Notes under the pieces: model-generated
Told to the model about the DNA's origin: nothing
Seen by the model: the letters and a program-made list of their open reading frames with translations, nothing else
Databases searched by the model: none
Shown here: in pieces, positions 1-41,639 of the stretch
Layout: each line of letters opens with the position of its first letter
How positions within the stretch are numbered: the stretch's first letter is position 1
Made by a program: the position numbers and the translations under genes
DNA from: Oscillospiraceae bacterium
GTDB lineage: Bacteria; Bacillota; Clostridia; Oscillospirales; Acutalibacteraceae
Direction of reading: 5' to 3'
Assembly: GCA_902787025.1 (NCBI GenBank)
Contig: CADAER010000010.1
Coordinates: 1-41,639, forward strand
Length of the DNA stretch: 41,639 bases

Positions 1-2
1 TT

Positions 3-32
3 GAGACGGTGGTCTCGCTGTTTAAGGTGTAA
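3..32 (+). CDS. 3' end of an upstream gene (partial)
   Basis: An open frame enters from the window edge, reads ETVVSLFKV and stops at TAA 30-32, one base before the ATG at 34. The next gene's ribosome binding site (AAGGTG) lies inside these last codons. That tight packing is typical of consecutive operon genes, so this is probably the tail of a real upstream gene. Only about ten residues are visible and no family can be named. Confidence 0.35.
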   Translation, partial: ETVVSLFKV

Positions 33-33
33 T

Positions 34-195
34 ATGGCGAATATAATAACCTGCGTTCGAATCATATGCGGTATAGCTTTGCTGTTCTGCCCTGTGTTTT
101 CACCCGCGTTTTATGCTTTGTATGTCACTGCCGGGGTCAGCGATATGCTGGACGGGGCGGTCGCAATATGCGTTAACTTTTTAATTAACGGATAA
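34..195 (+). pseudogene. N-terminal fragment of CDP-alcohol phosphatidyltransferase
   Basis: From the ATG at 34 (AAGGTG site 6 bases upstream) the product begins MANIITCVRI, continues through a hydrophobic segment and reaches SDMLDGAVA. This is the start of the CDP-alcohol phosphatidyltransferase signature D-x2-D-G-x2-A-R, where family members exchange CMP from a CDP-lipid with an alcohol to make phospholipid head groups. Similarity stops at about base 165, just before the expected Arg. The frame then runs into ten unrelated residues and a stop. The remaining metal-binding Asp residues of the family motif are absent, so this piece cannot be active. The matching C-terminal half lies at about 1690-1876, beyond an inserted S66 peptidase gene. 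The family call is by recognition of the motif and flanking residues. Confidence 0.7.
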
Positions 196-258
196 AGGTG
201 CCGTAAACGCGCTTTTCGTTTTTGGAGCAAATCGTGGTATCTTCTCGTCGCCCAATCG

Positions 259-294
259 CCGCAATCCTTTAATTTACAAAGGATTGCGGTTTTT
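259..294 (+). terminator. Rho-independent terminator
   Basis: A perfect 12-bp stem (259-270 with 278-289) around a 7-base loop is followed by five T residues. It would end transcription coming from the left edge or the broken phosphatidyltransferase. It may have arrived with the inserted cassette. Confidence 0.85.
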
Positions 295-457
295 CACTTG
301 ACTTATCTATAGGAAGAGGAATATGCTTCCGTTCCGATTCCAAATATTATGAGATGTTTGGGGTTAATTGATGCTATGCTGTTTAGTCAAAATCAAATAT
401 TAATAGGCAGTAACAATGGTAACAATAGCATTTATGCTAACACTTTTGCGTTTTGCC

Positions 458-486
458 TTGAATGAAAAGCTGAAATATGCTATGAT
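458..486 (+). promoter_or_regulatory. Sigma-A-type promoter for the S66 peptidase gene
   Basis: TTGAAT (458-463) and TATGAT (481-486) are separated by exactly 17 bases, about 90 bases ahead of the ATG at 577. A second weaker pair, TTGACT (298-303) and TATGCT (322-327) with 18 bases between, lies just after the terminator. Near 409-427 the sequence repeats GTAACAAT twice, which could be a binding site but is not recognised. The rest of 196-576 shows no gene. Confidence 0.6.
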
Positions 487-576
487 TTCCTTAAATAATA
501 AGGAAGTTTTTGTTTAATAATCAAATCAACTTACAATTTCAGAATATCATCATTTCTTGAAAGGAAAGATTCCATT

Positions 577-1608
577 ATGCAATTAATTAAACCTCAAAAG
601 TTGAATAATGGTGATACTGTTGCGTTAATCAGCCCTTCATGGGGATGTGCCGGCGCGCCGCGAGTTAAATGGAAATACAAACTTGGTTGTAAGAGACTTG
701 AAGAAATTGGCTTAAATGTTGTTTCAGCGCCAAACGCTCTGAAAGGAGAAACGTATTTACAGAAAAATCCCGAAGCGAGAGCGTATGATGTTATGTGGGC
801 GTTCTCAAATCCGGATGTTAAAGCCGTTATATGTAACATAGGTGGCAACGATACCGAAAGTATTCTTGAATTTATTGATTCAGAAGTAATTCGCAATAAT
901 CCTAAGATTTTTTGCGGGTATTCGGATGCAATGAGTCTGCATCTGTATCTAAATCAACTGGGCTTAATGACATATTATGGGGATAATCTTTTAACCACAA
1001 TCGCTGAACAGAACTGTTGGCATCCATACAGTAAAGATGCTTTTATTAAAGCGTTTTTTGATAATTCGGTTTTTGGAGAGATTAAGCCGTCCGATGAAGT
1101 ATCGTTCAGCGCAAATAATCATACCGATCGAACTTACAAAAAGAAGTATATTAAAAATACAGGTTATAGCATAATTCAGGGAAACGGAGTGGCCTGCGGA
1201 AAACTTATCGGCGGACACGGCGGTATTGTTGAATACGCCGAAAACTCCATAATAAAAATGACCGACTCGGATTTCAGAAACAGGATTCTGTTTTTTGAAG
1301 ATATCGATCAGGTGTGTGATTGTAATTATATACAGCAGTTTTTTCAGCGGTTAGGTCAAAAAGGCTGGCTGCAATTATTAAACGGTATTATTATCGGGCA
1401 AATGAAAATCGGAGAAAACTTTGACAGATTATCCGAAACTGTTAAGAATGTAATCTCGGGAGAATATAATTTGACCGATTTGCCAGTCGTTTACGGCCTT
1501 AATATAGGACATATTTCTCCGATTACGATTATCCCATACGGAGGAGAAGCAAAAATAAGCATTGATAATAACATTCGCTTTGTAATAACGGAAAGCTTAG
1601 TTCGTTAA
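577..1608 (+). CDS. S66 family serine peptidase (LD-carboxypeptidase / MccF-like)
   Basis: This 343-residue protein belongs to peptidase family S66. The family includes LD-carboxypeptidases, which trim the terminal D-Ala of peptidoglycan tetrapeptides in muropeptide recycling, and MccF-type enzymes that give self-immunity to microcin C-like nucleotide peptides. The Ser-Glu-His triad is visible as Ser116 in GYSD, Glu241 in LFFEDID and His312 in GHISP. Length is normal for the family and there is no signal peptide, so it is cytoplasmic. An AAGGA site at 561-565 fixes the ATG. The gene stands alone with its own promoter inside a disrupted phosphatidyltransferase gene, and its sequence is noticeably more AT-rich than the genes to its right, both signs of horizontal arrival. 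Recycling enzyme and antibiotic-immunity enzyme cannot be told apart from sequence alone. Confidence 0.88.
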   Translation: MQLIKPQKLNNGDTVALISPSWGCAGAPRVKWKYKLGCKRLEEIGLNVVSAPNALKGETYLQKNPEARAYDVMWAFSNPDVKAVICNIGGNDTESILEFIDSEVIRNNPKIFCGYSDAMSLHLYLNQLGLMTYYGDNLLTTIAEQNCWHPYSKDAFIKAFFDNSVFGEIKPSDEVSFSANNHTDRTYKKKYIKNTGYSIIQGNGVACGKLIGGHGGIVEYAENSIIKMTDSDFRNRILFFEDIDQVCDCNYIQQFFQRLGQKGWLQLLNGIIIGQMKIGENFDRLSETVKNVISGEYNLTDLPVVYGLNIGHISPITIIPYGGEAKISIDNNIRFVITESLVR

Positions 1609-1689
1609 ATATACACTTACCCCCAATTTTTTTATGATATCCTCAGAATGATTGAATTGTCAAAAGCTTTTAAAACAAAACTGCAAGGA

Positions 1690-1876
1690 AATTGTTGTTT
1701 TGCATACGGTGATGAACAAGGTGACAGGCATACTGCTTTTCGCGCTTCCGCTGACATTGACTGTTATTGATTTGAAATACAGCGGAGCGGCTGTCAGCGC
1801 CGTGGCAACATTCGCGGCGATACAGGAAGGACATCTTATCCGAACGGGTGCGGGCGGCAATAAAAAAGGAGAATAA
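1690..1876 (+). pseudogene. C-terminal fragment of CDP-alcohol phosphatidyltransferase
   Basis: The frame ending at TAA 1874-1876 encodes LHTVMNKVTGILLF, a hydrophobic stretch, then AAIQEGHLIRTG, which I recognise as the C-terminal part of the same CDP-alcohol phosphatidyltransferase family whose N-terminus lies at 34-165. Family-like sequence starts at about 1690. No ribosome binding site or good start precedes it (the frame opens with a TTG at 1652). The central catalytic residues are missing from both pieces, so about 75 codons appear to have been replaced by the S66 cassette. The stop is two bases before the ATG of the next gene, and the AAGGAG site of that gene lies inside this fragment, so the original pair was an operon. 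Confidence 0.65.
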
Positions 1877-1878
1877 TC

Positions 1879-3264
1879 ATGGATATTTTTTTCATCGTCA
1901 TAAAAACGGTTCTCGTTTATCTTACGGTGCTGGGTCTGGGCAGCATCGGGCTTGCGCCGATGACGGAAGGCGGCGATTTTCCGCCCTCGGAGACGGCTGA
2001 ACCCGGCGACACGGAAAAATTCATACAGATTGACGCCGCCGACACGGGAATTGACACATTCAATCCGGGTTCCATAAACGGCGGATATCATTACGGACCG
2101 TCGATGATTCTCAACAGGGACGGGAGCATAGACCTGTGGAGCGCCGCGAACGGACCGGGCGACATTGTGGATGTTGTCACATACAGCCGTCTGGTTGACG
2201 GGGGCGCGAAACGCACGAAAGAGGTTGTCGCTCTCAAGCCCACATCCGAGACCGAGGACGCAAAATGGACCTGCGACCCCGGCGTAGTCAAATTCGGCGG
2301 TTACTACTATATCGGCTACACCTCGACGACGGACGAACGCGGGACGGACAACAGCGTTTATGTCGCTCGAAGCAAAAATCCGTGCGGGCCTTTCACGGAA
2401 AAATGGACGGGCAGCGGATGGGGAATTTCCCCCGTTGTTCCGCTGATAAAATACACGGGCAATCCCGACGCTTTCGGAGCGGGCGAGCCTTCTTTCGTGG
2501 TTATGGGCGACACGCTTTTCATCTATTATTCATACGATGAGGCGAACTCGACCACGAGGGTCGCGACGGCGGACGCGACGGATGAGAACTGGCCCGCGAC
2601 GCTTGAATATCACGGCGAATGTCTGCCCGCGAAGAATTCGGGAGACTCGGCCGACGTCAAATATTCCGATGAGTTCGGCAGGTTTGTTGCCGTATTTACC
2701 GAAAAGCGCTTTTCGGACGAAAGCTATGTCGCCGTGTGGGAATCCTTTGACGGCATTAATTTCCGCCGCAGCGGATTCGTAAAGACGAACACGGCGAAAA
2801 AGCTTCACAACTGCGGCATTTCGGGCAGGGCGGACGGTCATATCGGAAAGGGCGACCCCGTTTATCTCTCATACGCCTACGGCTCCGACTGGGGCAACTG
2901 GCCGACGAGGCTTCACAAGGTCAGCCTTTCTCTCGCGGACGCTCCGAAGCTTGACGACACCGCCGTACAGAATATTGAAATGCCCGTAAACCGCCGCGCG
3001 CCGAAGGCTGTTCCCGAGGTGACGATGATAAAGGCGGAAAAGCAGGTTTACCGCATTGAGAAGAGCGAAAGACTTACGGTTATGGCGATGGATTCGGACG
3101 GCTTTGTGTTCCCCGTCCTTTTCGGCGCGACCTTTGACGGCTACGACGAAAACGTGATAAGGATTTCGGGCGGAAGAATTTACGCTGTCGGGACGGGTGA
3201 AACGAGAGTTTTCGTTCACCGGAACGGTCTGGAAGGCGAGTTTTACGTTTACGCGGAAAGATAA
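1879..3264 (+). CDS. Membrane-anchored beta-propeller (GH43-like fold) surface protein with Ig-like tail
   Basis: The 461-residue product starts with a hydrophobic segment (about residues 4-27) that acts as signal or membrane anchor. A region of about 340 residues follows with repeating beta strands and phrases such as GGYYYIGYTST, GPFTEKW and GEPSFVVMGDTLFIYYS. This pattern is typical of the five-bladed propeller shared by glycoside hydrolase families 43, 62 and 32. Residues about 385-461 look like a small bacterial Ig-like domain. I cannot assign catalytic acids securely, so whether it cleaves glycans or only binds them is open. A strong AAGGAG site at 1866-1871 supports the start. A terminator follows at 3398, and the stretch 3265-3397 shows nothing else. 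Confidence 0.7.
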   Translation: MDIFFIVIKTVLVYLTVLGLGSIGLAPMTEGGDFPPSETAEPGDTEKFIQIDAADTGIDTFNPGSINGGYHYGPSMILNRDGSIDLWSAANGPGDIVDVVTYSRLVDGGAKRTKEVVALKPTSETEDAKWTCDPGVVKFGGYYYIGYTSTTDERGTDNSVYVARSKNPCGPFTEKWTGSGWGISPVVPLIKYTGNPDAFGAGEPSFVVMGDTLFIYYSYDEANSTTRVATADATDENWPATLEYHGECLPAKNSGDSADVKYSDEFGRFVAVFTEKRFSDESYVAVWESFDGINFRRSGFVKTNTAKKLHNCGISGRADGHIGKGDPVYLSYAYGSDWGNWPTRLHKVSLSLADAPKLDDTAVQNIEMPVNRRAPKAVPEVTMIKAEKQVYRIEKSERLTVMAMDSDGFVFPVLFGATFDGYDENVIRISGGRIYAVGTGETRVFVHRNGLEGEFYVYAER

Positions 3265-3397
3265 AGCGCTTTCTTGCGGCAAAAAGACGCAAAACGGAAG
3301 CGGGATAAACAGAAAGGCTTTTCTGCCGCGTGTTTATAAAGCGACATCTGATGTAAGAGAGTATGACAAAAGGATAATTGCGGTTTCATAAAATAAA

Positions 3398-3423
3398 CCC
3401 TGCCTGACGGCAGGGTGTTTTTT
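3398..3423 (+). terminator. Rho-independent terminator
   Basis: A 7-bp stem, CCCTGCC (3398-3404) with GGCAGGG (3409-3415), has a 4-base loop and a T-rich tail. It ends the propeller gene, just before the convergent hydrolase gene on the other strand. Confidence 0.85.
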
Positions 3424-3458
3424 ATATGGTGATGGGGGTTCTGCGTTGCGGGAGCGGG

Positions 3459-5168
3459 TCAGTCGGAAGAGAAAACGAGGTTGAAGAGTTTTTTGAACCA
3501 GATGAAACGGGAGATGACTGCCGCGCGTATTTCTCCGAAAATGCCGTCGGGATGGTCGATTTCATAATCGGGCTCCCAGTTTTCGGTGTCGCAGTTTTCC
3601 GCTGTCATAACGGATATTTCGCCGTCGCCCGCGTTGTCGGGATTCGTACGGGAATAGACGACGAATCTTGACGGCCAGCAGCCGTTCGCGACGGTTACCG
3701 CCTCTTTTGACGACGCGATATCGTAGAGAAGGCGCAGTTCCCAGTCGGACCAGCAGGAGTGAGTGGAGTTTTTGATAAACCAGGTGCTTTCGGGGAAGAG
3801 GCAGGCGGAGGCGTCAATCTGACCGTCGGGTGAAAGATAAGCGCCGTAACCCGCCGCCCTGCGTTCTTCGAGATAATCCGCGGACAGGTCTTCGTATATT
3901 GTTCCCGTCACCGCGCCGAAGGAGGAGCGGCGTACGGATGAAAACTGGTCGGACACGAGATAATTTGTTTTGCAGGTGGGCAGAGTCTGGAAGCCGTATT
4001 TTGAGACGACGCCGAAATGAACGCCGTTTTCGACAGTCGAGGTGAGAATTTCGGGGACTCTGCTGCGCACGAGGCGGTCGTAATTGTCGAGTTTTTCGAT
4101 AAGGCCCGCGTATTCGGCGCGCTTTTTGCTGCCCTCGGGGCCGAAAACATACTCCTTCGCTGTCGGGTAATCCTCTTTTGAGACGCAAGCCCAGTAGTTG
4201 GGCCAGGTGAAGAAGGTGGAGAGGGCGAGCGCGGAGGTGACTCCCTTTACAAGCTTTTTGTAAAGCACGCGCTTCGGGAAGATGAGGGTCGTGTCGAGGG
4301 CGCCCGTGCCGTCGAGCATTTCAAGAGTGATATTCACGAATTCGCCGACATCGAACATACCGATTGCTTCGCAGTCGCGAAGGAGGCGGTTGATTGCGGG
4401 AAAATCGACGGTGAATTTGCCGCTTATCGGGTCGCTTATCATCTCCGCTCCCGCGACGACGCTTCCGTCAAAGGCGACGCCTCTGATATGCTCCGCCGCG
4501 TGTTCGGGGTAAAGGGCGAGGTAGGCGGTCACGACGTTTGTGCCGAGGCAGCTTGCGACGATTCCCGCCTGACTGCAGCCTGTGGAGGCTAAGATGTCGT
4601 CAATGTAGGACTTTAACTCCGCCGCGGTTTCGATGGGGTCGAGCCGCCAGTCGTAATAGAACCAGTATCTGTCGTGCACATAATACTTCACGCCCTCCGG
4701 CGTGTACCAGCCCTGGTCGTTGTGCCTTATTCTTTCCATCTTTTCGGCGCGTTCGGGACGGATGGACGTTCCGTACTGCGGGTTGCCGTTTTTGTCGAGC
4801 AGGGAGCGCTCGAACAGGTCGGTGATTTCTTTCTGAAGGGCGTCGTAATAGGGGTCCCAGTCATCCCTGAGAACGCCGTCAAGCAGGAAGGGCATGAGGA
4901 TATTCGCGATGGCTTCGAGGGCGTTTTTCGCTTTGATGCCGTTGCCGTCTTTGTTTTTGAGGAGCTTCGCGGCATCCTTGTAGTGAAAGACCTTGTTTCC
5001 GTCTTTGTCGATGAGTTTGTCGCCGTCGCCCGAAATGCGTATTACGGGGATGTCGCTGCAGGACTGAGAAATCCACATCGTTTCCTTTGCCTCCGCCTGT
5101 GAGGAAAAGACGGGCAGAAAAGAAAACGCAAGCAGCAGGGCGAGCGTTTTAAATAAAAACTTTTTCAT
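3459..5168 (-). CDS. Secreted alpha/beta hydrolase, LCAT-like, with Cys at the nucleophile position
   Basis: The 569-residue protein has a clear signal peptide (residues 1-27, SSQAEA before the likely cleavage site). Its layout resembles lecithin:cholesterol acyltransferase-like alpha/beta hydrolases: an N-terminal region with WFYYDWRLDP, then a nucleophile elbow at residues 205-209. The elbow reads A-S-C-L-G, which places Cys207 where esterases normally have Ser. A His candidate is His470 in NSTHSCWSDW, and acid candidates are Asp448 or Asp452. The C-terminus (about 548-569) is an amphipathic, aromatic-rich tail. An AAGGAG site precedes the ATG. Substrate is unknown; a lipid or surface ester is only an inference from the fold. 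It is monocistronic, between a convergent neighbour and a repeat-rich spacer. Confidence 0.65.
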   Translation of the reverse strand: MKKFLFKTLALLLAFSFLPVFSSQAEAKETMWISQSCSDIPVIRISGDGDKLIDKDGNKVFHYKDAAKLLKNKDGNGIKAKNALEAIANILMPFLLDGVLRDDWDPYYDALQKEITDLFERSLLDKNGNPQYGTSIRPERAEKMERIRHNDQGWYTPEGVKYYVHDRYWFYYDWRLDPIETAAELKSYIDDILASTGCSQAGIVASCLGTNVVTAYLALYPEHAAEHIRGVAFDGSVVAGAEMISDPISGKFTVDFPAINRLLRDCEAIGMFDVGEFVNITLEMLDGTGALDTTLIFPKRVLYKKLVKGVTSALALSTFFTWPNYWACVSKEDYPTAKEYVFGPEGSKKRAEYAGLIEKLDNYDRLVRSRVPEILTSTVENGVHFGVVSKYGFQTLPTCKTNYLVSDQFSSVRRSSFGAVTGTIYEDLSADYLEERRAAGYGAYLSPDGQIDASACLFPESTWFIKNSTHSCWSDWELRLLYDIASSKEAVTVANGCWPSRFVVYSRTNPDNAGDGEISVMTAENCDTENWEPDYEIDHPDGIFGEIRAAVISRFIWFKKLFNLVFSSD

Positions 5169-5229
5169 TTAAGTTCTCCTTGAATATGCGTCGGAAGTTA
5201 TGATGATTTGTCATACATAATTGTATTAT

Positions 5230-5257
5230 ATTATATAACATTGATAAGGGCTGTAAC
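5230..5257 (-). promoter_or_regulatory. Possible promoter of the LCAT-like hydrolase
   Basis: Read on the minus strand, GTTACA (5257-5252) and TATAAT (5235-5230) are 16 bases apart, about 60 bases before the start at 5168. The -10 box matches consensus and sits in an AT-rich run with overlapping alternatives. The -35 box is a weak match. Confidence 0.45.
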
Positions 5258-5310
5258 TACCTTTAAGGAATTATAGAAAATTTTTTGCGCGGGGTGAGGG
5301 GGGACTGAAC

Positions 5311-5406
5311 TCCTCCGCCTCGCGTGGCTCGGCACCTCCCCTGTGAGGGGAGGCTTACTCCCTCCGTCTCGCCTGCGGCGAGCCACCTCCCCCAAAGGAG
5401 GAGGCT
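5311..5406. repeat. Composite intergenic repeat, two tandem units
   Basis: Two related units (5311-5354 and 5359-5406) share the pattern CTCCGYCT, a short stem such as CTCGCCTGCGGCGAG, CCACCTCCC and a closing GGGAGGCT or GGAGGAGGCT. The same modules occur at 12195, 15095 and 41478. They lie only between genes and carry no open frame. Each unit can fold into hairpins. Confidence 0.75.
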
Positions 5407-5461
5407 GTGTTTTTTTGGGGATTGAGGGGATTTGAGGGGGATAAGGTTAAGGACGCGAGGT

Positions 5462-5541
5462 ATCTTAATGCAATCTTAAACCGTGTTAACGGGAATTTAA
5501 TGCTTTGTGCGGTTTAATCTTAATGATGCCGCGGATATAAT
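5462..5541 (+). promoter_or_regulatory. TTAA direct-repeat ladder with promoter (PhoP/PhoB-box-like)
   Basis: TTAA tetrads begin at 5465, 5476, 5486 and 5497, that is at 11, 10 and 11 base steps, so they lie on one face of the helix. Two more follow at 5514 and 5520. A consensus -10 box TATAAT lies at 5536-5541, 17 bases after TTTAAT (5513-5518), and the ATG at 5586 is 45 bases downstream. Helically phased repeats overlapping the -35 region are the layout of PhoB/PhoP-type response-regulator sites. The identity of the regulator is an inference. Confidence 0.45.
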
Positions 5542-5585
5542 AAGGGCATACCGAAGCAAAAAAACAAAAACAAAGGAGAATGAAA

Positions 5586-6152
5586 ATGAAAAAACTTACG
5601 GCATTTATACTGGCGGCGGCTCTTCTTTTTTCGTTGCGCGCAGGCGTTCCTGTTTCGGCGGACGGAGAAGCGACGGCGACGGGAACCGAACCGCTGACCG
5701 TTTATTATGTCACTCAGGCGGAATTTGAACAAATCCGCGACGAAATAATCAATGAAATGTCGAAATCGAAGGATGAAGACGTCGAAAGCAGCGCTTACTC
5801 AATGGGTGACAGCCTCCTGCAGCCTCTGCTGGCGCCGCTCACACTGTTCGCCCCTATTGTCGGACCGTTGTATGCTCTGGATTGTCTTATGTCCCCCATA
5901 TTCGGAGTTGCGGATTTTTTCCGCGCGCTTTTTGACAAAGCCGGTTTTGAGCTGAACAAAGATAAAATGTATAAAGAGTTTTCGGTCGATAACCTCTGTG
6001 CCGCGGTTCTGCCCGAGTATGCCGTAACAGACGGCACCGATGACACGGAGACAGAACCCGTAATTATCGGATATATGTATTTTATCGAGTATAAAGAAGC
6101 GGACGCGCCCGTCCCCGACGGATGCATCCCTGTCGCGATAAAAACCGCGTAA
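5586..6152 (+). CDS. Small exported protein of unknown function
   Basis: The 188-residue product has a signal peptide (MKKLTAFILAAALLFSLRAG, cleavage near VSA). A second in-frame ATG at 5580 is only one base after the AAAGGAG site, so 5586 is the better start. After a short polar segment containing EFEQIRDEIINEM there is a hydrophobic block (about residues 70-105, rich in PLL, APIVGPLY and MSPIFG) that could insert in a membrane, then a conserved-looking DNLCAAVLPEY and a polar C-terminus. I do not recognise the family. The upstream TTAA ladder suggests response-regulator control. A perfect 8-bp inverted repeat surrounds the stop codon itself (6142-6160). Confidence 0.65.
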   Translation: MKKLTAFILAAALLFSLRAGVPVSADGEATATGTEPLTVYYVTQAEFEQIRDEIINEMSKSKDEDVESSAYSMGDSLLQPLLAPLTLFAPIVGPLYALDCLMSPIFGVADFFRALFDKAGFELNKDKMYKEFSVDNLCAAVLPEYAVTDGTDDTETEPVIIGYMYFIEYKEADAPVPDGCIPVAIKTA

Positions 6153-6180
6153 CGCGGTTTCCTCATCCGACGCAAGCAAA

Positions 6181-6212
6181 AAAAGGCTGTCTTTTTGCAA
6201 GACAGCCTTTTT
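6181..6212. terminator. Bidirectional terminator between convergent genes
   Basis: A stem of about 13 bp (6181-6193 with 6199-6211) with a 5-base loop has A residues on the left and T residues on the right. It works as an intrinsic terminator in both directions. It ends the exported-protein gene and the minus-strand operon whose last gene stops at 6264. Confidence 0.85.
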
Positions 6213-6263
6213 GCTTTTGTTAAAATTTCATCGCGGGTCCGCGAGTGCGGGCGGGGCGGGAGG

Positions 6264-8321
6264 TTAAATTTTCATCGCGACTTCGTAGGCGCGCCAGATT
6301 ACGGAGCGCAGGTTGCCTATTGCGAGGCAGTCGCCGACGAGGTAGACATTTTTCGCTTTTTCGCTTGTGAGCGGGGCGGGGATATAGCCGGCGCAGCTGA
6401 TTACGCTGTCGCAGGGGATTTCGATATCTTTGCCGTCTTTGCCGGTGCAGATTATCGAGCCGTCCTTAACCTCTTTGAGAGTTGTTTCGAGGTAGGTCGG
6501 AACCTTGTTGAGGGCGAACCACTCGCGGAGATATGAGGAGTTCGCGAGGCAGACGCCCTTCTGGCTTACGAGGTCGTCTTTCATCTCGACGATAATCGGC
6601 TTCTGACCTTTGAGCGCGATTTCATAGGCGATTTCGCAGCCCGTGAGACCGCCGCCGATGACGGCGATTGTGTCGCCTGTTTCGGCTCCGTTGAGGAAGT
6701 CGCAGGCTTCAATCATTTTTTCGTAGCCGGGAACTTTTCTGAGCTGCCTCGCGGTCGAGCCTGTCGCAATAATGACGGGGGCGCCGCCGAAAGCGGAGAT
6801 ATCCTTGATTTCGTCGTTCAATTTGACTTCGATGCCGAGTTCGGTCATCTGTCTGCGATACCAGGCGAGGAGATCGCGGAGCTTGCCCTTGTAGGATTCC
6901 GCGCTCGCGGGGATGAAGGTGCCGCCGAGCACGCCGCTCTTTTCGTGGATGACGGGGTTGTGGCCTCTGAGTTTAAGGACTCTCGCCGCTTCCATACCGC
7001 CTATGCCGCCGCCGACGATATGAACGGTCTTGGGCGAGGAGGTCTTTGTGATGTGGTGCTTGCCCTTCTGCATTGTTTCCGCGTTTACGGCGCAGCGGGC
7101 GAGATGGAGGGAGTCGCTTAATTCCTGGTCATTGGGAACGCCTTTGTAATGGCACATATTGAAGCAGCCGTTGTGGCAGAGGATGCAGGGACGGATGTCG
7201 TCCTCTCTGCCTTCCATAAGCTTGGTGACCCACTGAACATCGGCGAGGAAGGGACGCGCGAAGCCCGCGCCGTCAAGCTTGCCCTGAGAGATGCTGTCTG
7301 CCGCGACGACGGGATCGAGCCTGCCCGCGCAGATGACGGGGATATCGCAGTAGTTCTTTATGTGTTCGACATCGGCAAGGTTGCAGTTTTCGGGCATATA
7401 AATCGGGGGATGAGCCCAATACCACGCGTCGTAGGTGCCGTTGTCGCAGTTGAGGCAGTCGTAGCCCGCGTCCTGAAGGAATTTTACAGCCTCTTCGGAT
7501 TCAGCCATATCTCTGCCGACCTCAACATAGTCTTCGCCGGGAATCGCGCCCTGGCGGAAGCCCTTTGTTTTGGAAATGACGGAGTAGCGCAGGGAGACGG
7601 GAAAATCGTTTCCGCAGACCTTTTTGATGGCTTTGACTATTTCGGCGGCGAAACGGTAGCGGTTTTCGAGCGAGCCGCCGTATTCGTCCGTGCGTTTGTT
7701 TACATATTTGAGGGCGAACTGGTCGAGGAGGTAGCCCTCGTGAACGGCGTGGATCTCAACGCCGTCCACGCCCGCGTCTTTAAGAAGCTTCGCGCTTTTC
7801 GCGAAGGAGTCGATGAACTGCTGAATTTCCGCCTTTGTCATTTCGCGGGAGGGGACTTTATTCGACCAGCGGTTGGGAGAGGCGGAGGCAGACGCGGTGA
7901 TTTTGTCGAGATTCATAAAGGGTTTTGAGAGTTTGTTGATGACGGGGGTGGTGTAGAGCATCTCCATCATCGAACTGATTGTGAAGGAGCGTCCGAAGCC
8001 CGCGGTGAGCTGAACGAAGAGTTTCGCGCCCGTTTTATGAAATTCGGGCATCCATTTCGCGAGGTCGTTGAACATCTTTTTGTTCTTGTGGAGCCACTGA
8101 CCGAACATCGGGTTATAGACGGGCTGGCATCCGGGCAGAACAAGGCCCGCGTTGTTTTTCGCGACTTCGAGTATGAAATCCGCGCCGTCTTTGTCGAAGT
8201 GGTTTTTCTCCATCCATCCGAAAAGGTCGGTGCCGCCCATACTTGTAAGGACTATGCGGTTTTTGATTTCGCAGCTGCCGATTTTCCACGGGGTAAACAG
8301 CGGTTGAAGTTTCTCGTTCAT
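6264..8321 (-). CDS. Old-yellow-enzyme / 2-enoate-reductase-like FMN, [4Fe-4S], FAD oxidoreductase
   Basis: The 685-residue protein has the two-part structure of 2-enoate reductase, the BaiCD/BaiH bile-acid enzymes and trimethylamine dehydrogenase. An N-terminal FMN barrel (about 5-365) carries HAVH at 191-194 and RTDEYGGSLENRYRF at 210-224. A cysteine cluster follows (Cys379, 382, 386 and a distal Cys410). The C-terminal half contains two dinucleotide motifs, GGGIGG at 437-442 and GGGLTG near 549. The family reduces activated C=C bonds with NAD(P)H under anaerobic conditions. The gap between the third and fourth cluster cysteines (23 residues) is longer than the usual 11-12. A GGAGGA site precedes the ATG. 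It is the last gene of the M23-deoC-deoD operon, 36 bases after deoD. The substrate is not predictable. Confidence 0.88.
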   Translation of the reverse strand: MNEKLQPLFTPWKIGSCEIKNRIVLTSMGGTDLFGWMEKNHFDKDGADFILEVAKNNAGLVLPGCQPVYNPMFGQWLHKNKKMFNDLAKWMPEFHKTGAKLFVQLTAGFGRSFTISSMMEMLYTTPVINKLSKPFMNLDKITASASASPNRWSNKVPSREMTKAEIQQFIDSFAKSAKLLKDAGVDGVEIHAVHEGYLLDQFALKYVNKRTDEYGGSLENRYRFAAEIVKAIKKVCGNDFPVSLRYSVISKTKGFRQGAIPGEDYVEVGRDMAESEEAVKFLQDAGYDCLNCDNGTYDAWYWAHPPIYMPENCNLADVEHIKNYCDIPVICAGRLDPVVAADSISQGKLDGAGFARPFLADVQWVTKLMEGREDDIRPCILCHNGCFNMCHYKGVPNDQELSDSLHLARCAVNAETMQKGKHHITKTSSPKTVHIVGGGIGGMEAARVLKLRGHNPVIHEKSGVLGGTFIPASAESYKGKLRDLLAWYRRQMTELGIEVKLNDEIKDISAFGGAPVIIATGSTARQLRKVPGYEKMIEACDFLNGAETGDTIAVIGGGLTGCEIAYEIALKGQKPIIVEMKDDLVSQKGVCLANSSYLREWFALNKVPTYLETTLKEVKDGSIICTGKDGKDIEIPCDSVISCAGYIPAPLTSEKAKNVYLVGDCLAIGNLRSVIWRAYEVAMKI

Positions 8322-8357
8322 TAGTATTCCTCCATCTGTGTTTATATATTTACAAAT

Positions 8358-9104
8358 TTAATCTCTTGTTTCAAGGCGCGGGAGGGTTTCTGCCCTGACC
8401 GCGATTTCGAGGGCGGTTACAGCCATTTCGTCGAAGGACGCGCGGCAGTCTTCCGCCGAGAGAGAATCAAACGGCTCGAAGAGGAGATTTGAGACGGTGC
8501 AGAGGGTGAGAGCGCGTTTGTTGAGACGCATCGCGGTCATATAGAGAGCCGCCGCCTCCATTTCGACGCACAGGCAGCCCATTTTTGCCCATTCGGACTG
8601 GTCGCGGGTGTCGTCGTAAAAGACGTCGCTTGAAAAAATACTGCCGATTTTAAGGTTTATGCCTTTTTCATCCGCCGCCGTTTTCGCCTTTTCGAGAAGG
8701 GCGTAGTCGCAGACGGGGGCGACGGTGCCGCTCAACGAATACTGGGCGGCGAAGTTTGAGTCGGTGCAGGCGCCGATGCCCGCTATGACATCGCGGAGCT
8801 TGCATTCTTTGCTTATCGCGCCCGCGGAGCCTATGCGGATGATGTTCTGCACATCGAAGTTTTTATATAATTCGTAAGAGTAGATGCCGATTGAGGGCAT
8901 ACCCATTCCGCTTGCCATTACGCTGACTTTCGCGCCTTTATAAAAGCCCGTGTAGCCGTTTACTCCGCGCACGCCGTTTACGAGGACGGGGTTTTCGAGG
9001 AATTTTTTCGCGATGAATTCGGAGCGCAGGGGGTCGCCGGGCATAAGCACGGTTTTGCCGAACAGAATTTCATCGAGCGGTTTTATGTGAAGGGATTCAG
9101 TCAT
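8358..9104 (-). CDS. deoD: Purine-nucleoside phosphorylase, DeoD type
   Basis: The 248-residue protein matches the hexameric bacterial purine-nucleoside phosphorylase, which splits (deoxy)purine nucleosides with phosphate into base and (deoxy)ribose-1-phosphate. Visible signatures are [10 protein letters not shown] (23-32), the phosphate-site arginine region RIGSAGA (90-96), [14 protein letters not shown] (66-79) and the ribose-binding [10 protein letters not shown] (179-188). At the position of the catalytic Asp (Asp204 in the E. coli enzyme, TVSD) this protein has Asn206 in TVSNLLFEP, and the following loop also departs from the usual TGE. Its ATG lies inside the last codons of deoC (8-base overlap), with AAAGGAG upstream, so the two are translationally coupled. 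Together they feed deoxyribose-phosphate into central metabolism. Confidence 0.92.
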
Positions 9105-9756
9105 TTTCTTTCTCCTTTACGGCTTTGACGACCCTGCTTGTGCCGAGGCGGGATGCGCCGAGGGCTATGAATTTTTCGGCATCCTCAAGCGAGGAAATGC
9201 CGCCCGCCGCCTTGATTTTAAGATGAGGCGCGACATTTTTCGCGAAGAGTTCAACATCCTCAAAGGTCGCTCCGCCTTTTGAAAAGCCTGTTGAGGTTTT
9301 GATGTAATCCGCGCCCGATTCCGAGACGATTTCGCACATTTTCACCTTTTCCTCATCGGTCAGCAGGCAGGTTTCGATGATGACTTTGAGGAGTTTTCCG
9401 CCGCAGGCGGCTTTGACGGCTTTTATCTCGTCGAGGACAAAGTCGTATTCGCCCGCTTTGAGCATACCGATATTTATTACCATATCGATTTCGTCGGCTC
9501 CGTTTTTCACGGCGTCTTCAGCCTCGAAGCATTTCGCCGCTGTTGTGGAATAGCCTGTCGGGAAGCCGATTACGGTGCATATCGCGAGACGGTCCCCGAC
9601 ATAATCCTTCGCCGCCTTCACATAGCAGGCGGGGATGCAGACGGAGGCTGTCTTATACTTCATCGCGTCGTCGCACAGCGCCTTTATCTCGTTGAAGGTC
9701 GCCGCGGGATTGAGTAAAGTGTGGTCGCATTTCGAGAGAATTTCATTGACATCCAT
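9097..9756 (-). CDS. deoC: Deoxyribose-phosphate aldolase
   Basis: This 219-residue enzyme cleaves 2-deoxyribose-5-phosphate to glyceraldehyde-3-phosphate and acetaldehyde. The Schiff-base lysine is Lys153 in [10 protein letters not shown]. The partner lysine is Lys182 in KIKAAGGI, and the conserved Asp91 lies in [10 protein letters not shown]. The start is taken at [15 protein letters not shown] (9756), because GAGGTGAT sits just ahead of that ATG; a longer frame beginning at 9777 would run into the upstream M23 stop region. It lies 10 bases after the M23 gene and overlaps deoD by 8 bases. Length and motifs are all normal. Confidence 0.95.
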
Positions 9757-9766
9757 TTTTATCACC

Positions 9767-11947
9767 TCAGCGGGCAAGATAGTTCATCGGGTTTTTCTTT
9801 TCGCCGTAATAGATTACCTCAAAGTGCAGGTGCGGTCCGGTCGAGTTGCCCGTGGAGCCTACTCTGCCGAGCTGCTGACCCGCGTAGACATAGTCGCCGA
9901 CGGACACGCAGATTGAGCCCGAAAGCATATGGCCGTATCTGGTCTTGTAGCCGTCGCCGTGGTTTATGAGGACCATATAGCCGTAGCCTCTCGAGTTCCA
10001 GCCCGCGTATTCAACCCAGCCGTCGCGCGCGGCGACAACCGAGGTGCCTATCGCTCCGCCGTCAGCGCGGCAGAGGTCAACGCCGTCGTGGAAGCCCGAG
10101 CTTCTGTAGCCGTAGGACGAGCTTATGTAGTTGCAGCTGGGCGCGGGCCACAGGAAGCCCGCGGAGGAGGTCGTGCCGATGACGACGGCGCCGTAGTAGC
10201 TCATACCGCCGACGGTCTTTATCTCGGGAATGGGGGCGGTGATGACATCGACCTGGGTCTGGACATCCGAGAGGACATCCTCAATGTAAATTCTCGTGAT
10301 TGTGACCCTGTTTCTGCCGTTTACGCCCTTGCGGGTTATGTTGGAGTATCCCGCGTATTTGGTGTTATCCTTCGTTATGATGGTGTCGAAGGGGACATCC
10401 ACCGTTTCGGAAGCGATGACGGTTTTCTGTATTCTTAAAACATTGGTTTCTTTTTCGTAGGTGATTTTGTCGCCCTCGCGGATATTCTCCCAGTCGTAGT
10501 CGGGGTTAAGTTCGATGAGCCTTTCCTGAGAGACGCCCGAAAGGATGGAGAGATGCTCGAGGGTGTCGTATTCCTGCATTTTATATTCGTTTGTGACGGT
10601 TTTTCTGCCGTGGATTTTCTTGTCGAGGGTCTGGGGGTCGATGATGATTTTTTCGGTGTCGGAGTAGATGCCCTGCCTGTATTCGACATCCTCCGCGAAG
10701 CCGACGACATAGCCCTCTTTTTCCGCGTCCGCCATATAGGGACGCAGATAGTTGTAGAACACGGTTTTGGCGTCCGCCTCGTTCTTGACCGCGCCCATGA
10801 ACTCACCGTCGATGTAGATGCCGCAGGCGTTTGTGAGGCTGTCCGCCGAGTTTTCGATAACTCTGTCGCATATTGTTTCGGCATCGTTGAGTTCGTTCAG
10901 GGAAACGAGCCTCAGCTTATACTGCGCGTCGAGGGAGGCGTTTATTCCCGCGAGATCCGCGTCGCCGCCGTCGAAGGAGTAAGCGCCCGTGTCGAGTTTT
11001 TCGGCGATTAAATCCTTTGCCTCCATATATACGGACTCCTCGCCGATGCAGCCCACGCTCTGGTCGTTGTAGGTGACATCGAGCGCGAAGGTGAGATCCT
11101 TCCAGTAGGTGGTCGAGAGGAAGAGGAACACGCACGCCGCCGCGGGAAGCAGGATATTGCCCGCGGTTTTAAGGAAGTGCAGATAATTCTTTCTTATGTG
11201 GGCGAAGTAGAGTCTGAGCGCCATTTTCAGCCTGTCGGGATCTCTCCAAACTCTTTTTATCGCCTGTCTGGCGGCTTTCGAGTCCTCGCGCAGGCGTCTG
11301 AATTCGTCGAGGAGGTCGGCGAGTCTTCGTCTGAAGGTGCGTTTTTCCTTCTTCTTTTTGCCGACGCCGAGCGCCTTGAAGAAGATTACGAAGGGTTTGG
11401 CGACAGAGGCTGCGAAGAAATAGAACAGCGCCTTCGAGTAGCGGATGACGCTGTAGCCGAAGGAGTAAACGACATCGTGAAGAATCTGCATAAGGGACAT
11501 ATCGCCGTAGGGGGACTGTTCCTTTTTGCGCTGTTTTTCGCGCAGTTTTTTATCTTTGAGTTTCTGTTTAGCCTTTTCCCTGTCCGCCTTTTTCTGCTGT
11601 TTTTCGGTAACGTTTATGACAAGGTCGCCCGTGTTTATGCTTTTCGCGGATTTTTTGCGGCTTTCTTTTTTCGCGGCTTTTTCCGCTTCGGTTTCATCGA
11701 CTTCCTCAACGGGTATTTCGTCGCCGCTTTCCGCCGGGGGTTCGGGGGCGAATTCCTTTTCGGGCTCGCCGAAAATCTCGAAATTAATCTTGTCGAAATC
11801 GGCGGCTATCTGTTCCGCGTCAAGAAGAGAAGCGAAGATGTCGTCCGTTGTCTCCGCGTTTACGGGCTCGGCGGCGCCGGCGGCAGTGTTTTCGCTGCCA
11901 CCTTCGGCTTCGGGAGCCGTATTGAGTTTTTTCTCTTCTTCGTTCAT
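9767..11947 (-). CDS. Membrane-anchored M23 endopeptidase with LysM and G5 domains
   Basis: The 726-residue protein is a cell-wall hydrolase. The first 255 residues are cytoplasmic and highly charged, with an acidic part, then a Lys/Arg-rich coiled region. A transmembrane helix follows at about 258-279. Outside the cell come an uncharacterised region, a LysM peptidoglycan-binding domain (about 456-497), a G5 domain (about 505-575) and the M23 zinc peptidase domain (about 605-720). The zinc and catalytic residues are present: His620 and Asp624 in FHDGVD, His673 in RYGHM, His706 and His708 in GPHLHFEV. It should cut peptidoglycan cross-links during growth or division. The ATG at 11947 follows a GGAGAT site; an in-frame TTG at 11962 is less likely. 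It heads the operon with deoC and deoD. Confidence 0.9.
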
Positions 11948-11992
11948 TTTATCTCCGTTCAATTACGAATGTCTGATAAGTGGGTTTGTATG

Positions 11993-12017
11993 CGGAACGC
12001 GGAACCGCGTTCCCTAC
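11993..12017 (-). repeat. REP-like palindrome a (GTAG type)
   Basis: A near-perfect palindrome, GGAACGCGG then CCGCGTTCC, ends in CTAC, so on the minus strand it begins GTAG followed by the stem-loop. This is the layout of REP elements moved by REP-associated tyrosine transposases. A related degenerate copy of its left half appears near 15310-15328. Confidence 0.65.
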
Positions 12018-12052
12018 GGGTGCGGGTTGATTAAAACTGTATTTTTTGTTTC

Positions 12053-12076
12053 GGCACGGATATATCCGTGCCCTAC
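12053..12076 (-). repeat. REP-like palindrome b (GTAG type)
   Basis: A perfect 20-bp palindrome, GGCACGGATATATCCGTGCC, is followed by CTAC. Read on the minus strand it is GTAG plus hairpin, like its neighbours at 11993 and 12106 but with a different stem sequence. Confidence 0.7.
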
Positions 12077-12105
12077 AAGATTGTTTATAAATTGCGGTGG
12101 ATTTG

Positions 12106-12130
12106 GCGGGCGGATGATATCCGCCCCTAC
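12106..12130 (-). repeat. REP-like palindrome c (GTAG type)
   Basis: GGGCGGAT and ATCCGCCC form the arms, followed by CTAC. An identical copy lies at 15041-15066 and a degraded one at 41404-41427. It forms a cluster of three REP-like units with 11993 and 12053 in the spacer upstream of the M23 operon. Confidence 0.75.
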
Positions 12131-12194
12131 GGTTTGTGATAGTTTTTTGTTATGCGTTTTTGGAAAGGTTGGCGTCAGGGTGAATTGTGTTGGA

Positions 12195-12308
12195 CACCTC
12201 ATCCGTCTTGCCTTCGGCAAGCCACCTGTCTCGCCTGCCGGCTCGGTCGGCGCTTCTGCCTGCGGCAGAGGTGTTCACTGAACACCCGCGCCCCCAGAGG
12301 AGGAGGCT
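12195..12308. repeat. Composite intergenic repeat
   Basis: A 33-base block at 12195-12227, containing the stem CTTGCCTTCGGCAAG, is identical to 41478-41510. It is followed by a 25-base block at 12232-12256 identical to 15135-15159 and 41542-41566, then a stem GCCTGCGGC and the closing GAGGAGGCT. Together with the REP cluster it fills the 450-base spacer 11948-12398; no gene is seen there. Confidence 0.75.
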
Positions 12309-12398
12309 ATGCGCTGCTTCGGATTGTTGGTTTTTTGTTTCTGAATTACTGTTCGCTTGTTTTCTGATTATTAATTTCTGACATCCGGCATCTGATAA

Positions 12399-13247
12399 CT
12401 AGTATCTGGCATCAGGCGTAAAATATCTTTGAAGCGCGTCGCGCCAGGAGGGAAGGCGTGAAAATCCGTTTTTGTCGAGGGACGCTTTCGAAAGCCGTGA
12501 GTTGAGCTGGCGGACGGCGTCCGTTTTGTATTCGGCTGAGGGGATGGGGACAATTTTGCAGTCCGTTCCCGAAAGCCTCATAATCTCCGAGGCGAATTCC
12601 GCCCAGGAACAGTAATCCTCGTTTGTCGCGTGGTATATGCCGTATTTTTCAGTCTGAATCATATCGAGGAAAAGAACGGCAAGGTCTTCGGTGAAGGTCG
12701 GGGAGCCTACCTGGTCGCAGACTACATTGAGTTCGCTGCGTCCTTCGCCGAGGCGGACCATACTCTTGACGAAATTCGCGCCGTTTCTGCCGAACACCCA
12801 CGACACGCGCACGATAAAGACTTTTTCGCAGGCGGCGAGCACGGCGTTTTCTCCGTCGAGCTTCGACTGACCGTAAACATTGAGCGGGTTCTTTTCGTCA
12901 TCCGTTTCAAGAGGCTGTGTGCCGTTGTTGCCGAAGACATAATCGGTCGAGACATAAATCATTTTCGCTCCCGCTTTTTGGGCGGCTTCGGCGATGTTCG
13001 CGCTGCCTTCGACATTTACCCTGCGGCAGAGCTCCTTTTCGGTCTCCGCCCTGTCAACGGCTGTGTATGCCGCGCAGTGAATGACCGCGTCGGGCTTTTC
13101 TTTTTCAAAGAACGCATTGACCGCTTTTCTGTCGGTAATATCAAAATCCTTCTGACCCGCGGCGATGGTTTCGATGCCGCCGGCTTCAAGACGGGCGACA
13201 ACATCGGAGCCGAGCTGGCCGTGCGCGCCCGTGACAAGAACTTTCAT
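12399..13247 (-). CDS. rmlD: dTDP-4-dehydrorhamnose reductase
   Basis: The 282-residue protein is a short-chain dehydrogenase of the RmlD (RfbD) group. It performs the last step of dTDP-L-rhamnose synthesis, reducing dTDP-4-keto-rhamnose with NAD(P)H for cell-wall polysaccharide. The nucleotide loop GAHGQLG is at residues 7-13. The catalytic residues are Thr101 in STDYVF and Tyr125/Lys129 in YGQSK. The C-terminal RQLNSRLSK motif is typical. It starts 12 bases after the UPF0210 gene with a GAGAGGT site, so it is the third gene of that operon. No rmlA, rmlB or rmlC is seen in this window. The last codons merge into a small repeat (ATGCCAGAT, ATGCCGGAT on the minus strand) just beyond the stop. 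Confidence 0.93.
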   Translation of the reverse strand: MKVLVTGAHGQLGSDVVARLEAGGIETIAAGQKDFDITDRKAVNAFFEKEKPDAVIHCAAYTAVDRAETEKELCRRVNVEGSANIAEAAQKAGAKMIYVSTDYVFGNNGTQPLETDDEKNPLNVYGQSKLDGENAVLAACEKVFIVRVSWVFGRNGANFVKSMVRLGEGRSELNVVCDQVGSPTFTEDLAVLFLDMIQTEKYGIYHATNEDYCSWAEFASEIMRLSGTDCKIVPIPSAEYKTDAVRQLNSRLSKASLDKNGFSRLPSWRDALQRYFTPDARY

Positions 13248-13259
13248 ATAATTGACCTC

Positions 13260-14615
13260 TCAATTTTTAAGACTCTGCAGGGGAGCGGGAATTCTGCCGC
13301 CCCTCGATATGAATTTCGCAGGCGAGGCGGTGTTGACCTTCATTACGGGACCCGAGCCGAGCAGGCCGCCGAAGTTGAGCTCTTCGCCTTCTTTGACTCC
13401 GATTGCGGGAATGAGTCTTACAGCCGTTGTTTTGGAGTTGACCATTCCTATCGCCGCTTCATCCGCTATTATCGCGGAGATGACATCGGCGGGAGTGTCG
13501 CCGGGAATGACTATCATATCGAGACCTACCGAGCAGACGGAGGTCATCGCTTCGAGTTTTTCTATTGTAAGGCAGCCGCTTCTCGCCGCGTCAATCATAC
13601 CCGCGTCTTCCGAGACGGGAATGAACGCGCCGGAAAGTCCGCCGACATGGGAGGACGCCATTGTGCCGCCTTTCTTGACGGCGTCGTTGAGCAGGGCGAG
13701 GCAGGCGGTTGTGCCGTGGGCGCCGCAGCTTTCAAGACCCATTTCCTCGAGGATGTGGGCGACGGAATCGCCGACCGCGGGGGTAGGAGCGAGGGAGAGA
13801 TCGACTATGCCGAAGGGAACGCCGAGCCTCTCTGCCGCCTGAGAGGCGACGAGCTGACCCATACGGGTGATTTTGAACGCGGTTTTCTTGACTGTATCCG
13901 CGACCTCCGTGATGTTCGCGTCGGGGATTTTCGCGAGGGCGGCGCGCACAACGCCCGGACCCGATACGCCGACATTTATGACGCACTCGGGCTCGCCCGG
14001 TCCGTGGAAGGCGCCCGCCATAAAGGGGTTGTCTTCGGGAGCGTTGCAGAAAACGACGAGCTTCGCCGCGCCGATGCAGTTGTCATCCTTTGTGAGTTCC
14101 GCGCATTTGCGGATGACCGAGCCCATTTCGGCGACGGCATCCATATTGATGCCCGTCTTGGTTGAGCCGATGTTTACGCTCGAGCAGAGGTTCTGCGTGC
14201 AGGCGAGCGCTTCGGGGATGCTGTTTATGAGCGCTTCGTCCCCTGCCGAAAAGCCCTTCTGCACAAGAGCGGAATAGCCGCCGATGAAATTGACGCCTAC
14301 GGTGTCCGCCACTCTCTGAAGAGTTTTCGCGTATTTCACGGGGTCTCCGCCCGATGCCGCCGTGAGCATCGCGACGGGGGTTACCGCGATTCTTTTGTTG
14401 ATTATCGGAATGCCGTATTCCTTTTCGATTGTATCCACCTCGGGCACGAGACGCTCGGCGAGGCGGGTGATTTTATCGTAAACCTTCTGACACGAGCGGT
14501 CGATGTCGTCGCAGCAGCAGTCGAGCAGCGAGATGCCCATTGTGACCGTTCGTATGTCGAGGTTTTCATTCTCAATCATCTGTATGGTTTCGAGAATGTC
14601 GCGCGTGTTAATCAT
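13260..14615 (-). CDS. UPF0210 (DUF711/PFL) family protein
   Basis: The 451-residue protein belongs to UPF0210, a widespread bacterial and archaeal family with no established biochemical function. Recognisable parts are [12 protein letters not shown] near the N-terminus, [22 protein letters not shown], the Ser/His-rich [24 protein letters not shown] region, and RGGRIPAPL at the C-terminus. It is soluble, with no signal peptide. The ACT-domain gene lies 19 bases upstream, a pairing known to be conserved for this family, and suggests that ligand sensing by the ACT partner governs this protein. A GGGAGGG site precedes the ATG. Confidence 0.92.
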
Positions 14616-14634
14616 TTACCGTTCCCTCCCGGAA

Positions 14635-14904
14635 TCATACGTGGTGCATGGCGTTGAAAACATCTTCCTGCATCGTGTGAATCTGAAGATTCTTTTCTTT
14701 TCCAAGCGCTTTCAGACTGTCCGAAAAATCGGCGAAAGGCACGCTCGATTTTTCCATATCGACAAGCATAATCATACAGAAAAGTTCCTGTAAAATGCTC
14801 TGCGATACCTCTATGATGTTGATGTTGTTCTTCGCGCAGATATCGGAAACACCCGAAAGAATGCCGACTGTGTCTTTGCCGACAACCGTAATAACAGCTC
14901 TCAT
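14635..14904 (-). CDS. ACT domain protein (UPF0237)
   Basis: This 89-residue single-domain protein starts MRAVITVVGKDTVGILSGVS, the hallmark of UPF0237 ACT proteins, with the beta-alpha-beta fold that binds small ligands, often amino acids. It is the first gene of the operon with UPF0210 and rmlD and has a near-consensus promoter just upstream. The ligand is unknown. The ATG at 14904 follows AAAGGCGG. Confidence 0.92.
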   Translation of the reverse strand: MRAVITVVGKDTVGILSGVSDICAKNNINIIEVSQSILQELFCMIMLVDMEKSSVPFADFSDSLKALGKEKNLQIHTMQEDVFNAMHHV

Positions 14905-14935
14905 ATTCTGCCGCCTTTCTTTGCATATTCGGTTT

Positions 14936-14964
14936 ATTATAACACAGTTATTTAAATACTACAA
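14936..14964 (-). promoter_or_regulatory. Sigma-A promoter of the ACT-UPF0210-rmlD operon
   Basis: Read on the minus strand, TTGTAG (14964-14959) and a consensus TATAAT (14941-14936) are 17 bases apart. The -10 box is 32 bases from the ATG at 14904. It is one of the best promoter matches in the window. Confidence 0.75.
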
Positions 14965-15040
14965 TATTTTTTATACAATATCTTTTAATAAAAATAAAAC
15001 GGACACAATATATGCGGGGGCGGGAGATTGTGACGGGCTT

Positions 15041-15066
15041 GGCGGGCGGATGATATCCGCCCCTAC
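15041..15066 (-). repeat. REP-like palindrome (GTAG type), copy of 12106
   Basis: The arms GGGCGGAT and ATCCGCCC followed by CTAC are identical to 12106-12130. As at 12106, a composite repeat follows on the plus strand. Confidence 0.75.
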
Positions 15067-15094
15067 GGTTTGGTGCCGGGGTGGGTTTTGCAAA

Positions 15095-15272
15095 CTCCCT
15101 TCGTCTTGACCGCAAGCGGTCAAGACACCTGTCTCGCCTGCCGGCTCGGTCGGCGCTTCTGCCTTACGACAGAGGTCTTCACCGGAGACCCGCGCCCCGA
15201 AGGGCGAGGCAAGTGAACTCCCTCCGTCTTGCTCGCTGTGCTCACAAGCCACCTCCCCCGCGGGAGGAGGCT
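15095..15272. repeat. Composite intergenic repeat
   Basis: The order is a CTTGACCGCAAGCGGTCAAG stem, CACCTGTCT, the 25-base block at 15135-15159 shared with 12232 and 41542, a hairpin pair AGGTCTTC and GGAGACC, and then a second unit ending CGGGAGGAGGCT at 15272. With the REP copy it occupies most of 14965-15383; no convincing gene is seen there. Confidence 0.72.
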
Positions 15273-15383
15273 ATGTATAAGGAAAATGTGAGGGGCTTTG
15301 AGGTCGGCTTTTGTGTGCGGAACGCGGGGATGTTGAAACGCGGAAGGCTGAGAAATATATTGAAGAAGGGGTGAAAAATCATA

Positions 15384-15412
15384 TTGCATATTGAAAATAA
15401 TACTGTTAAAAT
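15384..15412 (+). promoter_or_regulatory. Promoter of the S51 peptidase operon
   Basis: TTGCAT (15384-15389) and TAAAAT (15407-15412) are separated by 17 bases, about 50 bases before the chosen start at 15462. Confidence 0.6.
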
Positions 15413-15461
15413 GGAAATATAAATTATTTTGACGAAAAAGAAAAACGGGGAGGCGGCTGAC

Positions 15462-16157
15462 ATGGGCGGGATTGTCGCTCTCGGAGGCGGATTCGGAGGA
15501 GAGCACGCGGATTATCTCGTGCGGTTCATTCTCTCGCTTTGCGGAAGGAAGAATCCGTCTTTTCTGCTTATTCCGACGGCGGGTTTTGACGGCTACGGCA
15601 AGGATATGCTCTCGCGGTTTTTCAATATGGGCTGCGATGTCGATGTTCTCTGCCTCTCGCACCCGTATATCACAAAAGAACTGATTGAGGAGAAAATCGG
15701 GAACGCCGACATTATCAACGTGCCGGGCGGAAACCTGCGTTTTCTTATGGAGACCTGGAAGAAGAATGGGGCGGACGGGCTTCTGAAAGAGGCTTTTGGC
15801 TCGGGGAAGGTGCTTTTCGGCGATTCATCCGGCGCCATGTGCTGGTTCGCGGAGGGCTATGACGACTGCGGTCCGGAAAATGAGTTTATGACGCTTGACT
15901 GTCTCGGACTTATTCCTTACGCCAACTGCCCGCATTACGACAGTCAGTGGTGGCAGAGTTTCAACTCCGTCGCTCCTTCGCTCGGGCGCTCTTCGATAGC
16001 GCTCGAAAACGACATCGCTCTGTGTTACATTGACGGAAAATACTCGCTCCTGCACTCGCCCGAAAGGGTTGACGCGAGGGCGTGGTTCTTCGATAAAGAC
16101 AGAAATTACGAAAGATTCGACCTTGACGCGCATCCCGAAATTCTTGAAAGGCTGTGA
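15462..16157 (+). CDS. Peptidase S51 family protein (dipeptidase E-like)
   Basis: The 231-residue enzyme belongs to family S51, which includes PepE (cleaves Asp-Xaa dipeptides) and cyanophycinase. The nucleophile is Ser122 in GDSSGAMCW, and His158 in CPHYD matches the catalytic His of PepE (157 in the Salmonella/E. coli enzyme). VPGGNLRFLM is also typical of the family. GGGGAGG at 15446-15452 places the start at ATG 15462. An in-frame TTG at 15429 would add 11 unconserved residues. The next gene begins 4 bases after its stop. It is cytoplasmic, and probably takes part in dipeptide or unusual-amide turnover; the exact substrate is not visible. Confidence 0.82.
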   Translation: MGGIVALGGGFGGEHADYLVRFILSLCGRKNPSFLLIPTAGFDGYGKDMLSRFFNMGCDVDVLCLSHPYITKELIEEKIGNADIINVPGGNLRFLMETWKKNGADGLLKEAFGSGKVLFGDSSGAMCWFAEGYDDCGPENEFMTLDCLGLIPYANCPHYDSQWWQSFNSVAPSLGRSSIALENDIALCYIDGKYSLLHSPERVDARAWFFDKDRNYERFDLDAHPEILERL

Positions 16158-16161
16158 GAAA

Positions 16162-17478
16162 ATGAAGAAGATTCTTGTCGCGGGAGCGGGACACGGCGGG
16201 CTTGTCGCCGCTGCGAAGCTTGCCGACGCGGGCTATGACGTGACGGTGCTTGAAGCGAGAAAGGAAGGCACTCTCGGACACGACTGGGAGGACGGTTTCA
16301 GTCTCGGTAATCTCGCAAAGGTGCTCGGAATAACCGTTGACGACCTGCCCTCCGATTTGTGGAGGCCGAGGGGGGACGGCGCGTTTTTCAGCCCCTCGAA
16401 AGACACGAAAATCGTTGTTCACTACGGTCCGACCGGGCAGAGAGTTGTGTGGCGCAAGACGCTTATCAACATGCTGCTCGACCACGCGGTGAAGCACGGA
16501 GTTGAAATCAGATACGGAGTGAAGGTTCTGGGTCCCGCGGTTGAAAAAGACCGCGTTACCGGAGTTATCACATCCGAGGGAAAAGTTGACGCCGACCTTG
16601 TCATCGACGCGGCGGGAGCGTTCTCGCCCGTAAGGCTCGGTCTGCCCGACGAGTTCGGGATTGACAAAATGCCGAAGCCCGGCGATGTGTTCTACGGACA
16701 CAGGGGCTATTACAGCAAGGCGTATGAATATCAGCCCGACATAGGGTTTGAGGTTTATCTCTACCACGAAAAGGAGCAGGGGCTTTCCTGGTTCGACACG
16801 AGCCGCGAGGGCTGCGATGTGCTTGTGGGCAGAGTTTTTCCGCTTTCTCCCGAAAAGGTTGAGGAGCAGCACGCTCTGTTCAGGAAGGACCATCCCTGGT
16901 TCGGCACGGAGCTTCTGCACGGCGGGACATTCGCGATTATTCCCGTGCGCAGGCCGCTTACGCTTATGGTGGCCGACGGCTACGCGGCTGTGGGAGATTC
17001 CGCCTTCATGACAACGCCGATGAACGGTATGGGAATTGACCTTTCCCTGCTGGCCGGCGGGCTGCTGGCGGACACGATCATAAAGCACGGCAGCGCGCAG
17101 GCGAAGGATTTGTGGAAATACAACCGCGCCTATCATATTCTTTACGGCGCGAACAACGCGAGAAACCACGGGCTTAAAGGCGCTCTTCTCGCGCTGCCCT
17201 ATGAGGCGATAGATTTCTTCTTCGAGAACGGCATTATTCAGTCCGCCGACCTTGAGGGGGCGGGCGACAACACGAGCCTGCCCGTGCTTATTCAGAAGCT
17301 GATAAGGGGTATGAAGCACCCGAAATGGTTCTTCACGCTGCTCGGCGGTCTTATGAAAGGCACTGCGGCGGCGAAGCTTTACCGCAAGCCGCCCGAGGAG
17401 TTCTCGCTTCCCGAAATAAACGAGTGGGGCAAAAAGATTGAGAGCAAGGACGTAAAAGTGGAAGTCCGCGCTCACTGA
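16162..17478 (+). CDS. FAD-dependent oxidoreductase
   Basis: The 438-residue flavoprotein starts with the FAD-binding motif GAGHGG (residues 7-12) and VTVLEAR (31-37), followed by the second FAD contact AAVGDSAFMTTPMNGMG near residue 275. This layout fits the geranylgeranyl-reductase / flavin-monooxygenase branch of the superfamily. Near the C-terminus are long helical segments. The reaction and substrate cannot be named; in an anaerobe a reductase or saturase role is more likely than a monooxygenase role. The start at 16162 is 4 bases after the S51 gene. The in-frame extension to 16030 would overlap that gene by more than 120 bases and is rejected. It is followed after 9 bases by the phosphatase-like gene. 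Confidence 0.82.
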   Translation: MKKILVAGAGHGGLVAAAKLADAGYDVTVLEARKEGTLGHDWEDGFSLGNLAKVLGITVDDLPSDLWRPRGDGAFFSPSKDTKIVVHYGPTGQRVVWRKTLINMLLDHAVKHGVEIRYGVKVLGPAVEKDRVTGVITSEGKVDADLVIDAAGAFSPVRLGLPDEFGIDKMPKPGDVFYGHRGYYSKAYEYQPDIGFEVYLYHEKEQGLSWFDTSREGCDVLVGRVFPLSPEKVEEQHALFRKDHPWFGTELLHGGTFAIIPVRRPLTLMVADGYAAVGDSAFMTTPMNGMGIDLSLLAGGLLADTIIKHGSAQAKDLWKYNRAYHILYGANNARNHGLKGALLALPYEAIDFFFENGIIQSADLEGAGDNTSLPVLIQKLIRGMKHPKWFFTLLGGLMKGTAAAKLYRKPPEEFSLPEINEWGKKIESKDVKVEVRAH

Positions 17479-17487
17479 GAGGATAAA

Positions 17488-18288
17488 ATGGAAGAAAATC
17501 AGATTTGCATAACATCCGTCAAAAATACCGCGCTGGAGGCGTTCGGAATAGAGCAGAGTGAGGGGAACGCTCCCGCGAATGAAGAGGTAATCTCGCTTGC
17601 GAAAGAGAAATTCGGCGGAGAAAAAGCGGACAGAGTGGTTATCTACAACCCCGACGCGGTCGCCTGGTGGATATTCGAAAAATATAAGGATATGTTCGCT
17701 CCCGCGCTCGAAAAAAGCGGAGTTGTAATGAAAATGCGCTCCGTTATGCCGAGCGTCACTCCCGTCTGCTTCGGCTCGATGTACAGCGGGGTTATGCCCG
17801 AGGTTCACGGAATTATGAAATACGAAAAACCCGTGCTGAAAGTCGAGACGCTTTTTGATGTTATGATAAAAGAGGGCAAAAAAGCGGCGATAGTTTCGAC
17901 GACGGGCGACAGCATTTCAAAAATCTTTCTTGAAAGGGATATGGATTATTTCATTTACCCGTCCGTGAGGCTCGTGAACCGCAAGGCGCTGCGGCTTATA
18001 AAAGAGGATAAATACGACCTGATTGTTATTTACAACGGCAACTACGACGCTTCGATGCACGCGACGGGGCCCGAGGGGAGACTTGCGATAAAATCGCTCG
18101 GGAAGAACATTAAATTTTACCGCAAGATGGTTGACGCGGTTGAGAAATATATGAAAAACCGCAATGTGCTTTACGGCTTCTGCCCCGACCACGGCTGCCA
18201 CGCCATTGACAGCGGGCGCGGCTCGCACGGCCTCGATATGGAGGAGGATATGAACGTGGTGCATTTGTATGAGGCGATTAGGAGTTAG
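17488..18288 (+). CDS. Alkaline phosphatase superfamily protein (type I phosphodiesterase-like)
   Basis: The 266-residue protein shows the full two-metal set of the alkaline phosphatase/nucleotide pyrophosphatase superfamily in compact form. These are Asp55 in YNPDAVAWW, the nucleophile Thr91 in PSVTPVCFGSMYSG, Asp187 and His191 in NYDASMHATG, Asp234-His235 in CPDHG, and His247 in GSHGLDM. It therefore hydrolyses a phospho-, phosphono- or sulfo-ester. It lacks a signal peptide, unlike many relatives. A GAGAGGAT site precedes the ATG. It is the third gene of the plus-strand operon with the S51 peptidase and flavoprotein. Its last codons run into TTAGGA repeats, so the C-terminus may have been altered by repeat expansion. 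Confidence 0.85.
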   Translation: MEENQICITSVKNTALEAFGIEQSEGNAPANEEVISLAKEKFGGEKADRVVIYNPDAVAWWIFEKYKDMFAPALEKSGVVMKMRSVMPSVTPVCFGSMYSGVMPEVHGIMKYEKPVLKVETLFDVMIKEGKKAAIVSTTGDSISKIFLERDMDYFIYPSVRLVNRKALRLIKEDKYDLIVIYNGNYDASMHATGPEGRLAIKSLGKNIKFYRKMVDAVEKYMKNRNVLYGFCPDHGCHAIDSGRGSHGLDMEEDMNVVHLYEAIRS

Positions 18289-18309
18289 GAATTAGGAATT
18301 AGGAGTTAG
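18277..18309 (+). repeat. Tandem TTAGGA(A/G) heptamer-like repeat
   Basis: ATTAGGAGTTAGG and ATTAGGA units repeat about five times, beginning inside the last codons of the phosphatase-like gene and running past its TAG stop. The array carries stop codons in one frame throughout. Confidence 0.7.
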
Positions 18310-18312
18310 AGA

Positions 18313-18429
18313 GCGCTTCGCGCAGATTGTGTGCGGGATGAATCCCGCGCGATATACGCCTGCGGCGTTCGATATGTTCAGTGAACTCGATATGCCGTAA
18401 ACGGCGCGATATATTTTGCGGGGCAAAAT
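18313..18429. repeat. CGATAT-spaced hairpin array
   Basis: A run of short perfect hairpins lies here: GCGC/GCGC (18313-18323), GCGGGAT/ATCCCGC (18333-18348), ACGCC/GGCGT (18356-18368), GTTC/GAAC (18376-18386), GCCGT/ACGGC (18394-18405) and ATTTTGC/GCAAAAT-like (18413-18429). CGATAT separates them at 18350, 18370, 18388 and 18407. The stems differ but the spacer word is constant. There are no conserved direct repeats with unique spacers, so it is not CRISPR. From 18430 to 18558 nothing else is recognised. Confidence 0.75.
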
Positions 18430-18558
18430 GTCAAGGAACCTGCGGTCGGCTTTTGTATGCGGGCGGATAAAGGCAGCCCCTCGTAAACCAGTTTTATTGA
18501 TCTTTTTATGATAATACTGAAAAAGTCAATATTATCAAGGAATTCGGCGTGATTTCGG

Positions 18559-20375
18559 TCACGCCGATATTTCTTTGCCCGGGCGTTTTTCTGATTCTTC
18601 GGCATACTGCATCAGACTTTTGACGGGAATAAACCCTATAAAGTCATATTTGATGTGGATTTTACGGATGCGGTGTTTCTTTGCCGTTGACGACTTCGGC
18701 TTTTTGCTGATTACGATGCATTTGCCTTCATTGTCATCAACTTCGATATTTTCATCCTGATTGTTTTCAACATCGCAGTTTTCAATGTATATGCCCTGAA
18801 CCAGTTCATGAAGATTGCAGCCGTTAAGACCGTTATCTTCAATGTGAGACCTGACAAGTGAAATGAACTTGTCAAGATTCTCTGTATTCTGTTCCTGTGT
18901 TTCGATTTGTTTTTGCAACTGTATTGCTTTTGATTTGAGTTCGGATTGTTCGGATTCAAGCTGAGCGGAGATTGTCTGAAATCTTTCTTCAGTCAATTTG
19001 CCGTTTGCATTATCCTCATAACTCTTGAGATAAAGACGGTCAATTTCGGATATACGGTTTTCTGACTGAGCAAGTTGCTTTTTCAGAGATTTCAGTTCCA
19101 GTTGACTGATGCTTTCTGTTACCCGCTTCATATATTCACGGAAATAACTTTCGTGGCAGTAAACATAAGAGATAACCTGCTTGATATGCATCCAGACAAG
19201 TTCCTTCAGAACGGATTCTCTTATATAGTGCGCCGGTTCTCCGTTTCTGCTGTTCGGGCATTCAAAGAAAGCTTGGTTGTCGTCTGAGCGTGACAAGTTG
19301 CGGCTTAATCTGTTACCACAATCATAGCAGTAAAGCAATCCTGAAAAAATTGTGCTTTTTCCCGACTTTGTTCTGCGATGACGCTTCTCGCGAATCTGCT
19401 GAACTTTTCTGAAGGTTTCTTCATCGATTATTGCTTCATGAGTATCGGGAGTGATGACCCAGTTTTCTTTCGGATTGTGCCTCGTTTTCTTATCCCAAAG
19501 AGAATTTGTGTATGTTTTAAATGCTGCTGTGCAACCGGTATATTCAATGCGAACGAGTATATCGGCAACACTTGATGGCTCCCACCTGTATGGACTGTCT
19601 TTGACTTTGGTATTGACCGGCAGTCTTTTTTCAATTTTGTAAGCAGTGGGATTAAACACTTTTTCGGCTTCCAGTTGTTTGGCAATCTGACTTGGTCCTC
19701 TGCCTTCCATACACAGAGCAAAGATATGTTTTACGACCTTTGCCGCCTCGTCATCAATAATCCAGTGATTGTTGTCATTCGGATCTTTTTTGTATCCGTA
19801 AGGGATTAATGTGGTGAGGGTTTTACCGCTTTCACCTTTCATTTTCTTAACGGCTCGTATTTTTCTGCTTGTGTCAAGCGGGTAAAACTCATTGAACAGA
19901 TTCTTGAACAGAGCCATATCATTGTCAACACTGTTCGGGTTTGCGGAATCATAATGATCATTAACGGCTATATATCTTATTTCAAGCTGAGGAAATACAT
20001 ATTTCTGATAATAGCCGACCATTGTGGAATCTCTGCCGAGTCTGCTCAGGTCTTTTGTAACGATTGTTCCTACTTTGCCGGTCTGAGCATCGGAAAGCAT
20101 CTTCTGGAAACCGGGTCTGTCAAAGTTGGTGCCTAACCGTCATCAATGTAGAAAACGGGATTTGAAAATCTGTTTTCTTTTGCATAATTCAAAAGCATTT
20201 CCTTCTGGTTCTGAATGCTCATGGATTCTGCGTTTCGTTCATCTTCCTGGGATAATCTGCAATACAGTGCTGTAATCTTATTTGTTGCCGTGTTCAATTT
20301 TTCCTCCTTATCTGCGGCAACTGTCACAGGGTTGGTTACGGTTATATCATTACGGGCGTTAACATAAGTCATCAT
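18559..20375 (-). pseudogene. Large serine recombinase (TndX/TnpX-like), frameshifted
   Basis: A start at 20375 (GGAGGTCA, 7 bases, ATG) gives a resolvase domain with the catalytic serine at residue 42 in YCRLSQEDE. That frame reaches FYIDDG and stops at TAG 20135-20133. The following frame continues exactly where the family should (TNFDRPGFQKMLSD, then TKDLSRLGRD), so four bases seem to be missing at about 20134-20137 inside the expected FTG codons. Downstream come the recombinase domain, a zinc ribbon (CYDCGNRLS, then FECPNS), a long coiled coil (about 330-440) and a basic C-terminus. Intact enzymes of this type excise and integrate conjugative or mobilisable transposons. It overlaps the upstream acidic ORF by 17 bases. 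A sequencing error could also explain the break. Confidence 0.85.
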
Positions 20376-20700
20376 TTTCGGTGACCTCCGTCTGCTCGGT
20401 AATGGCAATATTGTTTATTTCATTATCAATAACTCTTTTTAACTTGTTATGTAAAAACTCTTCGCCGTCATAAGTTCCGTCAACAACATATGTAATTGAT
20501 TTAACCTGCTCTTCGATTTCAAATTCGGGAATAATAAATGCTGCTATGTTATTTACATTAAGATTATTCTCTTTATCAAAGAAAGTATAATGACTCTCAT
20601 GCGGCGGTGACGGTGCGTTTTCTTCATCGGGATTTTTATAGTAATACTCTAATATTTCATCCGCTTTCTTAATCGTATCATCAAAATTAATCTTATTCAA
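20359..20700 (-). CDS. Small acidic protein of unknown function in the recombinase operon
   Basis: The 113-residue frame has no ATG. A TTG at 20700 lies 8 bases after AAGGAGT, and a near-consensus promoter sits just upstream, so TTG is a credible start. The product is acidic and mostly helical at both ends (IKKADEILEYYYKN, then EEFLHNKLKRVIDNEIN). A central beta-like part contains FDKENNLNVNNIAAFIIPEF. No family is recognised. It overlaps the recombinase start by 17 bases, which implies translational coupling and a role linked to the mobile element, for example in regulating or assisting recombination. That role is an inference from position only. Confidence 0.6.
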   Translation of the reverse strand: MNKINFDDTIKKADEILEYYYKNPDEENAPSPPHESHYTFFDKENNLNVNNIAAFIIPEFEIEEQVKSITYVVDGTYDGEEFLHNKLKRVIDNEINNIAITEQTEVTENDDLC

Positions 20701-20733
20701 CTATGTAACTCCTTATATTCGTCAAAAGTATTC

Positions 20734-20774
20734 TGCAGTAACTGCATTATACAGCAAACAAATGTTCGGGTCAA
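20734..20774 (-). promoter_or_regulatory. Strong promoter with operator-like palindrome for the recombinase operon
   Basis: On the minus strand TTGACC (20774-20769) and TATAAT (20751-20746) are 17 bases apart. A perfect inverted repeat TGCAGT-A-ACTGCA (20734-20746) begins at the edge of the -10 box and would cover the transcription start. A repressor site is the simplest reading. Confidence 0.65.
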
Positions 20775-20865
20775 TAGATTTGATTTTTTTCAGTCGTTTT
20801 TAAACAACTGTTTGATAATACAATGGCTATAAAACACCGGAATATATTTACCAAATATACATTAA

Positions 20866-20915
20866 AAATCCCCGGCGCTTCGGAATAATTGTTCCGTAAC
20901 TGCGACCGGGGATTT
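20866..20915. terminator. Nested hairpin, probable bidirectional terminator
   Basis: An outer 10-bp stem AAATCCCCGG (20866-20875) with CCGGGGATTT (20906-20915) encloses an inner stem CGGAA/TTCCG (20881-20896). A residues lie on the left and T-rich sequence on the right. It lies between the Fic remnant and the acidic ORF. A perfect 16-bp palindrome, CATTGATTAATCAATG, follows at 20938-20953. No gene is seen in 20701-21032. Confidence 0.6.
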
Positions 20916-21032
20916 ATATTGTTATTGCAAAAAAGCTCATTGATTAATCAATGATGTGTCAGGGGTTTGGGGAAGTGTTCACCAACAAGTGAGTGATTGT
21001 GGGAACAGTCACCTTGCTTGCCAGGAATGTTT

Positions 21033-21680
21033 TCAGTCTGTATATTCGTGTTTCTCCGGAACATAGTCGTCGGTTTTATACTTGCTGTATTTCTCGGCTT
21101 TATCAGTTTTTGTTTCAGCGTTTTCGGAATAATCTATGGGAGTTTCAGAGATTGCATCATTGAGAATCATCTCAAGGTGTTCATATTCCGCATGCTCTCC
21201 TATTGAAGCCATAACAAAAGAATCACGGACATATCCGGCGCTTTGGGCCAGCAGTTCCTGGTCAAGACAGTAGCTGTAATGCTCAACAAAAAATGTGAGC
21301 ATCATTACTGTTACTTTTGTATTGCCTTCGCGAAACGGATGAACCTGCCAGAGTCTTGGGAACAAACGAGTAATCTTTTCAACAAACGATTCTCTGTCAA
21401 GTGTTTCCCATTTTACTTTATAGATATCACTGAATGCTTTCTTCAGGTCGCTGTCAATCTCGGTAACATTTGAATACCAGACGCTGTTTCCGGCGAGGAC
21501 TTTTTCTCTTTTGCGGATATTGATCTTTCTGTATTCACCTGCCCAATCATATACATCCTGAAAAAATTCAATGAATATACTTTATTCCTTCGGGAGAAAA
21601 ATCGTCGAAAGTAAATTTAATTTTTGTTTTTGAAATTGCCTGTTTCTCTGCTCAGTCTTATAACTTTTTTGTTCTGTCAT
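21033..21680 (-). pseudogene. Fic-domain protein, two frameshifts
   Basis: The intact C-terminal 110 codons hold the Fic motif HPFREGNTK, the active-site loop of enzymes that transfer AMP or other phosphate-linked groups to proteins. Upstream, in the same frame, the sequence still encodes EFFQDVYDWAGEYRKINI and a helical region, but a TAA interrupts it. The preceding piece, KTKIKFTFDDFSPEGIKYIH, lies in another frame (break near 21570), and the start MTEQKSYKTE lies in a third (break near 21643). The combined product would be about 210 residues. The usual Arg after GN-(G/T) is Lys here. Fic genes often travel with conjugative elements, which fits the neighbouring recombinase. No cognate antitoxin is seen. 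Confidence 0.72.
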
Positions 21681-21763
21681 ATAGGTGAAAGGGATGGAAA
21701 ACAGCACTTTTCACCTAAGATTGAAAAAATTTCGAAAAAAATCAAAAAATTTTCAAAAAATTT

Positions 21764-21793
21764 CAAACTATTTGCGTTTCCGGACTGTCTTAT
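21764..21793 (+). promoter_or_regulatory. ECF-type promoter motif, copy 1
   Basis: CAAACTATT (21764-21772), 12 bases, then CTGTCTTAT (21785-21793) and AGTGAAAGGGGCAG-like sequence (with one G for A change). The same words with identical spacing occur at 34324 and 34569. AAC in the upstream box and GTC in the downstream box are the core of many ECF sigma promoters. It lies 83 bases before the ATG at 21876 and is preceded by an A/T-rich tract. Confidence 0.6.
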
Positions 21794-21875
21794 GAGTGAA
21801 AGGGGCAGAGATGCATAAGACATCGACGCCGGAAAACAGACAAAAAAAACAAAAAAATGAAAGGATGAAAAAACA

Positions 21876-22607
21876 ATGAAAAAACTTACTGCATTATTAC
21901 TTTCGGCGGCAACAATACTCACACTTGCAACTCCCGCGTTTGCGGTCGAAGAAAACGCGGCGGTTCATGAGCAGGCAACCGAAGCTCAGGTATTCGAAAT
22001 TTCGGATGAGCAATTCGTTGAAACCGCGCAGACAGAAATACCCGACGCACAGGCAGCTGAAGAAAACAGCGTTGACGAAATTGCTCCGCAGGATGTTCAG
22101 ACACCGGACGGCGAACAGAGTAACGGCAACGAAGATGAAGACTCAATCTTCAGCAAAAAAGACCCCATCGCAATTATTTATCTCTGCGTTTCAGGTCCAG
22201 CGGCACATTACGGTTTCGGCCACACCTGGATCTGCATTAAAAACATCAGCAAAAAAGCTATTTCAATCGGCGATTATGAAATCAAGCCCGGTAAAATGTC
22301 AAGTTTCGGACTTCATCACTTTGACGGCATGCATATAAACGATGAAATGCGCCATTACAATCACCAAAAAGTTACAGCTCTTGCAAGAGAAATCAACGCG
22401 GAAGGTCTTGCAAAAGCAGAAAAAGAGATTCTCAGCAAAACCTGGAAATGGTATGAATATTTAGCTCACAACTGCACGAATTTCGCAACAACGGTCTGGC
22501 TCAGAACAACAGGTCAGTTTTTCCTCGCATTCTGCTTCCCGTTCATCGTTCAGATCCAGATGGCATGCAACAAAACAGAAAAACTTGCAATTGAAATTGA
22601 TGACTGA
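21876..22607 (+). CDS. Secreted protein with permuted NlpC/LRAT-like His...Cys domain
   Basis: The 243-residue protein has a signal peptide (1-23, ending TPAFA), an acidic low-complexity linker (24-90) and a domain at about 95-215. That domain shows His116 in GFGHTWICIKN and Cys200 in AHNCTNFATTVW. The order His first, then a Cys in an N-C-x2-F context, is that of circularly permuted papain-fold enzymes (LRAT, YiiX and similar groups). These act on amide or acyl bonds in lipids or peptidoglycan. The assignment is by motif logic, not a clear family match. A hydrophobic segment (about 213-228) near the C-terminus could hold it at the membrane. An AAAGGA site precedes the ATG, and an ECF-like promoter lies upstream, apparently placing it in the same regulon as the 34.4-kb genes. 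Confidence 0.62.
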   Translation: MKKLTALLLSAATILTLATPAFAVEENAAVHEQATEAQVFEISDEQFVETAQTEIPDAQAAEENSVDEIAPQDVQTPDGEQSNGNEDEDSIFSKKDPIAIIYLCVSGPAAHYGFGHTWICIKNISKKAISIGDYEIKPGKMSSFGLHHFDGMHINDEMRHYNHQKVTALAREINAEGLAKAEKEILSKTWKWYEYLAHNCTNFATTVWLRTTGQFFLAFCFPFIVQIQMACNKTEKLAIEIDD

Positions 22608-22654
22608 CAGACAGATACGGTTCTGAAAAATCAATCGGAAAGAAGGGTTGCTTA

Positions 22655-22789
22655 TTGAACCTCGATGAACTTATCAGACTCAGTCTTGAAAAAGCAGCGG
22701 AGAAGACCGATATGACGAATGAGCAGAAGGTTGAACTGCTGCTTAAAACCCTGACGGAGTTTTTGAAAAAACAAACGGAGTCCGACTGA
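22655..22789 (+). CDS. Short helical ORF, 44 codons, TTG start
   Basis: A frame from TTG 22655 to TGA 22787 encodes a charged, leucine-rich peptide (MNLDELIRLSLEKAAEKT, then NEQKVELLLKTLTEFLKKQT) with no membrane segment. AGAAGGG lies ahead of the TTG with a short gap. The amphipathic helix pattern and lack of other frames make a real small protein plausible. The start codon is weak and no homologue is recognised. A large inverted repeat begins two bases after the stop. Confidence 0.4.
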   Translation: MNLDELIRLSLEKAAEKTDMTNEQKVELLLKTLTEFLKKQTESD

Positions 22790-22791
22790 AA

Positions 22792-22901
22792 AACCGTCTT
22801 TCTTCGCAGGCAGCGTTGCTGCGAAAAGGAGAAAAGCCAATCCCCTTTGTTTGCTTCCGCATAAAAACAGGCGGCAACGCTGTCTGCGCGGGAGGACGGT
22901 T
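22792..22901 (+). other. 110-base long imperfect hairpin
   Basis: Two 28-base arms (22792-22819 and 22874-22901) are complementary at about 22 of 28 positions, with cores GGCAGCGTTGC and GCAACGCTGTC. The 54-base centre has further partial pairing. There is no T tract, so it is not a simple terminator. A structured RNA element or a small inverted-repeat mobile element (MITE) is possible. Confidence 0.5.
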
Positions 22902-22943
22902 GAACCGGAAACGGGCTTGTTAATAAAAATACATAAAATAAAC

Positions 22944-22973
22944 TTGAAATATATAGAAAAAATGTGGTATTAT
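22944..22973 (+). promoter_or_regulatory. Promoter of the sigma-factor gene
   Basis: TTGAAA (22944-22949) and TATTAT (22968-22973) are 18 bases apart, giving a sigma-A-like promoter with a leader of about 140 bases before the start at 23117. The leader contains an inverted repeat at 23022-23084. Confidence 0.55.
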
Positions 22974-23021
22974 TATGATTGGATTGGCTAATATAAAATA
23001 TGAAAAAGATTCTTTAACAGA

Positions 23022-23084
23022 CAACCGCGCCTGTCATATAATTTCAGATTTGTTTTTTGAAATAAGAATATGACGGGTCGGTTG
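23022..23084 (+). other. Inverted repeat in the sigma-factor leader
   Basis: CAACCG...CTGTCATAT (23022-23039) pairs with ATATGAC...CGGTTG (23068-23084), about 15 of 17 positions, around a 28-base loop. It lies between the promoter and the start of the sigma gene, so it could be a leader hairpin or a protein-binding site. There is no T tract after it. Confidence 0.45.
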
Positions 23085-23116
23085 ATTTTTGATTTTCTAG
23101 AAAAGGAAGATGGCTT

Positions 23117-24949
23117 TTGAATATTGACAAAGAAAAACTCACTGCCGAAGTTGTTAAATACCAGAACGGCGACGGCAACGCGTTTGAGGCGATTTACAAT
23201 CTGACAAACAAGGCGGCGTATTTTACCGCCATGAAAATTGTCAAAAACGAAGACGACGCCCAGGATGTTCTTCAGGACAGTTATGTCAAAGCGCTCGAAA
23301 AGCTTGCAACGCTTGACAAACCTGAATCGTTTATGAGCTGGTTCAATATGATTGTCGCGAACAACGCGAAGAACTATCTTGCAAAGAACAAGTCCGGCCG
23401 TTTTGTTGACACAAAGGTTGTAATTGATGAAGACGAAGGCGAAGAAGTCTCAATAGTTGAACTGATTGAAGACAAAGACGAGTGTTTTATTCCCGAGGCA
23501 AGCACGGAGAACACGGAGCTGTGCAACGATGTTATGTCGCTTATTGAAGGTCTGAGCGACGACAAACGAACCGCCGTTGTTCTTTACTACTACAATGAAA
23601 TGACAACAAAGCAGATTGCCGAATCGCTGGGCGTTAACGAGAACACAATCAAGAGCCGCCTTGTGCAGGCAAAAAAGGATCTTGCGGCAGGCATTCACGC
23701 TCTCGAAAAGAAGAACAAGAGCATTCTCGGCATCGCTCCCATGTCGGTTGTCCGCTGGGCGCTCAACTACAACGGTTCGGACGCTTATCAGAAAGATATG
23801 CCCGACTTCGCTCCGCTGCTTGAAAAAATTCAGGGGCTCGAGTCACACGGTTTTTCGGTTCTCGAAAAGCTTAAATTCAGAGTTGCTGACCTGTTCTCAC
23901 ATTTCGGTCAGAACGCAGGCGCGGGGCACGACAGAAGCGCGGTTATGAAATCCGCCGCGGCGATTGTCGCAACTGCTGGCGTTGTGGGCGGCGCGGTCGC
24001 CGGCACAAACGCAATAAAGAACAGAGATAAAACCCCGCCCGCAGAGACAACAACGGCTTATGTCGATCAGGTTGATTACGCAGATGAACAGATGTCAAAG
24101 TCAGATTCCGGCGGAAAAAAAGATGACACAATTTATCTGTTTGTTGACAAAGATAAAAAGAAAATCGACTCCGATGTGGAAATCCGGCAGATGAAATACG
24201 GTGTGCGAGGCAGTTTTATGACTTTTTATGTCAAAAAGGGCGGCGCTACCGAAACGGATGAAAAACGCCCGACCCTTGACAGAAGCGGATTCAGCGCAAC
24301 TTATGAAGAGCTTCTGCCTGCCGCAAATGAGAACAAAGCAAAATACGCCTCAATGATTAATTCAACTCTTGCCGATATAAATACCCTGCGAAGCGGAATG
24401 ACGGAACTCGCACTTGATGACACACTCACAGAGCAGGCGAATGTCCGCGCGGAAGAGATTGCGTGGTCGGGCAAAGATTTTGCAATAAGGCCCGACGGCT
24501 CGGATTACATAACTGTGTTTGAACAAAACGGAATGTCAACGGGCACAAGACTTGAATGCAGGGCATTCAATTACTCTTCATCCGCCGAGGCGGCAAAAAT
24601 CTGGAATGAAGACGAGAACAAAAAACTGATTACCAATCCGCTTATTACAAAAATCGGCGTCGGCGTGGCGGAAAACCCGGAAACAGGCAAATATGTTTTT
24701 GTCGTGCATCTCTATTCACCCTACGGGTCAGAGGCGCTGACCGGCAACAACCTGCTTGAGCGTTTCAGATACAACTACAATGACAATATCGATGAATCCA
24801 TCGGAAAGTCCTTCAACATAGCGGAATCATCGGAAGGTCTGGCTGATATTCCCGTTATAGGTCAATTGCTCAGTATAGACATACCGATTGACGGGCTGGT
24901 TAAATCCATAGTAGAAACCTTACAGGAAATAAACGAAAACAAACATTGA
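23117..24949 (+). CDS. Membrane-tethered ECF sigma factor fused to an extracellular CAP/SCP domain
   Basis: The 610-residue protein begins with a sigma-70 region 2 (about 15-90; DDAQDVLQDSYVKALEKL) and region 4 helix-turn-helix (about 138-190; MTTKQIAESLGVNENTIKSRL), the two domains of ECF sigma factors. After a linker comes one transmembrane helix (about 279-297), then an external part. That part includes a CAP/SCP-like domain at about 415-535 (LALDDTLTEQANVRAEEIA, RPDG, GVGVAENP, then VVHLYS). In typical bacterial members a His lies just before RPDG; here the sequence is FAIRPDG. The layout suggests a one-protein signalling device that must be cut or rearranged to free the sigma domains. 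The start is a TTG at 23117 after AAAAGGAAG, because the nearby ATG at 23110 runs to an early stop. The peptidase gene follows by 22 bases. Confidence 0.85.
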   Translation: MNIDKEKLTAEVVKYQNGDGNAFEAIYNLTNKAAYFTAMKIVKNEDDAQDVLQDSYVKALEKLATLDKPESFMSWFNMIVANNAKNYLAKNKSGRFVDTKVVIDEDEGEEVSIVELIEDKDECFIPEASTENTELCNDVMSLIEGLSDDKRTAVVLYYYNEMTTKQIAESLGVNENTIKSRLVQAKKDLAAGIHALEKKNKSILGIAPMSVVRWALNYNGSDAYQKDMPDFAPLLEKIQGLESHGFSVLEKLKFRVADLFSHFGQNAGAGHDRSAVMKSAAAIVATAGVVGGAVAGTNAIKNRDKTPPAETTTAYVDQVDYADEQMSKSDSGGKKDDTIYLFVDKDKKKIDSDVEIRQMKYGVRGSFMTFYVKKGGATETDEKRPTLDRSGFSATYEELLPAANENKAKYASMINSTLADINTLRSGMTELALDDTLTEQANVRAEEIAWSGKDFAIRPDGSDYITVFEQNGMSTGTRLECRAFNYSSSAEAAKIWNEDENKKLITNPLITKIGVGVAENPETGKYVFVVHLYSPYGSEALTGNNLLERFRYNYNDNIDESIGKSFNIAESSEGLADIPVIGQLLSIDIPIDGLVKSIVETLQEINENKH

Positions 24950-24971
24950 AAATATAAAGAGGGTAAAAGTA

Positions 24972-26468
24972 ATGAGAATCATCAGAAAATTTACAGCTGT
25001 TATTCTTGTGTTTTCCGTTCTCGCGTCTTTCGCCGTTCACGGTTCGGCTGTGTATGAGGTGTGGAACAGCAATATAGAAAACCTTGAGAATGTTTCATCA
25101 AATGTCAAAAATCAGAACAATAAAGGCAACTGCGTTTTCTGCGCAACTGCCTCGGCGGCTGAAAGCTTTGTCAAACTGTATTGGTATGAAGATACAGCGT
25201 TCGATGAGGGGCAGGCTGCAGACCCCGGCGACGGCACAGATGAGGGCTCGCTTGCAAATGTGCTCGGCTATGACAACAATTTTGAAAACCTGCAGAACAA
25301 TCTTACGGATAAACCGCTTAAAACAACAGCGGAGGGCGAATACGCAATTGATGATGTCAGGGCAGAAACAGAGCCGACCGCGGAGATAATCAAGAATATG
25401 GTTTATTCATACGGCAGCGCGGTCGTTTATTTCAACGTGCCCGAAAACCTGAGTTTTGAAAACCAGCAGTTTTATCACATTGACAACTATGCCTACTACT
25501 GCCCGCCCGACAAGGCATCGCCGAACGCCCAGCACGCGGTGTGCATAGTCGGCTGGGATGACACTTATTCAAACAGTATGTTTACCATCAGCAATAAGCC
25601 GGAAAATTCAGGCGCATGGATCTGCAAAAACAGTTACGGAACCGATTTCGGCGAAAACGGATATTGCTTCATTTCATACGATCAGGTGTTTTTCGGCGCG
25701 CTGTCAGTTTCGGTCTCAAAAGACGGCATTTCAAAAGACGTTGCCGTTATGCCGGAAGAGGGCGAGTTCTGCGACAAGCTTTATGTAATGCTTTCGGATG
25801 ACGGCAGTATGTCGGCTTACTCCTATGAAGCGGACGGCACCGTTCACAAATGCAAAACCGAAAAAGACTACACATCAAACTATTATGTGATTCACCCCGA
25901 TGAGGGAACATATTTCAGCAACGCCACTGCATGCTATCTCAACAGTGACGAGCTGCCCTACGGTCAGAACGACGATGTCGGAAACAACCCTTATTACAAA
26001 TGCGAGCAGGATGGCAAAATCATTCTTCAGACAGGCGGAAAAGGCGGGTTTGCCGTTACAAAAGTCGAAACCTCAAAATTCGACCTGGGATATATCAAAC
26101 TCACTTATGACAACAACTCAACCCGGTTCATTCTGAAAAGCTCTTTTGAAAACAACGGAATCACCTTTATTGATTACAAAGAGAATCCGGATGAATTCGA
26201 CGAAAGCAAATATGAAAATCTGCCCGAAGCCGGAAAAGGTCAGCACTACGCCGAGATAAAATTCAGCAGACAATTCGCGTTTAAAGAGGATTTTGAATGT
26301 GATGGTGAAAAATTCGCAAAACGCGGCGAAGCGGATGAAAACGGCGACATATTAATGGTAATTGCGGTTGTTGTCACCGAGTCAAATCCGCTTATCAGCG
26401 GTCTTGAACTGATAGGGGCTATTTTCGGGACTATTATCCCTTTGATTTTCAGCATTTTCAAAGCCTGA
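24972..26468 (+). CDS. Secreted papain-like (C1A) cysteine peptidase
   Basis: The 498-residue protein has a signal peptide (1-25) and starts almost directly with a C1 peptidase core, so there is no long propeptide. The oxyanion Gln48 and catalytic Cys54 lie in VKNQNNKGNCVFCATAS. The catalytic His188 is in NAQHAVCIVGWDD and Asn220 in WICKNSYGTDFGENGY. All four active-site residues are present. The region after 250 is a beta-rich C-terminal extension, like that of other bacterial surface C1 peptidases, ending in a hydrophobic stretch (about 472-497) that could anchor it. It lies 22 bases downstream of the membrane-tethered sigma factor with an AGAGGG site, so the two are probably co-transcribed. 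It is a natural candidate for cleaving the sigma factor's outer domain or maturing the surface proteins, which is an inference. Confidence 0.85.
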   Translation: MRIIRKFTAVILVFSVLASFAVHGSAVYEVWNSNIENLENVSSNVKNQNNKGNCVFCATASAAESFVKLYWYEDTAFDEGQAADPGDGTDEGSLANVLGYDNNFENLQNNLTDKPLKTTAEGEYAIDDVRAETEPTAEIIKNMVYSYGSAVVYFNVPENLSFENQQFYHIDNYAYYCPPDKASPNAQHAVCIVGWDDTYSNSMFTISNKPENSGAWICKNSYGTDFGENGYCFISYDQVFFGALSVSVSKDGISKDVAVMPEEGEFCDKLYVMLSDDGSMSAYSYEADGTVHKCKTEKDYTSNYYVIHPDEGTYFSNATACYLNSDELPYGQNDDVGNNPYYKCEQDGKIILQTGGKGGFAVTKVETSKFDLGYIKLTYDNNSTRFILKSSFENNGITFIDYKENPDEFDESKYENLPEAGKGQHYAEIKFSRQFAFKEDFECDGEKFAKRGEADENGDILMVIAVVVTESNPLISGLELIGAIFGTIIPLIFSIFKA

Positions 26469-26517
26469 TTCCCGGTGCGGAAACAATTGACAAGTAACTT
26501 ACAAGGAGAAAAACCTT

Positions 26518-29500
26518 ATGAAAATAAACAAAGGATTTGCAAAAAGAGCGCTGGCGTTTCTGCTCTGCTTCGTTATGCTCTCGGGCGTTTCGCCGCTGAA
26601 CGCGCTCGCTGAGGTTGATTTTTCACGGTTCAACATTTCACTGCCCGAATTCCGTCTGCCCGAATTCAATCTTTTCGGCACGAAGGCGTCGGCGGATGGC
26701 GAACTGCCCGTTTCGGGTTATTGCGGTTATGACAGCGACGGCGACGGCGAGCCGGATTACAATTTAACCTGGCAGTTCTGGGATGACGATACATCACTTC
26801 ATATATGCGGCGAAGGCGCGATGCAGAACTACTCGCTGCAGAACCCCGCGCCGTGGAGCGTTTACAAGAATGTAATCACTGCAATCTTCATAGAAGACAC
26901 CGTAACAACTTTAGGCGATTACGCGTTTTTTGATTTTGCGATTGCGAATTATTCCTTTACCGACTTTACTCTCGCATCAGGCTCATATTCAATCGGCGGC
27001 ACTGTGACTTCAGACATTCTCTGGCAATTTGACACAGGGCTTCATAAACTGAGTGTTGAAGGCTCCGGCGCAATACCGGATTATTCTGCGGCTGACCGCG
27101 CGCCGTGGTCCGCTTTGCTTGGGCGGTGCGGCGAAATCGAAATAGACAGTTCAATAACAGCCATCGGCGATTATGCTTTTTTTGTTAATTATGAGTGGTA
27201 TTCATTGCAGGAGCTGGATATTCCCCAGAGCGTGGTTTCAATCGGCGATTACGCTTTTTACGGCGCATGCCTGCGGGATGTTAACATTCCCCAAACCGTG
27301 ACTTCGGTAGGCGAAAACGCGTTCGGCGGCTTCGGGTTTGACTGTTACGACGGCACGCCAATTGTCGATGTCTGGACTTATGATTACTCTCAGAAGGTTC
27401 TTTATGTAGGTAATGAATACACAAATAATATCGGCAATTACTCACTGGATGACCCCGCGCCGTGGTATGCCTTCCGCGACGAGGTTGAGAGTATTGAATT
27501 TACGGGAGAGCATCTGTATATCGGCGATTACGCGTTTTATGATTTCGAGGCGCTGACGGAGTTGTTTATTCCCGGTAATGTAGAGAAACTTGGCAGATAT
27601 GCATTCGGCAGGTCATTCAACGCGTATAATGACGGCAATTTTGAATATACTCTTACAGATGATATAAAATTCAACAGCCCATTATCATCTATGCCGCAAT
27701 ATAATATTTATTATGTTGATATGAGCATAAAAATGCAGGGGCTCAAAAAGGTTTTCTTCAAGTCCCAATACACAGAGTTGTCAAAAACAACTTTTGACAA
27801 CTGCTTCTCTATGGAAGAAGTCTATTTTCCCGGTGACAGTTCTGCCGGTTTCAGTGTTTATGACAGCTCCAATCACAACTTTCCGGATGAGCCGGATGAT
27901 CCGATTGAGTCTGTAAAAGTCCGTTATAAAGACTATTGCATGCAATATCTGAACCGTAATTTTACAAGCGCCTCTTCAGTGTCAGGCGTGAACAATGTAA
28001 TTCAGGCATTGATAAGTGTTTATAAATTATTTGGACAAGAAAACCAATTGGAAAATCTGGGAAACAATTATTTTATTATCAACTCCGGATTCTACACTCC
28101 GCGTTACCCGAACATAACATACGATGAAGGCGGATTCATTCAGAATGAAATAATCACAGTCAATTACAACTGCATAAGCGGCAAAAGCGCAGACTGCTTC
28201 TGGTATGTTCAGCAAAATGTTCTTTATATTCTCGGCGAAGGCGTATGCGGCGATGGTGAACAACCTGTTGTGGATCATTATTTCAGTTCGGTTGATACAA
28301 TCTCCTTTTCGGATGATATTACCGCAATTGCCGACAACGCTTTCGGCAATCTTTATAATATCAAATATCTGAAATCGCCCGGCGGCGTTCAGTCAATCGG
28401 CGAAAACGCTTTCGGCACACCAAGCGGAACATTCAAAAACCCCGACGGCAGCACCTCGGAAAGCATATATTTCGAATATCAATACGAATACTATATTGCC
28501 GGTTATGATGAAGAAAGCCGGAACACCGGCAATTATACGACGCCGTCGGAATACTGGCTTATAAAAACAAGGGCATTTGATCCTTATCCAATTTATACCG
28601 TCAAAGGAAAGACTTCAATTATAGCAGGCGGAGCATTAAAACCTAAGAATAGTGAATGGGCTGACTATCTTACGGAACTGACCCTGCCGTCAAGCGTTGA
28701 ACACATCGGCAAAAACGCTTTTGAAAAGTGTATAAATCTGAATACAGTCAATTATTACGGCACAAATACAGACTGGAACAATATTGTTATTGAAGAAGGC
28801 AACGACCCTCTGCTCAATGCTCAGCGCGTCCGACCTCCGTTCACCGTTCCCGTTTACATTAACGGCGTTGATGACGGCACAGCCACCGGTTTTTGCGAGT
28901 GGAACGAAGATGATACAATAACGCTGACAATCAGCGCGGAAGAACAGGATAGCTACCGTATGACAATAACGAGCGTCAGCTTTGACAGCGCCGGCGTTGA
29001 CGGTGAAGCAGTCAGGTCTCTTGTAATCAACGCGCCGGTTGAAGGCATTGACACCGATGCGTTCAAAAACCTTACAAATCTTGAAAACATTACTCTGCCC
29101 GGTTCACTCAGAAGCATAGAGGCAGATACATTTGAAAACACAGCTTATTACAACAATGAATCCAATTGGGAAGAAGGGGTTCTCTACATCGGCGACTGCC
29201 TTGTCAAAGCGGACCCCGCCATTACCGGAGCATATACAGTTAAAGATGGCACAAGGTTAATCGCCGACAGCGCTTTTGCCGGCTGCACAAAGCTGACGGG
29301 CGTAACCGTTCCCGGCAGCGTTGAAATAATCGGCAAAGATGCTTTTAACAACTGCGTAAAGCTTGCGGATATCACCCTGCCCGGCTCTCTTAAAAACATT
29401 GGCGCAGACGCTTTCACAAACACCGCTTATTACAACGACTACGCAAACTGGACGGTAACAAATATCCTTTACCGCGAGCTTTATATCGGCGGCTGCCTCA

Positions 29501-32500
29501 TTGATGTTGAAAGATATCAGTCCAACCGTGATTATTACCCGGTAAGAATTGATGCCGCCTGCGTAGCCGACTGCGCGTTTGCAAAAATTGCTGACAACAA
29601 TGGCAAATGCGACATTTATGTTCTGAATGAAAACACGGTATTTTCCGACAATGCATTCAGCGGCTTGAGTTTCACAAACAATTCAGCCTCGAAAGTGTAT
29701 TACTACGGAACGAGGGATGACTGGAACAACAGCAACAGCAGACTGGGTTACGACAGTTCATTGCAGTGCATTTATGAAGGCGGATATTTCACGACATCTT
29801 CAATCGGTAATATATTCAATCCCAGTGACAATCTGAAAATAACCGGATTGAATCAGACTCTCAGAGTCTTGAAAATTCCCGGGGAGATAAACGGAAAAAC
29901 GGTTACAGAGATCGCATCTTCGGCATTCGAAGACAACACGGGAATTGACTCGCTCTATATTCCGGAAACAATTGCCAAAATTAATACATCTGCCTTCAGC
30001 GGATGTAGGAATCTTTCATATATTTATTGCGATGCCGAATGCTCGTTAGGGGGGACTTTTTTTACTCTTTATCCGTTTTACAATGTCGGCTCAGACACAG
30101 ACGGCGTTATTCTTGAACTCGGTGAAAATGTAACAACTGTCAAAAGCTGGGCTTTTAATCCGATATTTTTATCGGCTTTTAAAATCAAAAAACTGATTAT
30201 ACCGGCGAATGTTACAACCATTGAAGCTAATGCTTTCCGTTTTGTAGGCGCAACTGCAGGACCCATAGGCGGCGGTTATGACTATGAATTCGGCTGGGAT
30301 GAAACAATACCTCCGAACGCGTTTTCAAATATGTCGTCACTTCAGAACATAACACTGCCCGAAGGCATAATAAGCATAGGCGACAGCGCGTTTTACGGTT
30401 GCAAAATGCTTGAAAGCATTAATATTCCCGGAAGCTTAACAAGCATAGGCACGAATGCTTTTGGTGGTGGCGGTGTATTTGGCTTATCAGGTTTATCTAA
30501 TCTGAAAACCGTTAATTATTACGGAACAATCAAAGACTGGTGCAACATCAGTTTTGCAAACCGGACTGCTAACCCTATAAACAGTTCAAAGAAACTGTTG
30601 ATTAACGGTGTGGAAATAACAGAAATAAAAAAAGCCGATATTAACGGGGTTACGGAAATAAAACCGTTTGCGTTCTGCGGAATGACAGGGCTCACAAATG
30701 TAACTTTACCCGAAACGGTAACAATCATAGGCGCCAGCGCGTTTTACGGTTGCACAAAACTTGAAAGCATATACATTCCCGAAGGCATTACAAGCATAAG
30801 CAGTTCAACATTCAGCGGATGCGCTGCGCTGACAAACATAGAAATGCCTGAAAGCGTGACAAGCATAGGCAGTTCGGCGTTCAGTGGATGCTGGAATCTT
30901 CCGGATGATTTCACCGTGCCCGCAGGCGTAACAAGCATCGGCGCGAACGCGTTCTATGATGTGTTCAATGTGAAATATGAAGGCAGTGCCCAGGGCGCTC
31001 CATGGGGCGCGAAAAGCGTGAACGGAGTTGTCAAAACTTATGAGGGAACAGACGGCAACAAATATAAACTTGTTTTTGCCCCCACCACAGAGAAAGCAAG
31101 CTCAAAGTCGGTGCTTCTCGGCTGTTCCGCCGATGCGGCAGGCACCGTAACCGTTCCGCGCTCGGTCAGCTATGTCGGCGACAGAGCGTTCGCAAACTGC
31201 AGCGGCATTGAAACAATTATTTTCAACGCGGCTGAGCCGGGTTACGGAAAAGATCCGTTCGTCGGCTGCCCCGCCGAAAAAATCTACACCGTAACGGAAG
31301 TCTATGCCAGAGATGTTATTTACGGCGACGAGGGAACAAGACTTATTTCATGCAGCAAAAACAGAAAAGACAATTACACCGTTCCCGAAGGCGTAAGAAT
31401 AATTGAAGAAAACGCGTTTTACAACTGTGACAAGCTCGGCAGCATAACACTGCCCGGTTCTGTTGTGAGCGTCGGCGTGCACGCGTTTGAAGGCACATCA
31501 ACTTACACAGCGGCAAAAGCAAGCCCCGTAACCGTTGAAGACAAAGACGGCAACGGCACGTTCACCCTTGTTTACATCGGCGGCTGCCTTGTTGAGGCGA
31601 CCTGGGTTCAGAAAGAAACCGCAGACGAACAGGAAGGCGAAACAGGCGAAGAAGAGCCGAAAGAACTAACCGTAATCTGCGAGCTGCCCGAAAAAACAAC
31701 CTGCATTGCGGCAAACGCGTTCTCTGGCTGCCCCGAACTGACAGGTGTTGTTCTTGACAAAAGCCTTAAGGGAATAAGCGAAAACGCATTTGCCGGCTGC
31801 TCAAAACTTAAAACAATCACGGCGGCAGAGGGCATCTGCATTGAACATGTCGGCGAAAACGCTTTTGCAGGCACGGCTTATTACAGCACAAATTCTAACT
31901 GGCAGAACGGCGCACTGTATATTGCCGACTGCCTTGTGAAAGTAAAACCCGCAACATCGGACGGATTCACAGTTGCGGAAGGCACCACCTGCATTGCCGA
32001 CAGAGCTTTTGACTCCTGCAAATCTTTAACCTCCGTAACCGTTCCCGAAGGAGTAGTAACAATAGGCAGTAACGCTTTTGACGGCTGCACTGCGATTACA
32101 GAAATAACTCTCGGCGAAGGCACAGAAAGCATCGGAAACGAAGCATTTGAATACTGCACAGCGCTCACCGCAGTTGAAATTCCGTCAACCGTTACAAGAA
32201 TCGGCAACAGGGCTTTCTACCGCTGTGACGCACTTGAAGAAATAACCGTCAGGGGAAACAGCAGAAACTTACCTGTTTATTACTCGGTAAACGGCGTTCT
32301 CTTCAGAAACAAGAACACCGGAACGGAAGAAGAACCCGTTTTTGAAAAGCATCTTGTTGCTTACCCCGCCGCAAGAGATGCCGCTGAGTATGAGATACCC
32401 GAAGGCGAAGCAAATGTTTTTGACAACTTTGCCTTTGCATACTGCGAAAAGCTTGAAAAGGTAACATTCCACGGTGTTTCATACAGAACAGTCGCGTTCT

Positions 32501-34131
32501 ATGAATGCGGAGCCGAGCGTATCTCCGACAACCTCAGGGAAGGCGTTGAAGTCAGCGAAGACGGCACAATGCTTATGCAGGTAACCGCTGCCGCGCTGGA
32601 TGAAGACGACGGTTTCATCGTGCCCGACGGAGTAAGAACAATCAGCGGCGCCGCCTTCAGTTCGGTTAAAAACAAGCTTACAAGCATCGACCTTTACGGC
32701 GCGCAGTTCATTGTTAACGGAGCGTTTGAAAACTGCACGGAACTTGAGACCGTCACGGGCAGTGAAGACGTACTTTATGTAGGCGACAACGCGTTTAACG
32801 GCTGTAAAAAGCTTGAAGGCATAAACCTGAGCGGTGTCAACACCATCTGCCCGGGCGCTTTCAGAGGTTGCAAGAAGCTTAACGACACAAATGTTATCAT
32901 AAGCAGAAAAGCTGTGTTTGCCGCCGATTCGTTTGATTTTAAGCCCGACAGCAATCTGAAAATTGACACTTACAGCAACGAAACGGTAAGCAGCAAACCC
33001 GTGCCGGAAAGCGGCGAACTTACCATTGACTACGGCAGCAATGTCACGCTTGACACATTAACGGAGATTCCCGGCGAGATTGTGTGGCTGAACGCGAGAA
33101 CCGGCGATGTCATAACCGGCGGCAGAACGGCAACCCTCTCTGATGTTAACGATGACGTTGAAATTCAGGCGGTCATTATGGAGGATTCCGGCATTCTCGT
33201 GCAGTCCGCTCCCGTTAAAATCATAGTTGACAACATTCCCGTTGAAATAGAAATACCTGATGATTATAATTCAGGCGACAACACAATCTGCTGTGATTTC
33301 TGCACAACGCTTGGTCTTAGCCTGCCCGTTTACCTTGAAGACGGAGAAGTCACATGGTATAAATCCACAGACGGAGAAAACTTTGAACCCTTTGACATAA
33401 GCAAACCCATTGTTGAAGATATGGATATACGAGCATCCGTAAAAAGCGGCGGCAGAACATACCAGACCCAGATAATCACCGTAAAAGTCAAGGCGCCGGA
33501 TATCGGCTATAATTCAGAAGCGGAATCAGAAAAGATTACGGAAAAAACCGTTACACTCGGGGTCAACCTCACCGGAGACGGAACCGCAATTCCGAAAGAA
33601 ACTCTCAACAAACTTACCTTTGAATGGTATATAGGCAACAAAAAGGTCGGCGAAGGAACCGAGTGCACATTCAGTGGCATTGAGAAAACCTTCAAGGTAA
33701 CGGTAAAAGTTAAGTATAAAGGCACAAAAATCGGCAGTTACGTTTACACCGTCAATGTTGAAGAACAGACCGTAACAACAGACGAGGCTGATATTAAAAT
33801 CAAAACAAACGGCAAAACCGAAAAGACGGTTGATTACAAATCATCCGTCACATTCACCGCAGAAGTTAACAACCTCCCGAAGGGCGCTAAAATTCAGTGG
33901 TATAAAAACGGCAACCCCGAAAAAGGCGAGAACGGTGAAAAATATAAGGTCGAAACCCTGACTTCTGACTGCAAGGTTCAGGCAAAGATTCTTGACAAAA
34001 ACGGCAAGCCCATTTGTGCAAGCAAGGTCCAGACGGTCAAAGTCAAAACCGATTTCTTCTCCAAACTTATTGCGCTGTTCAGGCAGATTTTCCGCCTGCT
34101 GCCAGATGTTAAATGGGAGAATGTAAAATAA
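26518..34131 (+). CDS. Giant BspA-like leucine-rich repeat surface protein
   Basis: The 2537-residue protein has a signal peptide (about 1-31), a short segment with LPEFRLPEFNLF, then a very long array of BspA/TpLRR-type repeats (about 60-2140). The repeat has the form IxIPxSVTxIGxxAFxxCxxL; I see several dozen units. Some islands break the array, including repeated blocks around ADCLVK or GDCLVKADPA. From about 2160 to 2510 come several Ig-like domains rich in Lys-Val, and the last 24 residues form an amphipathic tail (FFSKLIALFRQIFRLLPDV). There is no LPXTG motif. BspA-like proteins bind host matrix proteins or other microbes. The C-terminal Ig domain and tail match those of the gene at 36247. 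A good AAGGAG site lies ahead of the ATG, and a terminator follows at 34148. Confidence 0.9.
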   Translation: MKINKGFAKRALAFLLCFVMLSGVSPLNALAEVDFSRFNISLPEFRLPEFNLFGTKASADGELPVSGYCGYDSDGDGEPDYNLTWQFWDDDTSLHICGEGAMQNYSLQNPAPWSVYKNVITAIFIEDTVTTLGDYAFFDFAIANYSFTDFTLASGSYSIGGTVTSDILWQFDTGLHKLSVEGSGAIPDYSAADRAPWSALLGRCGEIEIDSSITAIGDYAFFVNYEWYSLQELDIPQSVVSIGDYAFYGACLRDVNIPQTVTSVGENAFGGFGFDCYDGTPIVDVWTYDYSQKVLYVGNEYTNNIGNYSLDDPAPWYAFRDEVESIEFTGEHLYIGDYAFYDFEALTELFIPGNVEKLGRYAFGRSFNAYNDGNFEYTLTDDIKFNSPLSSMPQYNIYYVDMSIKMQGLKKVFFKSQYTELSKTTFDNCFSMEEVYFPGDSSAGFSVYDSSNHNFPDEPDDPIESVKVRYKDYCMQYLNRNFTSASSVSGVNNVIQALISVYKLFGQENQLENLGNNYFIINSGFYTPRYPNITYDEGGFIQNEIITVNYNCISGKSADCFWYVQQNVLYILGEGVCGDGEQPVVDHYFSSVDTISFSDDITAIADNAFGNLYNIKYLKSPGGVQSIGENAFGTPSGTFKNPDGSTSESIYFEYQYEYYIAGYDEESRNTGNYTTPSEYWLIKTRAFDPYPIYTVKGKTSIIAGGALKPKNSEWADYLTELTLPSSVEHIGKNAFEKCINLNTVNYYGTNTDWNNIVIEEGNDPLLNAQRVRPPFTVPVYINGVDDGTATGFCEWNEDDTITLTISAEEQDSYRMTITSVSFDSAGVDGEAVRSLVINAPVEGIDTDAFKNLTNLENITLPGSLRSIEADTFENTAYYNNESNWEEGVLYIGDCLVKADPAITGAYTVKDGTRLIADSAFAGCTKLTGVTVPGSVEIIGKDAFNNCVKLADITLPGSLKNIGADAFTNTAYYNDYANWTVTNILYRELYIGGCLIDVERYQSNRDYYPVRIDAACVADCAFAKIADNNGKCDIYVLNENTVFSDNAFSGLSFTNNSASKVYYYGTRDDWNNSNSRLGYDSSLQCIYEGGYFTTSSIGNIFNPSDNLKITGLNQTLRVLKIPGEINGKTVTEIASSAFEDNTGIDSLYIPETIAKINTSAFSGCRNLSYIYCDAECSLGGTFFTLYPFYNVGSDTDGVILELGENVTTVKSWAFNPIFLSAFKIKKLIIPANVTTIEANAFRFVGATAGPIGGGYDYEFGWDETIPPNAFSNMSSLQNITLPEGIISIGDSAFYGCKMLESINIPGSLTSIGTNAFGGGGVFGLSGLSNLKTVNYYGTIKDWCNISFANRTANPINSSKKLLINGVEITEIKKADINGVTEIKPFAFCGMTGLTNVTLPETVTIIGASAFYGCTKLESIYIPEGITSISSSTFSGCAALTNIEMPESVTSIGSSAFSGCWNLPDDFTVPAGVTSIGANAFYDVFNVKYEGSAQGAPWGAKSVNGVVKTYEGTDGNKYKLVFAPTTEKASSKSVLLGCSADAAGTVTVPRSVSYVGDRAFANCSGIETIIFNAAEPGYGKDPFVGCPAEKIYTVTEVYARDVIYGDEGTRLISCSKNRKDNYTVPEGVRIIEENAFYNCDKLGSITLPGSVVSVGVHAFEGTSTYTAAKASPVTVEDKDGNGTFTLVYIGGCLVEATWVQKETADEQEGETGEEEPKELTVICELPEKTTCIAANAFSGCPELTGVVLDKSLKGISENAFAGCSKLKTITAAEGICIEHVGENAFAGTAYYSTNSNWQNGALYIADCLVKVKPATSDGFTVAEGTTCIADRAFDSCKSLTSVTVPEGVVTIGSNAFDGCTAITEITLGEGTESIGNEAFEYCTALTAVEIPSTVTRIGNRAFYRCDALEEITVRGNSRNLPVYYSVNGVLFRNKNTGTEEEPVFEKHLVAYPAARDAAEYEIPEGEANVFDNFAFAYCEKLEKVTFHGVSYRTVAFYECGAERISDNLREGVEVSEDGTMLMQVTAAALDEDDGFIVPDGVRTISGAAFSSVKNKLTSIDLYGAQFIVNGAFENCTELETVTGSEDVLYVGDNAFNGCKKLEGINLSGVNTICPGAFRGCKKLNDTNVIISRKAVFAADSFDFKPDSNLKIDTYSNETVSSKPVPESGELTIDYGSNVTLDTLTEIPGEIVWLNARTGDVITGGRTATLSDVNDDVEIQAVIMEDSGILVQSAPVKIIVDNIPVEIEIPDDYNSGDNTICCDFCTTLGLSLPVYLEDGEVTWYKSTDGENFEPFDISKPIVEDMDIRASVKSGGRTYQTQIITVKVKAPDIGYNSEAESEKITEKTVTLGVNLTGDGTAIPKETLNKLTFEWYIGNKKVGEGTECTFSGIEKTFKVTVKVKYKGTKIGSYVYTVNVEEQTVTTDEADIKIKTNGKTEKTVDYKSSVTFTAEVNNLPKGAKIQWYKNGNPEKGENGEKYKVETLTSDCKVQAKILDKNGKPICASKVQTVKVKTDFFSKLIALFRQIFRLLPDVKWENVK

Positions 34132-34147
34132 GCGCATAACAAATCTT

Positions 34148-34182
34148 CACCCTCCGCGGGTTTCTGCGGAGGGTGCTTTTTT
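34148..34182 (+). terminator. Rho-independent terminator
   Basis: A perfect 10-bp stem CACCCTCCGC (34148-34157) with GCGGAGGGTG (34166-34175), an 8-base loop and a run of six Ts. It ends the sigma-peptidase-BspA transcript and separates it from the following ECF-type promoters. The sequence 34183-34323 repeats GCGGCGGTT and GCGGTTTTT motifs and then becomes A/T-rich, with no gene. Confidence 0.9.
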
Positions 34183-34323
34183 GCCTGTTTAAGATTATTT
34201 GCGGCGGTTTATGCCTTTTTGCGGTTTTTTGCGGCGGTTATGCAGGTTTTTCGCCGTATATATAAATATGTTTTTAATAAAAACCAAAAAAATAAAAAAA
34301 TTTCAACTTTTTTCAGAAAATTT

Positions 34324-34353
34324 CAAACTATTCCGGTTTTTCATCTGTCTTAT
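34324..34353 (+). promoter_or_regulatory. ECF-type promoter motif, copy 2
   Basis: CAAACTATT (34324-34332), 12 bases, CTGTCTTAT (34345-34353), followed by AAGTGAAAAGAGCAGAG. Spacing is identical to copies 1 and 3. It lies 64 bases before the ATG of the 44-residue membrane peptide. Confidence 0.62.
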
Positions 34354-34416
34354 AAGTGAAAAGAGCAGAGAAAAGCTCACAGACAAATGAAAGATTTTTG
34401 AAAAGGAGACATTGAA

Positions 34417-34551
34417 ATGACTATCACCTCTTTAGTATGCACACTCAGAGAAATGATTTTCCCCGGCATGGGAGCACTTGCAATCGCATTCCTGATTACA
34501 TGCATCCCCGGAATTTCGGATTCCGAAAGCACTTTCAAAAACAAAAAATAA
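34417..34551 (+). CDS. 44-residue membrane peptide
   Basis: ATG 34417 follows AAAAGGAG with a good gap, and the frame ends at TAA 34549-34551. The peptide MTITSLVCTLREMIFPGMGA continues with one hydrophobic helix (about residues 19-32) and a polar tail ending FKNKK. It is too short for routine gene callers. Evidence that it is real is the strong ribosome binding site, the dedicated ECF-like promoter 64 bases upstream and a second such promoter immediately after it. No homologue is recognised. A small regulator, a signalling peptide or a membrane-acting peptide are all possible. Confidence 0.6.
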   Translation: MTITSLVCTLREMIFPGMGALAIAFLITCIPGISDSESTFKNKK

Positions 34552-34568
34552 TTATTTTTCAAAAAATT

Positions 34569-34598
34569 CAAACTATTTCAATTCCTCATCTGTCTTAT
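34569..34598 (+). promoter_or_regulatory. ECF-type promoter motif, copy 3
   Basis: CAAACTATT (34569-34577), 12 bases, CTGTCTTAT (34590-34598), followed by AAGTGTAAGAGGCAG. It starts 18 bases after the small peptide's stop and lies 69 bases before the ATG of the B-repeat protein. Confidence 0.62.
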
Positions 34599-34666
34599 AA
34601 GTGTAAGAGGCAGGAAAAAGCCAATATCAACAAACAATAATGATTATTTAAAAGGAGAAATCAAAA

Positions 34667-35524
34667 ATGAAAAAGACGGCTATCATCACATTAACAGTTC
34701 TCGCGGTTATCGCGGCAGCGTTCACGGCATTCGCAATGGCATCGGTAACAAAAACAACAGCGGAAGTTTCATCCGACAGCGTTTCAAATGTTGATGTTGA
34801 AAAATCGGAAATCGAATTCACAACCGGTCTGATCGAAATCGCAACCGAAAACGACCCCGCGGATGAAGAAACAATCGCGGAAGTTCCCGTAATCACCGAA
34901 CCCGAAACTGTTGAGGAAACCGCAGAAGAAGAAAAAGAAGAAGCTCCCGAAGTTTTCGTCACGGAGAAACCCGTTATCAGAGCGGTTGAAACCAGAGCAG
35001 CCAGAGCAACCGGAACAAAAGCGGCTCCCGCGCAGACAAAAGCGGCGGACGAAGCTCAGACGGTTACAGTCAGATTCAACGCAAACGGCGGCAGCGTTTC
35101 AAAGAGAAACATGACAGTCAAAGCAGGCGGCGCATACGGCAAGCTTCCCGTTCCCTCACACTACGGTCACAACTTCCTCGGCTGGTTCACAGCTCCCGAA
35201 GGCGGCGAACAGGTTACCGCAAGAACAACAGTTCCTGCAAAAGATCACACCCTCTACGCCCGCTGGAGCGCAAGCAGAACAATCGAAGAACCCGAATGCA
35301 GAGTAACGGTTCACTTTGTTTCAAGCGTTTACACCGGCAAGACCCCCGAAGATATCGAAGTAAACTACGGCTCAACTTATTCCGACCTCACAGCGCTTGA
35401 AGATGTTGACGGCTACCACTTCGCAGGCTGGTATACAGCGGACGGCAGACACATCCAGAAAACAAGCGTGGTTGAAATCGGCGAGGACCACACCCTCTAC
35501 GCCAGATGGGAAGAGGTTGCTTAA
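34667..35524 (+). CDS. Surface protein with two InlB B-repeat domains
   Basis: The 285-residue protein has an N-terminal hydrophobic segment (5-25) that is a signal peptide or anchor. A long acidic and Thr/Glu-rich stalk follows (about 30-105), then an Ala/Arg/Lys stretch (106-130). Two beta-grasp B-repeats (Listeria-Bacteroides or Flg_new type) lie at about 131-200 and 211-282, each ending in DHTLYARW. The stalk-plus-small-domain layout suits a cell-surface adhesin or spacer. No LPXTG or other anchor is seen, so retention may depend on the N-terminal helix. An AAAGGAG site precedes the ATG and an ECF-like promoter lies 69 bases upstream. Confidence 0.8.
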   Translation: MKKTAIITLTVLAVIAAAFTAFAMASVTKTTAEVSSDSVSNVDVEKSEIEFTTGLIEIATENDPADEETIAEVPVITEPETVEETAEEEKEEAPEVFVTEKPVIRAVETRAARATGTKAAPAQTKAADEAQTVTVRFNANGGSVSKRNMTVKAGGAYGKLPVPSHYGHNFLGWFTAPEGGEQVTARTTVPAKDHTLYARWSASRTIEEPECRVTVHFVSSVYTGKTPEDIEVNYGSTYSDLTALEDVDGYHFAGWYTADGRHIQKTSVVEIGEDHTLYARWEEVA

Positions 35525-35565
35525 CCCGTAACTCAATATAATTCAGAAACAAACAAAATTCTTTT

Positions 35566-35629
35566 CTTCACCTCCTTAAAAACCGTAATACGGAGGCCGG
35601 CAAAAGCCGGTCTCCGAAAAACGGTGAAG
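35566..35629 (+). other. Nested intergenic hairpin
   Basis: A strong inner hairpin CGGAG-GCCGGC with GCCGGTCTCCG (35591-35616, AAAA loop) sits within outer pairing of CTTCAC and ACCGT with ACGGTGAAG (35566-35629). There is no clear T tract, only ATTTTT ten bases later. It may weaken transcription between the B-repeat gene and the DUF4234 gene or stabilise RNA ends. Confidence 0.5.
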
Positions 35630-35705
35630 TGAAGAGATTTTTAAATTATGAAGTAAACAAGGCGCAAGCCTGAAAATATTGATTTAACAAAAAGGAGAAA
35701 CATTT

Positions 35706-36188
35706 ATGTCTGATTATGAAAACACCGGCACTGTTAACAGTGAAGTCGTCTCAGCCCCTGCAAACGAATATCAACCGTCAAACGCACCTGTTCGCCTGCT
35801 TAAGACAAACAGAGGAACCCTTAAAACGATTCTTTTAACAATTATTACTCTCGGCATTTATCCGCTTTTTCTTTACCATAATCTGTCTGAAGAACTGAAT
35901 ATTACCGCTTCAAGATATGACGGAAGAAAAACAATGAATTTTTTGCTGCTCTTCTTTATAGTAGGCCCCATTACTCTCGGAATCGGTTTTCTTGTCTGGT
36001 TTCATAATTTCAGCGCAAGAGCCGGCAAGGAGCTGAAACGCAGGGGAATTGACTATTCTTTCGGAGCTTCATCTTACTGGTTATGGAGCGTTCTTGGAAT
36101 AATCTTTATTATCGGTCCGTTTATTTATCTGCACAAACTCCTCAAAGCAATTAATCTTATTAATGAGGATTACAATCAGAAAGGTTAA
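35706..36188 (+). CDS. DUF4234-like membrane protein
   Basis: The 160-residue protein has a polar N-terminus, then three membrane segments at about 38-58 (LLTIITLGIYPLFLYHNL), 78-100 and 122-143. The TLGIYPLFLYH phrase and overall layout match the DUF4234 family of bacterial membrane proteins, whose function is unknown. AAAGGAG lies ahead of the ATG. Its position between secreted repeat proteins in a uniform plus-strand cluster suggests a part in surface-protein export or envelope sensing, but nothing in the sequence proves it. Confidence 0.75.
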   Translation: MSDYENTGTVNSEVVSAPANEYQPSNAPVRLLKTNRGTLKTILLTIITLGIYPLFLYHNLSEELNITASRYDGRKTMNFLLLFFIVGPITLGIGFLVWFHNFSARAGKELKRRGIDYSFGASSYWLWSVLGIIFIIGPFIYLHKLLKAINLINEDYNQKG

Positions 36189-36628
36189 AAACAATAAAAA
36201 ACTTCGGATATTTCAAAGGCACTTCAAAAAACAGGAGGAATTTCAAATGAAAAAAACATTCACAAAAACCACGGCGCTGTTTATGGCAATTATGATGCTG
36301 CTCGGTTCGGCGGCGGCCGGCGCGGGCGGATTCGCTCAGGCTCTTGACACATTGAGCGTCAGGGCAAGCGCGGCAGACACTGAATATACAGACACTGCTC
36401 AGGGCATTAAATTCAAAGCTGACAGCGCTATAGTCATTACCGGCTACACAGATAATCTCCGGGTCGGCGCAGACGGCAGCTACACAATTCCTACGAAGGT
36501 TTCAAACGGCACAACGGAATACAATGTAACGCAGATAGGTTCCGGCGCATTTAATGGATGCACTAAAATAAAAAATTTAACTATTCCCGAAGGAATAACT
36601 TATATCGGTTCTTCTGCATTTAAAAGCT

Positions 36629-36726
36629 GCACATCCTTACAAACAGTCAACTACAACTCAAACTCATGTGAATTATATGACACCACTTCGGAATACTATT
36701 CTGTTTTTAACGGAGACACGGCAGTC
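36629..36726 (+). repeat. 98-bp direct repeat, copy 1
   Basis: This block is repeated at 37051-37148 with one visible base difference. It encodes TSLQTVNYNSNSCELYDTT and onward to GDTAV. It ends with the first copy of the 14-bp duplicated block. Confidence 0.85.
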
Positions 36727-37050
36727 GAGACACGGCAGTCAAAACAGTAAATTTCGGCTCGAACGTTACCGCAGTTCCCGCTTACGCCTGCACCAATATG
36801 ACCGGGCTTGAAACCGTAAATTTCAATGGAACTGTTACTTCAATCGGCAAAAGTGCTTTTTATAACTGCACATCACTTCAGAGCATTCCTTTTATAAACA
36901 TTACAAGTATAGGTGACGGTGCCTTCAACGGATGCACCAGTTTTAATAATCCTTCATTCCCGGACAAACTCCAGACTATCGGCGCCTCGGCTTTTGCAGG
37001 ATGCAAAGCTATCACGACACTGACAATTCCGAAAAATGTTACTTATATCG

Positions 37051-37148
37051 GCACATCCTTACAAACAGTCAACTACAACTCAAACTCATGTGAATTATAT
37101 GACACCACTTCGGAATATTATTCTGTTTTTAACGGAGACACGGCAGTC
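37051..37148 (+). repeat. 98-bp direct repeat, copy 2
   Basis: A near-identical copy of 36629-36726 in the same gene. Here the preceding LRR is shortened: about 21 bases coding the usual SSAFKSC segment are missing before TSLQ. This points to recombination between repeats. Confidence 0.85.
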
Positions 37149-38234
37149 AGAACAGTAAACTTCGGCTCGAATGTTTCAGCGGTTCCGGCTTATGCCTGCA
37201 CAAACATGACAGGTCTTGAAACCGTCAATTTCAACGGCGCAGTTACCTCAATCGGCGAAAAAGCATTCCTGAACTGCACAAGCCTTTCGGATGTTTACTG
37301 TAATGTAATGACAGAAAACTACTGGAACAGCAAAGTCAAGCCGAATATCGGTTCGTCCAACGATATTCTTTCAGACGATGATGTAACTTACCACTGGGGA
37401 ACAACGCCCGTTTACACCGTAACCTTCGATGTCTGCGGTCACGGAACGGCGCCCGCGACTCAGTATGTTGAATACGGCAGCGCCGCAACTTATCCGAGGG
37501 TTACTGCAACGGGTTACACTCTTGAAGGCTGGTTTACAAGCCCCGGATATGAAGCACGCTACGGTTTCGGACCCGTAACCGAAAACATCACCGTTTACGC
37601 GAAATGGAAAGCCGACGCCAACACAAAGTTCACCCTTACCTACAACGCCAACGGCGGCAGCGGCGCTCCCGGCAAGCAGACCGGCAGAGGAAACATCACT
37701 CTTTCAAACACAACGCCCACCAGAAGCGGCTACACTTTCAAGGGCTGGGCAACAACCTCGAACGCGACATCAGCTCAGTATCAGCCCGGCGCAACATTCA
37801 ACCTTACAAAAGACACTACGCTTTATGCGGTATGGAAAAAGAATAACACACCCGATAATCCTTCTGCTTCGGCAAAACTCAATGTTAAAGCATCGGCAAC
37901 AGTTGACTACCGCGCAGATGTAACGGTAACCGCAACGGCAGACAATGTTCCTTCAGGATATTATCTTACGGTTTATGACGGCAGCAGAAAAGTCGAAACA
38001 GGCGACAACAAGAAAGTCAGCTACCACGCAGGTGATATGACCGAAAACAAAACATACACTGTAAAAGTCGTTGACGCAAACGGCAAAGTTCTGAAAGACA
38101 GCAGCGGCAAAGCGTTAAGCAAAACAGTTGAAATCACCGTTAAATCGGGCTTCATCAACAAACTGGTTGCTTTCTTCCTCGGACTGTTCGGAATGCTTCC
38201 GAAAGTCGAAATCAAACCGTAATCGCAACACTTC

Positions 38235-38265
38235 CCTTCCGCCCCGCTGTGCGCGGGGCGGAAGG
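38235..38265 (+). other. GC-rich hairpin between surface genes
   Basis: A perfect 12-bp stem CCTTCCGCCCCG (38235-38246) with CGGGGCGGAAGG (38254-38265) and a 7-base loop. No T tract follows. It can act as a partial terminator or RNA-stabilising structure before the gene at 38290. Confidence 0.6.
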
Positions 38266-38289
38266 TGATAAACACCCGGGAGGGATATT

Positions 38290-38886
38290 ATGAAAAAACT
38301 TTTATCGGTTATACTTGCGGTTGTCATTTCCTGCGGCGTCTGCACAATCGCGTTCGCGGGCGAAACCGATATCATAACCGATCCGAAAGATATCCATTAC
38401 CGTTTCGGCGGCTTCGGAGCTGAAGAATATATTGACGGTGAGTGGACTTATGTTGTCTATTATGATACCGGGGAAAAAGTAATTCTCCATGAACATGATA
38501 TAGAGAATTATGAGGTTACATATGACGGCCCTGCCAACTTCGGAGACGAAAACGCCGATTATGGCGAAATTAATTTTTCATACGCTTATAACAGATTAAG
38601 GCCGGATAACCCGCGCTGGTATATTGCAAATGATGTGATTTTTTATTATATTACAAAAAATCCTGACAATTTTTATTATGGTCGCGGATCGTTGCCGGAT
38701 TCATACAGAAAAACTTTTGATCCTATTACCGGCGAAAGAAAAAAGCCTGTTCAGAGCAATCCTCTCTTCCCGGGCATTGCCGAAAACGATTCTTTTGACT
38801 TGTGGAAAAGTATTTCGGATTTCTTTGCTTCAATATGGAATTTCTTTGTTAACACATATACGTCAATTGCAGCTTTATTCAGCTGA
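38290..38886 (+). CDS. Small exported protein of unknown function with amphipathic tail
   Basis: The 198-residue product has a signal peptide (1-23, ending CTIAFA) and a soluble domain rich in Tyr and Asp (YRFGGFGAEEYIDGEWTYVV, then NPRWYIANDVIFYYITKNPD). The C-terminus (about 168-198) is aromatic and hydrophobic (FDLWKSISDFFASIWNFFV). That tail recalls those of the other surface proteins in this cluster. No family is recognised. GGGAGGG lies before the ATG, and the next gene follows after 41 bases, so the two are probably co-transcribed. Confidence 0.7.
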   Translation: MKKLLSVILAVVISCGVCTIAFAGETDIITDPKDIHYRFGGFGAEEYIDGEWTYVVYYDTGEKVILHEHDIENYEVTYDGPANFGDENADYGEINFSYAYNRLRPDNPRWYIANDVIFYYITKNPDNFYYGRGSLPDSYRKTFDPITGERKKPVQSNPLFPGIAENDSFDLWKSISDFFASIWNFFVNTYTSIAALFS

Positions 38887-38927
38887 ACCGGCAAATAAAA
38901 CATTCTGAACCGACCCGGAGGAATATT

Positions 38928-40976
38928 ATGAAAAAGATAATGTGCGGAACTGCGGCAATTATGATTCTTTTGCTTTTTGCCGCCTGCAGCAGGACGGAAT
39001 CACAGGATTCAGCCGAAACAACGGCAGCAATTACCGCTGCGACAACACTCCCCGTTGAGACAACAACCGAGGAGGAAACAACCGAAGCACAGACGGAGCA
39101 GGAAGAAATTGTGCTGACGGGCATAACGGTTCAGACTCTGCCGAAAAAGCTGAAATACTTTCAGGGTGATGCTCCCGACACGGCAGGCCTTGTTCTGAAA
39201 GCGGATTATTCGGACGGAACAAGCGAAGCGGTTACAGAGGGATTTGTTGCTGAACCGGAAAAACTGAACACCTTGGGTAAGCAGACGGTTACCGTCTCAT
39301 ACGGAGACCAGAAAACAACATTCACCGTTGATGTTGAAAAGAACGAGGTTAAATCAATTCAGATTAAAACAGCTCCGAAAAAACTGACATACTATGTGGG
39401 CGATCCGATTGATACAACCGGTATGGTGCTGACCTTGAACTACAACAACGGCACAAGCGAGACCGTGACAAAGGGACTTAAAATATCTCCGGAAAAAGCT
39501 GAAAAAGAGGGCAAACAGCAGGTTACGGTTTCATACGGCGGCAAAACGGCCTCATACACTGTTGAAGCGAAAAAGAGCGATGTCGCCTCAATAAAAATCA
39601 AAACCGAACCGTCAAAAGATGTGAAACAGTATGTCGGCGATCCCGTTAACACAAAGGGTATGACGCTGACGGTCAACTATATAAACGGCAAAACAGAAAC
39701 TGTTTCGGAAGGCTTTGACTGCACTCCGAATCCGCTTACGAAAGCAGTCAGGCAGAAAGTGACGGTAACATACAAGGGCAAAACAGATTATTTCTATCTG
39801 ACTCCGGAAAACAACCCGATTAAAAGTCTCTCTGTCAGAACCAAGCCGAAAAAACTGAATTACAATGTAGGCGAAACGCTTCAGACAGACGGCCTGACAC
39901 TTCTTGTTGTTTACACGAGCGGCAGAGAGGAGATTGTCAGCAACAGTAAAGAATATGACTGCAACCCGACGCGGCTTTATCGCAGCGGAACACAGGAAAT
40001 AACTGTTACTTACAAAGAGAAAACCGCTTCTTTCGATGTGACTGTTTCCGGCAGAGAGCTGAACTACATCACAGTCCGGAGCAAAAAGACAAACTATTAT
40101 GTCGGTGAAAGGTTCAGGGAATTTGACCTGACACTTGAAGCTTATTATTCCGACGGAGCGACATCGGTAGTCACAAGCGGATTCACATGTGATCCGGCGG
40201 ACAACACAGTTTTCAACAGCACGGGCACTAAAACAATATATGTCTATTATAAAGGCAAAAGCGCCTCGTGCAATGTTTATGTTTCGCAGGACACTGTGAG
40301 CAGAATCGAAGTCAAAACAATGCCCGGCAAAACAAAATACTATGAAGGCGAAGCCATTGACACAACAGGGCTGACACTTACAGTAACTTATAAAAGCGGA
40401 AGAACCAAAACCGTCAAAGAAGGTTTCAGCTTGTCTCCGAAAAAAGTTGAACATAACGGGCAAAATTCCATTACCGTTACTTATGAGGGACAAAGAACAA
40501 GCTTCAATGTAACCGGCATCGGAATCAGAAGTGTTGAAATAAACAAAAAAGAAGTAAAAGTCAATGAAAGCATTAAAGACGGGCTGATTGTCACTACAAA
40601 ATACTATGACGGAAAAGAAGAAACTCTCAGCGCAGATAAATATACCGTCAGTCCGAGCTCTTTTGGATATCCGGGAGCAGGCATCGTGACAATAAAAGTT
40701 AATAATAACACATGGAGTTTTACTGTTACTATTGATGATGTATTGGAAAGAATATATATCAGCCAGCAGCCGGACAAAACTATATATCAAGTAGGCGATT
40801 ATTTTGAACCCGGCGGAATGGTGGTTTATGCATATTACCGGAGTGGAAACAGCCATCCGGTCTACAACTGGAGTTATTCTCCGCATCAGTTTACAAGTGC
40901 CGGCAGTCAGACAGTTACAATAACTTATCAGGATAAAAAAACTGTTGTCGGTGTGTATGTAAGACCGAATCAGTAA
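38928..40976 (+). CDS. Lipoprotein with eight bacterial Ig-like (Big_3/Big_4-type) repeats
   Basis: The 682-residue protein carries a lipoprotein signal with lipobox LFAAC (Cys20), so the mature protein should be lipid-anchored to the outer face of the membrane. A Thr/Glu-rich stalk follows (about 21-60). Eight repeats of about 75-80 residues begin near 62, with the pattern (I/V)xVKTxPKKxxYYVGDxxDTxGLxL, then xVTVxYxGKxxxF. They match the atypical Ig-like domains found in many Gram-positive surface proteins and probably act as a spacer or as glycan-binding units. Repeat seven is the most diverged. There is no enzymatic domain. CGGAGGA precedes the ATG and a strong terminator follows. It is the last gene of the surface cluster in this window. 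Confidence 0.88.
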   Translation: MKKIMCGTAAIMILLLFAACSRTESQDSAETTAAITAATTLPVETTTEEETTEAQTEQEEIVLTGITVQTLPKKLKYFQGDAPDTAGLVLKADYSDGTSEAVTEGFVAEPEKLNTLGKQTVTVSYGDQKTTFTVDVEKNEVKSIQIKTAPKKLTYYVGDPIDTTGMVLTLNYNNGTSETVTKGLKISPEKAEKEGKQQVTVSYGGKTASYTVEAKKSDVASIKIKTEPSKDVKQYVGDPVNTKGMTLTVNYINGKTETVSEGFDCTPNPLTKAVRQKVTVTYKGKTDYFYLTPENNPIKSLSVRTKPKKLNYNVGETLQTDGLTLLVVYTSGREEIVSNSKEYDCNPTRLYRSGTQEITVTYKEKTASFDVTVSGRELNYITVRSKKTNYYVGERFREFDLTLEAYYSDGATSVVTSGFTCDPADNTVFNSTGTKTIYVYYKGKSASCNVYVSQDTVSRIEVKTMPGKTKYYEGEAIDTTGLTLTVTYKSGRTKTVKEGFSLSPKKVEHNGQNSITVTYEGQRTSFNVTGIGIRSVEINKKEVKVNESIKDGLIVTTKYYDGKEETLSADKYTVSPSSFGYPGAGIVTIKVNNNTWSFTVTIDDVLERIYISQQPDKTIYQVGDYFEPGGMVVYAYYRSGNSHPVYNWSYSPHQFTSAGSQTVTITYQDKKTVVGVYVRPNQ

Positions 40977-40994
40977 AAAACAATCAGACAGTTT

Positions 40995-41030
40995 AAAACC
41001 ACCCGCTGATTTTTTCAGCGGGTGGTTTTA
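40995..41030 (+). terminator. Rho-independent terminator
   Basis: A 15-bp stem AAAACCACCCGCTGA (40995-41009) with its complement at 41015-41029 and a T loop. T-rich sequence in the 3' arm makes it a strong terminator; the A-rich left side may let it work in reverse as well. Confidence 0.88.
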
Positions 41031-41064
41031 TAAGGCAATACTCATTTTTTTGTTATCGGCAAAA

Positions 41065-41118
41065 AGTGTGAAAATCACACTGAAAACATAACAGCCGCCT
41101 GCTTTCACAGGCGGCTGT
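41065..41118 (+). terminator. Two further hairpins, second terminator-like
   Basis: AGTGTG-AAAAT-CACACT (41065-41081) is followed by a perfect 11-bp stem ACAGCCGCCTG (41091-41101) with CAGGCGGCTGT (41108-41118) and TCTTATG. They may back up the terminator at 40995 or end a transcript from the right. Confidence 0.6.
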
Positions 41119-41235
41119 TCTTATGCTTGATTGCTTTGCTGCATGCAAACGGATTTGCGTTTTCTCCGGAGGCATATTACCTGCAAGTCAGCGATTATCT
41201 CTTCTGTTTTCTTTTTACTGAAATCGTTTTCGTTT

Positions 41236-41262
41236 CCCCGTCAGCACCGGGGCTTTGTTTTT
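41236..41262 (+). terminator. Terminator-like hairpin with T tract
   Basis: CCCCG (41236-41240) pairs with CGGGG (41248-41252) and is followed by CTTTGTTTTTT. Another hairpin GCCTCG/CGAGGC lies at 41280-41311. The stretch 41119-41400 shows no convincing gene. Confidence 0.5.
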
Positions 41263-41403
41263 TCTAAATAAAAAGAAAGGCCTCGACTGCAAATCAAGCT
41301 GCAACCGAGGCAGGGAAACATCTGTTTTTGCTGTTTTAATGAAACCAACCCTGTAACATCCCGCAATCATTTTTTGCTTTTTCTGAAAAAACTGTTTTAC
41401 GGC

Positions 41404-41427
41404 TGACCGCCCAATATCCGCCCCTAC
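41404..41427 (-). repeat. Degraded REP-like palindrome
   Basis: GACCGCCCAATATCCGCCCC followed by CTAC resembles the elements at 12106 and 15041, but the left arm no longer pairs well. As in those copies, a composite repeat follows. Confidence 0.55.
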
Positions 41428-41477
41428 GATATTGCATTGGTTTGTAGCTATGCGTTCTTGGTTGAATTGTGAGGGGA

Positions 41478-41580
41478 CACCTCATCCGTCTTGCCTTCGG
41501 CAAGCCACCTCCCTCGACGAGGGAGGCTGAACCCTCTCCGTCGCCTGCCGGCTCGGTCGGCGCTTCTTCCCTCAGAAATA
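41478..41580. repeat. Composite intergenic repeat
   Basis: The first 33 bases (41478-41510) are identical to 12195-12227. Then come a CCTCGACGAGG stem, GGGAGGCT and the 25-base block at 41542-41566 shared with 12232 and 15135. The sequence to the window end (41639) holds no recognisable gene. Confidence 0.75.
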
Positions 41581-41639
41581 TGGTCGTCTCACTCGCTTGG
41601 AGCGCGTCGTGATACTCCCTATTTCTTCACCTCAGCGCA

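Follow-up and report, generated by a model that had tools for sequence, protein, structure and literature searches.

An ECF sigma factor, a single membrane helix, and a CAP domain are joined in one chain of 610 residues that is encoded in the window (the whole 41,639-nucleotide stretch of DNA analyzed here), much as the first-pass annotation had read it. At the level of sequence, this architecture, the matching gene order around an ortholog in a second species, the strong conservation of the CAP domain, and a promoter motif with its placement in the locus are firmly established. The protein is likely to act as a one-piece receptor-sigma that is released by membrane proteolysis, for which we infer the topology, the cleavage, the ligand or signal, the use of the motif by the sigma, and a housekeeping promoter for the sigma gene. 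In most ECF systems, the sigma factor and the membrane anti-sigma are separate proteins.

Domain organization of the sigma-TM-CAP protein

The gene and the parts of its product are:

23117-24949 (+): sigma-TM-CAP gene, 610 aa, TTG start, complete ORF
23216-23392 (+): sigma region 2, residues 34-92 (Pfam PF04542, Sigma70_r2, E 1.8e-8)
23528-23683 (+): sigma region 4, residues 138-189 (Pfam PF08281, Sigma70_r4_2, E 1.3e-14)
23705-23764 (+): conserved stretch after region 4, residues 197-216 (alignments; EKKNKxxxGxAPxxxVxWAL in the window and the ortholog)
23942-24013 (+): single Gly/Ala-rich membrane helix, residues ~276-299, ending TNA (hydropathy, alignment)
24389-24709 (+): CAP domain, residues 425-531, both tetrad His replaced (Pfam PF00188, E 9.5e-7)

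Sigma-70 regions 2 and 4 are present and region 3 is absent (Pfam), which is the pattern of an ECF sigma, and TIGR02937 scores 89.2 bits against a cut-off of 42.9. The TTG start corresponds to ATG at the matching codon of the ortholog (alignment), and the only cysteines are at residues 123, 136, and 481. No anti-sigma family is present among the 16 Pfam families listed at E ≤ 1; at the same threshold, nothing between region 4 and the helix matches a zinc-finger anti-sigma domain, and no known domain that would keep the sigma silent was found in the protein. A candidate for a silencing element is the stretch at residues 197-216, possibly an inhibitory or membrane-touching element, which is separated from the helix by a poorly conserved linker (alignments).

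A C-terminal membrane helix, as in ECF52, ECF53, and ECF48, is recognized by hydropathy and alignment. Its hydrophobic core (residues ~276-294) is weak, with a mean hydropathy of 1.66; helix scores across the 53 fusions counted below run from 1.55 to 3.61. The helix ends with Ala at or beside one column in 13 of 24 aligned rows (by eye; TNA in the window), and this Ala could conceivably mark a signal-peptidase site. We take the CAP domain to lie outside the cell. A topology in which a pair of membrane helices would leave the CAP domain in the cytoplasm was rejected, the first hydrophobic stretch (near residue 205) being short and containing a charged residue; it is also disfavored by the C-termini of relatives (LRR, SH3, CAP), which would usually be external.

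An AlphaFold model from the sigma domains to the helix has a mean pLDDT of 59.3, with blocks of 76-88 in both sigma domains, a short helix at residues 208-219 (block pLDDT 62-74), and most of the remainder below 50. Confidence is restricted to the two sigma domains and, at a lower level, helix 208-219, so no inhibited pose can be claimed. The best Foldseek matches are ECF sigmas solved with their anti-sigma (8z6g, 1or7; E 1e-6 to 5e-6), at TM-scores of ~0.25 by query length, which are low because only the sigma domains are modeled confidently and their mutual placing differs; the sigmaE region 2 structure 4lup_A is matched with an rmsd of 1.6 (E 7.3e-3).

PF00188 matches the CAP domain at 30.1 bits, above the curated cut-off of 21.1 (31.9 bits in the ortholog), in agreement with the earlier reading of the sequence. 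The loss of the His before RPDG, also recorded there, is evident in the alignment (FAIRPDG in the window, FAARPDG in the ortholog), and a second CAP His proves to be gone as well when the protein is compared by eye with a CAP lipoprotein of the same genus (DENKKLI in the window). The latter, a free protein from a third genome of the genus (G145, locus L020), has HSHRRPNG, GENI, and SETHLKNIL; by eye, the Glu is kept in the sigma-CAP protein and in its ortholog while both His are lost. We take the two missing His to belong to the metal-binding tetrad of CAP/SCP domains; since both are replaced, the window CAP is probably a binding domain. No PDB sequence matched the CAP region at E up to 1, nor did AlphaFold, run on residues 330-610 without relatives, yield a CAP fold (mean pLDDT 34.4).

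The ortholog (locus L041) is encoded in G015, a genome of the same genus, and is ~63-65% identical over its whole length (63% by BLASTP over 609 columns). By part, identity is 78/95 in region 2, 48/60 in region 4, 96/107 in the CAP domain, and 6/35 aligned positions in the Ala-rich linker, such that the CAP domain is the best-kept part, above the sigma itself. That a CAP domain without its metal-site His is nevertheless more conserved than the sigma points to a specific bound partner.

Gene neighborhood and a conserved microprotein

The sigma gene is surrounded by the following features:

21764-21793 (+): ECF-type promoter motif before gene 21876, exact copy; a site lies upstream of the ortholog too
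21876-22607 (+): exported 243-aa protein with HNCTNFAT motif, ORF upstream of the sigma gene
22655-22789 (+): gene for a 44-aa microprotein, with a TTG start, conserved where sigma fusions are encoded
22792-22901 (+): very stable hairpin between the microprotein and sigma genes (z -6.7; ortholog -7.9)
22944-22973 (+): possible, weak sigmaA-like housekeeping promoter of the sigma gene, TTGAAA-N18-TATTAT
23021-23088 (+): leader hairpin before the sigma start codon (z -3.4; ortholog -2.4)
24972-26468 (+): exported papain-like C1 peptidase (Pfam PF00112, E 1.8e-7)
26518-34131 (+): giant exported BspA-type LRR protein (Pfam LRR_5, E 1.3e-184)
34324-34353 (+): ECF-type promoter motif ahead of ORF 34417-34551, exact copy
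34417-34551 (+): small ORF for a hydrophobic 44-aa product, following the second motif
34569-34598 (+): ECF-type promoter motif before the InlB-repeat gene 34667, exact copy; a site lies before the G015 counterpart
34667-35524 (+): gene of an exported InlB-repeat (Listeria-Bacteroides repeat) protein, following the third motif (domain scan)

The papain-like peptidase that had been noticed downstream does start 22 bases past the sigma-TM-CAP stop. By eye, the Cys, His, and Asn motifs can be made out and are kept in both species, the peptidase at the like place in G015 being 37% identical; this neighbor might conceivably make the first cut of the sigma-TM-CAP protein. The LRR giant likewise has a counterpart at the same place in G015 (best segment 41% identical over 1344 columns, BLAST), as has the product of gene 34667 (44% identical over 286 columns, BLAST). 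Order and strand in G015 are those of the window (sigma-CAP, then C1 peptidase, then LRR giant), and the pairing of fusion and C1 peptidase, suggested as something to seek in other genomes, thus recurs in a second one.

The 243-aa protein upstream had been called thiol-hydrolase-like. It is exported and carries HNCTNFAT, from which motif the name was read, and Pfam gives no match for it at E ≤ 1. The ortholog locus lacks the gene at the corresponding position, and a relative (L146:7826-8515; 47% identical over 219 columns, BLAST) lies on another G015 contig, accompanied by a microprotein gene and behind its own ECF-type motif.

Two hairpins precede the sigma gene. The stable one at 22792-22901 was considered and rejected as a dispersed repeat, its 17-base core occurring at two places in the window's genome (G000) and three in G015 at one mismatch; for the leader hairpin, 3 of 200 shuffles of the ortholog sequence fold as well. 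Rfam returned two matches over 21400-23200, both far below the family thresholds. The sequence CTGTCATAT at 23031 in the leader was dismissed as a further promoter, as it forms one arm of the hairpin. A scan of the region for sigmaA-like sites found 32 against 24.1 expected, including a better-scoring site at 23014-23042, within the leader hairpin; the ortholog has TTGACT-N18-TATAAT at the like place (by eye).

The first-pass annotation saw no separate anti-sigma gene nearby. Pfam scans of the neighboring genes uphold this, but the conserved 44-aa ORF at 22655-22789 is a possible partner. ORFs of 44-49 aa with the consensus MNIxEIIRxSL...ExKxELLLxILTxYLK occur at seven loci: 184-462 bases before the sigma ORF at six (the window, L041, L036, L037, L038, and L039), and ahead of an LRR gene in the same cluster at the seventh (L035). 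Differences between the two species are distributed 16/5/24 over the codon positions. The microprotein could belong to the regulon or act as a small regulator. As the true regulator of the system, it would be a small anti-sigma or co-factor made from a sigma-dependent transcript, exerting negative feedback on the freed or tethered sigma; this would suit its recurrent position beside the fusions, its single copy in the window's genome, its location behind an ECF-type motif in the window, L041, and L035, and the existence of small anti-sigmas, exemplified by the NepR-bound ECF sigma among the Foldseek matches (5uxx). Against this, a search of 12 chosen genomes finds the microprotein in three (a single copy in the window's genome, three copies in G015, and one weak and partial match in G048), while the nine genomes without a match, in which a 45-residue profile may miss distant forms, all have sigma fusions. 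Furthermore, the third G015 copy (G015:C22) follows a relative of gene 21876 with no sigma gene in 18 kb, as might be expected of a mere regulon member. Such a regulatory role seems unlikely.

Proposed release of the sigma and a candidate promoter motif

Under the receptor-sigma reading, the one helix would tether the N-terminal ECF sigma domains to the cytoplasmic side of the membrane, with the degenerate CAP domain binding some ligand outside. An outside signal would trigger a first cut close to the external end of the helix, made perhaps by signal peptidase, by analogy with RsiV, or by some exported protease, after which a site-2 protease of the RseP/RasP type would free the sigma domains; the freed sigma would take RNA polymerase to the CAAAC-N17-TGTC promoters of its own locus. 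The genes switched on would be those for the exported 243-aa protein and its microprotein, the small membrane peptide, and the InlB-repeat surface protein, with the sigma, peptidase, and LRR genes probably driven by a housekeeping promoter. M50 proteases are encoded in the window's genome, which says little because they are also present in 14 of 14 control genomes.

The tethered sigma might instead be active without cleavage, a ligand outside altering the inner domains in the manner of ECF41-type C-terminal control. PMC8999054 describes C-terminal extensions of ECF41 that act by conformation, and the conserved stretch after region 4 is modeled as a helix. Nevertheless, a single helix behind so poorly conserved a linker would be a poor rod for a conformational signal, and IutY, described as the one experimentally characterized membrane sigma fusion (PMC8999054, PMC5411451), is cleaved. 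We regard activity in the uncut state as doubtful, and release by proteolysis remains the preferred reading.

ECF promoters take the form AAAC, ~17 bases, TGTC (AAC / GTC type). The motif CAAACTATT-N12-CTGTCTTAT has this form and is present in three exact copies in the window (none in 100 shuffles), as listed above. No further site occurs in the window even at three mismatches, nor elsewhere in the window's genome at ≤2 mismatches, although at 87.7% completeness some sites may be missed. G015 has just two places at ≤2 mismatches, and both flank the ortholog: one before the small gene upstream of the sigma, the other before the counterpart of gene 34667. Matches with exactly three mismatches (four more in G000, three in G015, and one in G145) are noise, because a reversed-pattern control at up to three mismatches gave similar counts (two, five, and three, respectively). 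The motif thus stands before the upstream exported gene and two genes beyond the LRR gene; it is absent directly before the sigma, peptidase, and LRR genes.

A promoter matrix trained on the window and L041 only was scanned over 51 other fusion loci. At a score of 18, it gave 4/0/0 matches (sigma strand/other strand/shuffled), and at 15 it gave 9/2/1, one of the nine being a shadow of the best. The eight distinct matches fall in 7 of the 51 loci, leaving 44 without a match at a score ≥15; they include matches in L034 (of the ortholog's genome), L051, and L123, which lie 57, 187, and 76 bases ahead of the respective sigma ORFs, and two far from the sigma (L125, L055) that may be due to chance. 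At the sequence level, this shows an enrichment of the motif at fusion loci rather than a rule. A wider matrix, trained partly on the loci scanned, scored 20.9 at L073 on the wrong strand. Other close fusions of G015 have their own motif variants (one copy at L034, two at L035), and a further variant is common to L036, L038, and L039, with one copy each 3 to 8 kb before the sigma; no variant was found at L037. A strict AAC-N-GTC rule for repeated promoter pairs found pairs in few loci, and the direct repeats of L036, L038, and L039 form no promoter family.

From position, we infer that the motif is paired with the sigma of the fusion. A different sigma might serve the motif, the fusion having some other role in transcription or none: other ECF-like sigma genes are present in the window's genome, the fusion gene lacks the motif directly before it, and most other fusion loci have no match to the matrix. 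Yet at ≤2 mismatches the motif is confined to the sigma-CAP locus in both species, the G015 paralogues adjoin motif variants of their own, and the matrix matches at other fusion loci favor the sigma strand, all of which makes service by another sigma quite improbable.

Related sigma fusions and known systems

Proteins related to the fusion were gathered at three levels. In a family-level search of 150 genomes, 38 gave a match at E ≤ 1e-10, a count that takes in plain ECF sigma genes. At class level (391 genomes), all 20 matches below E 1e-33 are long open frames of 396-823 aa from 15 genomes, whereas only one of 42 weaker matches (to 1e-25) is long (396 aa), the others having 181-273 aa; these counts are a lower bound, five candidates having been scored per genome. 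At phylum level (398 genomes), three of six matches at E ≤ 1e-30 are long frames. Six of seven related loci come from records named as Clostridia, Clostridiaceae, or Ruminococcaceae bacteria, and the seventh, from Phycisphaerae, is a plain sigma. An artefactual joining of separate genes for a sigma and an exported protein, by assembly or frameshift, is conceivable for a draft genome in 114 contigs but is refuted by independent genomes and has practically no remaining probability, given the whole-length match in the second species, the 53 fusions in the tree (one from a single-contig genome, G221), and the lack of an internal stop in any of the 20 strongest class-level matches.

The tree holds 79 sigma rows: 53 fusions, 22 plain sigmas, and 4 that are neither, according to a crude rule for fusions (a tail >150 aa plus a hydrophobic stretch). 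It is a quick tree, with 30 of 76 inner forks open and its rows gathered by likeness to the window protein. The fusion label is clustered on it, with 3 changes against a shuffled mean of 22. Strongly supported branches force all three changes, partly because the four 'neither' rows, one of which is cut by a contig end, count against the label; the fusion architecture may therefore have more than one origin.

Pfam was run on 41 of the 53 fusions, of which 15 have a named ectodomain above cut-off (LRR_5 in seven, WG in three, CAP in two, and SH3_3, DUF3298, and DUF5050 in one each) and 26 do not. Among the tree labels, L127 WG and L128 DUF5050 are both below cut-off, and L053 is called LRR without a Pfam scan. 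The sigma domains that carry CAP (the window, L041) and LRR (L034) are close relatives (at paths of 0.33 and 0.44 from the window), so ectodomains have been exchanged. In another relative, L064, the sigma is joined to DUF3298 above cut-off and to PdaC (PF13739, which we take to be the same as DUF4163) below cut-off; a PDB sequence search with this ectodomain gave no match at E up to 0.01. DUF3298 and PdaC are the domain pair of the lysozyme-receptor anti-sigma RsiV, as reported in PMC5014341, and by analogy L064 suggests that such fusions are a sigma together with its receptor.

We give an even chance to a broader proposal, in which single-chain sigma receptors that lack the usual anti-sigma domain form a large class in Clostridia. 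Its constant inner part would comprise the ECF sigma with a short motif behind region 4, then a variable linker and a Gly/Ala-rich helix; its ectodomains (CAP, BspA-LRR, WG, SH3, DUF5050, RsiV-like) would be exchangeable; and the promoter variant of each sigma would lie at its own surface-protein locus. Variants of the ECF-form motif do lie beside some of the other fusions. If the proposal is true, bacteria would have a counterpart of those membrane receptors that release their inner portion by cleavage to control genes. Since one protein would combine the two roles and its outside part could be swapped, the sensing repertoire would be partly readable from sequence, and single-chain sigma receptors could supply ready parts for one-gene sensors. 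The local promoter motif would offer a direct target set, making the circuit open to a reporter test. Literature searches turned up no description of such a fusion family in Clostridia; groups like it may be listed in the main ECF classification (10.1093/nar/gkaa1229).

Exported CAP/SCP proteins (PF00188) share the domain match with the window protein, and the same-genus CAP lipoprotein is similar across the CAP part; they differ in having the usual tetrad His pair, both of which are replaced in the window CAP. SigV-RsiV of Bacillus subtilis and Clostridioides difficile offers an external receptor with one helix, and RsiV is described as a lysozyme receptor cut by signal peptidase and RasP (PMC5014341, PMC9044953). 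The ectodomain of L064 brings its DUF3298 and PdaC onto a sigma, whereas RsiV is separate from its sigma and the window ectodomain is CAP, with no Pfam match to DUF4163 (PdaC) or DUF3298 in the window protein.

Closer in architecture are ECF52 (SCO4117 of Streptomyces coelicolor), ECF48, and ECF53, which are described as having an ECF sigma, a membrane helix, and an external domain in one chain, as in the window protein, and for which release of the sigma by proteolysis has been proposed (PMC5826349, PMC8999054). ECF52, reported as exclusive to Actinobacteria, comprises a zinc-finger domain, a proline-rich region, and a carbohydrate-binding domain (PMC5826349), whereas the window protein has none of these, carries CAP instead, and has named relatives that are clostridial. 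IutY of Pseudomonas putida (ECF243) is presented as a sigma and anti-sigma in one membrane polypeptide that is cut by Prc and then RseP (PMC5411451), and so illustrates that a fusion of this kind can work through such cleavage. IutY differs in serving iron-carrier cell-surface signaling with an outer-membrane receptor; no such domain, and no match to the periplasmic cell-surface-signaling anti-sigma domain, was found in the window protein by Pfam. By analogy, the window protein probably works like ECF52 and IutY, but it is not classed with them.

Left flank of the sigma gene and its hairpins

The following features lie to the left of, or lead into, the gene for the one-chain sigma factor with a CAP domain:

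18559-20408, minus strand: fragmented large serine recombinase with small ORFs
22792-22901: very stable hairpin between the microprotein and sigma genes (z -6.7)
23021-23088: leader hairpin of the sigma gene (z -3.4)

The recombinase pieces carry Recombinase, zinc ribbon and DUF4368 domains, one of the small ORFs gives a weak Fic match, and the pieces adjoin a fall in GC from 0.52 to 0.40; this stretch is probably a mobile-element remnant. The intergenic hairpin is present in both species (z -7.9 at the orthologous locus of G015, a genome of the same genus) and has no T-run, as judged by eye. A dispersed repeat was checked for this hairpin and ruled out. The leader hairpin (ortholog z -2.4) may possibly control translation of the sigma gene.

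A common tail of large exported proteins

34030-34119 and 38124-38219: C-terminal tail, consensus GFFxKLIAFFRxLFGxLP
36163-36750 and 36798-38222: LRR/InlB-repeat gene, apparently spread over two reading frames

This tail closes large exported proteins, and it recurs at the ends of exported genes in L041 (the orthologous G015 locus) and in the loci L043, L036, L038 and L039. At a threshold of E<=0.01, by which the counts take in weak matches, the genome that holds the window has 26 copies and G015 has 35; G145 (a third genome of the genus) has two, G148 six and G077 a single weak one, with no match in the seven remaining genomes searched. The tail resembles a signal for surface sorting or anchoring and belongs mostly to the window's genus. 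The LRR/InlB-repeat gene is perhaps interrupted; the domain scan covered its second piece, 36798-38222.

Further sigma fusions and a two-gene unit in G015

L074, G000:C40 14154-16316, minus strand: second, distant sigma fusion of the window's genome
L146:7826-8515 and about 8571, G015: two-gene unit of a 243-aa-type exported protein and a microprotein

The L074 fusion bears WG repeats and an SH3 match slightly under the cut-off; L068 (G015) encodes a similar protein, and in the tree L067 (G145) is a neighbour. Two other sigma fusions, L044 and L047, have a zinc-ribbon-like N-terminal part preceding region 2, both matches being under the Pfam cut-off. The L146 unit, set apart in G015, has its own ECF-type motif upstream and is a possible trans target of a G015 sigma fusion.
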